DNA of 64,000 nt from Strigamia acuminata (taxonomy: Eukaryota; Arthropoda; Chilopoda; Geophilomorpha; Linotaeniidae): the NCBI GenBank assembly GCA_949358305.1, contig OX442322.1, positions 2,294,001-2,358,000 of the forward strand, written 5' to 3'. The translations under genes were made by a program, and so were the position numbers. The notes under the pieces were generated by a model. The model was given only the letters and a program-made list of their open reading frames with translations. It was not told the origin of the DNA and ran no database searches. This document shows positions 1 through 64,000 of the stretch, piece after piece (positions within the stretch are counted from its first letter, which is position 1; every line of letters starts with the position of its first letter).

Positions 1-1763
1 ATCTTATGCACCGCTGATGCGGAATGCGTTGTCCGCTCACACGTCCGGCCCAAACTGTCCAAAATGTTTCTACCGATCAAATTTGGCCCCCCGTTTGCCA
101 CAACCAAAATCTTGGCCGGTATTGCAGTTTTATCGTCCGCTAATACTACATTGATTCGACCGTAAACGTGTACCTTCTGTCCAGTGTATGTCCTCAAGGT
201 ATCGTTTGTGGGTTTTAAAAGCGGTGCTACGTTGTTATCTGGCCAAAGCTGGCTGTATGACTCCAATGTGATGAGAGTCTGCTCGCTTCCGGTGTCAACG
301 AGCATTTTGACCGGTTGACCGTCGAGACGCACCTCAATCTCAATCGGCGGGATCTTGTTGTCTTCGCTGGCGACCATAAACACGTAGTAATCGTCGTCAG
401 CCTGTTGTTGCTGTCTATTCTGAGCAGCTTGTTGTGTTCGTTGCTGTTGCTGATAATAATTTCCATATTGTTGCTGCCCGTACTGTTGCTGGCGATGATC
501 CCAGGCCTGGTCAACATCCTGATACAGTTGACCACTGTATCCACCTGGGATTTGGCTCAGCCGTTGCTGCTGCTGCTGTTGTTGTACGTGTTGTTGCTGC
601 TGTTGCAACCCTTGTTGCTGTTGATAGTGCTGCTGTTGTTGGTACGGCACCTGCCGTTGTGGGGAAAACTCAACATCCGTCTCAGACATCCAGTTTACTG
701 GCACACGTCGTTGACTAAACGGCGTAAAGTCTTCACAGGGGCGTTGTGCCCTGTCCTGTTGTTGGGCAGGGTCTGCTCTCATGCAGACCCTCGCCAGGTG
801 TCCCACACCTCCGCATCGATAACATTTGGCATCAGAAAAGGGGCACACCAGTCCCTTATGATCGCCACCACACCTCTTACATTTACCCGCCAGTTGGGCA
901 ATAGACATAGGTGAGCGATTTGTTACATTTCTCGTGTTCTGGCCAAAAGGCTGCCCACGCGACCTTCCACGGCCTGGGTTTGCAAATTGTCGGTTTGCAA
1001 CCACGTTGGGCTTAAATGGCTGGGCCTGAGTTTCCATCCTGTAGACTTCTGACAACCCTAGCGGTTGCGTTTTGTCCAGTTCAGGCGGTGAAACATTAAG
1101 CGCGGGGTCCTTCTGCTTCTTATACACAAGCTGCCCCTGGACTGCCGCTTCGGCAGCCAGTGCTAACTTGATGGCTTTGGCCAAGTCTAAAGTCTCCTCT
1201 TCAAGAAGACGTAGGCGCAGCTTATCATTGTTCACGCCAGTTATAAATTGCGTTAATATTGCCTCGTCATTTATGTCTCTTGATGAAAATTTACACAAAC
1301 GTGCTTGGGCCCGCAAATCGGCCACAAATTTGGCTATCGTCTCGCCTGGCTGACGTTTAATTCCCGCGAGTTTAAACTTCTGCACGTGTGGCCTGGTAAT
1401 CGCCTGGTAGTGCTCCGTCAGCTTCAAGATTATGTCGTCTAATGTTGCCTTTTCAATGGTTTCCGGGTAAATGAGGTCTCTTATCAGCCCGTAGACTTCT
1501 GTTCCAGCGACTGACGTAAGAAGCTTTTTCTGTTCCGTGTCTTTCACATGGTTGAGCACACAGAAATCCCTGAATTGGTGGACATACTGTGTCCACGCCT
1601 CCTCCGATTTTCCGGTGAAGGGGAGGATTGGGCCAAGTTGATGCGGCGGTCGGTCCACCTGTGCCTTGACCAGGGACGATATTGCGGCGATTAAATCCGC
1701 AGTAGATGCAGGCGCCGATGGCGTCACGGTCTCCATCGACGCTGTTTTCGTCGGATCGGTCAT
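1..1763 (-). CDS. Gypsy-1 Gag-protease polyprotein, 5' part, runs off the window
   Basis: Minus-strand Ty3/Gypsy polyprotein. I place the start at the ATG 1763-1761 (N-terminus MTDPTKTASMETV). Gag assembles the particle; the protease matures it. The frame passes through a capsid-like region (about residues 50-230), two zinc knuckles (C295-C298-H302-C307 and C314-C317-H322-C327), a glutamine-rich linker, and an aspartic protease motif L-V-D-T-G-S with the catalytic Asp at about residue 490 (nt 296-294). Codon arithmetic puts knuckles and protease in frame with the ATG. I saw no stop before the window edge, so RT and integrase should follow outside. The first knuckle has C-x2-C-x3-H-x4-C, one residue shorter than usual. 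Gag and protease share one frame, unlike Gypsy-2. Confidence 0.85.
   Translation of the reverse strand, partial: MTDPTKTASMETVTPSAPASTADLIAAISSLVKAQVDRPPHQLGPILPFTGKSEEAWTQYVHQFRDFCVLNHVKDTEQKKLLTSVAGTEVYGLIRDLIYPETIEKATLDDIILKLTEHYQAITRPHVQKFKLAGIKRQPGETIAKFVADLRAQARLCKFSSRDINDEAILTQFITGVNNDKLRLRLLEEETLDLAKAIKLALAAEAAVQGQLVYKKQKDPALNVSPPELDKTQPLGLSEVYRMETQAQPFKPNVVANRQFANPGRGRSRGQPFGQNTRNVTNRSPMSIAQLAGKCKRCGGDHKGLVCPFSDAKCYRCGGVGHLARVCMRADPAQQQDRAQRPCEDFTPFSQRRVPVNWMSETDVEFSPQRQVPYQQQQHYQQQQGLQQQQQHVQQQQQQQRLSQIPGGYSGQLYQDVDQAWDHRQQQYGQQQYGNYYQQQQRTQQAAQNRQQQQADDDYYVFMVASEDNKIPPIEIEVRLDGQPVKMLVDTGSEQTLITLESYSQLWPDNNVAPLLKPTNDTLRTYTGQKVHVYGRINVVLADDKTAIPAKILVVANGGPNLIGRNILDSLGRTCERTTHSASAVHK
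370..665 (-). repeat. CAA/CAG-rich tract coding poly-glutamine linker of Gypsy-1
   Basis: On the minus strand this stretch reads mostly CAA and CAG codons, giving interrupted runs of up to six or seven glutamines between the second zinc knuckle and the protease. It is a low-complexity coding repeat inside the Gypsy-1 polyprotein. The plus-strand ORFs over it are leucine- or valine-rich shadows. Confidence 0.75.
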
Positions 1764-1919
1764 TTTTCCAACCAAGAAACAAAGCAAATAATCAGTTCTA
1801 AATACCAAGCTTAACATGCAAAATAATGATACGTATCTCAACCATCGTGGCCCGGTGCGGCAGCCCATGGGTTCGAATCCTCGAATCAACTTGTATCAGG
1901 CTTTTACTCGTCGCCAACT

Positions 1920-2213
1920 TGTCGGATTTTTGGATTAATAAAAAGTCGGTTTTTCTGCACGTAACAACTCATTTATTTGTAACAGGTTCGGTTCAATACT
2001 TGCGCGCTTTGCGCATCAATTTTACTCAAGTTTTTACTCGTTCGTTGCGAGCTTTTTACATCGCTTGCTTACATGTTTATGTTCGTATATCGGAATGCGT
2101 ATTGTTACATTTTACACGCCAAATCATATTATTACGTTCGCGCGCGTTCACTATTAATTTGATACAGTTTTATTACAAAATAATTCAAATTTTAAAGGAT
2201 TCGCAATGTGACA
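1920..2213 (-). mobile_element. 5' LTR of Gypsy-1 (first copy)
   Basis: On the minus strand the segment opens TGTCACATTG and closes CCGACA, so it has TG...CA ends with TGTC/GACA inverted tips, and an AATAAA lies inside. It is followed by AGTTGGCGACGAG, the likely primer site, and then by the gag leader and ATG 1763. I could not assign the primer tRNA. A second copy lies at about 2840-3107 because of a tandem duplication; that copy lacks about 27 bp near 3043. Confidence 0.6.
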
Positions 2214-2218
2214 AACCC

Positions 2219-2477
2219 CACACTCCTCACCATTCACCACGTTGATCCTCAGTGCTATGGTAGAGTCCGTAGTGCAGCCTCGATGAGCGGATACGCGGGT
2301 CGCAGGTAAACGCGACATGAATGTTAAGTCGAACCGACCACGTCACACATTGGACTTCTGCCCAGTGTGTGACGGGTCAATTGCCGGTGCGGCGCGCCTT
2401 CGTGGCGCCCCTGCAACGGGTAACGGGATTCCCCATACCCCTAGACAACGACAATAAAGGCCAACCGACCAATATTG
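2219..2477 (+). mobile_element. LTR fragment of Gypsy-3 type, copy 1
   Basis: From ACTCCTCACCATTCACCACG this plus-strand stretch resembles the second half of the Gypsy-3 LTR (compare 13289-13538), including the AATAAAGGCCAACC polyadenylation segment, with scattered substitutions. It lies against the end of the Gypsy-1 LTR and stops at the tandem-duplication joint. Confidence 0.65.
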
Positions 2478-3114
2478 TGGAAAGAAATCCCTGAATTGGT
2501 GGACATACTGTGTCCACGCCTCCTCCGATTTTCCGGTGAAGGGGAGGATTGTGCCAAGTTGATGCGGCGGTCGGTCCACCTGTGCCTTGACCAGGGACGA
2601 TATTGCGGCGATTAAATCCGCAGTAGATGCAGGCGCCGATGGCGTCACGGTCTCCATCGACGCTGTTTTCGTCGGATCGGTCATTTTTCCAACCAAGAAA
2701 CAAAGCAAATAATCAGTTCTAAATACCAAGCTTAACATGCAAAATAATGATACGTATCTCAACCATCGTGGCCCGGTGCGGCAGCCCATGGGTTCGAATC
2801 CTCGAATCAACTTGTATCAGGCTTTTACTCGTCGCCAACTTGTCGGATTTTTGGATTAATAAAAAGTCGGTTTTTCTGCACGTAACAACTCATTTATTTG
2901 TAACAGGTTCGGTTCAATACTTGCGCGCTTTGCGCATCAATTTTACTCAAGTTTTTACTCGTTCGTTGCGAGCTTTTTACATCGCTTGCTTACATGTTTA
3001 TGTTCGTATATCGGAATGCGTATTGTTACATTTTACACGCCAGGTGTATTAATTTGATACAGTTTTATTACAAAATAATTCAAATTTTAAAGGATTCGCA
3101 ATGCGACAAACCCC

Positions 3115-3462
3115 ACACTCCTCACCATTCACCACGTTGATCCTCAGTGCTATGGTAGAGTCCGTAGTGCAGCCTCGATGAGCGGATACGCGGGTCGCAG
3201 GTAAACGCGACATGAATGTTAAGTCGAACCGACCACGTCACACATTGGACTTCTGCCCAGTGTGTGACGGGTCGGTTGCCGGTGCGGCGCGCCTTCGTGG
3301 CGCCCCTGCAACGGGTAACGGGATTCCCCATACCCCTAGACAACGACAATAAAGGCCAACCAACCAATATTGTGGAAATTTTTGTTATTATTACGTGAAG
3401 TATGCGTCCCTACCCAGTGTTATTAGTCCCCTAGTTACATTGGCGAGACCATACCAGTCACA
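3115..3462 (+). mobile_element. LTR fragment of Gypsy-3 type, copy 2, with intact 3' tip
   Basis: Duplicate of the 2219-2477 fragment, but it continues to the LTR 3' end (CCAGTCACA at 3462), matching the tip of the 593-bp Gypsy-3 LTR. It is clearly more diverged from the Gypsy-3 LTRs than those are from each other, so it is an older or different subfamily. Nothing recognisable follows from 3463 to 3590. Confidence 0.7.
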
Positions 3463-3699
3463 ATTGACTGATATAATTCACGTGTACAATCAATTTGTTT
3501 AAATTTTATTAAATCTCTAATTTTATACAATATTCAAATTATCCTAAGTAATCTCATTAAATATTCATAGCTATTTCTATTAATTTTCAAAATTAAATGA
3601 CCGGGCTGAAGTTGGCACCACATTCACATTCGCCCAAACTACAGATAGAACAAATCCCAAATTTTTTTTTACCACGGATTTCAATGATTTTTACACCAA

Positions 3700-4200
3700 A
3701 AAATAGAGGACTTTCTCTTTAACAAACCCTGAAAAGCACAACTCTCTACCCCTCTTGGTTATCAAGCGGCGACCGTTTCAATATGGCGCAAAAAAAGACT
3801 TGTCCTAAATTTCCGAATGTTGTGCCACAACTTCAAATTAAAATATTTCGAAAACGTAACGACGGATTTTTTTTCTTGAAAAAGCAAATGAAAGAGGACA
3901 TTCTCCTCTACAAACCCTGAAAAGCACAACACTGCAGCCCTCTTAGTTTTCGAGCGGTGACCGTTTCAATATGGCGCCCCAAAAAAAGACTTGTCCTAAA
4001 TTTTCGAATGTCGTGCCACAACTTCAAATTAAAATATTTCGAAAACCTGACAACGGATTTCTTTTTTTAAAAAACCAAATGAAAGAGGACATTCTCCTCT
4101 ACAAACCCTGAAAAGCACAACACTGCAGCCCTCTTAGTTTCGAGCGGCGATTGTTTCAATATGGCGCAACTGTGGTGGCCCAGCTTCAAAGTGGAATATT
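3700..4200. repeat. Subterminal tandem repeats, left end of MULE
   Basis: A unit of roughly 190 bp, containing CAAACCCTGAAAAGCACAAC, the phrase GACCGTTTCAATATGGCGC and GACTTGTCCTAAATTT, recurs about two and a half times. The right end (about 8560-8830) has the same unit one and a half times, inverted. The repeats are part of the long TIRs. Subterminal repeats often bind transposase; no evidence for that here beyond position. Confidence 0.75.
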
Positions 4201-4225
4201 TCAACAACTTGACCATTGAGCGAGT

Positions 4226-7200
4226 TCATTTAATTAAAATTACATGATTTATGATAAAATTTTCTGGAATATTATCTACTTTAAATTCTTTTAATTCTGG
4301 ATCCATGTCGTCGTACAAAAACCATACGCCTCCTATTTTTACAATCGCTACAAAGTGATTTCGATTTGGTTGATTGAATGTTATTGCCAGAATTTTGTAA
4401 TTAGCATTACCAATTTTATATGAAGATGGTATATCACTTATTTTAGTACTAAATACCAAGTAACGAAATATCAAAACTGGTGAGATTGTTCTGAATTGCA
4501 TATTGCGTTTTCGAATTCCATGGCAGTTGCTTGTTTTGCAATGACCCTCATCACTTTCCCCAATCCACATTTTATTTGATTCCAACTGTAAAAGTTGTAA
4601 GAAGCCATCATCTGAATCTGTTTTTTGGTGTGAACTATCTGCAGAACATGTTGTAATTATGTTTCTCACTTGAAATTCTTTTTGAAATACTGTGACAAAC
4701 CTGCTTTCCTCACTTCCAAAGCAATCGATAATCTTAGAAGTTGGAATTGATAATTTCAGAGCTTCTGTTAACCAATGCAACCTTGCTTGCACAAATTCTT
4801 TTTTATCTAACAGTATGTTAATTTGTGTAAGTGCTGAAGCTAAGAAATTATCAGACATTAAAAAGAACTCTTTTACTGTGGTATCAATATTTAATGCAAA
4901 GTTTACAATAGATAGCAATCCATCTAAAGAACAGGTGTTCTGTAAAGTGATTTTTGCGTACTTATCCCAATAGAACCAGCCCAAGGAATTGAGATAAAAA
5001 TATCAAGACCTAACATGGGATGTATTTTTAATTTTGAATGCGATGAATAGTATTTTGATGTTTTAGGTTTACTTTTATTCCATTTTTCTTGATATAAATC
5101 AAAATCATCAAGTTTCATACTCTTACATCTTTTTTTGGAATTTTTTAGATTTTTAACGTTGAGTTCATGTGAAAATTTTAACACTCTCCCTTCAATCATT
5201 GGCTGTGCTTTTCGAATAAACCATGCGGGCTTTAAATGTAGTTTTTGCTGCAACTCATCCTGCTTAACAATTTTAAACCAGTTTTCCACTGAGTTATTTG
5301 TGTCTCTAGTAACACCATCTAGCATCAAACCACTCCAAAAAGGATAATAGGGAAAATATTGATTGAGAAGTAGTTTTTTTACATCTTCATTACATAAATC
5401 ATTGCTTTCCAATGAAGAGATATCATTTTGGGCTTCACATTCTGCTTTTTTAGTTATCTTCTTAAAGTATGATAAAATGGAGATGATGATTTAATGGTAC
5501 TTGAAGATTCATTCCCTGTTTCAAAACCTTCTAGGAATGAGTACTGCTCCATTGCCTCTGCTTTGATATGTTCATTTAATATCATACATGTGAGATTTTT
5601 AAAGTGTTCTTTCATAATATTGGTCTTCATTTTTGACTGTAGAACAATCATCAAAGATGTAACAACATTTCCTGCTGATTTCACACAAGTTGTGTTTTGT
5701 AAATATGCAAAACATTGCATAAAAAATTCTTGCAGGGTTTGCTAAGACCAAATTTGCTTAGTGATTTTCCAAATTTATTTATGGTATGCGCTGCACAAAC
5801 GTGAACAACAATAATTTCTGATGGCTGTGTTTTTTCAGCATCTGAATAACTCCAACAGTAGTTCAAATACTGTGAAGCATCTTTTTTGTTGAAGATTCTA
5901 AGAACACTTTGGATTAAAGCCCAACTAAAATCTGTTACAATTCGGGAAAAAGGCAAGCAACGTCCAAGTAATTTGCAATGATATTGTAATTTGTCCAGAA
6001 ATAGTGAGATTGTGTGAACAGTGTGATCACTAGATAGCAATCCAGCAATCTCAATAGGGGAACTTATCTTATTTGGGTGCTTAGCAACTAGTGCATAATA
6101 AAATACCTTTTTCTCAACGTTTGGCAGCTTAGCAATGATGGAACCAGTTGCATCAAAATACAAAACTGTTTTTTTACATTGAAGTTTACTGAGAGCAAAA
6201 AGAAGATTTATTTGTTCATCAGTAAATAAAATTACTCTAAAAGGTGTAGAATGTAATTCTTGGATATAATTACTAAACCTTGGGAGGAGAGAAAACTTGG
6301 TTTGCAGTGCCCTTAAGTCATTAAAAAAGTCTTTGTGCAAGTCCTCGTTTAATTCATTTTCACTCTTAATTTTTTGATAAACTGGTAGGTTTTTTGTCAA
6401 TGTTGTATTACCAGCAATAAGAGTTTCTATTGCAACTTTGGTGTACTGACTGGCAAAATGAGAACTGGGGAATTTATTTTGTAAAATTACTGCAGTGTCT
6501 TTCCTCTTTTGGCCTTTTAAAGGTCGAGAGTGAATGTCTTCCCTCGCATGACAAAATTCTCCAGTAGATATTACTTTTACAATTACATCAGTATGCATGT
6601 CCGGAATTTTTTCAATTACAAAAGTAAAAAATAAACAATTTGCATGGCGGCAATGTGCTTTAGCAGTAATGAACTTGCAACTTTTCTTTCTGGAATTAAA
6701 TCTCTGTATATAGTGACGCTCAAATATAGGAACACAATAAATATTTTGTTCAGATAATTTGTCCGAAAATAAAATAGTCCATTCTCCTCGCAACCTTAAT
6801 ACCCTCTTTTCCAGTGGGCACATGCTATTCCACTCAGCACTGCTAATTTTGAAATCAAAATTTAAAGGTGGACATTGTATAGAAACATTATCAATGCATT
6901 TTAGAACACAGACATTTTTGGAATTTTTAGCAATCACATTTAAGTCTGAAGAATGTAAGATATAACTGTTAAAAGCACCTAAATCAGTATTTAAGTTGCA
7001 GTTATTAGTAGTATCATCACTTGACTCGCTAATTGCATTGCTACTTATGGTATCATTTTCAGAACATATCAATGGATCAATGTGTTGACATATATTGTAG
7101 TCATCTACATGACCATCAGTACATTTTAATGAATTTTCAGCCTGCTCTGTGATCTGATTCAAAGTTTCTAAAGCAGAACAACTTGAATTAGTATTTGGAT

Positions 7201-7732
7201 CAACAGGTTCAGAGAATTTATCATCACAGAAAGAACAAATGTATGTACTGATTAATTGAACTTGAGTAACAGATCTGTTTTCATTAACACATTTAAAATG
7301 GAACCAATTTAAACAACAATCACAATGAACCATTTTACTTCCCCTTACACTTAAAGTGTTACACACAAAACACATTCTGCTACCAGCACCATCTTCAGTT
7401 TGTGAGTGCACAGAATTAAGAAAAAATGGAACAATTAATTTTTCTTGTTCTTTCAGCTTATCAAGCAAAATCAAATCTTTGTTTATGTAATTTTTATGAA
7501 CTTCTGTTTTTAAACCAAAAGTATTCGTTTTATATGCAATGTATAACCACTTTTCAATTTTTTTGTTACAAGAAAATTTATACTCTGCTAGATCAACATT
7601 TACTTTTTTCCAAAGAACACTACCAGATTGAAAATCATTATCACAAGTAGCATGTTTCACAATAATTAATGCTAGATTGTGTGGAGAGATTTTATCCCAT
7701 TTCCCCTTAGTAGTTGTTGAATCTCTACCCAT
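4226..7732 (-). pseudogene. MULE-like transposase with PHD finger and cysteine-peptidase-like C-terminus, frameshifted
   Basis: From ATG 7732 a 683-codon frame runs to 5681, then continues in other frames (5720-5454, 5412-4924, 4984-4226) after frameshifts near 5700 and 4970 and a stop at 5454. In order: N-terminal region; a PHD-type zinc finger at about residues 119-174 (C-x2-C, C-x2-C, H-x2-C, C-x2-C spacing); a DDE-like core with LYFDATGS (Asp about 527), VTDFSW (Asp about 601) and a C-x3-H pair (HVCAAH); a conserved-looking RDTNNSVENWFK block; finally a segment with LQNTCSLDGLL (Cys 18 of the last frame) and NHFVAIVKIGG (His 210) followed by LYDD, which resembles the Cys and His boxes of ubiquitin-specific peptidases. 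The last assignment is inference. No intron is evident. Confidence 0.75.
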
Positions 7733-7779
7733 TATATATAAATTGTTTATAAAAATTCAATATATATTTGGTTCAGAAC

Positions 7780-8540
7780 CAGGATTACTAAGAAAACAAC
7801 CAGAAAAAACAAACCAAATGCTTAAAATGAAAACAAATGATTTAAATTAAACCAAATGGTTTAAATTAAACCAAATAATTAAAATCGAACCAAATGAAAT
7901 GCCTGATAACCAAGCAAAATTTAGCAGAAATGCAGCTTGATTTTTGGTCAGACAAAACTGAATTCGAATCAAATGGAATTATTCGAAGCCAAATTGAAAT
8001 TAACAAAATGGGCTAATAATCGAACCAGATGACTAAAATCGAATAAATGAAAAATGTCCAACACCAAATGAAAAACTGAATGGAAAAAATCAAACCAAAT
8101 GAAATGCCAGATAACCAAGCAAAATTCAGTAGAAATGCAGCTTGATTTTTGGTCAGACAAAACTGAATTCAAATCAAATGGAATTATTCGAAGCCAAATT
8201 GAAATTAACAAAATGGGCTAATTATCGAACCAGATGACCAAAATCGAATAAATGAAAAATTTCCAACACCAAATGGAAAATTTTCAGTGTGAGAGACTGA
8301 CTGATTGTGGTGAAAGTTCAGTGCAGACTAAATATGCTTTGTTGCAAGGGTACTTATATACCAAAAGGGATTTGGGTTACAACACCTGTATCAATTTTCT
8401 CCTCTTCTAAAGATAAAAAGAATTTCCTCATTCCAACAAGAATATCAAACAAAATTGGATTGCTCAAATCAAATAAAATTATTCAAACCAAATGAAATGG
8501 ATTAAAAAGAACAAAAAATATTAAAAACCAAATAAAAAAT
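7780..8540. repeat. Internal AACCAAATG-rich tandem repeat of MULE, upstream of the transposase
   Basis: Between the transposase ATG (7732) and the right TIR the sequence is rich in AACCAAATG-like words. A unit of about 200 bp with GATAACCAAGCAAAATT and GAATTATTCGAAGCC is present twice (about 7895-8090 and 8100-8290). It occupies the leader/promoter side of the gene. No coding potential seen. Confidence 0.7.
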
Positions 8541-8959
8541 ATCAAACAGTAAAAGGTTTTGTTGCGAAATATTGAAACGGTCGCCGCTCGATAACTAAGA
8601 GGGCTGCAGTGTTGTCCTTTTCAGGATTTGTAGAGGAGAATGTCTTCTTTAATTTGGTTTTTCAAAAAAAGAAATCCGTTGTCAGGTTTTCGAAATATTT
8701 TAATTTGAAGTTGTGGCACGACATTCGGAAATTTAGGACAAGTCTTTTTTTGCGCCATATTGAAACGGTCGCCGCTCGATAACCAAGAGGGGTAGAGAGT
8801 TGTGCTTTTCAGGGTTTGTTAAGGAGAAAGTCCTCTATTTTTTGGTGTAAAAATCATTGAAATCCGTGGTAAAAAAAAAAATTGGGATTTGTTCTATCTG
8901 TAGTTTGGGCGAATGTGAATGTGGTGCCAACTTCAGCCCGGTAATTAAATGCTAAGTTA

Positions 8960-9831
8960 TGTGGCAAGGTCGTTTTTGCGGATCGAGAGAATTCAATGTG
9001 GAAATGTGAAATAATATGTGAAACTCCATCTTTATAATTAAAATTGTTTATTAAGTAAACAGAATAAATGAATAATAATTAAAAGAGAAAAAATGGTATT
9101 TAATTCGCCTTCTCTAAGGCAGGCTCACGCCAAATCTAACCTACAAAATAGGCCTATGTAACACAGTACATAGCCTAGCTAAAAATAATCTAAAGCAAAA
9201 TACACTCAACTAACAGTATGTTTCTATCCAATCAATTAAAGTAGACAAATGGAAGAAAAATGGATTTTAGGCAATCAAATGTGGTACTTACAATTAACAT
9301 AGTAGGACTTGAAATTCACACACACAAACACAATTGTTCACTTGAGTATTTGGTAGATTCAGTTGACTTCAACATGGCACTTGGTTGGTGGTTTCAATTA
9401 GATACATGAAGACTCAAAAGTGGTTTCCTTGGATGTCCAAAATTGTTCTATGTTGGGTGACCAAACTCCATCAAAGTAGGTGTTCTCAGCAAGAGAATAT
9501 TGGAGCCAACTCAGCAACTGAGAGAGATGTTCACTGCTTGAAAAAGTGTGTGCAACTGTGCTTTCACTGCTTTTTCACAGGTGTTAAAATTATGCATTCC
9601 AACCCCTGCTAATCCGGCAGTGTCATCTCATATGCTAGTTCTCATGTACACTCAAGAGAAACTGAGGTACTTAACTCCTCCTACTCTCTAATTACTTAAT
9701 TGCTCAAGTTCTGAGAAACGAATGACTCATCAACAGGTGCATGAGTGTCTAAAATGGTGTCCAACAATAAAACAGTACATTTGATGTGCATTGCAGTGCT
9801 GCACTGGGGCTGCCATATTTTGCTCGTGACA
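8960..9831 (-). mobile_element. 3' LTR of Gypsy-2
   Basis: 872 bp, same length as the 5' LTR at 31185-32056 and very similar, with a few percent of visible substitutions or less. On the minus strand it is preceded by the purine-rich TCAGGGGAGA (9832-9841), the polypurine tract that primes plus-strand synthesis. Confidence 0.85.
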
Positions 9832-10659
9832 TCTCCCCTGACGAAAACAACTCCAAGTCCTACGAGTGTTTGAGTCACAACTCTTTCCAGTCCTCTGGAA
9901 TGTCTTCACTGCAACACATCAAACCACACAAAATGCAATCCATACAAAAACATCCAAATAACAAACAAAACAAAAAAAAATGCAAGTAAACCAATAAATA
10001 CAATAACAACATCACCATTTGCCAACTTTCAACACGACAATTCATCAAAACGTGTAATAAAACAACTTTCACAAAAACGTCGTATTAAATCAACGACTGG
10101 TAATACACAAAATTCTGTGATGATAATTTTCGTCATAATACGGAACAACAAAAGTCTATTCAATAAAATAATCCACCACCAATTACTTGGAAAATTCACA
10201 ATAAGTCAAAAAAAAATATTCCGAAATATTATCGGTAAAATTCCAAAACAATGTATTTGTCAAAATACCAAAATTGTAAAAAAAAGAGAAAAGATTCAAC
10301 AAAGATGAGAAAACAAAAGGCAAAAAAAAATACCCCAATACACTTAATTATTAAGTGTTTGTAAAGAATATACAAAAAGGGTCATCAAGACTGCATAACT
10401 CTCCCCCCTTTAATCCCCTCGTTAATCCCCCTATTGTCTTGACTCATGGAATGCAAGGTGGATCTGTATCCATGTCATTCCTATGGGTGTCATACTGATT
10501 TTGACACTGATTGGCAAAACCCAATCTACTAGGATTAGCAAGAACCAATCCAAATCAAAAAATTTTCTAAAACTCAACTTCCCGTTTGCATTGCAATTCG
10601 AAATTTTTACAATCACTCCAAACACAATCCCAATTCTGTCCCCACCGCAACCTACAACA
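9832..10659. other. Gypsy-2 3' non-coding region
   Basis: Lies between the 3' LTR and the antisense gene. It holds the polypurine tract at its left edge and AT-rich sequence with A-runs. No ORF with credible coding character is seen on either strand. If the antisense gene is real, its promoter and 5' UTR should be here. No clear TATA box was found. Confidence 0.5.
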
Positions 10660-11277
10660 ATGGACAACATCACCAACCACTCGATTGACGACAATGTCTG
10701 CGCGCGGGACGAGCTTCTACACTTTGGTTCAACCGACGATCGGGCGGAAAATTTCGATGAATCGGAATTCCCGTTTGATCACCTCGACGTCAGCGTGGAT
10801 GGCCACGCGCTTGTTTCATCTCTCACGGTGTTGCCTGCCGGCATGGAAAACCCGTCAGCAGCGCACTCACAGGCCTATGATTACGCATTTCTCGACCAAC
10901 CGTCCTCCGACGATGAATGTGACGAATATTTCGCTGAGGAACTGGCCCTAAACGGCGTATCGGGCCCAAGTATTACGCTTGTCAATTCCCCTGGCCTCGA
11001 AATATACCGCTTTGGCCCTGCAGGTCCTTATTCCGCACTCAACCAACCGTAAGTACCTTCATATCTCGAACATGACCAATTCCAATAAAAAAAAAATTCC
11101 TTTATCCACGCATCGAGATAATGGCGCCTGTAATTCCAAATTTCTTTCTCCGTGCTAAACTTTCTTCCCTTTTGCAGCGTTGACACCATCGAACCTATGG
11201 ATGACATTGGCGAAATTTCCCAACGTCTGGAGAACCAAACGCTTGCCGATGACGCCGACGCACCACCCCCATGCTAA
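10660..11277 (+). CDS. Two-exon acidic protein gene antisense to Gypsy-2 (162 aa), unknown function
   Basis: Plus-strand gene in the 3' region of minus-strand Gypsy-2. Exon 1 runs from ATG 10660 to 11048. The intron 11049-11177 (129 bp) has GTAAGT at the donor and a pyrimidine-rich run ending TTTTGCAG at the acceptor. Exon 2 (11178-11277) ends in TAA. Exons total 489 nt, 162 codons plus stop, and splicing rescues the frame that otherwise stops at 11050. AATAAA follows the stop at once (11281-11286). The product is strongly acidic (many Asp/Glu), without knuckles, membrane segments or signal peptide. I recognise no family. Codon use is GC-richer than the AT-rich flanks. It could be an element accessory gene or a captured host fragment; chance is less likely given the splice signals. 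Confidence 0.55.
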
Positions 11278-11280
11278 TCG

Positions 11281-11286
11281 AATAAA
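11281..11286 (+). other. AATAAA polyadenylation signal for antisense gene
   Basis: Canonical hexamer 3 nt after the TAA of the two-exon plus-strand gene. The sequence is A-rich here, so the hexamer alone is weak evidence. Confidence 0.4.
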
Positions 11287-11731
11287 AAAAATTCTTTGCA
11301 CCTTGTGCCGAACCAAATATATATGCTTAATCTCTCATTCAATCCAACACCCGCTGCAGCTTCCAATTCCGTTTACAATCCCGTTGGGAAACAAATCACC
11401 GAACAAAACTCGCACTAAAAATTGAAACCTTCAACTAATTTCAAATTAACTTCTGGCATACTTCTTTTCACACAAAAATCAACCATGAATAAATTATTTA
11501 ATGCCCCAAAAAAAATTTTCTATTCCAAAACACCAAACAAGATTCCGTAAAATCTTCAAAAAAAATTTGATTTAAGCATAAAAAAAGAAATTCCTTGTCT
11601 CATGCAAAACTATCCAATAAATGGTTGAGGGAAAAAAATCCCAACCCAATTAGACAAAATCCAACAAACAACAAAAAAAAAACTCTAAAAGAAAATGAAC
11701 ATAGCCATTGCCAAAAAAAAGACGAACCAAA

Positions 11732-13036
11732 TTAATCAGTTTTCCCTCCGAAAATTCTCCACAATAATTTGGCCATTTCATATTCGCCCAAACGTTTTGG
11801 AGGTCTCGTTGTGCGCTTGGGGTACCTGCGCTCAACAACTTCCTCAACATTCAACTGTTCTGCTTGCGCCTCGGCCAATTGCTCATCGGCCTGCATGTCT
11901 TCCACCTGTGCCTTTTCGGCCTGTTTTGTACACCCTCTTTGGCAAATTTCCTCTCCGCAGTCCAATTCGCTATCTGAATCTGTATCCGAGTTTGACTCAC
12001 TCTCCCCAGACTCTTCTGCTTTTTCGTCTTCAAACTCCAAATAGGGATAAGTTTTCGGTTCCATTATCTTGTTTAACCTATCCACATGTACAGTTTGCTC
12101 TTTAGATGGGTCTGACATCAATCTTATTCTATAATTGATTTCATTCAAACGCGCTACTACTCTGAATGGCCCCTGATGTGGTTGTGCCAACTTTTTAATT
12201 TCCCCTGGTTTAATGCGAACATGCTTAAGGAAAACCAAATCTCCCACATCAATGTGTTTATCTCTTGCCGTGGCCAAACTCTGCAGATGTTGAAATTCTG
12301 AAAAGTCAGTCAATGCCTTTTTAACACGACCAAACGTATTTTGCATCGCTTCACTGCGGTGTGCGATATACTTAATCGAGCTTGAACTATCCCTAGTAAG
12401 CATCTCAACAGTACCAAACGGATCCCTTGACGTGAACAAATACACAGAGGTGTGTCCAGTCACCCTGTGCACTGCAAACCTATACGCCATTAGAACCCTT
12501 CCAATTTGCATATCCCAATCTTCATGCCCTTCTGTTAACAAATGCGACAATATGGCTGCTATTGTTGCATTAAAACGCTCAACCTGACCATTACACTGTG
12601 GTCTATATGAAGTGGTATTCACGTGCTCAATACCTAAACTTCCACACCAATCGTTAAAAACCTTTGACATAAATGGCGTCCCTTGATCCGTTAAAATGGT
12701 TTTCATTGGACCATATCTGTTTATTAGCATCAAGTCCAGTGCCGCAACGATTGTTTCGGCTCTTTGATCTCTCAAAGGCATGGCTTCCGGCCATTTGCTA
12801 AAATAGTCAACCGCCACGATAATGAACTGGTTACCTCTGTCCGTGGTTTTTAAAGGACCCAAAATATCACAACTTATTCGCTCTAATGGTACTCCCACCG
12901 GTTGAAACATCTGAATCGGGGCCTTTCCCCTTGGTCCCTTCCTAGCGTTGCATTGGTCACATGACTTGACATGTTGCCTGATGTCCTTGTAGATGCCCGG
13001 CCAATAGTACTTCTGCCTAATGGTCTCGAACATCAC
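11732..13036 (-). pseudogene. Gypsy-2 integrase, C-terminal piece downstream of Gypsy-3
   Basis: Minus-strand frame starting MFETIRQKYYWPG, with the zinc-binding C-x2-C of the HHCC domain (CDQC), then the integrase core: Asp in CDILGPL, Asp in LTDQGTPF and Glu in NGQVERFN. A linker with an acidic Ser-Glu-Asp stretch and a basic tail (RRYPKRTTRPPKR) follow before the stop. Integrase would insert the cDNA into chromosomes. I see no chromodomain. The upstream half of the domain is across Gypsy-3 at 25929 and beyond. Residues from MFETIRQ to LATARD are also encoded at 25154-25928, because 775 bp are duplicated on both sides of Gypsy-3. Confidence 0.9.
12260..13034. repeat. 775-bp direct repeat flanking Gypsy-3, left copy
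   Basis: Identical in length and nearly in sequence to 25154-25928 (constant offset 12894; I saw two substitutions). It is Gypsy-2 integrase sequence present once on each side of Gypsy-3. Its length is far beyond the 4-6 bp that a Gypsy integrase makes. Confidence 0.9.
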
Positions 13037-13041
13037 CTAGG

Positions 13042-13632
13042 TGACCGCCAGGCCACCTAGGTGACCTGCGGCACTGCCACACACCACCGTGCGGCCCCAA
13101 AGGTCAACCCCTACGTGGGTAGTTGACCTAGCCCGGGGAGGAGGGAGTAGAGTGGTGTGGTGAGGAGGGAGTGTTGTGAGAGAGTTGAGTGTGGGACACG
13201 GCCTGAGAAGGACGTGCCTGCAGCAGCTCCCCGAGAGGAGAAGGTGTTCATCTGGGAGGGACAAGAAGTGTCCCGGTTTGACTCTGTACTCCTCACCATT
13301 CACCACGATGATACTCAGTATGACGGCTCCCACCGTTATACAGCTTCCATGAGTGGACGCGTGGGTCGTAGGTAAGTACGACACGAATGTTAAGTCGAAC
13401 CGACCACGCCACGCATTGGGTTCCCACCCAGTGTGTGGCGGGTCGGTTGCCGGTGCGGTGTGCCTTCGTGGCACCTCTGCAGCGGGTGACGGGTTTCCCC
13501 ATACCCCTAGACAACGCAATAAAGGCCAACCAACCAATATTGTGGGAAGTCTCCGTCATTTACGTGAAGTATGCGTCCCTACCAAGTGTTCTCAGTCCCC
13601 TGACTACACTGGAAGAGACCATAGCAGTCACA
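13042..13632 (+). mobile_element. 5' LTR of Gypsy-3
   Basis: Aligns without gaps to the 3' LTR but lacks its first TG; the left junction reads ATC-ACCTAGG-TGACCGCC, where ACCTAGGTGACC also occurs 15 bp inside the LTR. It contains AATAAAGG at 13518 and ends AGTCACA at 13632. The altered tip means this end was not made by a normal integration. The next bases (ATTGAGGGCCCTGTCCTGG) should contain the primer site, but do not match a tRNA 3' end that I can name. Confidence 0.85.
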
Positions 13633-16323
13633 ATTGAGGGCCCTGTCCTGGATTTGAACTTGTAAATTTTTTTTTTGCCCGCCATTTTGTTTTGCTTTGT
13701 GTGCAAACCCTTTGTTTCATTGTGGTTGCCGTTTGCTTCAATTTTTTGTTGCAGATTGTTTTATTCATTGTTCAGAGTGTTGGTACATTTTTGCTTTATT
13801 TTTTGGCGGGGGACAATTGTATTGTTTTTCATTTTCTTATTTTTTGGATTTTGGGTTAAATATTTTTCTTTGAGACTGAGGAATTTGAAGGGTGTTTTTG
13901 TTTGTCACTTTGAGTCGCGTGAGAGGCTTAGTTGTGAGGGCTGGGCACTTTTTCATTTGAAGGTCTTGGAATTATGTTTTTTTCTGTGCTGTTGTGGTTG
14001 GGGCTCTGAAATTTATTTTCAGACGCGCTGCAACTGACCAAAGCACTTTGATGTTTTGTTCCTCTAATTAGCTTGGGGAGTCTTGCTCTTTCCCTTAGGC
14101 GGCTACAGGAATAGACATCATTGTGTATCTTCTTTTGTGTTCTCCACCCCTTGTACTTAATTGAACTGCAGTGACCTTGTTTGAATTTTCATTTTTGCTG
14201 TTGTTTAATTTTTGTGCCGGGTTGGGAAACATTTGTTTTTCTTCTGCCACATTTTTTCTCTTGTTTGGGCTGGGTAATGCTCAAGTCTTGGGTTAATCTG
14301 TGCAATTTTATATTATTTTTTTTTGGTTTATTTTTCTTTTGTGTTTGGTCTGGTAAGTGCTGGATTGAGTTGTTTTTCTTATTCATCTCGTGAAGGTAAT
14401 GTCCAGTCAGCACATTAGTCTAATTCCGATTTTATTTTGTTTTTTTTGGTGTTTTTCTTTGTGTGTTTGGCTTGGCTTGAGTCTGACCTCGTTTATTCCT
14501 ATAATTAGCTTGGGGGGACAAGGGTCAGCCAGCACACAAGTTGGACACCCCCTTATTTTTAATTTTATGATTTTTCTTTTCTTGGTGTGCAACCTGTAGA
14601 GGTGAGAAACCATTTGTAGGTGCTCAGATGTTGTGGTTTGGAGTGTTGAATTAGATCTGGTTCATCATTTCAGACACAATTTGAAAGTGGGGTGTGTAGA
14701 GGTTGGTTTTCACGAGCCAACAATGTGTTACTCATGACATTCCTGAGGTTACGCTGACGTAATGAGTGTCTTAGAGGGTCGACACCACACTGGACATTTG
14801 GTAGATTAAGTTCTTTTATTTCTCTCTCTGGGTCGGGCAATTTGGTGCTTTTTCCGAGTGTGTTTTTTGGCGGGAAATGTGTTTGTGGTGTTGTTGTGGT
14901 GGGCAGGCATGCTGCTGGGTGCAGTATATCCCGGTTCAGCCCTGTGCTTCGCCCGGACAGCAATAAACTAATGCGGTATATTTAGGGAAGCGCTGTTCAT
15001 TACTGGCCAGAGGTACATTCCTGGTTTCAGCGGTTTGATTAATCTTTTGAATTACAGGCACACGTACTTAAGGAGAGCACACGGAGACTGGGTTTCCAAC
15101 CCTGTCCCGGGCACTGGTGGAAGCAGTTTGACGTGGTTTTGGCTTTTTTTGTGTTTTTGTGGCCACTTATGGCACATTTTTGTCAATTTCACTGCCTTAC
15201 TGTCGAAATTGGGTCTCGGACAGCAGGAAGGGCGGCTCTTGCAGGGGACTGCTGGAGTGTCGAGCCTAACGGTATTTGCCTTCAAACCGCGCGTGGAATG
15301 CTTGCAAATACGAATTGGGTGGCTAACAGCTTCAAACGAAGACTGTGAATCCAGCCCAACATCTTTCGAACTTTTATTTTTTCAATGTGCTGTGTGTGGA
15401 TCCCTTCTCCCAATTTTGTGAAACACACCACATTTTTCTTGTTCCTTTCTTTTATCCTATTTCTACTCTAATTTCATATCCGGGTTGGAAAGGAGTGAGG
15501 CTCCCGGGGATTGGACCTAACTTTCCCTGGCGCTGGACCGTGTTCAGTTGCAATATTCTCCAATCTGACTCAGGCTCAGTTCGCCAATTTCCCTTCATTC
15601 TTAGTCTGAGGCGACTGAGTCACATTTTTTTGCCTCATCAGGATTATCGCGATCTTGATGGTGTTTTGGGTGTGATTTCGGTGCAGGAGCAGGCAATATC
15701 GGAGGAATCCTAAAACACGCGATTTTAGCGTTTTCAGCAGAGGTTAAAACTGGTGGTAGACGTGTACATCAGTGCAAAGGAAAACGTACGACCTTAGCAT
15801 CGAAGCTGTGGGGGGCGATGAGAAAATGCCACGAAAAATCGATATACGCAGTTTTTTCTACTTGGTTCTGGCGCGAATAATTTAGAACACGAAGGGAAAG
15901 ACAAAGCATGCATTGTTTTGTTAGTTTGGGAGTGTCAGAGAACTTCCAGTCGCCCATTTCTATCTTCTGGGGCGTGGATAAATGCCGGAAAGGTGTTCGC
16001 TAATTTTTTATTTTGGGGCGTGGATTAAGAACCAAAATATAACCGCTAATTTGATTTTTTGGGGCGGAGAGATGAACTGAAAAGCGCTCGAAGGTCCAAC
16101 ACATGGCCAGTGGTCAGACATTCCTTTGAAAGGGATGCTGAGATCTTTTGTAAAATAATTATGGTCGACCTAGTTGTAGGCGGCTGTAATTGGTCAAGGT
16201 ACCCCTGACATTGGTTTGTTTGTAGGAAGTGAAAGTGTCCTTGGATTCTTTCTCACTCCTTGCCTGTGCGTGGTCTTGACCGCACACACTTGGTTACCAC
16301 TGGTTGCAAAGAAATGGCATCTT
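13633..16323 (+). other. Gypsy-3 leader, about 2.7 kb, non-coding
   Basis: T-rich sequence between 5' LTR and ORF1. It has only short random ORFs and no gag homologue or zinc knuckle on either strand. A leader this long is unusual for a Gypsy element and gag would normally be here. It may hold packaging signals or an unrecognised intron; neither can be shown from the sequence. Confidence 0.5.
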
Positions 16324-19230
16324 ATGGCAAGCAAGGATCTCGATTTGGCTTGGGCCAGAGAACTAGCTGTTCTTTGCGACGTCGATCCGTGCGAAATTAA
16401 GACGCAGGACGATGTCATGGAACTCATTCGGTTATATCAACGCGAAAAGAAGTTGGCGGCGCTCGATGCAGCCGCTGCACATGGCGAAGCAATTTGGTCA
16501 AATTTTGCCGCGGAACAGGCGCGTAAAGCAGCTGTTCGCGCGCGGAACGAGGCCAGCGACATGGCGGAAGCTTGGGCAAGATCCGCGGTGTCGCAGCAAT
16601 TGGACTTCAGTAAACGTATCATGGAATTGTCCAGCAGGTCGACGATAACTCGCGCCGCTGCATCGGACGATTCGGACGTTGAAAGCGAGCCGGAGGAGGT
16701 AGACCTGGTCGCGGGGAACGGTGTGGTTTGTCCCGCCGAACTCTACAACCAGAGGTCACCACCCCAGCCGCTGGAAATGGTTGAGGCGGATGAAGGCGTC
16801 GTAGCAGACGGTTCACCGCCCGACCAGGTCTGTTTCGTAGGCTTAGCCGTCGGAGCGGTCTGGGATACAGTGAGTGTCGCCGGACTGGGCAGAGATTTCC
16901 CTCTCCCGTTCGTCGACATTCGTTTTTCCGACCGCGAAGCGGTGGCACTTATGGATACCGCTGCTTCAGGGCAGTATATGAGTAGTGCCGCGGCCGAGAA
17001 ATACGGACTAACAGCCTCGATTGAACCCTGTGATGATTTCGTTAGGGTTATGACGGGCGAAAGAGTAACCAGTCCCTTGGGGACGGTGAGGTTGTACGTC
17101 AGCTGGCAGACGGGGAAAGATTGGTTACGGTTTGCGGTGTTACCTTCTTCTTCTAACTTCATCCTTTTGGGGTGTAGTTGGTTGAGGGAATATGGCATTG
17201 TAATTCGCATTTCCCGGAACGATTGGTTTAAAGCCGATAATCCAGGGATGACGTTTCCTTTCGCTCCTCGGCCTAGACAGCTAGACGACAGTGGTGCAGA
17301 TGTTGACAAGTGGGCAAGGGTCACGCTGGAACACGGCGTCGACACGGCCGCACTGTCACTATCATCCAAACAATTAGATTTGTTGGAAGGCTGCAAAATA
17401 GAAGATATGCGGAGGATGAGATTGGCTCGTGTGCTCGACGAGTTCAGCCACACCTTCAGCGAGATAGGAGGCTGTCATCCGACGGTGGAACTTCGGATCC
17501 CCACGGGTGATGTGCCACCCTTCTCGTGCGATATCAAACCAACATCCCCTGCTGAAGCGAAAGCTCTGCGCCGGTTGGTGAGATGCGCGCTGAAAAAGGG
17601 TGAAATAGAAAAGAGTGCCAGTGCTTATAGGAACCAGCCGGTGATAAGTTTATTACCTGACGGAACCTTTGACGCTTGCATCGATTTTAGGCAGCTGAAT
17701 TCAGTCACGGAGAGAGACACGTACCCGGTCCCGTCTATTCCCATGATTTTGGCCTGTTTGGAAGGGAGTGTGTTCTTCTCTATTTTGGATCTGGCTATGG
17801 GCTGCTTTCAGGTAAGGATTGCGCCCAAGGACAGACCTAAGACGGCGTTTTACACACCTCAAGGTACCTTTCAGTTCGTGAAATTGCCCTACGGATTGTT
17901 GAATACCCCTGTGGCATTTCAACGGCTGATGGGGAAGGTGCTCGGCGAATCGAAGTTTAAGTGGGCGTTGCCCTACCTGGACTCGATTGTGGTGTTCAGC
18001 AAAACTTTTGAGGAACACCTGACACACCTGTCCGACATGCTGAGCAGGCTGAGCAAATTTTGCTTGACCGCTAGCCCGTCTGGATCTTGTGTGATATCTA
18101 CTTCTTGGGACTTTCTTGGCTATTCTATGACTCCCGCAGGTTTTCGACCGGACGAACGCCGTGTTCAGGCGATCGTGGACTACCCGCGACCAGCGAATGT
18201 CGCCCAGCTGCGACGTTTCCTCGGCATGTTTGGAGGAGACACACCGCCGATCGAGGGACTGGAACATCTGTCGAACCCGCTGGATGACCTACTCACAGTG
18301 GGTGCGGAATGGAATTGGTCCGACGAGTGTCAGGGAGTATTCGAATTTTTCAAGGATCATCTTTCGCGTGGGATCGTGCAGCCGATGCCTGATTTCGGCA
18401 AGACCTTTGTCATCCAGGCTGCCGCAAGTTTGACCGGGCTCGGTGCAGTCCTCACGCAGATCGATCATCTGGGGGTCAAAAGACCCGTTGCTTACGCGAG
18501 TCGTGCGCTGCAAGGCGCCGAGACAGTGTTAAGCCCGCCGGAACTCGATTGTCTAGCAGTTCTGCAGGCAGTCGCTTCCTTTCGATCTTTCATCCCGTAT
18601 TCAAAATTTGAAATCGAAACAGGTTGCGTGGCGTTGTTTTGGTTATTACACTCAATCAACACGTCAGGTTGCCTGGTGCGGTGGGCAATGCAGCTCCAAC
18701 AGGTGAGATTCTCTTTTAAATTCAGGAGAGATGTGGACGATCGGATCGCAGTTGCTCTTTCTCGTGTGGGCCTAGATGACGATGAGACGACATTGGCGGC
18801 CTCACGCGAAGAAAAAGCTGCTTCCATGCTTGCCCACACTCTTGTCTCAGAAAGCCTCGCTGGTGCGATCATGTCTTACGATGAGATTAGGCAGAACCAG
18901 CGGGCAGACGCCGACTGTAGCGCGATCATGAGATGGTTAGACGAGGACCGAGATGACGACAGTCTTCTGGCCCAACTCTCACCATCCATGGCGCAATACA
19001 TGTCCGATTATACGTTCGGCGAGTGCGGAGAATTGTGTATCAATACCCCGTTCTCACCCGAATCGTCACTGACCAGAACGGAGCAAGGCTTGGACGTAAA
19101 AATCCTGATGCCTGCACCGCTAGCTGACCGTTGCCTCGACGTCATTCGATTGCATCCTCGCTACACGCAGGATAACGCAGCCGACATGGTGAAAAGGCTA
19201 CGACGCATTTTTTTCTGGCCAGGAACTTAG
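16324..19230 (+). CDS. Gypsy-3 ORF1: protease-RT-RNase H homologue, catalytic residues lost
   Basis: The open frame begins at ATG 16216; I prefer ATG 16324 (MASKDLDLAW), because the preceding 36 residues look like leader. Numbering from 16216: an N-terminal gag-like or linker region with a helical Ala/Glu-rich part; protease motif with DTA (Asp247, Thr248, Ala249) for DTG; RT with motif A Asp kept (ILDLAMG) but YLDS at 587-590 where YxDD is required; RNase H with Ala736 at the first catalytic Asp, Glu kept in PPELDCLAV, and Gly803-Cys804 where Asp-His is usual. The RT connection lacks the YYRRF block. The frame ends just after an integrase-like RRIFFWPG, with the HHCC histidine pair damaged. 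About 1,000 codons stay open without a stop, so coding was kept while catalysis was not. Confidence 0.8.
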   Translation: MASKDLDLAWARELAVLCDVDPCEIKTQDDVMELIRLYQREKKLAALDAAAAHGEAIWSNFAAEQARKAAVRARNEASDMAEAWARSAVSQQLDFSKRIMELSSRSTITRAAASDDSDVESEPEEVDLVAGNGVVCPAELYNQRSPPQPLEMVEADEGVVADGSPPDQVCFVGLAVGAVWDTVSVAGLGRDFPLPFVDIRFSDREAVALMDTAASGQYMSSAAAEKYGLTASIEPCDDFVRVMTGERVTSPLGTVRLYVSWQTGKDWLRFAVLPSSSNFILLGCSWLREYGIVIRISRNDWFKADNPGMTFPFAPRPRQLDDSGADVDKWARVTLEHGVDTAALSLSSKQLDLLEGCKIEDMRRMRLARVLDEFSHTFSEIGGCHPTVELRIPTGDVPPFSCDIKPTSPAEAKALRRLVRCALKKGEIEKSASAYRNQPVISLLPDGTFDACIDFRQLNSVTERDTYPVPSIPMILACLEGSVFFSILDLAMGCFQVRIAPKDRPKTAFYTPQGTFQFVKLPYGLLNTPVAFQRLMGKVLGESKFKWALPYLDSIVVFSKTFEEHLTHLSDMLSRLSKFCLTASPSGSCVISTSWDFLGYSMTPAGFRPDERRVQAIVDYPRPANVAQLRRFLGMFGGDTPPIEGLEHLSNPLDDLLTVGAEWNWSDECQGVFEFFKDHLSRGIVQPMPDFGKTFVIQAAASLTGLGAVLTQIDHLGVKRPVAYASRALQGAETVLSPPELDCLAVLQAVASFRSFIPYSKFEIETGCVALFWLLHSINTSGCLVRWAMQLQQVRFSFKFRRDVDDRIAVALSRVGLDDDETTLAASREEKAASMLAHTLVSESLAGAIMSYDEIRQNQRADADCSAIMRWLDEDRDDDSLLAQLSPSMAQYMSDYTFGECGELCINTPFSPESSLTRTEQGLDVKILMPAPLADRCLDVIRLHPRYTQDNAADMVKRLRRIFFWPGT

Positions 19231-21693
19231 AAATTCCTTGTTTCGGCTGGATTTAAAGTGAAGAACGTTCGTCAGGCGTAGACACGGCGAATCCTCGTCA
19301 CTGTCACACCGACAAACACAGAATTGAAACCGTAAGTTTCCCTGCAACGATGACTTATTGAAGCGGATGTTTTTTATTTTTTATCAAACTCACCCGTTTT
19401 GTAGCAGTCACTTGTTGCTCGGTAAAGTTGGGAAAGTCGATTAGCAGGCCCGTGATTCGTCTCGATGGTCGCCGATCGATCAGTGCTGGTCACTAGACCG
19501 ATAGCGCTGTTGAATTGATTGATTAAGTCACTGAAATTGGTCGGAGAAGTTTGTTTAATTACCTGCTTTCCATGGCCAGTTTCGGCGGTCATGTTGCGGT
19601 CTCAACCGATGAGAATCGTGGCGTTCATGTGACGTCACGAATTCTCGCGGAGGAGCGTAACCATGGCGACGGTCTCAGCACCGCAGCCGCGATTTTTAAG
19701 CAGGTTTTATTTCTATGCCCGGGGATCGTGGGAGTTTTTCGCTAAAAAATTCGGAAAATTGTCGTGGCAATAAAATAATATTGTTTCGTGGTGTTTTTCC
19801 TGCGCTTTCTGAGAAAGATTGTCTCTTTAGATTGGGAATTAGTTATTGCACCAATTAGAGAGGTGAGGGTGTCGTGGGACCCAATCACAGGTCACGGGTC
19901 GAGGATTGTTCTCTGTTTAGACTCGAGGTTTCTTGTTTCTGGACATAGTCCCCGTGTGTCACTTGTTTTCCAGAGAGCGACCATTCAGCATCAGCTGACT
20001 TTTGCTTGTGTTCGTGTTCGGGAAAAGTTTTTGAGTTGCGATATGAGGGTAAGACACAAATTTATTTTCTGGTTGCATCATTTACTGTGGCCCTTTTTCT
20101 CGATTAAACCCGTGACCGATTGCTTTCTTTCGTGCCCCGACCCCGTTATTACGTGCAACTTAGCGCTCGAGCAGGCAGTTTCGGCCGCCGCTCCTCGCTA
20201 GGAACGCAGGCGGATCAAAGTCATTTTGACCGCCGCGATCGAGTCGACCATTTAGTGTTCAGAAAACATTTTAAGAAGTATTTTGTGTGAAGAAAACCTG
20301 AAATTTCGGCGTTTTCTCTCACGAAGCGCTTCGTGATACCTGATGCGATTGGTTTCGGTTTGCCATCCGTCTTCCATCTCGAATTTTCTATCACTTCTTT
20401 TCGCTTCTCTTTCTTCTTTTTCCCGATGTTTCTGTGAAAGGTTCTCTCGATTAGTTTTCCTTCTTCAATTCAGTTTTAATTTTTTTTTTGTTTTATTTTT
20501 CATTTTTTTTTTGATTACGTATCTTTTTTTTTGTTTTTGCCTCCATTCGCCGTGTCCCCGGTTTTTCTTTCTGAAATAGGTGGGTATTGGCGTCGAATTC
20601 GCGAGTCAGCTGGCAAAGGTTACACCGTGACCCACGCCTAACCCCTCGGAATTCGTGCATCCCTCGTTCCTATTGTCCCTAATTGAGGTCAATGACCTGC
20701 GCGCTGGTCACTTGAGTGGCCAGCGGCACGATCTGAGACCCCCAATCTGGGAAAACAATAGCGGGCGGTGAGGGGTTGTCGCCGCGGTAAGAGGAGCCGA
20801 GAAGTTCGCTTCCCGAATCACTCGCCGCCGCGGCGCGACTCGAAGAAATCAAAGTCCACTTCCATTTGGAGTTTTTCGTTCTTTTTTTTTTCCCCTGTTA
20901 GTCTTCAACCCCTCCTTTGTTTATTTTGCCCCGAACTCAAGTTTCTTTCTCAGCCGGCGCATCTAAATTTATTTTTTTTTTAATTCGATAAGATTATTTG
21001 GTTTTATTTCTTTTCTCTTTTCGCTCGCGTTCAGGCAGAAAAGGTGTATCACTTTTTCGCTCGTTCGCGTATTTCTTTTCGAGACATCCTTTTTGTCACA
21101 ATCGATGGTTTGTTCGTGTTTTCTGCGACTGAACTGGGTTCTGATTCAGGCGCCAGACTTCACCGACATGCCGGGCCGTTGTGCAGAACGGTCCGCCATG
21201 TTGGTTGCGGTTTGCGTTGCCTTCACCATCCCTTGCCGTGTCGTGTGTGAAATTCTTACAACCATCATTTCTTAGACCAGGCACCACGCTTTGGTCAGGA
21301 TTTTATATCATCCTGATTCGGTTTAACGAATTCAGGAAATTATTTCGGCTTGCATCGCCGGAGCACCGAAAATGGCTTGCGCCAGCTCGGTGTCTTCGAC
21401 GATTGTGTAACATCCACTGACGTCATGTGCTCGCGTGGGAGGTTGATTTTGTCGCCTCCTCGTGCCGGAATCCTCATTCATAGCCCTTACGTCATACTCT
21501 CAGCCCAACTTTTTCCCCCCTTCCCCTTTCACTCCTTGATATAGTTTATTAATTTTGTATTTATTTTATCTAGAATTCGGGAAATGGTGGCGGCGACGGT
21601 AGCGAACAGTGGCACATCTGCCCTGTTTGCTCGGGAGAGCGCTGGGAGACATCTGCGGGCGGATGGGATTCGCCGTGCGGCAACTGCCTCGGC
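19231..21693 (+). other. Gypsy-3 spacer between ORF1 and ORF2
   Basis: About 2.4 kb with T-rich tracts and short unconvincing ORFs. No integrase core, envelope or zinc knuckle was seen. This is where the rest of pol would lie in a complete element, so it may be degraded or replaced sequence. Confidence 0.45.
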
Positions 21694-23886
21694 ATGGGGC
21701 TGGTGCATTTTTCCATCCCCAGGCAGAGGTGGTATGCGCGCCACTCGCAGCGACCAGGCGGCGACCGGAGTCGCGCCCGTTCGATGGTATCGTGGATGAG
21801 CGTCGACTCGTGGGAGAGGCGGACGCAAGACCTGTTGCGACATGGGCATGCCCTCCTACCACGTGGTTTGACGGTGGAAGCTGTCAGAGCGCGGGACGGG
21901 CAGCCTGGTCCATCGGGTTCTGCTCCTTCGGCACCAAGGGTTCAGGCGGGGCGGGCGGCTTCAGCAGAGGCCCCAGCCCAGCCGAACCCGAAACGCCAAA
22001 AGCAAGAGCCAGCGCCGTCGAAGTGGACGGAAGAGATGACCGCACGGCTAGAGACCTCGTTGGCGGAGTGGCGGGCGTCCTACCCGCGCGCAACTGCGGT
22101 TCAGATCGAGTCCGCAGGGAAGCTGCTGCGTCGTCGTATCAAGGACAATGCGAGGAAGGCACGGTCCGCCGAGGCGGCGAGGCAAGCGGTGGCCGAGGCT
22201 GAAGCTGCTGCCGTACTGCCGGTCGCACAGCGATCGTGTGGATCCGGTACCAGCGAACCGGATGTTGTGGCTGTTCCGATGGTTGTCACTCTCCCCGTGG
22301 CGGACGGTACGCCGGAACCCACACAGCAGTTGGAAGTGGTCAGAGACGAGGTACAGGCTGATTCAGCAGTGTCCCTCGCTCTGGACCTTCCCGGAGCGTC
22401 TGGCGAGCAGGTGGTCGAGATGCCCACGGAGGAAGCCGGCTGTAGTGAGCAGGCAATCGCTTGCGCTTCACTCGCACTCGGAATTCCCGTGGCGCAGTTT
22501 GACGGTACGGGAGGACTGCCCGATCGCACTTGGGGTAGCCTCATGAATCTCGCGGGACGGTCGGAACCATCTACCCCGCGGGAAGAATGTGTTGTTTCCC
22601 AGAGGCAGGACGGCGCTTGCGCCGAACTGCCAATGGTGCAACCCCAGATGTCAGCGCCAGACGACGAGACGATGGAGTTGTCTGTTTCGGAGGACGATGT
22701 GCTGCAATTGTCGGTGCTGGAGGGGTTGTCTCTCGAAGCGCAGCTGTTGCGGTGCGGTGACCCCGAGATGGTCAACGCAGGAGTAGAAGCTGCCGGAGGA
22801 GGCGAGGGACCTTCCCAGGAACCACACCCCTCTGGACAGCACGAAGGAGCGGAGTTCTTGGAACCCGTCGAGGGCCAGGTTCCGCTCGAGGTCGCTGACT
22901 TACCGCCTGGTGCTCCGGTGGTCTGCACGGCACTTGTACTGATGGCAGTCCCGCGCCTCAAGCATGCGAACGCTCAGGTGGTGGCGCTCTGGGTCGCCGA
23001 AGCTAAGCGGTGGAGAGAACTTCACCTGCGCTTTGTGGACGCGGCCGGGAGTGACATCAGGACGACGAGGGCTGTCGCACTCATCAGGCAGAGGATGTGG
23101 ATAATCCTCAACATTCCCCCTGTCGCATCGGCCGCAGCGAGGAGAATCAGGTGGTTCGAGACGGTGCGCATCGTCGCGTGGGCCGTGGGCTCTGGGATGA
23201 ACGCGTGGTATCTCCACCTACCGTCCCCGTTTGTGGTCCAAAGTTGGACTCTAGAGCAGACGGTGGGGGCGGACCATGCGGATTTCGACCCGGCAATCTG
23301 CCGTGGCTACGTGGAGACGCTGGCCGGGCTCCCGAGGTTGACCAATAACTACGGTCACCAACGGATGTTCGTACCGGCGTCCCACGAGCCTGTGCCTATC
23401 GTGATGCCACCGGAGTTGGCGGCACACTCACCGCCACCCCCGCCTACGTACGAAGAGGTGGTGATGAAGCGGGTGCATAGACGGAAGGGTTATCCCGACC
23501 AATTTAGCCCCGACGTCTGGGATCCAATCAAATCAACCCACGATGCTCGCAAGCAGAAGGGGAAGGAGAAGAAGTCCCGCACTGCTCAAACCGTGGCGGC
23601 GTCGAGGGAAGAAGCGGCGGCGCGACGTGCCTTGGCCCCAGTCAAGACGGCGGCGACAGAGGAGGTGCCTCAGCTACCCCCCCAGTTGCCATCAGCTACG
23701 GCAGGAGCGGTGGAAGCGGAAGACGGGCAACTGATACCCCCACCGCCATCGATACGGTCTGTGCTGGAGGCGGCGAGAACGTCGCCAGCCCCAGCAAGAC
23801 CCGCAGCGGTTGCAACTGAGACTGAAGAGGAGCCGCAAGACCCCTCTCAGCAGCAGCCATCGTCCGATGACGAGCCGAAACTGTGA
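21694..23886 (+). CDS. Gypsy-3 ORF2, GC-rich protein with PSAP and PPxY motifs (up to 730 aa), unknown
   Basis: Long ORF, markedly GC-rich against AT-rich neighbours. Starts at 21694 or 21784 are both possible. Features: P78-S79-A80-P81, a P(S/T)AP-type motif; a KWTEEMTARLE...RRRIKDN helical stretch around residues 105-150 that might be SANT/Myb-like (weak); acidic low-complexity middle; an apparently folded block at about 410-560 rich in Trp and Arg; a proline run ending PPTYEEV (P584-T585-Y586), a PPxY motif; and a basic, proline-rich tail. No zinc knuckle, signal peptide or membrane helix. PSAP and PPxY are the classic late-domain motifs of Gag proteins, so ORF2 may be a Gag-like structural protein placed 3' of pol. 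This is inference; I recognise no family. Confidence 0.6.
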   Translation: MGLVHFSIPRQRWYARHSQRPGGDRSRARSMVSWMSVDSWERRTQDLLRHGHALLPRGLTVEAVRARDGQPGPSGSAPSAPRVQAGRAASAEAPAQPNPKRQKQEPAPSKWTEEMTARLETSLAEWRASYPRATAVQIESAGKLLRRRIKDNARKARSAEAARQAVAEAEAAAVLPVAQRSCGSGTSEPDVVAVPMVVTLPVADGTPEPTQQLEVVRDEVQADSAVSLALDLPGASGEQVVEMPTEEAGCSEQAIACASLALGIPVAQFDGTGGLPDRTWGSLMNLAGRSEPSTPREECVVSQRQDGACAELPMVQPQMSAPDDETMELSVSEDDVLQLSVLEGLSLEAQLLRCGDPEMVNAGVEAAGGGEGPSQEPHPSGQHEGAEFLEPVEGQVPLEVADLPPGAPVVCTALVLMAVPRLKHANAQVVALWVAEAKRWRELHLRFVDAAGSDIRTTRAVALIRQRMWIILNIPPVASAAARRIRWFETVRIVAWAVGSGMNAWYLHLPSPFVVQSWTLEQTVGADHADFDPAICRGYVETLAGLPRLTNNYGHQRMFVPASHEPVPIVMPPELAAHSPPPPPTYEEVVMKRVHRRKGYPDQFSPDVWDPIKSTHDARKQKGKEKKSRTAQTVAASREEAAARRALAPVKTAATEEVPQLPPQLPSATAGAVEAEDGQLIPPPPSIRSVLEAARTSPAPARPAAVATETEEEPQDPSQQQPSSDDEPKL

Positions 23887-24560
23887 AAAGCCTCGATCGT
23901 CGTCCTTGGACGTAGAATTGTACAAACGACGGACCTCTGGTCCCGATAATATTTTTTCCCTAGCAGCATGCCGTGAGATGCCTGTCCCGGGACATGAACA
24001 CCGAGCCGGAAGCGAGTGACGAGACGGAGACGCCACGCCACAAGCCCACGTGCCCGACGAAAACGGATACCGGAGTTTTCCCGTTCCATCGGTGGACCTC
24101 CCGACTGTGGATCTTGGTCAGGTCCCGGTCGTTGTATATATTTTATTTCTTTTTTTTAATTATCATTTTTATTATTTGTTTAACGTAACTTTATTTCCGA
24201 TTATTTTATGGGAGGATTGACCGGCCTCTCCCATCCTTGTTTTGTTTTAATTTTTGTTTTATGATTTCGTCCCGGGCTTGTTACGTTCAGGCCCGGTGAA
24301 TTATTATTTACATTGTATTACATCAATAGTTCGTTTTGTTTTCGGCCAGTCTAGGGCGAGGTGGTTCCTGTCGCCCAATGCTGCTAACATCGTTGACCGA
24401 CGGTGCGGTGGTTTTCGGTCCACCAGCACCGAAGGTCGGCACCGGTAGCCCGACAAGTTGTGGTCTTCGACTGACTTCGTTGTTGTGTCTGCCTCGACTT
24501 GCGTGTCCCCGTCGGTGTTGTGTGTGGCCCCTTAGACCTACCTTTTCGTGGGGGGGGAGA
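23887..24560 (+). other. Gypsy-3 3' UTR with polypurine tract
   Basis: Non-coding between ORF2 and the 3' LTR. The last bases before the LTR are a run of G followed by AGA (24549-24560), an excellent polypurine tract. Nothing else recognised. Confidence 0.7.
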
Positions 24561-25153
24561 TGTGACCGCCAGGCCACCTAGGTGACCTGCGGCACTGCCA
24601 CACACCACCGTGCGGCCCCAAAGGTCAACCCCTACGTGGGTAGTTGACCTAGCCCGGGGAGGAGGGAGTAGAGTGGTGTGGTGAGGAGGGAGTGTTGTGA
24701 GAGAGTTGAGTGTGGGACACGGCCTGAGAAGGACGTGCCTGCAGCAGCTCCCCGAGAGGAGAAGGTGTTCATCTGGGAGGGACAAGAAGTGTCCCGGTTT
24801 GACTCTGTACTCCTCACCATTCACCACGATGATACTCAGTATGACGGCTCCCACCGTTATACAGCCTCCATGAGTGGACGCGTGGGTCGTAGGTAAGTAC
24901 GACACGAATGTTAAGTCGAACCGACCACGCCACGCATTGGGTTCCCACCCAGTGTGTGGCGGGTCGGTTGCCGGTGCGGTGTGCCTTCGTGGCACCTCTG
25001 CAGCGGGTGACGGGTTTCCCCATACCCCTAGACAACGCAATAAAGGCCAACCAACCAATATTGTGGGAAGTCTCCGTCATTTACGTAAAGTATGCGTCCC
25101 TACCAAGTGTTCTCAGTCCCCTGACTACACTGGAAGAGACCATAGCAGTCACA
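24561..25153 (+). mobile_element. 3' LTR of Gypsy-3
   Basis: 593 bp, TGTGACCGCC...AGTCACA with TGTGAC/GTCACA inverted tips, directly after the polypurine tract. Matches 13042-13632 except for about two substitutions and the two missing first bases there. The Gypsy-2 sequence resumes at 25154. Confidence 0.9.
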
Positions 25154-25928
25154 ATCTCTTGCCGTGGCCAAACTCTGCAGATGTTGAAATTCTGAAAAGT
25201 CAGTCAATGCCTTTTTAACACGACCAAACGTATTTTGCATCGCTTCACTGCGGTGTGCGATATACTTAATCGAGCTTGAACTATCCCTAGTAAGCATCTC
25301 AACAGTACCAAACGGATCCCTTGACGTGAACAAATACACAGGGGTGTGTCCAGTCACCCTGTGCACTGCAAACCTATACGCCATTAGAACCCTTCCAATT
25401 TGCATATCCCAATCTTCATGCCCTTCTGTTAACAAATGCGACAATATGGCTGCTATTGTTGCATTAAAACGCTCAACCTGACCATTACACTGTGGTCTAT
25501 ATGAAGTGGTATTCACGTGCTCAATACCTAAACTTCCACACCAATCGTTAAAAACCTTTGACATAAATGGCGTCCCTTGATCCGTTAAAATGGTTTTCAT
25601 TGGACCATATCTGTTTATTAGCATCAAGTCCAGTGCCGCAACGATTGTTTCGGCTCTTTGATCTCTCAAAGGCATGGCTTCCGGCCATTTGCTAAAATAG
25701 TCAACCGCCACGATAATGAACTGGTTGCCTCTGTCCGTGGTTTTTAAAGGACCCAAAATATCACAACTTATTCGCTCTAATGGTACTCCCACCGGTTGAA
25801 ACATCTGAATCGGGGCCTTTCCCCTTGGTCCCTTCCTAGCGTTGCATTGGTCACATGACTTGACATGTTGCCTGATGTCCTTGTAGATGCCCGGCCAATA
25901 GTACTTCTGCCTAATGGTCTCGAACATC
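25154..25928. repeat. 775-bp direct repeat flanking Gypsy-3, right copy
   Basis: Right-hand partner of 12260-13034. It codes integrase residues of Gypsy-2 on the minus strand. Confidence 0.9.
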
Positions 25929-27526
25929 TTCTCAATGCCAAAATGACCCGCTCCTTCTCGGTTGTGCTCATGTATTAGCACCGCTGGCACCATGGCTCCT
26001 GGCACCACCAAAATCAAAATCACCTCCCCATGAATACTTCTAGCCAAATACAGCATGCCATCATCCGTTACATAATAAGAATCCCATGTGGGAAACTTGC
26101 TCTTGAATCGAGCTGTCTCGCCTTTGGCTGCCCTGTTCAAAAATTCCAATTTGGGGTCGGCTGATTGTGCCTCAACTATTCTCTGCGGAATCCAATCAAT
26201 CAACAACATATCCTTCGAATTTAGAACGTTGATACCAATTGTTTCGCTCCCACTGTCCTGTGGTAGTAATCGTGACAAAAAGTCCGCTTTATTTTGTGGC
26301 CCTGGTTTGTACACGATGTCGTAATCATATTCTTGGAGTTTCATACTCCACCTAGTGAACTGCGCCTTCGCATGCGAGTTTTGCAAAAGGAAGGTGAGGG
26401 GTGCATGATCCGTGATAAGTGTAAATTTTCTGCCCATTAAATAATAGGTGAAGTGCTTCACACCGAAAACGCATCCCATTGCTTCCAAATGCACTGCTGG
26501 GTAGCATTGCTCTGCCCTGTTCAGCCGCCTACTCGCAAATGCTACGGGGTGCATTCTACCATTTACTTGTTTTTGTAAAATAGCTCCCAACCCCTGTCCA
26601 CTAGCATCTGTTTCTAGAAAGAACTTCTCCTTCCAGTCTGGCAAAATCAGGATTGGCCCCTTAATCAGCTGTCCCTTTAATGTCTCATAGGCTAACTGTT
26701 GGGTTTCTCCCCAGTCGAACACTGTATCTTTCTTGAGCAAATTTGTAAGGGGTGAAGCTATAGTTGAAAAATTCTTTATAAACCGCCTATAGTAACCTGT
26801 CATCCCCAAATAACTCCGTACTTCTGGTACATTCCTTGGTGCTCGACACTTCTCCAGAGCTTGGACCTTGGATTCTATTGGTCTAATTGTTCTTTCTCCA
26901 ATTACATGGCCTAAATATGTCACTTCTTTCACTCCCAAATGACATTTTGGTGGCTTCAGTTTTAATTTAGCCTCTCTAAACCGTTGAAAAATCTGACGCA
27001 ATAACGATGGATGCTCTAAAAACATTGCTGTCCACCCCAATACGTCATCCACAAATACCCCGCTTTGCTTATTACCTTCTAAGGTTTTACTTAGCAAACG
27101 TTGAAACTCTGCAGGTGAAGTCTTTAATCCCATGGGTACCCTTGTCCATTGGTACAATCCAAAAGATGTGATAAAAGCTGTCTTCTCCCGGTCGCCCACT
27201 ACTACCGGTACCTGCCAAAACCCATTGCTACAGTCCATTGAAGAAAAAATCCTCCCGTCCCCTAATTGTGACAGTAAAACTTCTATCAATGGTAACGGAT
27301 ATTGATCTGATACGATCTTAACATTTAACCCTCTGTAATCAATTACCAAGCGTGGTGCTTTGCCTGGTGCATTGACCAACATACAAGTTGCTGCATAAGG
27401 TGAGGTGCTATTTTCAATTATCCCCGCCTCTAACAACTAATCTATGATCCCTTTTAAAACCTTCATTTGTGCTTCCGGCACTGTGTAAGGTCTCTTACTA
27501 ACTGGCACTTCATCTGTGAGGTGTAT
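25154..27526 (-). pseudogene. Gypsy-2 pol: RT, RNase H and integrase N-terminal half
   Basis: Minus-strand continuation of the protease frame after two in-frame TAG codons (at 27529-27527 and at about 27439). The RT has LVIDYRGLN, motif A FSSMDCSNGF, and FVDD in place of YxDD (a common Gypsy variant). RNase H has ETDASGQG, Glu in HLEAMG and ITDHAPL. The integrase zinc domain (H...H...CDQC) and the core D-D-E follow until the Gypsy-3 LTR cuts the frame at LATARD. Catalytic residues of RT, RNase H and integrase are intact, in contrast to Gypsy-3 ORF1. The two TAG codons and the insertion make it a pseudogene. Confidence 0.9.
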
Positions 27527-29362
27527 CTAGTGTTCCATTTTATCCGTACAACCTAACCCAAAAATGTTCATTGCAAACACGTCAATATATTCAGTAATTA
27601 ATTCCTCAACTAATGACCTGTTCAAGTCTTCCAAATGGTCCAATTTGAAGTCTGCCAAGGTGATGGTAGGCTTGGCTGGTAGTACCGTTGTAATTGAGTA
27701 CCTGTTGCCATCCCCCATTCCAAAAGGATTAGTCTGAATGAGCGAGTCCATCTCTTCGATATAATTGAAAAATGAGTCTCCCCCCTTCTGACTTTCCCAC
27801 CAATTATCCACATTAAACACTAGCTCCCTTGGAAGTTGTTGCCATGGCAATTCCTCTTTAACACTAGCTGGGTCTTGTAGTGCCAATAGAAAATCATCAC
27901 AACTTTTCTGTACTGGAGGGAAACCATATTCCTCCAGCTTCTTCCGTCTGTAAGTAACGTTGGCTAACACGTGCACTGGCTTCGTCGAGTTTGGAAAGCG
28001 TATTTCGTGAGTTTCCGTGTCTATCTTAGCCTTAAACTGCTGCAGTAAATCCAATTCCATAATTCCACTTAGTCTCCCTTTGCGGTCTGTATCGGTTGTA
28101 TAGATATATACCCAATGGTTGACACTTGCGTCCCCTACTGTGATGTGCAACTTCACTTTCTTTATTAGTTTCATGTCGACGCCTGATACTCCTGTTAGAA
28201 CACAATCTACCTTATCCTCTTCATACGTTACATTACGAGCTAACAATTCTTGCCATATGCCAATGGCCAACACGCTAGCAGATGCACCAGTGTCTATCAT
28301 TAAGCTGACTGGCACCTCCCCTATGCTTGCTGCTACCCAGTAAAGATGTGTTATGGGATTAATCCTAAGGGCCTTTAACCCACCCACATGGTGTATTACC
28401 TTATCTTCCCTTCTCTGTACCTCTAATATATTCCAAGTTACTGCACTTAATGTGCCTAGGGATCTCCATTTACGAGCCACCCTTTTGTAAAACCTTCTTG
28501 ATAGTCTCCAACTATTAACCTTAAAGCCTATCATAGTCCTATACCATTTCTTGGAAAAAAATCTAAATTTGCGTCGAAATCCAAACCATTTACTGTTGAT
28601 TACTCTAATTTGTGACTCTCCCCATTTTCTTGTCCTCCTAGCAACTGGCAAAACTCTTGCCCCTTGTTTAACTAGGCCTTGGAACAAATAAATCATACAC
28701 TTATAGAGATACCTGGCTGCAGGTCCTGACTGGGATCCCGCCCACACCAAGAATTCTATGGAGAATCCACAAATAAATATCAAAGTATAAAACCCATACA
28801 GGAGAAAATTCCAGAAAAATTGCCATTGCCCACCCCATTGCGTTGTGTTTTCTTCATGATCGTGGTTGACAATGCGTACTATTTCTCTGTCCTGTAACTT
28901 CTGGCTGACCCATTGCACTGGGAGGTCAGTGACCTGTGTACCCACTGGTGTGTCACTTGTTCCCAACACTGAGTCCTCCATCTTGACAATTGCAACCTTA
29001 GAATAAAATTCAACTTCAGCTTCTACTAATTCCCCATCACAGAGATCATAGTGGTTGGGAATGTCCTCATAGCTAGGCGTGTTTTCCCTCTCTTCCACTG
29101 TACAAAGGTCGAATTGTTCTGGAATGTCCTTAACTTTAGGCGTGTTTTCCATTTGCACTAATTCTGTTTTCCCCTCTGCTTCCAATGTCCCTATGTTAGA
29201 ACCAAAAGTCCTGAAAACCTCTTCCCACTCATCTGGTTGCAAACTATCATCCTTTCCTAAATCTCCTACTACTACACCATAGCTTCCAAAGCTTTCTAGA
29301 CCTGTTGTTACAACTATTTGGGCTGTGACAGAACTTGGTCCTTGTTCCATCTGCCTATCTAG
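27527..29362 (-). CDS. Gypsy-2 pol N-terminal region: membrane segment plus retropepsin
   Basis: 607 codons from ATG 29350, and open a few codons further upstream to the frameshift site at 29362. The first 170 residues are acidic. A long hydrophobic aromatic stretch at about residues 174-203 (WNFLLYGFYTLIFICGF and on) looks like a transmembrane helix, followed by an Arg/Lys/Trp-rich segment. The aspartic protease motif SLMIDTGASAS has its Asp at about 353. The C-terminal part is the linker to RT. A membrane segment ahead of the protease in Pol is not usual for Ty3/Gypsy and might anchor the polyprotein. The stop at 27527 is a TAG in frame with the RT region. Confidence 0.75.
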   Translation of the reverse strand, partial: LDRQMEQGPSSVTAQIVVTTGLESFGSYGVVVGDLGKDDSLQPDEWEEVFRTFGSNIGTLEAEGKTELVQMENTPKVKDIPEQFDLCTVEERENTPSYEDIPNHYDLCDGELVEAEVEFYSKVAIVKMEDSVLGTSDTPVGTQVTDLPVQWVSQKLQDREIVRIVNHDHEENTTQWGGQWQFFWNFLLYGFYTLIFICGFSIEFLVWAGSQSGPAARYLYKCMIYLFQGLVKQGARVLPVARRTRKWGESQIRVINSKWFGFRRKFRFFSKKWYRTMIGFKVNSWRLSRRFYKRVARKWRSLGTLSAVTWNILEVQRREDKVIHHVGGLKALRINPITHLYWVAASIGEVPVSLMIDTGASASVLAIGIWQELLARNVTYEEDKVDCVLTGVSGVDMKLIKKVKLHITVGDASVNHWVYIYTTDTDRKGRLSGIMELDLLQQFKAKIDTETHEIRFPNSTKPVHVLANVTYRRKKLEEYGFPPVQKSCDDFLLALQDPASVKEELPWQQLPRELVFNVDNWWESQKGGDSFFNYIEEMDSLIQTNPFGMGDGNRYSITTVLPAKPTITLADFKLDHLEDLNRSLVEELITEYIDVFAMNIFGLGCTDKMEH

Positions 29363-30391
29363 TTTAACGGTTTCTCTGGGGCCTGCTGACTCTTCTCAAC
29401 TTCCTTCGAGTCTTCCTTCCTTTCAGCGGACTGCCCCTTATTCCATGGTCTCTTTTCAAATCGTGGTTTGAAACCCTGTTGCCTATTCTCGTTGTTGGCA
29501 CACTTGAAGCTGCCATGCCCCTTCCCACCACACAACGAACATTTCCACTCTTGTTTCGGGACTTTGTAGTCCCTACTCCAATGACCTTCTTTTTGGCATT
29601 TAAAACAAGCCGTTCCTGAAAATGACCTTTCTACACTACCAACATGAGTGGTCGACTTCTGCTGCATTGCCACTGTGAGATCTTTTATGGCCTTTAGAAT
29701 TGAGTCAAATTTGTCTGAATCGGGGTCTTTTGGCTTTGGTGCAGCGCTAGCACTGGTTAATTCCAGCCTGGCAAGCCCTGAGTTCCTCCTGTTTGCATAA
29801 AAGGAGAGCCCCAGCTCTTGTTTTGCCGTCCAGGCCACACGTTCGTCGAAAGTAGCGAAATCTGAGGCCAAAATGACCTGCTTTGATAACTCCCCCGTGA
29901 GCCCTGCGATAAACCTGGATTGTAGCTGAAAATTGTCACGCACTCCAGCCACTTCTCCCTCTTCAAAACAATTCCCACAACCCTTTAATACGCGACGCAA
30001 AAGTTGTAGCCGACTCCCCTTTCTTTTGGGTAGCCTGGCTAAACCTATCAAATCTCGCGTGTCTCGTCTCACGTATACCAAATCGTGCCAATAGCATCTT
30101 TTCAAAGTCTGCAACCACCTCACAATCCATTGCAATGGAGTGGTCATCGACCCAAACTCTGGCTTCATCGCTAAACTTCGAACGCATCAGGCTACAAGTG
30201 AAGCTTTCGCTCCATTTGCCTAGTTTTGCTGCTGCCTTTGCATTTTTTATGAACCCTTCAATCTTGGCGCCCTTCCCATTGCCTGTAAATTTGGGCACCA
30301 GACTCTGCATCATTGCAGGCGAAATGTCACATTTCTCATCCCTCACATTACCCCCATCACCTCCATCACATCCATTACCACCATCAGCCAT
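29359..30391 (-). pseudogene. Gypsy-2 Gag, with one frameshift
   Basis: Start chosen at ATG 30391 (MADGGNGCDGG); the open frame extends upstream to 30508 without Gag character. A capsid-like region (PKFTGNGKGAKIEGFIKN on to RIKGLWEL) ends at a stop at 29963. The other frame continues from the same point (FEEGEVAGVRDNFQ), so one base was gained or lost near 29975-29990. The second half has a Lys-rich linker and two zinc knuckles: C-x2-C-x4-H-x4-Tyr, where the last Cys is changed, and C-x2-C-x4-H-x4-C. Gag forms the particle and binds RNA. Confidence 0.8.
29362..29368 (-). promoter_or_regulatory. Predicted -1 ribosomal frameshift heptamer G TTA AAC
   Basis: In the gag frame the last codons read CCG TTA AAC TAG. 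The heptamer G TTA AAC lies directly before the gag stop, and the pol frame is exactly -1 and open from GTT AAA CTA GAT to the pol ATG 29350. GUUAAAC is an established slippery sequence in other systems. This would yield Gag-Pol fusion. I did not identify the downstream stem-loop or pseudoknot with certainty. Alternative: reinitiation at ATG 29350. Confidence 0.55.
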
Positions 30392-31184
30392 GTTAGGAAA
30401 CAAAAGTGAATAATTATGTAGGATATCTTTAAACTCTTCCAACAAATGCAAACAAGAAATGTCTATAACTAAATCAGGTATTTCAACCTCTAAAGCCAGT
30501 ATAACCAAATTATCTTACTAGCAACAGTATAATTCCAAACACACCACTGAATTCCAAAAGTCAAAACCAAAAAAAAATTTATTTCTAAAGTCTGACAAAA
30601 TTCTTTAATCCTAAAAAAAATTTAAACTACTTCAAACTAATCTGTCAAAGCATTCAAACCCTCTTTTAAAACAATCCCTTAAAATATTTAAACCAAAAAT
30701 ATTTAAACCAAGTTAAACTAATGCCTTGAAACATTTAAAACAAGTTAAACTAATCCTGTAAAACATTCAAAAGGACTATTCTATTGTATCCAATAATCAC
30801 TTGAGTTATGCATTCCTTCCTAATCCCTTGAAGTATGTTCCAATTTCCTTCCAATACTCTGAACAATAGAGCCCAATTAGGGGTAACCAAAAACGAACAA
30901 AGGAATTCCACACCTGGCAATTCCACAAAAATTTTCTTTGTCTCAACTAGACAATACATTTACCCCCAAAATTTAGAAATGGAAAAAATAGAAAAAGAAA
31001 ATGCACAAATCTTACTAAATCCACACTAAATTCGGATCCACTCTGACTGCTTTTACAACAACAAAATTTCCCATCCAGTCCCTTTAATCTTAAGACTTCA
31101 AATTTTTAACTCTAAATTTTCTTTAAACAATACAGTCAGATTCCTTATTGTCACGGCACCATTGTGGCAAGGTCACGGCACCAT
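30392..31184 (-). other. Gypsy-2 5' leader and tRNA-His primer site
   Basis: Non-coding, A-rich leader. Directly after the 5' LTR the minus strand reads TGGTGCCGTGACC (31183-31171), complementary to the 3' end of tRNA-His including CCA. A second partial copy, TGGTGCCGTGA (31161-31151), follows because a 22-bp unit containing the LTR tip and the primer site is repeated in tandem. Confidence 0.7.
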
Positions 31185-32056
31185 TGTGGCAAGGTCGTTT
31201 TTGCGGATCGAGAGAATTCAATGTGGAAATGTGAAATAATATGTGAAACTCCATCTTTATAATTAAAATTGTTTATTAAGTAAACAGAATAAATGAATAA
31301 TAATTAAAAGAGAAAAAATGATATTTAATTCGCCTTCTCTAAGGCAGGCTCACGCCAAATCTAACCTACAAAATAGGCCTATGTAACACAGTACATAGCC
31401 TAGCTAAAAATAAGCTAAAGCAAAATACACTCAACTAACAGTATGTTTCTATCCAATCAATTAAAGTAGACAAATGGAAGAAAAATGGATTTTAGGCAAT
31501 CAAATGTGGTACTTACAATTAACATAGTAGAACTTGGAATTCACACACACAAACACAATTGTTCACTTGAGTTTTTGGTAGATTTAGTTGACTTCAACAT
31601 AGCACTTGGTTGGTGGTTTCAATTGGATACATGAAGACTCAAAAGTGGTTTCCTTGGATGTCCAAAATTGTTCTATGTTGGGTGACCAAACAACATCAAA
31701 GTAGGTGTTCTCAGCAAGAGAATATTGGAGCCAACTCAGCAACTGAGAGAGATGTTCACTGCTTGAAAAAGTGTGTGCAACTGTGCTTTCACTGCTTTTT
31801 CACAGGTGTTGAAATTATGCATTCCAACCCCTGCTAATCCGGCAGTGTCATCTCATATGCTAGTTCTCATGTACACTCAAGAGCAACTGAGGTACTTAAC
31901 TTCTCCTACTCTCTAATTACTTAATTGCTCAAGTTCTGAGAAACGAATGACTCATCAACAGGTGCATGAGTGTCTAAAATGGTGTCCAACAATAAAACAG
32001 TACATTTGATGTGCATTGCAGTGCTGCACTGGGGCTGCCATATTTTGCTCGTGACA
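31185..32056 (-). mobile_element. 5' LTR of Gypsy-2
   Basis: 872 bp, TGTCACGAGC...CCACA on the minus strand. Partner of 8960-9831. Short plus-strand ORFs here (for example 31610-31837) recur in both LTRs and are not considered genes. Confidence 0.9.
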
Positions 32057-32633
32057 GTTAACATTTCGAAAATGTGCTAAGTTCGCTTTATTCGCTGGAA
32101 AAATGGCGATAGATTCGTTTCGTTTTTCACTCAATTCGGCACTTTTATTAATATCAACCAAGACTATAGAAAATTGTCTCAAAATTGTCCAAATCATCAA
32201 GTAAATTCGAATTATTCTCGGTTCACTGCAAATAACTTGCGTTCACCTCGAAAAACAAGAAAATACAACTTCAAATCACATCACATCTCGCCTATGTTCA
32301 TTTCAATTTTCGTCAATTAAAAGTACCTACTTTCACCAAAAATACACAAAATCCTCGTCAATCACACTCTGAAGAATGTTAGTTCCCTTCGCTCACTGCA
32401 ATCCACTTGCGTTCGCTTGAGAAAAAGCTAGTAAAACGCAGTATAGTCTTGCTGTGGCTGCTTTCTAAGTCGTCGTGACCGGAAATCACTTTCAACAGAT
32501 GGCTGTGCATGCGCGTTAGGTAGTACGACGCTTGCGACACCTGGTGATGGTTTCTGCGGCTGATTCTTCTCGTCTTCGCTTGGCGACGATTTCGGCAACT
32601 GATTTTGCTGTTTTAAATCAATTTGCTTTGATT
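32057..32633. other. Flanking sequence between Gypsy-2 and Copia-1
   Basis: Begins with the GTTA target duplication. Contains no convincing ORF, repeat or RNA gene. It is probably older host or mobile-element sequence. Ends where the truncated Copia-1 LTR starts. Confidence 0.4.
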
Positions 32634-32701
32634 CAAAGCTGCACTTGCAAATAAACGATGTTTATTTTGTTTTTCCTGCCTCATCTCTTCTAAAAACAAC
32701 A

Positions 32702-32712
32702 TGGTAGCAGAG
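32702..32712 (+). other. Copia-1 primer binding site, initiator Met tRNA 3' end
   Basis: TGGTAGCAGAG directly after the LTR tip AAACAACA. It is complementary to the 3' end of eukaryotic initiator tRNA-Met (…CTCTGCTACCA). Confidence 0.8.
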
Positions 32713-33024
32713 AATAAGGACTAAACATCATCTGTGAGTGCTTTTTGGTTTAATTTTTTCAATTTGTCACAGTGATTTTCGGCCACCTCATTCACGCTTA
32801 TCGATTGATCGCTCCTGGCAAGATGGCCGACCTCGCTTTATCTCGCCCGCTCAACCGACAATTTTGATGCTTTTTCCGCAATTTGCAACGGATTTCAACG
32901 CTGACAAATTTCGTGGGCATACTACAGATCTGGTTGGACATTTGTGAGTACTTTTCCCGATGAATTTCCGTGAGTTTTGGCCGATGATCGCCGCCAAAGT
33001 GCCCAATCGTGATGCGAAATGTTC

Positions 33025-33690
33025 GGAACAATTTTACTTTACTGGCCACCTCTCAGATCATCTCCAAAATTTGGATATAGGGGTATTCTAGGGTGAAAAA
33101 ACGAATGGCGTTGACGGTTTTTGGGGCAAACATAAGCGGAAGCGGAAAACAGCAGAGTAATGACCAGTGATTGCCATCAAATGTTTACTTTCTCATTTTT
33201 ATAACCCTAATTTCATTGTTAGCTGTCAATCATTCTCTCCCCAGCATTGTTACGCACGTGCGCTCTTATTGTCAGCCATCTTTATTTTTGTACCAGTTTT
33301 TCACCTGATTTCATACAATAAAAACGTTTCGTTTCACTCTAAGATTTGTTCAGTTTCATCATCCATGCACCTAAAAAAGGTTTCCATTTCATCCCAGGTT
33401 TGTACCCTCACCTAACCTAACCTCACCTAACCTAACCTCACCTAACCTAACCTAACCTAACCCGCAACACAACAACAACATAAAGGACAACAACAACAAT
33501 GGGTCATATAATTCCAATGCTTAACCTAACCTCACCAGTATAAACCAACTACTAATAAACTCTTGATTTCCGCTTCCGCTTTCGTTTGCCCCAAAAACCG
33601 TCAACGCCATTCGTTTTTTCACCCTTCAATACCCCTATATCCATATTTTGGAGATGATCTGAGAGGTGGCCAGTAAAGTAAAATTATACC
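33025..33690. mobile_element. Non-autonomous TIR transposon, 666 bp, 8-bp TSD
   Basis: Terminal inverted repeats of over 100 bp (left GGAACAATTTTACTTTACTGG, right the complement of GGTATAATTTTACTTTACTGG). AAATGTTC flanks both ends (33017-33024 and 33691-33698). No transposase inside. TIR length with an 8-bp duplication suggests a Mutator-like MITE; hAT is the alternative. Its middle holds the telomere-like repeat at 33407-33461. Confidence 0.8.
33407..33461. repeat. Interstitial telomere-like CCTAA/CCTCA repeat
   Basis: About ten tandem pentamers, mostly CCTAA with interspersed CCTCA, i.e. TTAGG and TGAGG on the other strand. TTAGG is the arthropod telomere motif. The array lies inside a TIR transposon, so it may travel with it rather than mark an old chromosome end. 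Confidence 0.75.
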
Positions 33691-34579
33691 AAATGTTCAC
33701 GATGATTTTCGCCGCCTAATTCGAGTGAATTACGAATTATTTACGATGCCTGCGTGTCCACTAGACCGCCAGCAGTGTGTAGGCAACCACACAGCATATT
33801 TTCGAGTAGTTTTCCGTGAGTTTCACCGATTTTTTACGCCGATTTTCGTCCCTAATGTGCTGCATTACTGCGCGCACGGTGCAGATCGTCGTTAGCGAGT
33901 GTTTCATCGCGGATTTTGTGCTCTTCGCCTGTGTTTTTGCGGAATTTCATCAGTGTCGTGTTGCATTTGGATTATTTACGTGTTTTCACACGTACAGTGA
34001 GTACTTTCGTGACATTTTCGTGACAGTTGTGTACATTTTTTCGTGTTTGTTTCGCCGAGAATGAACAAGAGGGCGGCAAACGACGTGTTCCGAGATTTTC
34101 GACGATTTTCATCAGATTTTTGAAGATTTTCGGACTGAATTCATGTGTCTCATGTATTTTTTGCTTATTATTTTGCAGATTTTTGTCAAAAACAACGATT
34201 CATGTATTTAATTCCGTGTTCGAAGTCAAACACTAAGTGGCAGACATTTGCCATCGATTTCCACGGGATTTTCAACGATTTTGAAGGATTTTTCGCACCC
34301 CGGTGTGCGCAACAGAGAATCTCCTGCGAATTTTGTTTAATACCCCTCTTTTGTTTTCTAATTTTTCATATTTTTCGCCTTCCCAGTCGTGAAACTCTGT
34401 GCAACTTTTGGGGGACCCTGTGTAGGATCCTGGGATTATTTTTGCAAAAGTTTAATTATTTTTGCGATTTAATTCCTTGCCTTGGTCATTGCACTTTGAC
34501 CATTGTATTTATTTGCCGTGCCCGACAGTGGAGTATCCGGGGGCCACAGGGCCATTATTTCCCGACAACTCCTTAACAG

Positions 34580-35975
34580 TGTGACGGTTATAAAACCGTA
34601 TTATCCAATGTTCACACTAGATGGCGCTGTTTATCTAACGCGCGCAGTTTAAACTCGATAAAGTTACGAGTTATATTAAAGAATTAATATAAACGTTGCG
34701 AATAAAATATACAGTATTTTATTAGACTCCACAAAGTATTATTTACTTGAGATATTGATTCTATCGAATCAATATCCTGTTGTGCTTACCTTTTGAAGAG
34801 AACCAATCGGACTCTTCTGGACCCAGTTCAATATTAGGTCCGGACTAGTGATCCACGAATCCATGGATTCAGGCATCTGATTGGCTGTCGCCAATCTGAT
34901 TGTTCTTCAGAACTATATAAGCTCTGGTTTTCACCAGCGCGACCCCCTTGGCTTGAATGAATATTGTTGTATTGCATTGTTGTTATCGTATGATCTCACT
35001 TTCTCTCACGACACATCGGGCCTCCTCAGCTCTCAATGGATATGTATTATTACTATCACGTTATTGCTTGTTGTAGGGCCCATCTGGGAAGGCTAACCTT
35101 GTAGACATGTTAAATACATGAAATGGCCCCGTAGCGCTAGCTTGCTGTTCCAAGGGACAGTTAGATTTCGTACGGTGGCATAGTATATCGTCCATGCACA
35201 GGATTCATTAATCCGTTAAACAAATATCAAATTATATGATCGGTGATAGTCGCATCTATTTGCGCGATTCTCCGATCATAGGTCAGATGCTCTGCCAGAG
35301 CAAATATACGGGAAGTCGAACCCGTTTAACAAATATGGGCAAACTGTATTCCCAGGGTTCCGGTGCAGTGCACTGGTCCTTCCGTTAAGTAGGCAAGATT
35401 TGTCTGAGGTCGGTAAAAGGTCTGTTTACAGGCGACGCACCGGGTTGGTAGCCTGTGAGCAATTGCATTCATACCTTGCGCTAAACAAATACTCGGGTAT
35501 TGGTAATGCCGATTTGGTAGTCCCCCAGGAACTGTTTACCCAGTGGTTGGTACCACTGAAAGCGACTTGACGCAGAAAACAAATACCCGGCGCCTGATCA
35601 CGAGATCTTGTCGTCGTAAGGCATGCTGGCGGATGGAGCTTCAACAACTCCCGCGATGGTCCCCTCGACTGTCGTGACTGTCCCCGCCCATAGAATAACA
35701 ATATGACAATCCATTTGTTATATTACGCTAATAATGTTTTGATGATTTGAATACAGAATGTTCTAATGAATATTCCCGACTAAATACGAAGGATTCTTCG
35801 TATTAATAGATATCCGAGCTGCGGGACTGAATACGACTCCGTAGCGCTAACTGTGACGATGCCGCAAAGTCAGCCGCACCACTCGAACAGCATCGCCCGG
35901 ACAGGGCCGTTTCGACCTATGAGGCAAAGAGGCGGCCGCCTCAGGCGGCACACTGACAGGGGCGGCAATTTTGGC

Positions 35976-36033
<58 letters not shown>

Positions 36034-36403
36034 CCAAAAATATTTTCGGACGTATTCAGAAATAGGTTTTTTTTTTTTTTTTTTTTTTTTTGGGGGGGGG
36101 GGGGGGCGGCATTTTTAATGCTCGCCTCACCACAGATATTTACTAGAAACGGCCCTGCGCCCGGATCCTCAACCAGTGTAGCCGTCGTTACACGTATCCA
36201 GAACCCCAACTCCAGTTGTAATGTTAATAAACATGTAATGTATCACACTAAAATCGTAAGTTATTATTTTGGTCACATATTCACGTTGTACAGACTTCCG
36301 TAGCTTATCTCGGTTAGGTTATTTCTAGTTGTAGAAATGTCTTGTTTAAACCGATTTATCTCTTATAATGGCTAATTATTCAGCCAAAAGTAGAATCGTC
36401 ACA
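34580..36403 (+). mobile_element. Solo LTR of the element-5 family, about 1.8 kb including a MITE
   Basis: Starts TGTGACGGTT and ends ATCGTCACA. It is the inverted relative of 48961-50714: shared blocks include GATGGCGCTGTTTA, GGTCCGGACTAGTG, the tract around ATGCTGGCGGATGGAG and the TCTACTTTTGGCTGA end. A TATATAA box lies at about 34914. No polypurine tract or coding sequence adjoins it, and the Copia-1 leader continues on both sides, so it is a solo LTR. Flanks ACAG and ACGG may be a diverged 4-bp target duplication. Confidence 0.7.
35902..36157. mobile_element. hAT-type MITE, 256 bp, with very long homopolymers
   Basis: Ends CAGGGCCGTTTC and GAAACGGCCCTG form the TIRs. CGCCCGGA is duplicated on both sides (35894-35901 and 36158-36165), the 8 bp typical of hAT. 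The related LTR at 48961-50714 has a single CGCCCGGA-type site and no insert at the same place (about 49212-49219). Inside are about 55 A (35977-36031), 25 T (36067-36091) and 15 G (36092-36106). Confidence 0.85.
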
Positions 36404-36563
36404 ACGGCCACTGTTTAGACGGGTTAACTAGTAACCTGTATAGCCCATTCGTTGGATATCCGCCTCGAACATCGTCAACGGTTTCCCAGCGCGTAATTGC
36501 ATTTTTCTTTGCCACGGTTGACATTTCTCAAAGTGACACCGCTCTTCATTACCGCTCTTCGAA

Positions 36564-38547
36564 ATGGCTGAATCCGACAAAGCAACCACGCATCATTTCT
36601 CCATTGCACAACTTAATTCAGACAATTACAAATCGTGGTTGAAAAATATTCAGTTTTTATTACTTGAGAAAGGTGTGGACCAGTTTATCGACGAGAAACC
36701 TCCCGTGAAGGACGATACGTGGGATGAGTCTCGGAAACAACTTCACGACGACCGCTACAAACGTGCAAAAGCTCTTCTCGGTTTGTTTGTTGAGCCGCAA
36801 TATCAGGACATCGTGCTTGCCTCCGCCACTGCTTGCGACGCATGGGTCGCATTGAAAGCGACATTTCAACCAACTTCTCTTGCCCGAATTGCTACACTCG
36901 ATTCGGGTTCTTTCGACCACGTGTGTCCAGAGCGTGATTGTTTTGCCAATTACAAGCCGGTCTCCAATTATTTCATCATTTTAGGTGAAGGTCGTTCTCG
37001 AGTGGATGGTATTGGAGATGTGGTGTTGCGAGTTATGCATAATGCATAATGCATAATGTTTTGCATGCCCCTGCTTTCTCGCGTAATTTGGTGAGCCTAT
37101 CGAAGATCGATCGTGCCGGACTGCATTTGGCGGCCGCGAATGGTGTTATGTCCATTTATCACCCTGATGATAAAGCCAAACAATTTCTTTTAACGGCCAA
37201 ACTGAAGGATGATTCATATTCCCTTCAGAATATTTTGCCCGCGGATTTTACATCTGCGACGCCTCCTACGGCTACATCCGTCCCAGTTCCCAAACAGGTT
37301 CTTTCTGCGTCGACTTTGAAGTCACCTGTCCGGCATGTCACTTTTGCCGAGGAACCTGTTTCAACCTCTTCTCCCAAACCCCGAAGAGAAAGTTGTCTGA
37401 TTTGGAGCTTTGGCACCGGAGATTTGGGCATTTTAATGCCGACGGTATTCGCCACTTGGCGAAATCTCCGAATGCTTCCGGAATAGAAATTTCTACTTCC
37501 GCATTGCCAGCATGTGCTGTGTGTGCCCGTGCCAAATCCACCCGTGCTTCATTTCCAAGCATTAAGGAAGGTATTTCTTCCAAGAAGCCTTTAGATTTGC
37601 TTCATATGGATGTTTGGGGTCATTCGAATACCACATCCATCGGTGGCGCTCGTTATTTACTAACGATCGTAGATGACTTTTCCCGTTATTTTTTTGTTGT
37701 GCCCATGAAAACGAAGGGGGAAGTTTTTGAAGTTTTTAAGTTATTCCATGCTCGGATGGAGGTTTTATGGGGGGCTGGCTGCATTAAAACAGCCAGGACT
37801 GATAATGGCTAAGAATTTTGTTCCAAAAATTTCGAAAATTTCCTAGTCCAGCGCGGCATCAAGGCACAGCGCACGAATGTCTATACACCCGAGCAGAATG
37901 GCGTCGCGGAACGCCTAAACCGCACCTTACTTGAGGGCGTGTGTTCCTTCTTTTTGTCCACGTCTTTGCCTCGACAGCTGTGGGCTGAGCTCGCGGTTAC
38001 TATGATTTATTTGAAGAACCGCTTCCCACATAAGTTTCTGAACAATCTTGTCCCCTATTGTCTGTGGTATGGCAAGACTGTTCCACTCAAACACCTTAAG
38101 GTGATTGGGTCAAGGTGTTTCGTGCACATCTCGAAGCAAGTCCGTGGTTCGAAATTCGAATCCCAAGCCTGGACTGGCATCGTGGTTGGCTATGCCTTTC
38201 GCACGCGAGGTTATCGCGTGTGGTGCCGTAAGCGCAGAGAGGTTTTTGAGTCGAAACATGTCCGTTTTGATGAGGAATGTATGTGGGGACATCCTCGTTT
38301 TTATGAGGGCACCGAGATCACCGATGAAGGTGCGATATCGGTGGAGCTTGAGCCGGATTTTATTTCCGACCAATTGCCTCCCGTTCCCCAAGGTGGTGCT
38401 CCTGCACCCCAAGCTCCTCCTCCTGCACCTCCACCTCCTCCTGGACTTCCACCTCCTGGACCTCCACCTCCTGGACTTCCACCTCCAGGTGCACCTATTG
38501 CTTTGCAACCCCCATTAAGAGCACATCCTTTGCCTCCACCTCCTGTT
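36564..38547 (+). pseudogene. Copia-1 Gag-protease-integrase, broken, 5' half
   Basis: Starts MAESDKATTHHFSI with a copia Gag (NSDNYKSWLKNI...). At about 36900 Gag jumps directly into the protease (DSGSFDHVCPERD), so the zinc knuckle region is deleted. A repeated heptamer (GCATAAT, three times at 37035-37057) shifts the frame after RVMHN. Integrase follows: LWHRRFGH zinc domain, LLHMDVWG (Asp), ARTDNG then a TAA (37810) at the expected Glu-Phe, and EQNGVAERLNRT (Glu). The C-terminal domain ends in a proline-glycine repeat (PPPGLPPPGP...) and is cut by Copia-2 at 38548. At least three disabling changes. Confidence 0.85.
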
Positions 38548-38867
38548 TGTTAAGATATAATGTATATTGATGAGCAATCACTTTTACAACATGTGTGCAT
38601 ATATATCTTTGCGTATTATCATGTAACTAAGTGTTAGTGTATGTGTTTGGCCAACGCGAGTGATCGCAATGTTTGTTTACATACAGTGTCTGTATGCTGC
38701 CTACAGGTGTCGCTTTTTTTGCATTGAGGTCATGTGACCAATCAATAAAGATCACTTGATGTGTTGGTTCTCACCTGTTAACATGATGTCTCTTTCTTTC
38801 ACCTGATGTGTTTTTCCAATCCACTACATTTGTCACTAATTGCAGAAGTTTGCAACACTATTCAACA
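38548..38867 (+). mobile_element. 5' LTR of Copia-2
   Basis: 320 bp; AATAAAG at about 38744 is the likely polyadenylation signal. Twin of 44148-44467. Confidence 0.95.
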
Positions 38868-38868
38868 A

Positions 38869-38879
38869 GGTTATGGGCC
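38869..38879 (+). other. Copia-2 primer site, internal part of initiator Met tRNA
   Basis: GGTTATGGGCC one base after the LTR is complementary to the anticodon-arm region of initiator tRNA-Met, not to its 3' end. Drosophila copia is known to use such a tRNA half. This differs from Copia-1, -3 and -4 here, which match the tRNA 3' end. Confidence 0.75.
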
Positions 38880-39650
38880 ACAAACAACGTGCGAAAAACA
38901 GGCAGAGTGAAGAGAAATACCTCAAGTCAACCACAGGTGAAAAAGTGGGCGTTTCTCCTCAAAATCCAAGATGGCGGCGTCCATAAGGAATGGAATCAAC
39001 CTGTGCTTATGCCAAGGATCCACGGTTCTACAAGCGATTATTGGTCATCAAGCGACACAGGATCATTAATTGGGTTCGAACATTATAGAACTTTTATTTA
39101 ATACGTTTTTTTTGGCCATTTTCGGACGATTTTCCGAATATCGCGAGGCGCGATACGTAACGTCGACGTGGCGTTAATTTTCGCCGAGAAAACAACTCGA
39201 CGACAAATACGCAAGGACGACGACGCTCGACAACCACACGGGAAGTGTGAACGAGCAATAAACGAACGGGAATTGCCAAAAACGAGAAAATTCTCGAAGG
39301 AACTGAATTTTTCGAGGCGAAAAAGACGGAAAAACGAGGGAAAATCAACAATACGACGATTTTTCTCAACCACACGTGAAGTGTGATTCCAGGCTGTCGA
39401 TACAGAACAAGCATTTAATCTACAGCAGGAAGACATCATATTTGAACAATTTATTTCGTTTATTTCGTTTACTATTGTTGAATACCATTGTTAGCTTAGT
39501 GTTGTTACTAGGATACACTAACATAGTATTAAGAGCGAACTAACATCGCAACACTGCACCCAGTTGCGATTACCAGTATTTCAAAGTGTTTTGGAGCAAT
39601 CTTGTGTGTGTTTTTGCTGTGTTTCTGGTGTGTTGGACACTAAATTCACA
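38880..39650 (+). other. Copia-2 leader
   Basis: Non-coding region between primer site and ATG 39651. Short ORFs on both strands are not supported. A CAC(A)CG-G(A)AG-TGTGA motif appears at about 39235 and 39375. Confidence 0.5.
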
Positions 39651-42600
39651 ATGGACACGGAAAAACTCGACCGGAAGATTACACTTTTGAATAGGACGAA
39701 CTACGATACGTGGAAACAGCAAATCAAAGTGCTGTTGATGCACCACGGATGTTGGGCTTTCACCGATGGTACACAAGAAGCGCTGGCACCGGGAGCATCT
39801 TGGCGAGATCGCTCGGACTTTCAACTGCGAAAGGGGCGAGCTTTCAGCCTAATTTACTACGCCATTGAGGAGCAATACCACGAATTGCTCAGCGGGACCG
39901 AGGACGCGAAAACAGCGTGGGACACGCTAAAGACAAACTTCGAACCGGTCTCGAGGGCGAGAATAATACGTCTGTTGGACGAATTCTTCAATCTGAAGTA
40001 CGACCCAGCGACGGAGACGATCGGCGTATTCGCGGCGAAGATACGCAATGCGGCGAAGCGATTAGCCGACGTCAAACACGACTTGGACAATTTGTATCAG
40101 GCATTCCAGCTCATCCGATACCTGCCACAAGAATACCAGTCAATTGTGCAGAGTATTTATCGATGGGACGATAAGGATTTCACACTGGAAAAGGTTGAAG
40201 CGGAATTGGTCGCTGAGGAGGGCAGACTCGCGCAACAACGCAGAGATTCGGGCCAAGCGCCAATTACGGACGCTTTCAACATGGGAACAAGCACAAAGAG
40301 CAATGATAATTCGTCTAAATCCCAACAACAGCAAGGGAATAGCAGCCAAAACAACCGAGGCGGACAAAGGGGCGGCAAATTGAATTATCGAGGCGGCAAA
40401 AATTCGCGGAATTTCCGAGGAAATGCGACCGGATCATTACCACGGGGGCCGTGTTTTCGGTGCAATCAACCAGGGCACTGGGCAAGGGATTGCACAGCAC
40501 AATTACCGTCGAATAACAGCCAGAACACAAATACAGCGGAAGAATTGGACACAAACATGTTCGATGTCGGTTTTCTCATCGAGTTGAGCGAAGAAGAGAT
40601 GTTACAGTGCAGCGCAGCCAACAACTGTTGGATCTACGACACCGGGGCCACTGGACATTTCTGCAAAGACAGGAATCAATTCTTCAACTTCAAGGAAACC
40701 ACAGGGACAATAAGCCAAGCGGATAAGAAGACTTTAATTCAGATTCAAGGCGTCGGGGACGTTTGCGTGATGTGTTTGGTTGGAAGTGAGACAATTCCAA
40801 TCACATTGAAGAAAGTTTATTATGCGCCGGACATGCGACGAAATTTGTTGTCGGGACCGTGCATCGACGAAGCACGATGCAAAGTCGCCGTTGGCTCGGG
40901 ACTGGTCAAGATATACGATCCTCAGTGGAAGAGACAGCTGATGGAAGGCGTGAAGAAGGATCGTTTGTACTACATCAAGCTAAGCGACCAGAAGCCGGAC
41001 TTTGAGAAGTTACGACAAAAAGCGAATAGCAAAGCGAATGTTGGCGAACGGAAGAAACAAGAGCTAACTATTTCAACACAAAGTACAACGAAGAGTGCGT
41101 CTAATCCTGAGGAAGCAAGACTTTGGCATGAGTGGCTCGGACACATCTATTTTCCAAGCGTCCAAGCAATGAGCAAAGGAGGTGCAGTAATTGGGTTGCC
41201 AGTTTTGGACGTGCCAATTACACAGTGCGACGTTTGCACATTAGCCAAGAAGAAGGCGATTCCTCATAAGTCGTTGCCAGGAATTAGATTGACAGAGCCA
41301 CTCCAATTGCTACACATGGATGTATGTGGAGCATTTAGTACACCAACACTCTCGGGAAACATATACTTCTTAACTATCACGGATGACTTCTCTCGTTATT
41401 CGACAGTGTACTTAATGAAGAAGAAGGACGAAGTATTTGACATTTTCCAAAAACACGTGAAACGAATAGAACGATTGCTTGGGAAATCGGTTCTCGCAAT
41501 TCGTACGGATAACGGTATGGAGTTCTGCTCAAACAAATTTGGAGAGTATCTCCAAGGTCTAGGAATCGCTCACGAGAGGACTAACGCGTACACTCCAGTC
41601 CAAAATGGCGTTTCCGAGAGACTCAACCAGACATTAGCGAATGGAATGCGAGCGCTTGTGTACGATGCCGGCTTGGAACATCGATTCTGGGGAGAGGCCA
41701 TCCTGACTTTCAACTATCTCAGGAATAGAATCGCAAAGCTGAATTCGGACAAGACGCCGATGGAATTGTATTACAGACGGAAACCATCACTTAGACATTT
41801 GAGAAAATTCGGGAGTTTATGCTTTGTGCAGAAAAGGATCCGAGATGGCAAAATCGACAACAAGAGTCTGCATGGCATTATGCTCGGGTATTCAAGAATC
41901 ACGAAAGGATATAGAGTGTGGCTGCCGGAGTTTTCCAAAGTAATTGAAACCAACGACGTAAAGTTCGTGGAGAGCAGGCGCGGTGTTGAAGACGTGCTGG
42001 GCCTACCAGAAAAATACACGACATACATCGATAATTTGGACGACAATTTGGACACTGACAATGAGCGCCAATATTATTCGGATGAAGATGTCAGGCCGCC
42101 GCTACCCCCGCCAATACCAGTTAAGAAGAAGGAAGATCCACAACTGGAATTGCCCCCAGTTAAATTGAAATTTAGACTGCCAGATGACAAGTTGCATCAT
42201 AATTTACCAGAAGTGAAGTTGCAGGGCACTTTACCACAACCCGGACAAGGACTTTTGAATCCAGTTCCAACTATTCCTGCACTAGTTTGGAAGAAAACGG
42301 AGAAAGTCAGACCGACTGGACAAAGGGATGTCGAGTACACAATCGAGGGCTACGACAAACCCAAGTTACGCTCGATACCCGAGGTGAAGCGTTACTGTAC
42401 TGACCACAATCTTCGCGTACCAGCGCATCTGTTTGAGGACAAAAGAAAGAAAAAGCCCTCAGAATCAAACACGACGACAGATAGTCTTGACGTGGACTTT
42501 GACGATATCAATATCAACTTCGAAGCCAATCATCTAGAGGTCCACGTACCCGTACGTTATGAGGAAATTGCGACTTTACCCGAAAAGGATGAATGGCGCC

Positions 42601-44118
42601 AAGTGATGAACGACGAGATTGACACCATGCATGAGCGCGAGGTTTGGGAACTTGTTCCACCGCCGCCCAGCACTAAGATAGTGGGTTGCAGATGGATTTA
42701 TACGACCAAACAGAACGAAGAGGGAGAAATTGCACGTTATAAGGCGAGACTTGTCGCGCAAGGGTTTTTCCAAGTCTACGGCGAATCCTATGAGGAGACA
42801 TTCTCACCCGTGGTAGACTTTTCAATCGTGCGCTTTATGTTCACGCTACTCGTCTGTATGCTCAAATGGTCATACATTCAGGCAGACGTCAAGTGTGCAT
42901 ACCTTTATGCAAAATTGCATAAAACAGTCTACATGCGTCAGCCAAAAGGCTTCATCATTGAAGGCAAGGAGAACTGTCTGCAGGCTCCTCCGAGCCATCT
43001 ATGGCTTGCACCAGTCTGGAAGAGAATGGGGAATAGAACTGGAGGAGACTTTATTGAAATTAGGACTAGAACACGTCAATTGGTGCAATTGCGTTTATAA
43101 GTACGGAGACATTGCGTATCTAATCGTCTACGTTGACGATATCGTTGTCTTCGGAAAGCAGTACGAAGATGCGATGAAAATACTCAACATGATTGGAACG
43201 CAATTCGATTTAGTGATTCTCGGACAGACGAAGAAGTTGCTAGGAGTCGAATTTCACTCGCACAAACAACAATTGGTTCTACATCAAAGATCGTACGTGA
43301 ACAAAGTGTTGTTGAAATTCAAAAATCACTTGGAACATGTGAAGATTCGATCTCAACCGATGACGAAAGCAACTGTTCTCACGAAACGAGATTGTCCGGA
43401 CACAATTGATGAATTCAAAGTCATGGAAGGAATTCCATATAGAAGCTTACTTGGATGTTTAGCATTCATCGCGTCGAGAACAAGGCCCGACATGACTTAT
43501 GCAGTGAACATTCTGAGCCAATTTCAATCGAATCCAGGGTGGGACCACTGGATTGCGCTACTGGATTTACTCAGTTATCTGAGAACAACAAGAAACCACG
43601 GATTAATGTTGTTCCCGAATGATCGGATCGAGGTAATCGGATACAGCAACTCCGATTATGCGAACAACAGAGATGACCGAATTTCCGTTGGAGGAACACT
43701 AGTGACTTTGGGTAGCACACCCATCTACTGGCGGACCTTCAAACAACGGAACGTGACACTGTCAACGATGGAGGCGGAGTACGTAGCCCTCACAGAAACT
43801 GTTAAGGACTATATTTGGATTGTTCGTGTTCTGCACGAAATATCCCCAGAATTGGCTGGAAGATTCTCTCATTATGTCATGTGCGACAACATATCAGCAG
43901 TGGACTTCACAAAATCTTGTGTCGAGAACAGAAAAACAAAGCACATTGACATCCGTTACCATTTTATAAGAGAACTTGTTAAAAGAGATAATCTTCTAAT
44001 CGTTCACGTAGGCACAAAGTCCAATCATGCCGACATTTTTACAAAGTCAGTTGACAAAGCTGACTTGGTAAAGTTTTGCGATCGCTTCTTAGTTGATTTG
44101 AGCACTTTGCGGGCTTAA
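39651..44118 (+). pseudogene. Copia-2 polyprotein (Gag-PR-IN-MBD-like-RT-RH), one frameshift
   Basis: Open from 39564; I prefer ATG 39651 (MDTEKLDRKITLLN). Numbering from 39564: copia Gag; zinc knuckle CFRCNQPGHWARDC (about 298); protease IYDTGATGHF (about 355); integrase zinc domain (LWHEWLGH...CDVC), core with HMDVCG, RTDNGMEF and NGVSERLN; an MBD-like segment from Trp909 to Cys945; RT entering at DEWRQVMNDEI, with AQGFF and FSPVVDF. Near 42975-42990 the frame shifts (ENCLQ against VCRLLRAIYGL). The second frame (to 44118) carries YVDDIVVF and RNase H (SNSDYANN, STMEAEYVALTE, ENRKTKHIDIRYH). One indel, so recently alive; a sequencing error is possible. Confidence 0.9.
42285..42398 (+). other. 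MBD-like domain in Copia-2
   Basis: Between integrase and RT: VWKKTEKVRP, QRDVEYTIEG, then KPKLRSIPEVKRYC. Matches the methyl-CpG-binding layout Trp, Arg at +7, a basic turn, D-V-x-Y, then an R-S pair and a helix ending in Y. The loop is shorter and the strand-turn longer than in the other two copies, so this is the weakest of the three. Confidence 0.5.
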
Positions 44119-44147
44119 TAAGGAATGAGATAATACGGGGGGCCGAA

Positions 44148-44467
44148 TGTTAAGATATAATGTATATTGATGAGCAATCACTTTTACAACATGTGTGCAT
44201 ATATATCTTTGCGTATTATCATGTAACTAAGTGTTAGTGTATGTGTTTGGCCAACGCGAGTGATCGCAATGTTTGTTTACATACAGTGTCTGTATGCTGC
44301 CTACAGGTGGCGCTTTTTTTGCATTGAGGTCATGTGACCAATCAATAAAGATCACTTGATGTGTTGGTTCTCACCTGTTAACATGATGTCTCTTTCTTTC
44401 ACCTGATGTGTTTTTCCAATCCACTACATTTGTCACTAATTGCAGAAGTTTGCAACACTATTCAACA
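44148..44467 (+). mobile_element. 3' LTR of Copia-2
   Basis: 320-bp twin of 38548-38867, followed by the CTGTT target duplication and resumption of Copia-1. Confidence 0.95.
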
Positions 44468-44472
44468 CTGTT

Positions 44473-46335
44473 CACTCGCCACTGCGTCAGCCTCCGCCTG
44501 GTTCTCCGGCTGTGGGGGGCAAGTGGACTCGTTCTGAGGTGATTTGGCAGTCTGGTGCGTCTATGGGTCACACTGATGTGTATTTTTTCTCACCGGATCG
44601 TACCAGATTGCGGAGTCATGGCGACGTTGAGCGATATTGCGTTGACAATCGTTTAGCATACGATCGGAATTTCTTTGACTTTAGCACCCAAAATGTGCCA
44701 GTTCAAATGGTTGATCCCCCACCGGTAGATCCTAATGTTTCCCTTCCTCAAAGTCCTACGACTTCGGAAGAAGAAGCGTTTGCGGATTGCTATTCTACCG
44801 AACCACCACGGTACGCGCATTCCTTGTTTGCTCAGGTTCCTCGCACCTACAAGGAAGCTATTTCTAGCCCTGACCGTGTTCATTGGCAGAAAGCCATGAA
44901 GGAAGAGCTTGATCTTTTCCGTGAGCGAGGTGTTTACGAGTAAGTTGAAAAACCTCTTCCTGATGTAAACATTGTGGGGAATAAATGGGTCTACTACATC
45001 AAGCGTGATGCAGAAAGCATTGTGCGCCGTTTTAGGGCGATGTTAGTGGCTCAGGGTTTCAGCCAGAAGTACGGAGTTGATTATTCCGAGGTTTTCAGCC
45101 CCATGGTCAACTACGTCTTGATTCGCCTATTTTTCGTGCTTCTAGTGGTCGTTCTTGGCTGGCTAGACACACACCTTGATGTCAAGGGTGACTATCTTTA
45201 TGGCAACTTGGATGAAGCCATCTTCATGAGGATTCCCAGGGGCTGGGAAACTCCTCAAAACACTGGAAAAGTGTGGAGGCTTCATAAGGCTCTTTACGGC
45301 CTTCATCAGAGCGGGCGACAATGGAATTTTCGTCTCGTAGAAGTCTTGTTGGAGATTAATTTCCACAAGCTTCTAGGTGTAAATGGCGTTTTCATTTCCG
45401 ACACTTACAATGCCGTCATCCTGGTTTATGTCGATGACATGGTGTTATTCACCAAAGGACCCGGTCCTCGAGACCGAACTGTTAAAGCCCTTCGTGGATT
45501 TTTCACGATAACAGATCTTGGTCCGGTATCGAAGCTGTTAGGCGTCCAGTTTGATCGCGATGGTGGACATATTTCCATTCATCAACGCGATTACATTGAT
45601 CGGATCGCGGAAGATTTCGGAATCTCCTCCGAGCGTCTGTGCAGGGTTCCGATCGCTGTTGGCACAATGGTGAATTGCGCTAGAGAGGGAGAACGTGTGC
45701 TGAACGACGACGAGTGTCCTTACCGTTCTCTCATTGGGTCGCTTCTGTTTTTGGCTTCTCGCACACGCCCCGATATCCTCTTTCCGGTGATTTTGTTATC
45801 CCAGTACAACACGTGCTTCACTTCAAAGCACGTGGCCCTTCTTCTTCAGGTTCTCCTGTATTTGATGAACACGCGGAATTATTCGATTTTCCTTTCCGTG
45901 GTCACTGGAGACATCCTGTCAGGGCACTCCGATGCTTCTTGGATCAGGGATCGAGATTCGAGAAGGAGCTTCGGAGGGTACACGATTTCGATTTTCGGGG
46001 TTCCCATTTCCTGGGGCTGCTGTAAGCAGCGCTATTGCGCCTTAAGCATCATGGAGGCCGAGTTTTTGGCACTTCTCGATGGCGAGAAAGAGATTGTTTG
46101 GCTCCACGGAGCGATCGATCGGACCCGAATCTTCCGTTTGCCCACTCCGACGATGTGTTCTGATTGTCTACGATTTATTTTACGAGGAATGACATCGAAA
46201 ATCGTCGGACCAAACATAACAGTATTTCTTTTTGCGGGATTGGCTTACCGAGGGCGTTTTTGTTTTGCGAAAGATTTCCGGCGATTTAAATCCTGCCGAC
46301 ATTTTCACTTAGTTTTTCTCGCCTGCCCGTTTGCA
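44473..46335 (+). pseudogene. Copia-1 3' half: MBD-like domain, RT and RNase H, broken
   Basis: Continuation of Copia-1 after Copia-2. A frame with the MBD-like domain (44518-44640) runs to a TAA at 44941-44943 replacing the expected codon in VYE-VEKPLPD. RT follows from 44974: NKWVYYIKRD, MLVAQGFSQKYG, FSPMVNY, HLDVKGDYLYG, YVDDMVLF with both catalytic Asp. RNase H is present (SDASWIRD, SIMEAEFLALLDG). After CSDCL another frameshift at about 46165 moves the end (FTRNDIENRRTKH) into a different frame. Not functional. Confidence 0.85.
44518..44640 (+). other. MBD-like domain in Copia-1
   Basis: GKWTRSEVIWQSGASMG then HTDVYFFSPDRTRLRS and HGDVERYC. Lengths between W, DVY and RS are exactly those of vertebrate MBD proteins: Trp to Asp 17, Asp to Arg 12. 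The Asp and the second Arg of the methyl-CpG contact set are kept; the first Arg is Trp here. Confidence 0.7.
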
Positions 46336-46537
46336 ATTTTTATGCAAACATTTTTTCCGGTAATTTGATTATAGTTTTTCGATTTCCCGCATTTGTGCAT
46401 TTGTTGATTGGTTGATTCTGATTTTTATCACTGCTTGTTATGTACCGCAACCAATTGACTATCGATATTGTTTTTGGGGTTTTTTGTTTTTTCTTTCGAC
46501 TGAGATTTGTTTATTATCTCGGAGAATGGGGGGCTCT

Positions 46538-46839
46538 TGTTGGCCTTTTTGTTCCCCGAGATTGATTGTTTACTGTTTATTCTCAATGTTCACTTTACTG
46601 TTTTGATATTTATCGGTTTGTAAATTAGTGAACATTGATTTCTGTATGGATCAAATGAGATCCCGTACTTGTGCTTTTGTTTGTTGAATTTCGTTTATCG
46701 GGTTTTGTTAAACCCACATATGGATCACCTTTTTGTTTTATCTTAACTTGTAAATTTTTCCTTTACGTGTGCAAAGCTGCACTTGCAAATAAACGATGTT
46801 TATTTTGTTTTTCCTGCCTCATCTCTTCTAAAAACAACA
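46538..46839 (+). mobile_element. 3' LTR of Copia-1
   Basis: 302 bp, TGTTGGCC to AACAACA, after polypurine tract AGAATGGGGGGCTCT. The last 68 bp match the 5' remnant 32634-32701. AATAAACG lies at about 46789. The start is inferred from the polypurine tract. Confidence 0.7.
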
Positions 46840-47110
46840 AGTTCTCGCAACGAAATTTGATCGTTATCATCGATAAACCTTTCCTTTGCTTCTAATTTAG
46901 GCCTATCTCGCGAATCACCGTCTTTCTTCACAATTTCCGCATTTTGATCGTCTTGTTGCGAATTTTCCTGCACTTCATCCGAAAATGTCACTTTCTTTGG
47001 TGGTAAATCCTGCAGAATAGTTTCTGGAATTTCCTCTCGCGCTTTATATGGTTTCAAACGCTCTACATTGACAATGTCAGACTTCTTTTCTGATGAATTC
47101 CTTATTGTTG
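46840..47110 (-). pseudogene. Gypsy pol C-terminal fragment, minus strand
   Basis: Minus-strand frame reading KSDIVNVERLKPYKAREE..., the kind of text found after integrase in Gypsy Pol (the NVERLKPY phrase), then an acidic tail. Copia-1 cuts it at 46840. It is separate from the Gypsy-4 pol at 47435-48960, which has its own C-terminus. Confidence 0.5.
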
Positions 47111-47434
47111 AATTTCCTTTGATATTGCTGCATAAATAATCACAACAGCATTAAATATAATGTCCATTAACTGCTATCGTTTATTCACCGGGACGCCATT
47201 ATTATAACTCTCGGTTTCTAACTACCAATTACAATACAACAAACACTAGCACCAACTGGTGACAATAACTGAACTAATTATTATTAGGCAAACACTACAT
47301 CTGACTTTTTTTTTTAAATCAAAACTACTAGCACAATAAACTGAGAAACATAAAATTACGAATGACAGAATACACTGATTAAATCAACAAATTCAAAACA
47401 CAAGCAAAGCAATATGCACTAAATAAAATGAACG
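47111..47434. other. Gypsy-4 3' non-coding region, possible short LTR
   Basis: AT-rich. On the minus strand an A-run followed by GTCAGA and TGTAGTG (about 47308) could be polypurine tract and LTR start, with AATAAACG before about 47170 and an end near 47119. This would be an LTR of under 200 bp. The call is tentative. Confidence 0.3.
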
Positions 47435-48960
47435 CTAACCACAATCAAAGTCCTCTAAATATGCAGGTTGTTTTCTCTCTCTTCTCGGCCTCTGATTTCC
47501 ATTTGGCATCTCTGCAACTGCCTCATTCTCTGGATTGTTTTCTACCAAATTATCAGGTCCTCCATCATCACTGTAATCTTCAGATTCGACCTCCACAGAA
47601 ATCTTCTTAACCTGAGCAACATTTCCTTTCACTAAAACACCATCAGTGGTTTTCAACACGAACTGCCCATTGTTATTTTCCACTACCGTCAGCGGTTCTG
47701 GTCTAAACACCGTAGCTAATTTATTAGCCTTCTTTGTTGCTTTAACTAACATTTTCTCACCCACAGTGACATCTGTTACTTCTGCTCTCCTTTTACCATC
47801 TGCATATTCCTTAGCTTTCTGCTGTTTCTCTCTTCTTTTTTGAGAAAGCTCACCATCCTTGTTTTCTGACCACTCTGGAAGCTTCGTACGCAACTGCCTT
47901 GACATCAACAATTCTGCCGGCGATTTTCTCGTCATTCTGTGTGGCGTAACACGGTACATTTTTAGGAAACTTCTCAACACTCCTCTTAAGCCTTGCTGCT
48001 CCAAATTGGCTGCTCGAACTGCCTTCAAAAATGATCGGTTCAGGTGTTCTACCTGTCCATTTGCCTGGGGCCAGTAAGGTGTTACGGGTCTCAATTTTAT
48101 CCCGTAGTCTTTCGCGTATTGTTTGTACTCTTCTGAAATAAACTGTGGTCCATTGTCGCTGGTGATGGATTCTGGGTATCCATGCGCCGCAAACACATCT
48201 TCAAACCAATCAACAATTTTACTTGTAGATGTCATCACTTTTGCTTTTGGCCATTTGGTGTAATAATCTACCAACACTACAACGCTGCTTCCATCTGGAA
48301 ATGGTCCACAAATATCTACTGCTAAGTGTGTCCATGGTTTCGTAGCCCAGTCCGTCATCCTCATTGGTTGAACACGTTCTGGTTGCGCTTGCGCTTGACA
48401 TGGGATGCAAGCTCGAATCATGTCCTCTACTTGTGTGTCCATACCTGGCCACCAAACCTTTCCTCTCAGCAATGCTTTGGTTCGCACTATTCCTTGATGA
48501 CTTTCATGCACAATAGCTAAAATCTTCTTACGCAGTTCTAAGGGGACCACGATACGGTTCTCTCGCAAAACCACACCACCAACGCTGGTCAGTTCCATTT
48601 TTATCTGCTTGAAATCTTTTTGCGTATTGTTCCAACTTCCTGTTTGAATCGCTGTTATTACTTGTTGTAACTCAGCATCATTTTCAGTTGCTTGGATAAT
48701 TTCTTCAATCGTCACCGCTTTTGGAATTGCATGTCGCACCATAAAATTGACATAATGTTCCGTCAATTTCTCAATAGATCTTTCAGGTTTTCTTTCAGTC
48801 TTTAAAAGCCTAGACAGAGGATCCGCGATATTTGTCAGCCCGCTCTCATATTTAATGGCAAACTTATATTGTTGCAGTCGCAATAACCATCGCTCAATTC
48901 TCGCTGAAGCTCTTGAGGTTGCTAAATAAATGACTTCTAACGGTTTATGATCTGTAACCA
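47435..48960 (-). pseudogene. Gypsy-4 pol: RNase H end and integrase, 5'-truncated
   Basis: Begins mid-RNase H (VTDHKPLEVIYLA) exactly where the LTR of element-5 starts; the apparent Met is made by the junction. Then ADPLSRL, the integrase zinc domain (H...H with CIPCQAQ), core Asp in AVDICGPF, Asp in TSDNGPQF and Glu in NGQVEHLN, a basic linker and a C-terminal SH3-like region ending RKQPAYLEDFDCG. Open throughout, so recently intact. The remaining 5' part must lie beyond the far end of element-5. Confidence 0.85.
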
Positions 48961-50714
48961 TGTGACGATTCTACTTTTGGCTGATTTAATAGCCATTTAA
49001 GATAGATAAATAATCGGTTTAAACAAGACGTTGCTAGGAGTAGCAACAACCTAACCGAGATAAGCTTAAGGAAGTCTGTGTAAAATATGAATTCATGACT
49101 GAGTAGAAATAACTTACAATATTAGTGTGACATAACATATTTATTACTAAATATTAATGATAACATAATTGGGTTCTTGACGCGTGTAAACGGGCGGCAT
49201 CAACTGGTTGAGGATCCGGGCGAAGCCAAAGGGATACGGCTGACTTGCGGCATTGTCACAAATAACGCTATGGAGACGTATTTGGTCCGCAGCTCGAGTA
49301 TCTAATAATGTGCAGAGTCCTTTGCATAAATAGGAATATTCGGCAGAATATTCCATGTTCCAATGAATAAAAATAAAGTGATTAATGGAATATAACAAAT
49401 GAATTGTTATATAAATATTAATTGGGCGGGGACCGTCACGACAATTGAGAGAACGTCGCGGAAGTTGTTGAGACTCCATCCGCCAGCATGCCTTACGACG
49501 ACAAGATCTCGTGATCAGGCGCCGAGTATTTAATTGTACGCTTTTAAATCGCTATCGGTGGTACCAACCACCAGGTAAACATTTCTATGGACTTACCGGG
49601 ATAAAAAGTATTGCCAATACAGGATTACCAATGCCCGAGTAATTTGTTTAACACAGTGTTGTTCAACTCCTGTTCACGGGTTACTAACCCGGAGGGTACG
49701 ATGGGGCGGGGACCGTCACGACGGTCGAGAGAACCATCGCGGGAGGATTTGACTCCTCCATCCGCCAGCATGCCTTACGATGACGGGATCAGTAGATCGA
49801 GCACCGGGTAAAATATTAATCGGCCACTGCCGTTGGATTACCATTATCCAGGTAGTTATTTATCGCAACATCTGAAGATATTACTCACGGGCTACCAACC
49901 CGGCGTATTACCTGTGCATTAGGCCTTTACCGACTTTTAACGAGCGGAAGGACCAATCGAGAAAAGACGGGAACCTGCGTGGGCTGTTTACAACAACCAT
50001 CCTGCAGCGGACTGAGGCCAGTTAGCTGAGGGACCTACTTTCATTTAGCAAGGTCGTACTGTATACGACCGTTATATTAAGCCACCGTACGAAGTCTAAC
50101 TGTCCCGTAGAACAGCAAGCTAACGTTACGGGAACATTTCATGCGAATGCATGTCTATTACCGGGTTGGTCTTCCCGAAAATGCCCTACAACAACAATAA
50201 CAATATAGTAATGAATACTAATTGTGGAGAGCTGAGGTGGCCTGATGTGTCGATAGAGAAAGTGAAATCAAACGATAACAACAATTCAACTACAGACAGT
50301 ATACGAGTTCAGTTATCAAGCCAGGGGGGTGAGTGGGTGAGAAACTGGAGCTTATATAGTTCTGTAGAACCACTAGATGGGCGACAGCCAATCAGCGTAC
50401 GAATCGACGGATTCGTGGGTCACTAGTCCGGACCTAAAATATGACTATGTCCAGATGGGCCCAGTTGGGGGCAGGAAGGGTCCAATTGGTTCCCTTCGAC
50501 AGGTAAGTAATGTGTATATTGATTCGATAGAATCAACATTTGTCAAGTAACTAATACTTAGTTTATATCGAATAAAATAGTTATATTTTATTCATCGTGT
50601 CTAAATAATTATTTATCACACTTATTAGTTTTATCGAGTTTGAATTACGCGCGTTGGTTAAACAGCGCCATCTACTGTGAACATTGATAACTATCGATTT
50701 GTAATCATCACACA
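48961..50714 (-). mobile_element. 3' LTR of element-5, about 1.75 kb
   Basis: On the minus strand starts TGTGTGATGATTAC right after the purine-rich CACCGGGGGA (50715-50724) and ends GAATCGTCACA. Related in inverted orientation to the solo LTR 34580-36403. Contains TATATAAG at about 50350. About 90 bp with GACCGTCACGAC and CCATCCGCCAGCATGCCTTACGA occurs twice (49433-49525 and 49710-49800), an internal duplication of about 275 bp absent in the solo copy. It interrupts Gypsy-4 RNase H. Confidence 0.7.
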
Positions 50715-50724
50715 TCCCCCGGTG

Positions 50725-51448
50725 ACAATCATAGAGTTTACCAACTTTTAATTGTCATTCTTAATGTATAAGTAATGTTCACTTAATTCTATCGAATTAA
50801 TCCACTTGGTAAGTACTTTATTAAACTTAATCACGTTATTTCTTTCAGAAACTTCGTCACCCGATTAGACTAATCGGCTTCCCTGTACAGCACAACTCCC
50901 GGTTGCTAAGCGACGGAAATGAACTCGTCCGAACATGGATACATGTTTGAGAAAATTAATTTCGATGGAAATTTTATTTTCTCCTTCAAATAAACTCTTC
51001 AAGGCTCATTAATCAACAAGATAATCAATAAAATAAACTTATGGAAAATTTTATTTATCGAAAATCTAACTACTAACTTTTTATTACGATTGTCATAAAA
51101 AATTATCGAATTTCAACTTGAAATTCTTCAACGCTTCGATCAAAACAAAACAAACACAATTTCCACAAATAATTATGAAATTCGTAAATAGATCAAACAA
51201 AACATATATTAATATGATTAGTTCAAACAAAATCAACTTGAATTCGGAAAGAACAATTAAATTGAATCCAATTTTTTAATCAAACTATATTCGTTGGAAT
51301 ATTTAAATAATTAGTTCTAATTTTAAATAAAACTGAACACACTACTCATGAGAATACTGAAAGAATCACAAAACACAACGAAACACTTGGAGTATTTTTT
51401 AGTCAAAAAATATCCACTCGGAAAATAACTAATGTTAATTTGTCCCTT
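50725..51448 (-). other. Element-5 3' non-coding region
   Basis: AT-rich between the unknown ORF and the polypurine tract. No ORF, repeat or RNA gene seen. Confidence 0.45.
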
Positions 51449-52133
51449 CTATTCCTTCTTCTCGACGTCAGTCGAATCTTTCACCTCTGGTTTCTCGACT
51501 TCAGCAGAAGTCAGAAAATCAGACTCTTCAGTCGCCTCGGTCGAGACGGCGGAAAACACAGCTTCCTCCGGCGCTTCAATTTCTTCCGGACTCGGAGGTG
51601 GAAACGGCAGATCCTCGAGGAGCTCGGCCACGAAATTGATGACGGAAATCATCTCCTCGGCATCCTCGAACTGTGCCTCGTCCGAAGTTTCAGACTTGGA
51701 CACGGGAGGGGCGCTAGACACGTCGGTCGCCGCCGCTGGAGGATCCTCCACGGGTTGGGACAACGCTTCTACGGCCTGTTGAAGCTTACGAGCTCGCCCT
51801 CGTGCCTAGATGTTGGTTCGTTGAACCTTGGCGATTTCTTTTGCTCGGTCGAGCGTCAGACAGCCTCGTCCACGCGACATCGTCCTTGGTCGAGCGACTT
51901 CTTCCTGCACTTCGCTTCCAACGCTTTCGGCGGCCTGAACAGTTTCAGTAGAAACTTCGGAGTCCTCGGACGGCGGCGGCGATTGTCGAAGGGGTTCGAC
52001 TCTTACGCCAGCGTTGGCTTCAGCGCGGGTCCATGTGAGGAAGCGCGGGTCGATGTACACAGCCTTGCCGCGGCTGTTCAAAAACAATCGACACTTTGGG
52101 CAGTGAGCCTGTTGGCTTTTGTTCTTCGAGATT
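51449..52133 (-). pseudogene. Element-5 3'-terminal ORF, unknown, one in-frame TAG
   Basis: One minus-strand frame from the Copia-4 LTR junction (about 52133) to the stop at 51449, broken only by a TAG at 51808-51806 (QRTNI-stop-ARGRARK). It includes a C-x2-C pair (HCPKCRLF), the phrase YIDPRFLTWTRAEA, an Arg-rich RTMSRGRGC, a KL-Q-Q-A-V-E helix and a long acidic C-terminus. The TAG may be a point mutation or a readthrough site. I do not recognise it. Copia-4 cuts off its start. Confidence 0.5.
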
Positions 52134-52389
52134 TGTGATATGCAATTGATTATTGATGTTACACATGTTTGATTTGTAATTATTTATGATTTTATAGTTT
52201 ATTATCATGTAAACATTGATGTATCAATTGGATTACCGTAGTTGGAGTTGTTTTTTAACTGCTTAGCAACTGTTGTTATTACTTGTTCTCTTGTTGTTGA
52301 TTTTTCTCCATGCTTGCATGAGATGATTAAATCTTGTTCTTTTACTCACTTTTGGCCTGGAATTTGTTCATCAATCCATACTTTTAACA
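52134..52389 (+). mobile_element. Copia-4 LTR, 256 bp, followed by primer site
   Basis: TGTGATATGC...TTTTAACA, then TGGTAGCAGAGGAT (52390-52403), complementary to the 3' end of initiator tRNA-Met. Only about 60 bp of leader follow before the sequence changes to element-6 LTR, so this is a truncated 5' end. Confidence 0.7.
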
Positions 52390-52449
52390 TGGTAGCAGAG
52401 GATTGGAGTTCATTCTGTCGCGCTCAACTCTAACTGTCGCTAACTCGTG

Positions 52450-53411
52450 GTATGAGTCACTCTCTAATCTCGCAATACCGCTTTACTCAAGCGGTTACCC
52501 AAATAATGTGAAACGGCAAACAATGTAAAATGGTAAATATAATAAATGTATTTATTATATGGGAATTTACAGGTAAAAGGAATAAAATATGTAAGGGAAT
52601 AAAGGTAAAAGGTTGGGGATGTGTGAAGTTGTCGGGAAACTGGTCGAGGTCGTCCTTTGTTGACGCTCTGGATCCAAGATGGCGTCCGCGTGGTAACGTG
52701 GTGTCGTCTTGGGCCGGCGTGGCAATGAATGGCGTCCTCGTCTCACGTTTCTTGTTCGGTCCTTCGGGCTCACGCTGGTCGGGCGCGAGTGAATGCCTAA
52801 AAGGTCTTACTTCTGGTCTGTTGTCTAGGTTTAGGGTTTTTTGTAGGTGTCCGGCGATCACACAGCGGCGGACTCTTCTGGCTCCCGGCGATCACACAGC
52901 GGCGGGAACGCTCGTCGTGGTTTTACTGCAGTTTAGGCTTGTGCGACCGTTTGTCTGCACAACTCGCTAAACTGGAGTGGTGTTTGCTGTTTCTAGCGGG
53001 TGTGCTAAAACAGCGCGGTAATCTTATCACGCAGGTTACTCTGCGGAGGTTAACACGAATCAAATGTACTCACGAAGAATATATCCTTTGTCCCTGGTCA
53101 CTCCTAGTGCTTGACTTAGGCCTGATCGGTAGGACGGTAGATTTCTCGTGTGTTTCTTGTTTGATGGTTGTGTTGGTTCTGCCCGCTCAGTGCAAGGCAC
53201 ATTCCTTTGCACAAAGCGGGGTTGACAGGTGACCAGAATCACCCAATGGTGGGGTGGACGAGCCATCCCCACTCCCTCAGGGCAGACGCCTGTCCATTGA
53301 CTAGATGTCAATGCACTGAGGGAAGGGAGACGCGCTTGCGGCTCCCCTTACACCCGAAACGAGGTCACGAGAGAAACTCTTCGTTGACCCCGGTCCAGTC
53401 GGGTCACAACA
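52450..53411 (-). mobile_element. Element-6 3' LTR, most of it (left edge uncertain)
   Basis: On the minus strand the LTR begins TGTTGTGACCCGACTGG. The first copy of that tip is at 53705-53674, next to the polypurine tract; the second at 53411-53380 continues into the body. A tandem repeat with GATCACACAGCGGCGG lies at 52855-52907. The far end is not defined. Short ORFs here are not supported. Confidence 0.5.
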
Positions 53412-53673
53412 ATTCCATCACTGTGAGTTGTTCATGTTAAATTTTGGCCAAGTTTTTGTCAAAATTCCATGAATTTTCGTTCATCTTATCCTGCTGATCG
53501 ATTACTCGCTCCAATCCAAGATGGCCGACCTCGTTTCTTCACGCCGCTCACCCACTGATTTTTGTGGTTTTTCAACGATTTGCAACGGATTTCAACGCTG
53601 ACAAATTTCGTGGGCATACTACAGGTGTAGTTGGAGCATTGTGAGTACTTTTTGGAATTTAATTCCGTCGATT
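53412..53673 (+). mobile_element. Copia-1-type leader fragment inserted at element-6 LTR tip
   Basis: 262 bp resembling the Copia-1 leader 32740-32975 (CAAGATGGCCGACCTCG, TTTCGTGGGCATACTACAG, GTGAGTACTTT). It is flanked by two identical 32-bp copies of the element-6 LTR tip (53380-53411 and 53674-53705). Confidence 0.6.
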
Positions 53674-53705
53674 TTCGTTGACCCCGGTCCAGTCGGGTCA
53701 CAACA

Positions 53706-53722
53706 CTTCCCCCTCCGAGCTC
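53706..53722 (-). other. Element-6 polypurine tract
   Basis: Minus strand GCTCGGAGGGGGAAG immediately before the LTR start at 53705, and only about 20 nt after the stop of the long ORF at 53742. Confidence 0.65.
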
Positions 53723-53741
53723 AGACCGTGGGGCTGAGCGA

Positions 53742-55206
53742 TCACTTCTTTCCTGAGGGACCCGACACTGAGTCCGTCACCTGGGCGTAACTCACTCCAG
53801 GGACAGGCGGTTGAGTGCCGGGTGGCGCGGGTAGATCGCCTACTAGCGCCGAGGACCGATCTCGGGGGTCCTCATGCTCCGTAATGAAGCATAATGCATG
53901 GCCGTCAACTGGCTCATGCGGGGCACGCGTCCTCTCGTGTAACCAAACGCTCGGGATGTAGGCGGAGAAGCCGGTGTTCGTATGCCGGATGGCATTGGCT
54001 TCCGCTGGCGTCACTGGCGCACGGTGGGCTCTCAGCAACCTCTGGTGGAAGATGAGGTCTTTAGTCTTCCGGATCTGGTTGTGAAGCCAGATGAAGACCG
54101 ATTTGCCTTTGTCCCGCTGCGCGAGGATAAACCTCCTGGTCGCCGTCGTCATCGAAAGATGGGGAAATTCTTCGATGATTCGCCCGTAATAATCTGGTGG
54201 AGGCGGTGCCGGCTGCGGCTTCTGGGTGGCCGCGGGAATCACGGCTTGTGTCGTTGTCGCCGCTTGGGCCGGTGGAGTCACGGGCGGGGTCGGCTTCGTT
54301 CGCTCGACGGACTTGACGGGTGGTGTTCGGCACAGCAAGCGCTTTGGTCTACCCGCCACTTCGAACAGGGCGGGTCCTTGCGGGGATATCTCCGCAGGCA
54401 TCGGTGGCGGAATCGGAACTCCGCTCGTCGGCGAGATCATCATCTCCACATCCTCTGCCGATTCTTCCGTCTGGATGGTCATGGCGCGTAGTTGTTGGGT
54501 AGGCGCCGCCGTCCAGGTGGCGGAGGTGTAACGAAACGCCGTGCTTCGCAACTTGTACCCCTCAAATTCGGGGTTTACCACATCCCTGGTTAGCTCGTAC
54601 CGAGTCAACACAGGGTCGGGCAGAATGGAGCTCCACTCTGCGAGGAGTGCACGGGGAACCTGTACACCCTCTCTGTCCACGACAGACCATGCGGCCATCG
54701 CCTGACGCCCTTCTCCGAAGAGTGCTGGGGTTAGCAGCTGCATCATGACCTTGGTCAATGATAGCTGTAGGCTGCGACGATTCACTGGATTCGATCGCTC
54801 TGAATCCGCAGTGAAGGCACGCGAGAGCTTACTCATCATCGCCGTTGCCCATTCGATGAAATATCGCTGGGCCTGATCCACACCTCGCAAGGCGGGTGCG
54901 GAGACTCTTGGGTCTTCCATCACGAAGCGAAACGCTGAGAGCTCGGAGATAGTCGGGTTGGCGGCTTCTCTCGCGAGTCGCGCTTCTTCGTCTCGCCTCT
55001 CGAAGAACAGGGCCGAGGAACCGGGTCGGGGTCGGCTCGGCCTGTAAATGTCGGTCAAATTGGCTCGACATTCCTGCATAATGCTCTGTCCAACGGGGAG
55101 AGGGACTGAGCGGTCGGTGTGTAAATTCGGCGGATCGCTCGAATTCAACAACGACGGCGGCGGCAGGTTTGGAGGCGGCTGCGTCTTGGTCGGCAGCGTT
55201 GGCGTC
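53742..55206 (-). pseudogene. Element-6 long ORF, C-terminal part
   Basis: Continuation of the ORF starting at 63332, interrupted by Copia-3. Content: proline-rich junction, an Arg-rich helical region (YRPSRPRPG, FFERRDEEARLAREA), an apparently folded block (VDQAQRYFIEWATAMMSKL through WTAAPTQQLRAM), a proline-rich hinge with PPPPDYYG (a PPxY late-domain-like motif at about 54205) and a C-terminal basic part. Removing Copia-3 and one target copy restores one frame: 1325 nt upstream plus 1465 nt downstream make 930 codons including the stop. I recognise no family. It ends about 20 nt before the polypurine tract, the same placement as Gypsy-3 ORF2. Confidence 0.6.
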
Positions 55207-55211
55207 GGCAG

Positions 55212-55784
55212 TGTGGTGGTATGCTGCAAAAACAGCACAGACTAGGCAGTGGAAACGCTTAAAAATAAGCCAACACGCACGATATAGCACGCACGAGACG
55301 TGCGGCGCGTCGTGTACGCGAATTCGAGCCGGTTCTGGTCGAATTTGCGTGGTGTCTGCACTTATCTACGTGCAGACACAAGAAACAAATTATTTATAAA
55401 CAAAATAAACGATTTATTAACCTAAAACTTACGAAAACAGGATTGAAAAACACAGGAGCACACTTAGCAGTGTGCGTCGCCATCTTGGAATAAAAGGCAG
55501 TGCGCTCTGGTGACAGAAGCGAGCGACACACAGGTATAAACAGATAGGCGATGCATGATGCCCAGTGTGTTAAGACACAGTTAATGCAGGCACCATGCAT
55601 TTCCCTTACAATATAAAGTAAATATACGGAAATATACTGGTAACAACCAGTTAAGTAGGAAATAAACACTAAATCATTTGGGGAAAGAAAATATAACAAC
55701 CAATGATGTGAAAAAGTTCAGGTAGCGTCATTACGCATCGAAAAAGCGTTAAATAAACGTCCGAAGTGGTTTCAAGGACCAACA
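55212..55784 (-). mobile_element. 3' LTR of Copia-3
   Basis: 573 bp, TGTTGGTCC...CCACCACA on the minus strand. Carries a 101-codon ORF (55699-55394) also present in the other LTR; probably a by-product. Confidence 0.95.
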
Positions 55785-55830
55785 ATTCCCTCCTTCGATG
55801 TGCAATGTCGATATTAACAGTTCGATGAAA

Positions 55831-58800
55831 TTATTTCGAGATGAAGATCCGGGACAACAAATTTCGGAGGCGTTCGGAACTAAGCCATTTCGTGAAAATA
55901 TCTGAAACATTTATTTCACCCGGAATTTTGCGGAGTTCGAAGCATCCGGCAATATGCCATTCTCGAAGCCAATGGAACTTCACTCGAATATGTTTGGTTT
56001 TCGAGTTCTCGATGTCGTTGTTCGTGAATTGGATCGAGGCGAGGGCATCGGAGAAAATAATCGGTTTCGATAATCGGTTTAACGGTGGAAAGACTCGATA
56101 GATACTGTCCAACCAGTATAACTCTTTAACGATTTCGACTAGTGCTACAAATTCGGCTTCCATGGTGGAACAGGCGACGCTGGTCTGCTTTTTGCAGCTC
56201 CAGCCGATTGGCACACAACCGATATAAAAGATGTATCCTCCGAAACTTCTCGATGTCGCAATGTCACTCGCCCACGACGCATCTGTGTATCCCCACAGCT
56301 GACTGGAATTACACCCCGAGAGTTCGATCGAGAAATCGCTCGTGTTCGCCACGTATTTGAGAACTTGGAGCAAACACTTGATGTGGCGGTGGTCGTAGCA
56401 GTTATTATACTGCGATAAAGCGATGACCGAATATAATATGTCGGGACGAGTGCGAGAAGCGAGGAATAATAACGATCCGATGAGCGATCGGTACGGAAAG
56501 TCCGGGAGATTATCCAACGAGCCTTTGACGAGCGTGGTCCCCGGTGTGACAGGCACTTTAATGAGTGCATCTGACGAAACGTTGAACTTTTTAAGAAGTT
56601 TGTCGATGTAGGAGCGTTGGGACATGAAAACTTTCCCATCGCGACGCACGAATTCTACCCCGAGTAATTTGGTTATTGGTCCGAGGTTGACGATGTCGAA
56701 TTTGCTGGAAATCAGCGCCAAAATACGGTCTCGGATACTCTCCGACGCGTAAAACACGACGATATCGTCCACGTAGACTAACATAACAGCCGAATGTCCA
56801 AATGCGTAAACGCAATTACAAGCGGGAAATTTCTGGAATCCGAGGTCGGTTAACGTCTCGTTGAGCTTCTGGTACCACATGCGCCCCGACTGGTGAAGAC
56901 CGTAAAGTGACTTGGTTAACAACCAGACGTTGTCGGGTGAGGTGCATGTGGCGCCGGCGGGAATCCGCATGTAAATTTCGTGGTCGAGGTCGCCGTAAAG
57001 GTAGGCACACTTGACGTCGAGGTGGAGATCCCTCCATCCTAGTAAAACGACTAGGAGGCAGAAAAAGAATCGGATGAGCACGAAGTTAACCACCGGACTA
57101 AAAACTTCATCGAAATCAACGCCCATTGTTTGGCGGAAACCTTGTGCGACAAGTCGAGCACGGTAGCGGTGAATTTTCCCGGTGGCATCCGATTTCAACC
57201 GAAAAATCCATTTACACCCGAGGATTGTCTTGTCCGGGGGTCGTGGAACTTCCTTATAAACTTCGCGTTCCTTGAAAGTCGTGAGCTCCTCATCGATTGC
57301 CTCGGTCCACTTCGGTGCCTCGGGTAGCTTAACAGCTTCGGCGTACGTGGACGGCTCTCGAAAACACATAAGGACGCGATGAACAGGTTGCTCGTCCTGC
57401 AATTGATGTTCGAGGTTGCCGAAAAAGAAAATGTCCTCCTCATACGGAAGTTGGTGAGCGACGCAATATCTTTCGATGTCCCCTCTCGACCTTAAGCGGA
57501 CACCGTGCTCCGGATAGTAATAAACGTCGACCTTGATTTTGCCAGGCGCTTGTTCTTTCCGGAGATGCTCTTCCCTCCTCCATCCGCTGAAGGGCGTATC
57601 TCCACCAATAAAACGATAGGGGCAGTGAAGAGCGCGTAACGGAGCGAGGGGCGGTGCAGGCGTTGCAGCGGCCGCTGGTAAGGCGGCTGCCTTATCGAGG
57701 AGATCATCGAGGAGATTATCAAGTGGATCATCTTCGGGGTCGTGCTCGAAATCACGTTCGGGATAGCGTTCGAAAAATTGTTCGATATCGTGATCAACGT
57801 CGAGTTCACTATCGCTGGCCTCAGGGGTGTGAGGTTGACGAGCCAAAGCATCGGGACGTAATCTCCTCCGAGGACGGTAAAGCGGAAGTGGTGGGTCAGG
57901 CGTGACGTCCAAATCGATGTCCTCCGGTACATCGTCCGCAAACAGAATAGGAGGAGGCAATTCATCAGCAATGTCCTCTTCGACCTCCTCGAGGACGGAG
58001 CGATATGAAGCGACTGATGAAGCGCTTGACGGAGCCCGATGGCGGAATTCATCATCGTCATTAGACGATTCATCGTCGGAATCACGACGTCGACGTGACC
58101 AGGGGACAGATGGGAAAGCGCCATCGTCAAAAGTGACACGAGACGGTGTAGTGACGCGAGAAGGCTCCTCCATGAATGGAGCATTTTCGTAGGGATCCGG
58201 AACGTAAAACGGCGAGCGTTTGAAATTCTGACGTTCATCGATTTGAACGTGAACGGATTCCGTGACGGTGTTCGTAGCCGGATTCCAAACCCGATAACCG
58301 CGAGTGTTGGAGGCGTAACCTACGAGGAATCCTTCCCACGCCCGTGGATCCATTTTGTTGCGCCCGGGTGCGGTGAAATGCACCCAGCATTTAGAACCAA
58401 TTTTTCGGAAATGTTTGACGGAGAGGGCACGCTGGCGCCATAAAACATATGGAACTTCGTCGTTAAGTTTCGAATGCGGGCTGCGATTTTTAACGTACGA
58501 AAATGTCACAGCGAGTTCAGCCCAAAGTGTGTGCGGAAAACCGGTTTCGGAGGTAACGGAGCGAAGATAGTCGCCCATCGTCCGGTTTAGGCGTTCGGCG
58601 ACCCCGTTCATTTGTGGGCTTCCGGGATTGGTCCGTTGTGCGACAATGCCCTTGTCAGCGAGGTAACGGTCAAAAGTCTTAGAAATAAATTCCCCGCCGC
58701 GATCCGTGCGAATTGATTTGACGCGGGAATCCGTAATACGTTCAACGCGAGAGACAAAGTCTTTGAAAGTTGTGAAGACGTCGGATTTGCGTGCAATCGG

Positions 58801-60771
58801 AAAAATCCACGAATATCGGGTCGCGTCGTCAACAATGGAGAAGGCATAATCAGCACCGCCAATCGAAATCAGTCTTGACGGGCCCCAGACGTCCATGTGC
58901 AGCAACTCCAACGGTTTGGTCGTCGAAGGTGTGGGAATCGGTTTATGCGAGGCGCGCGTGGACTTGGCAATGCGACATGAGTTGCAGGAAAGTTCTTGTC
59001 GAACCGCAGCCGGATCGAGTCCATAAACTTGGGAATTGTTCGCCAAAGTCCGCATGGCTTTGGTGTGGAGATGGCCCAACCTGGCGTGCCATAATCCCGT
59101 GGCATCAGCAACGTTGACATTCGAAGTCTTAACCGGATTAGGGATAGGAAGTGCCTTTGTTTTGGCAACGGGAGGAGGAGGAGATGATAGGATGTTGGAA
59201 TACATCCGGATCTGTTGTGGTTGAGATCCGGGAACAGGAGTTGGAATAATCGGGGAAGGAGGAGGCAGTAGTAAGGTGTTGGGAGAGATAGGCAGGCGGA
59301 AGTCAGTTATCTGGACGTTCGATTTCTGTCTGGACTTCTTTGAGGGCATCGCGGGAAAATCTTCCTCCTTCGTGATGAGAGTCATCGGCGCAGTAGTCGG
59401 AGGTGACATTGGGATGGGCGGTGTACTCGAAACAACAGTCGGCGACGCAAATGGCGAAATTAGTCCATCTACGAAGTAAAGTCCTGACTTTTGCTTCGCC
59501 CGAAGAACACTTTGTTTGATATCCGTCCCATATGTATGCAACTCCGAATTGTAAATGTGTATGTGATGCCCACATTTATCGACTAGCGAAACCGAAATTA
59601 AATTAGCGCCGAAATCAGGTGCGTACAAAACATCGCGGAGAAGTACGGTGCATTCACAGCCATCGATGAGTGACTTGACTGGAACATTCCCTTTTCCGGT
59701 AACTTTGGAGCTTCCTTGTCCCAATTCGATATTAAAAGGGACGACCTCAACAAAGTCCAAGAACCACGATTTAACGTGTGAAACGTGGTCGGTGGCGCCG
59801 CAGTCAACAATCCATTCGTGAGATTGGACGAAATGAACGGTAGGAACCTGGATCGCAGGTGGTGCGGACAGGAGATATGCTGCATCTCGGCGCGGGCGTG
59901 AAGACTCGCGAAACTGTCCCTGCTGCTGTTGATTCGGGTTCACATTCGGATTCGAGCCTTTATTGCGGCGTCGACTCTTGCTGCGAGATCGTGTCTGAAG
60001 CGTAGCTACCGGCTGTTGCCCAGTTGTTTGCTTGCGAGGATGCTGGCACTTATTGGCGTAGTGTCCAAGCTCGTTGCAATTGAAGCAACGCACCTGCGCA
60101 AGCGGGCGCGGGGGTCGCGACTGGTTACGTCCTTGTCGCCCAGTAGCATAAGCGGAGGAATTACCGGAGTTTCGGTTCGAATGCGACTTTAATCGTAGAT
60201 ATTCCGACAACAACTGTTCGGAGACTTTAGCCGGGGTAAACTCTGCCAGCGGCCAATGATAAATGGCAAAAGTCGCCTGGTCGTATTCGTCCGGAAGAAA
60301 GTCTAAATACTGGTACGCGTGATGTCGAGGGAGGATGTCTTCACCGACGTCTTTAAGTTGGCGGACCATAAGGTCAACGCGGCTGAGGAAATCGGCCATT
60401 TCTTCGCCGGGCTCCAACTTGAGCTGCAGGAACTCACGGCGCATCGCCGCTTGGCGGGCGAGAGAGCTGGGGGCGTAAATTTTCGCTAAAATGTCCCACG
60501 CCTGTTTCGGAGTGGTGCAACCGTCGAGGGCCGACTGTTTGGCCTGCGAGACGTGGCAATAAATGGTCCCCAGCGCTCGGGCTTTCCGACGTTGCCATTT
60601 TCGCCAAACGTCTTCATCGACGTTGGCTTTCACTAGTTCCTCCGTTTCGGTGACGTGGTGCCATACGCCGTCGGACATCAATAGCATTTTAATTGCACGG
60701 TGCCAGTGTTCGTAATTGCCGGTCACGAGAATCGGCACATGGCCTGACGACTGGTCGGTGGCCTTTTTCAT
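55831..60771 (-). CDS. Copia-3 polyprotein (Gag-PR-IN-MBD-like-RT-RH), intact
   Basis: Open from ATG 60906; I prefer ATG 60771 (MKKATDQSSGHVPI). Residues counted from 60906: copia Gag 46-260; zinc knuckle CFNCNELGHYANKC about 278-291; protease EWIVDCGATDHV about 370, with DCG where copia proteins usually have DSG or DTG; integrase zinc domain (LWHARLGH, CNSC), core LLHMDVWGP, RTDRGGEF and MNGVAERLN; acidic linker with Ser/Asp/Pro; MBD-like domain 1108-1148; RT with KWIFRLKSD, VAQGFRQ, HLDVKCAYLYG and YVDDIVVF; RNase H with YTDASWASD, STMEAEFVAL, SDALASIQF and IENSKTKHIRV. All catalytic residues seem present. The product would form particles, copy the RNA and integrate the cDNA. Confidence 0.95.
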   Translation of the reverse strand: MKKATDQSSGHVPILVTGNYEHWHRAIKMLLMSDGVWHHVTETEELVKANVDEDVWRKWQRRKARALGTIYCHVSQAKQSALDGCTTPKQAWDILAKIYAPSSLARQAAMRREFLQLKLEPGEEMADFLSRVDLMVRQLKDVGEDILPRHHAYQYLDFLPDEYDQATFAIYHWPLAEFTPAKVSEQLLSEYLRLKSHSNRNSGNSSAYATGRQGRNQSRPPRPLAQVRCFNCNELGHYANKCQHPRKQTTGQQPVATLQTRSRSKSRRRNKGSNPNVNPNQQQQGQFRESSRPRRDAAYLLSAPPAIQVPTVHFVQSHEWIVDCGATDHVSHVKSWFLDFVEVVPFNIELGQGSSKVTGKGNVPVKSLIDGCECTVLLRDVLYAPDFGANLISVSLVDKCGHHIHIYNSELHTYGTDIKQSVLRAKQKSGLYFVDGLISPFASPTVVSSTPPIPMSPPTTAPMTLITKEEDFPAMPSKKSRQKSNVQITDFRLPISPNTLLLPPPSPIIPTPVPGSQPQQIRMYSNILSSPPPPVAKTKALPIPNPVKTSNVNVADATGLWHARLGHLHTKAMRTLANNSQVYGLDPAAVRQELSCNSCRIAKSTRASHKPIPTPSTTKPLELLHMDVWGPSRLISIGGADYAFSIVDDATRYSWIFPIARKSDVFTTFKDFVSRVERITDSRVKSIRTDRGGEFISKTFDRYLADKGIVAQRTNPGSPQMNGVAERLNRTMGDYLRSVTSETGFPHTLWAELAVTFSYVKNRSPHSKLNDEVPYVLWRQRALSVKHFRKIGSKCWVHFTAPGRNKMDPRAWEGFLVGYASNTRGYRVWNPATNTVTESVHVQIDERQNFKRSPFYVPDPYENAPFMEEPSRVTTPSRVTFDDGAFPSVPWSRRRRDSDDESSNDDDEFRHRAPSSASSVASYRSVLEEVEEDIADELPPPILFADDVPEDIDLDVTPDPPLPLYRPRRRLRPDALARQPHTPEASDSELDVDHDIEQFFERYPERDFEHDPEDDPLDNLLDDLLDKAAALPAAAATPAPPLAPLRALHCPYRFIGGDTPFSGWRREEHLRKEQAPGKIKVDVYYYPEHGVRLRSRGDIERYCVAHQLPYEEDIFFFGNLEHQLQDEQPVHRVLMCFREPSTYAEAVKLPEAPKWTEAIDEELTTFKEREVYKEVPRPPDKTILGCKWIFRLKSDATGKIHRYRARLVAQGFRQTMGVDFDEVFSPVVNFVLIRFFFCLLVVLLGWRDLHLDVKCAYLYGDLDHEIYMRIPAGATCTSPDNVWLLTKSLYGLHQSGRMWYQKLNETLTDLGFQKFPACNCVYAFGHSAVMLVYVDDIVVFYASESIRDRILALISSKFDIVNLGPITKLLGVEFVRRDGKVFMSQRSYIDKLLKKFNVSSDALIKVPVTPGTTLVKGSLDNLPDFPYRSLIGSLLFLASRTRPDILYSVIALSQYNNCYDHRHIKCLLQVLKYVANTSDFSIELSGCNSSQLWGYTDASWASDIATSRSFGGYIFYIGCVPIGWSCKKQTSVACSTMEAEFVALVEIVKELYWLDSIYRVFPPLNRLSKPIIFSDALASIQFTNNDIENSKTKHIRVKFHWLREWHIAGCFELRKIPGEINVSDIFTKWLSSERLRNLLSRIFISK
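57463..57585 (-). other. MBD-like domain in Copia-3
   Basis: Residues 1108-1148: Gly-Trp, Arg1116 seven after Trp1109, GK, D1127-V-Y-Y-Y, R1139-S1140, then GDIERYC. The three residues that contact methyl-CpG in known MBDs (Arg, Asp, Arg) have counterparts here (R1116, D1127, R1139), and Asp-to-Arg spacing (12) is that of vertebrate MBDs. Lies between integrase and RT, where other retroelements carry targeting domains. Confidence 0.75.
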
Positions 60772-61443
60772 GATTGCACGGAGAAAAAAGCGTAGAAATG
60801 GGAAATTGACGCACAATCGACGCACAATCGACGCACAAACGAAGCACAAATTACGATGCGAAGCACTTTCCGTAGCACTGTCAAAGCGGAAACCAAGAAT
60901 GGGCAATTCCTTCTGAAGGAATTAAATAGCTTTCGGTTGCCAGTCTGAGAGGGTCCGTTCGACTTCCTGGAGCCGCGGGAAACCTCACTTGTACCACGAC
61001 AAGCACAACCGAAAAATACAACGGCGCTTGCCCGGATTCGGACGAAGGGCGCCGAGGATTCTAATTGTCCCACACCAAAATCCCCACTTAAAATTAACAA
61101 AGGTAATTCGACTCTGAAAGGCAAAATAAGGCGAAATTGACGAATCAGTCGCGGTGCACGTCGCAACACGCGATCCTCGTGTGAAAAACACGGATATGTG
61201 CGATTTTAAACGAAAAATCGCGAAAAATGAACGAAAATCGTCGATACTGTCGCACTCCGGGGTGCTAAACAGCGGGTTACACCCGTTTCTCGGTGATAAC
61301 GTCGTGTAGACGTCGTCGCATGTCGAAAATCGGTGTAAATCGGCGAAAAATCTGAAAATATAGAAAATTTCCGCAAAATTCGCGAAAAAATCGCGAAAAT
61401 TGTGGAAAATTAAGGAAAAAACGAGGCCCTGGTGTCTTTCCAG
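60772..61443 (-). other. Copia-3 leader
   Basis: Non-coding between primer site and ATG 60771. Contains a short tandem repeat of CGACGCACAAT (three times, about 60805-60842). Confidence 0.6.
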
Positions 61444-61456
61444 TCCTCTGCTACCA
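61444..61456 (-). other. Copia-3 primer binding site, initiator Met tRNA 3' end
   Basis: Minus strand TGGTAGCAGAGGA, two bases after the 5' LTR, complementary to the 3' end of initiator tRNA-Met. Confidence 0.85.
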
Positions 61457-61458
61457 AT

Positions 61459-62031
61459 TGTGGTGGTATGCTGCAAAAACAGCACAGACTAGGCAGTGGA
61501 AACGCTTAAAAATAAGCCAACACGCACGATATAGCACGCACGAGACGTGCGGCGCGTCGTGTACGCGAATTCGAGCCGGTTCTGGTCGAATTTGCGTGGT
61601 GTCTGCACTTATCTACGTGCAGACACAAGAAACAAATTATTTATAAACAAAATAAACGATTTATTAACCTAAAACTTACGAAAACAGGATTGAAAAACAC
61701 AGGAGCACACTTAGCAGTGTGCGTCGCCATCTTGGAATAAAAGGCAGTGCGCTCTGGTGACAGAAGCGAGCGACACACAGGTATAAACAGATAGGCGATG
61801 CATGATGCCCAGTGTGTTAAGACACAGTTAATGCAGGCACCATGCATTTCCCTTACAATATAAAGTAAATATACGGAAATATACTGGTAACAACCAGTTA
61901 AGTAGGAAATAAACACTAAATCATTTGGGGAAAGAAAATATAACAACCAATGATGTGAAAAAGTTCAGGTAGCGTCATTACGCATCGAAAAAGCGTTAAA
62001 TAAACGTCCGAAGTGGTTTCAAGGACCAACA
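61459..62031 (-). mobile_element. 5' LTR of Copia-3
   Basis: 573 bp, twin of 55212-55784. AATAAACG near its right part may be TATA-like or polyadenylation sequence. Confidence 0.95.
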
Positions 62032-63332
62032 GGCAGCGGTGGTGGTGGCTGCGTCGGTGGTGGTGGCGTCTCCGTCGTCTGCACCCCAGTCATTGCGACT
62101 TGGGGCGCCGGGAGAGGTTGTTCGGAGCCCGAGGGCTGCACGATGGCGGTTGGCATGCCATCGGGTCGTGGTCGCGAATTTATGTAGTCTGCGAGCCACC
62201 TTGCCACCTCGTGTGGGGTCACCTTTCCGTCGGTGACAACACCCATCTTCCTGGCGTGTTTCATCGCGGGATCGAAACGTGTCAGTTTCGTCCGCTTCAT
62301 CTGCGTCAGAATCTCGCGAAGGTCCCGCGTATCTGCCGCTGGGACGTGTCGCTCACCTGACTGGCTACCACTTCGTCGACCCGCTCTCTTGGAGACGTAG
62401 GCGGGTTCGGGGATGGGACGGCCCCGAGCTTCGCACCTCGCGAAGTATCGCTCCTTGCGATCTTTTTTCCGCTGCTCGCGATGAGTCAGCGGACGTCTAG
62501 AAGTGCTGGGACGAGAGACTCGCTCTTCGTCACCAGACATCCAAACCTCCTTGTACTCCTTACCGTCTTTAATCTGACGGTTTACGAAAATTCGCGGTCG
62601 GGAATACTGCGAAGGGTCACGCACTGTACTAGTGGATGGCCCAGTTTCGTTGCTTTCAGTCGTGTTTTGAGCGACACGCTGCTTCTTGGTTGTCACCGGG
62701 GAACGCGACTGGCTGTTTCCGGCGCCTTTGGAGCGCTTGCGCTTCCGCGGGTAGCTGCTTTTGGGCCCCAAAATCCCCAGGTGGTGGAGTTGCCACATCT
62801 CGGCTTGGGATGTTAAAATTCCCATCCGAGGTCTCCACTGGGGCGTACTCTCTCCCAATCGCAGCCTCTCAAACCACAGATGAATATCATCCGCGGTCAT
62901 CCCCTCGTTTTGGAGGATGCGCTCGGCCACTGCCGCAGCGGTATCCACCAGCTGTTGTCTATAATGCTGGTAGATGGCCTCACGGGCCTCTTCTGTCTCG
63001 GCTGCTCGCCACGCATGCAGCACGTGTTCCTCCGCCGGAGAGCCAGTGTACTGACTTGACAATCCGGGGTGGAAAATTGGCGATTTCGGGTCCTCGTCAC
63101 GAGCTAACTCTGTGGCGATGCCTTCGCGCATTCCCTCCGGGAACGTATCCAGGAGCGTGCAGTCTCGTACCCAACGTCGGGCGATGCATCGGGAATGTAG
63201 TATTCGCAGGCGCCAAGGGTCGGCGTCTTCGCCGAAACATCGTCGGTAAAATTCGGGCAGCGCGCCTCGAAATATCCCGCCACGAGCGATGCAAGCGGGG
63301 TCTAATGGTCCCCATGTTTTACGTAGTGCCAT
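62032..63332 (-). pseudogene. Element-6 long ORF, N-terminal part, cut by Copia-3
   Basis: Open from 63356; ATG 63332 (MALRKTWGPLDP) is the likely start. Cys/Trp/Arg-rich N-terminal domain (FYRRCFGEDADPW, CIARRWVRDC), a helical part (HVLHAWRAAETEEAREA, VAERILQNEG), a basic nuclear-localisation-like stretch (YPRKRKRSKG), Ser/Thr-rich hinge, a second basic block (HREQRKKDRKERYF), and a proline-rich end (PPPPTQPPPPLP) where Copia-3 sits. It was one ORF with 55206-53742 before insertion. No zinc knuckle, protease or RT motif seen. Strongly GC-rich like Gypsy-3 ORF2. Function unknown; a Gag-like role is possible. Confidence 0.6.
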
Positions 63333-63356
63333 CTGGAAGGATGGAGAAATAAACAA

Positions 63357-64000
63357 TTAATAAAAAGTTAATATTTAAATACGTAGATAAATGGTTGGTT
63401 TCGAGGGACGTTGCCGATACGTGCAGCCGTCCGTCGAGACCGATTCCTGTCTATCGGTGCGAACGTAGGACGAATTGTCCCTCGTCGGATAGAGAAAGAG
63501 AAGTCATCACGTAAAAAAAATCTGTCTCATGTCCAAAACGCACAGCGAGACGGAATCGAGCCTTTAATCCGGATTTTTATCATCAGATTTTACTTAAAAT
63601 TAATTCTAACGTTAATTAGAACATTACTAATAATTAAATTAATAATTATCAGTCATTCGTAAAAAGAATTCGTCGGGTGTAAATTATTACTAAAATTGCA
63701 CAATAAATGTGCTTGTCGAAAGTTTATTAAATAAATAAATCTAATAAAGAATTATTCCGAAGTCGGACTTTGTCTAATTTTTAAAAAAGTTAAAGTCAAA
63801 TTAAATTTATCCAACACACCGAAAAATTCATCGTACGAATGTTAAGTTGCATCAATTCGATGCGTCAAATTACTTGTGGAGAAAAATATTCTTTTACAGA
63901 ATATTCTCCCCTTGTCATAAAATTATTTATGGCTCGAGCCCATTGTCTCGCTCGTGACTCAAGTCATGAGGAATTTTCGAGACGCGAGGCGACGTGAAGT
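63357..64000 (-). other. Element-6 sequence upstream of its long ORF
   Basis: AT-rich from about 63360 to the window end. No ORF with coding character, no primer site or LTR tip recognised. Probably the spacer or leader of element-6. Confidence 0.4.

What the first reader, a model, noticed from the sequence alone, without database searches (positions are those of the whole stretch)
57463..57585. Methyl-CpG-binding-like domain in copia polyproteins, best case Copia-3
Seen: between integrase and RT of the intact Copia-3 polyprotein is a compact segment G-W...R(+7)...GK...DVYYY...RS...ERYC. Known: MBD proteins share this order and spacing, and Arg, Asp and Arg contact methyl-CpG. All three have counterparts here (R1116, D1127, R1139) and the Asp-Arg distance is identical. 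Inference: the domain could steer integration to methylated DNA, or to chromatin carrying it, as chromodomains do for some Gypsy elements. The same position in two other copia families (separate findings) makes chance unlikely. I know of no description of MBDs in copia elements, but cannot search.
Basis: partly seen in the sequence, partly recalled or inferred. Interest (0 to 1): 0.92.

Follow-up and report, generated by a model that had tools for sequence, protein, structure and literature searches.

The report
Methyl-CpG reader inside copia retrotransposons
A jumping gene in what is probably a centipede genome carries its own copy of a protein module that reads DNA methylation; it is real, but this kind of element was already reported in arthropods in 2019.

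Summary
Copia-3 (55212-62031, minus strand) is an intact copia element with identical 573-bp LTRs and a 5-bp target duplication. Between integrase/SH3 and reverse transcriptase it carries a methyl-CpG-binding domain (MBD): Pfam 24.0 bits against a cut-off of 21; the 13 best PDB sequence hits are MBDs; the best fold matches are MBD/TAM domains. The contact residues are kept. The host genome, probably a centipede's, holds many such elements: 150 of 1,092 candidates were scored and all 150 pass the cut-off; spiders have relatives. A reverse-transcriptase tree fits one gain and one loss. The belief that this was undescribed is wrong: de Mendoza, Pflueger and Lister (Genome Res 2019) reported a functionally active MBD captured by an arthropod retrotransposon family; I saw only citations of it. 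Possibly new: MBD copies crowd near contig ends (77 of 129 within 3 Mb, against 22 of 143 other copia hits), and the abundant families have replaced a Tyr that reads methyl-cytosine. Verdict: real, known in kind, with a testable extension.

The parts
55212..55784 (-). 3' LTR of Copia-3 (573 bp)
   Evidence: 100% identical to 61459-62031; element flanked by the 5-bp duplication GGCAG
61459..62031 (-). 5' LTR of Copia-3 (573 bp)
   Evidence: 100% identical to the other LTR
55831..60906 (-). Gag-Pol open frame, 1,691 aa from a TTG (an ATG at aa 46, window 60769-60771, is a likelier start)
   Evidence: open frame; Pfam gag, zinc knuckle, protease-type barrel, integrase, SH3-like, MBD and RVT_2 in copia order
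58615..58920 (-). integrase core (aa 663-764)
   Evidence: Pfam rve 42.8 bits
58222..58431 (-). retroviral SH3-like domain after the integrase (aa 826-895)
   Evidence: Pfam PF25597 83.3 bits
57442..57585 (-). methyl-CpG-binding domain (aa 1108-1155), with R1116, D1127, Y1129 and R1139
   Evidence: Pfam MBD 24.0 bits; PDB sequence hits; predicted fold
56548..57264 (-). reverse transcriptase (aa 1215-1453)
   Evidence: Pfam RVT_2 189.6 bits
44440..44937 (+). MBD-bearing piece of a second copia family (Copia-2), with a stop before the RT
   Evidence: Pfam MBD 34.8 bits; MBD then RT
42258..42461 (+). decayed MBD remnant in Copia-1
   Evidence: aligns with the other two; no Pfam MBD match at E 1

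Best explanation
Copia-3 belongs to an arthropod copia clade that captured an MBD. The domain sits after the integrase and its SH3-like tail, ahead of reverse transcriptase, and probably stays attached to integrase after processing. There it works like the chromodomain of chromoviruses: it tethers the pre-integration complex to methylated, CpG-dense DNA, so new copies land in TE-rich heterochromatin and spare host genes. Shown here: the domain, its fold match, contact residues, purifying selection, a tree pattern of one gain and one loss, an intact recent copy, and a skewed genomic distribution of MBD copies. Inferred: methyl-CpG binding by this copy, tethering of integrase, and that the skew comes from targeting and not from selection.
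For: Domain and fold. Genome: 150 scored of 1,092 candidates, all 150 over the cut-off, none in the 14 control genomes; of 149 tallied, 119 lie in frames of 1,500 aa or more, against 0 of the 150 listed RVT_2 hits. Relatives: 31 of the 120 listed homologues match my MBD profile at E 1e-4 or better, 28 of them at 27 bits or more, spiders among them. Residues: in the 31 foreign rows Arg166 28, Asp176 25, Tyr178 27, Arg188 23 (MBD2 numbering recalled). RT tree: 47-row clade (100/96), 41 rows with and 6 without a clear MBD, 2 label changes. Selection: MBD dN/dS 0.03-0.20 in the 5 of 6 pairs that could be computed, linker 0.22-0.56 in 6 of 6. Recency. Distribution. Flank CpG: 5.38 against 2.75 per 100 bp, p 0.012, 17 and 18 pieces; all 20 and 20 pieces, 4.25 against 3.06, p 0.026. 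Host methyltransferase exons: 11 matches at five places. S. maritima: 75.8% of 719 TEs highly methylated (PMC7343188, passages).
Against: Among 17 distinct MBD rows from this genome only 4 keep Tyr178 (Val 6, Ile 4, Trp 2, Glu 1), so methyl selectivity may be weaker in the abundant families. Flank CpG o/e does not differ (p 0.32; p 0.17). One MBD score band (1626-aa type) is not concentrated at the C1 end: 1 of its 6 C1 copies lies beyond 60 Mb; C13 and C5 show little crowding. End crowding could reflect gene-poor ends, longer survival, or local duplication (near-tandem pairs occur). The model is modest (mean pLDDT 72.4, three sequences, two of five models below 40) and no Foldseek hit reaches E 0.001. 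Copia-3's own Pfam score is only 3 bits over the cut-off.
Confidence: 0.8

Rival explanations
1. The domain is a true MBD, but serves to counter silencing: it binds the element's own methylated DNA or competes with host MBD proteins that recruit repressors, so the element stays transcribed. The distribution is a by-product of selection against insertions near genes.
For: MBD proteins normally mediate silencing (recalled). S. maritima methylates most TEs (PMC7343188, passages). Other copia elements of the genome, without a listed MBD, are also abundant.
Against: The domain lies in pol between the integrase region and RT, near where chromoviruses keep a targeting module (recalled). Other intact copia elements do not crowd at the same ends.
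Confidence: 0.12
2. The domain keeps the MBD fold but has drifted to a more general DNA- or chromatin-binding role (CpG density, unmodified DNA, or a protein partner).
For: Tyr178 kept in 4 of 17 distinct rows of this genome; Trp at the Arg166 position in the Copia-2 copy; decayed or lost MBDs in part of the clade.
Against: Both arginines and the Asp are kept in all 17 rows (rows were picked with a pattern that asks for the Trp, the Asp and the second Arg, but not the first Arg). Copia-3 keeps the Tyr. The 2019 title calls the captured domain functionally active.
Confidence: 0.2
3. Chance resemblance of a linker to MBD.
For: Copia-3 itself scores only 3 bits over Pfam's cut-off.
Against: Four other elements score 34.8-46.9 bits; shuffles reach at most 7.5 bits against 48.0; same place across a clade; fold.
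Confidence: 0.01

Closest known systems
MBD-bearing retrotransposon family of arthropods (de Mendoza, Pflueger and Lister 2019, Genome Res 29:1277-1286, doi 10.1101/gr.243774.118; seen only as reference entries and in citing passages)
   Same: An arthropod retrotransposon with a captured, functionally active MBD (title). Lewis et al. cite it for a recent, highly methylated TE family in the centipede S. maritima (PMC7343188, passage). Recalled from its abstract: copia elements with a host-derived MBD in Strigamia and spiders that bind and accumulate in CpG-dense methylated DNA.
   Different: Another assembly, perhaps another centipede species.
Chromoviruses (Gypsy elements with an integrase chromodomain)
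   Same: A captured chromatin reader in pol, thought to target integration (recalled; one such title seen in a reference list).
   Different: Gypsy gene order and a chromodomain; no chromodomain is listed for Copia-3.
Retrotransposons that carry cytosine methyltransferases (de Mendoza et al. 2018, Nat Commun 9:1341; title seen in a reference list)
   Same: Capture of a module of the methylation system by retrotransposons.
   Different: A writer, not a reader.
MBD2/3 proteins of animals
   Same: The best PDB sequence hit of the domain is MBD2. The host has an MBD2/3-like gene (MBD_C, 57.3 and 32.6 bits).
   Different: The host gene's MBD is split by an intron and has Phe at the Tyr178 position; the copia MBD is in one frame.

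Membership tests
MBD domain (PF01429) | profile match over the curated cut-off | tested here: met
   24.0 against 21 bits in Copia-3; of six further proteins scanned, four at 34.8-46.9 bits, none for Copia-1 and L032
MBD domain (PF01429) | MBD/TAM fold | tested here: met
MBD domain (PF01429) | Arg, Asp, Tyr, Arg that contact methyl-CpG (roles recalled) | tested here: met
   all four in Copia-3; Tyr in only 4 of 17 other distinct rows of the genome
MBD domain (PF01429) | selective binding of methylated CpG | not testable with these tools
   needs a binding assay
Arthropod MBD-bearing retrotransposon family (2019) | copia-type Gag-Pol (integrase before RT) with LTRs (copia: recalled) | tested here: met
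Arthropod MBD-bearing retrotransposon family (2019) | MBD in the polyprotein, one clade with spider elements | tested here: met
   RT clade 100/96 with Araneus P0011, Trichonephila P0007 and P0034, Stegodyphus P0026; not compared with the published sequences
Arthropod MBD-bearing retrotransposon family (2019) | insertions in CpG-dense DNA | tested here: inconclusive
   higher CpG density near MBD copies (p 0.026; p 0.012), CpG o/e not different; small samples, 4 kb away from the hits
   the SH3-like tail lies at aa 826-895, over 200 residues upstream; no other family is listed at the MBD
Chromovirus chromodomain | chromodomain profile match | tested here: not met
   none listed in the Pfam scan at E 10

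The most novel reading that the evidence does not exclude
In this centipede the MBD has turned copia elements into specialists of one terminal zone per chromosome: copies read methylated, CpG-dense DNA there, insert, become methylated themselves and so enlarge the target.
Probability: 0.25. Interest if true: 0.65.

Novelty: already known. Interest (0 to 1): 0.38.

Why it matters
A retrotransposon that carries a methylation reader turns the host's silencing mark into an address. The class is known, but a long-contig assembly holding many copia copies with an MBD beside many without one (150 scored matches in each search, of 1,092 and 2,633 candidates) is a natural experiment for asking whether captured chromatin readers set where elements accumulate.

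Tried and rejected
Searching the large protein set with the Copia-3 MBD region alone found nothing; an abundant family's MBD plus RT did. A scan of viral contigs found nothing. Literature searches did not surface the 2019 paper. One search led to PMC7343188, whose passages brought the paper to mind; its reference list confirmed it. One search for 'CopiaMBD' found none; one search listed nine papers holding part of its title; one search listed two. The paper itself is not held. One of the 150 PF01429 matches (C3:20309085, 35 bits) has no copia match around it, looks by eye like a host TAM-type gene, and was dropped from all position counts. One search failed part-way and was replaced. Chance, chromodomain and integrase C-terminal domain were considered and rejected.

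Limits. The position test uses two lists of best-scoring hits (149 and 150). The RVT_2 list was taken as MBD-free because none of its 150 hits lies within 2.5 kb of the 149 MBD hits and none has a frame of 1,500 aa; only L031 and L032 were checked directly (L032). Contigs of unknown length were left out of the end-distance test (129 of 149 and 143 of 150 kept). The cut points (60 Mb, 13 Mb, 2/3/5 Mb) were chosen after seeing the data. The family split is by score band. Two of the 20 MBD flank pieces lie inside or close to a neighbouring listed element and a third is near one; one search leaves out these 3 and 2 of the others. The homologue list is the best 120 of 4,414, from a query that included the MBD, which favours MBD rows. 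The tree dropped RT segments with a stop or under 190 positions (number not recorded), the window's Copia-1 and Copia-2 among them; a near relative in L019 and L018 stand in. The 17 own rows were found with a residue pattern.

Full report

It is a family. The window's own genome (237.5 Mb, 157 contigs) gave 150 scored MBD matches of 1,092 candidates, all over the cut-off, with none in 14 control genomes. The eight best loci are all copia: six show the MBD in a frame with neighbouring copia domains, and two (L002, L006), which have broken frames, show it in another frame. Of 149 tallied matches 119 lie in open frames of 1,500 aa or more; the remaining match of the 150 is not copia. Of six further proteins scanned, four score 34.8-46.9 bits and two, Copia-1 and the non-MBD element L032, give no MBD. 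Among the 120 listed homologues of an abundant family (of 4,414), 10 carry precomputed PF01429, and 31 match my profile at E 1e-4 or better, 28 of them at 27 bits or more. Named MBD rows are the spiders Araneus, Trichonephila and Stegodyphus; the listed pseudoscorpion (Cordylochernes) rows have none. In a reverse-transcriptase tree of 135 rows, 41 MBD rows and 6 rows without a clear MBD form one clade (100/96); the label needs 2 changes, which fits one gain and one loss (the bootstrap had not settled). Three of those 6 rows still match weakly (14.8-19.2 bits), which suggests decay. The domain is under purifying selection: dN/dS 0.03-0.20 (5 of 6 pairs computable) against 0.22-0.56 in the linker before it; integrase gives 0.02-0.07 in 4 of 6 pairs, and RT was computable in 1 of 6 (0.04) (several dS values are near saturation).

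The host. Mitochondrial COX1 is closest to the geophilomorph centipede Mecistocephalus marmoratus (85%), then horseshoe crabs (83%), so the host is probably a centipede; the species is unknown. It has cytosine methyltransferase exons at five places (11 matches) and an MBD2/3-like gene. The centipede S. maritima has 75.8% of 719 TEs in the highly methylated group (PMC7343188, passages), one Dnmt3 and four Dnmt1 genes (PMC4244043, passages).

Where the copies sit. Distance to the nearest contig end has a median of 2.3 Mb for 129 MBD hits and 7.5 Mb for 143 other copia RT hits (Mann-Whitney p 8e-16); within 3 Mb of an end lie 77 of 129 against 22 of 143. On C1, 20 of 37 MBD hits lie beyond 60 Mb against 5 of 60 (p 1.4e-6; 15 of 31 against 5 of 51, p 1.4e-4, after collapsing neighbours within 50 kb); on C3, 16 of 16 against 12 of 26 lie below 13 Mb. 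On C6 all 12 MBD hits are in the last quarter, against 2 of 15. On 7 of the 10 contigs of known length (C1, C3, C4, C6, C8, C9, C12) more than half of the MBD hits lie in one terminal quarter; C5 and C13 do not show this and C10 has no listed MBD hit. One MBD score band does not follow the pattern on C1 (1 of 6). DNA about 4 kb from the hits is richer in CpG near MBD elements: median 4.25 against 3.06 per 100 bp (20 pieces each, p 0.026), GC 43 against 36% (p 0.0065), CpG o/e not different (p 0.32). Leaving out pieces with a second listed copia hit near, 17 and 18 pieces give 5.38 against 2.75 (p 0.012), GC p 0.005, CpG o/e p 0.17. This fits targeting to CpG-dense heterochromatin, but also survival of insertions in gene-poor ends. 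Cut points were chosen after seeing the data.

A twist. Among 17 distinct MBD rows of this genome outside the window, 4 keep Tyr at the MBD2 Tyr178 place; the others have Val 6, Ile 4, Trp 2 and Glu 1, among them the abundant families. Of 31 foreign rows 27 keep it. All 17 own rows keep both arginines and the Asp (they were picked with a pattern that asks for the Asp and the second Arg). The host's MBD2/3-like gene has Phe there. In mammalian MBD3 a Phe at this place weakens methyl selectivity (recalled). So the largest families may read something a little different.

Novelty. The class is known. [quoted passage not shown] Lewis et al. cite it for a recent, highly methylated TE family in S. 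maritima. A whitefly paper cites it, with another, for copia elements that are preferentially methylated and gather in CpG-dense regions (PMC11721087, passage). I did not read the paper; from memory its abstract reports binding of the captured domain to methylated CpG-dense DNA, accumulation in such DNA in Strigamia, and in methylated gene bodies in a spider.

Noticed in passing
L030 (G000:C5:5728400-5738399): The host MBD2/3-like gene has its MBD split by an intron and Phe in place of MBD2 Tyr178.
   Followed up: partly
window 39564-44118: Copia-1, through a near relative in L019, falls by RT in a branch of the MBD clade that holds spider rows, but its MBD has decayed below Pfam's detection.
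   Followed up: partly
window 36573-38382 and 44461-46368: Copia matches on either side of Copia-1 cover successive parts of the polyprotein, so Copia-2 seems to be split by a nested Copia-1 insertion.
   Followed up: no
window 44440-46368: The Copia-2 copy has Trp at the MBD Arg166 position and a stop between MBD and RT; the sister element in L018 has Arg.
   Followed up: partly
P0004, P0006, P0008, P0009, P0015, P0025: A subclade inside the MBD copia clade that has lost or decayed the domain.
   Followed up: partly
G000:C3:20309085: An MBD-family match (35 bits) with no copia match around it, by eye a host TAM-type gene.
   Followed up: partly
window 5681-7732: A 683-aa open frame with a PHD-finger-like cysteine pattern, possibly a DNA transposon protein (by eye).
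   Followed up: no
window 12260-25453: Duplicated Gypsy-like pieces: 300-bp blocks at 12260/25154 and 13041/24562 are listed as 100% identical and pol-like frames match by eye.
   Followed up: no
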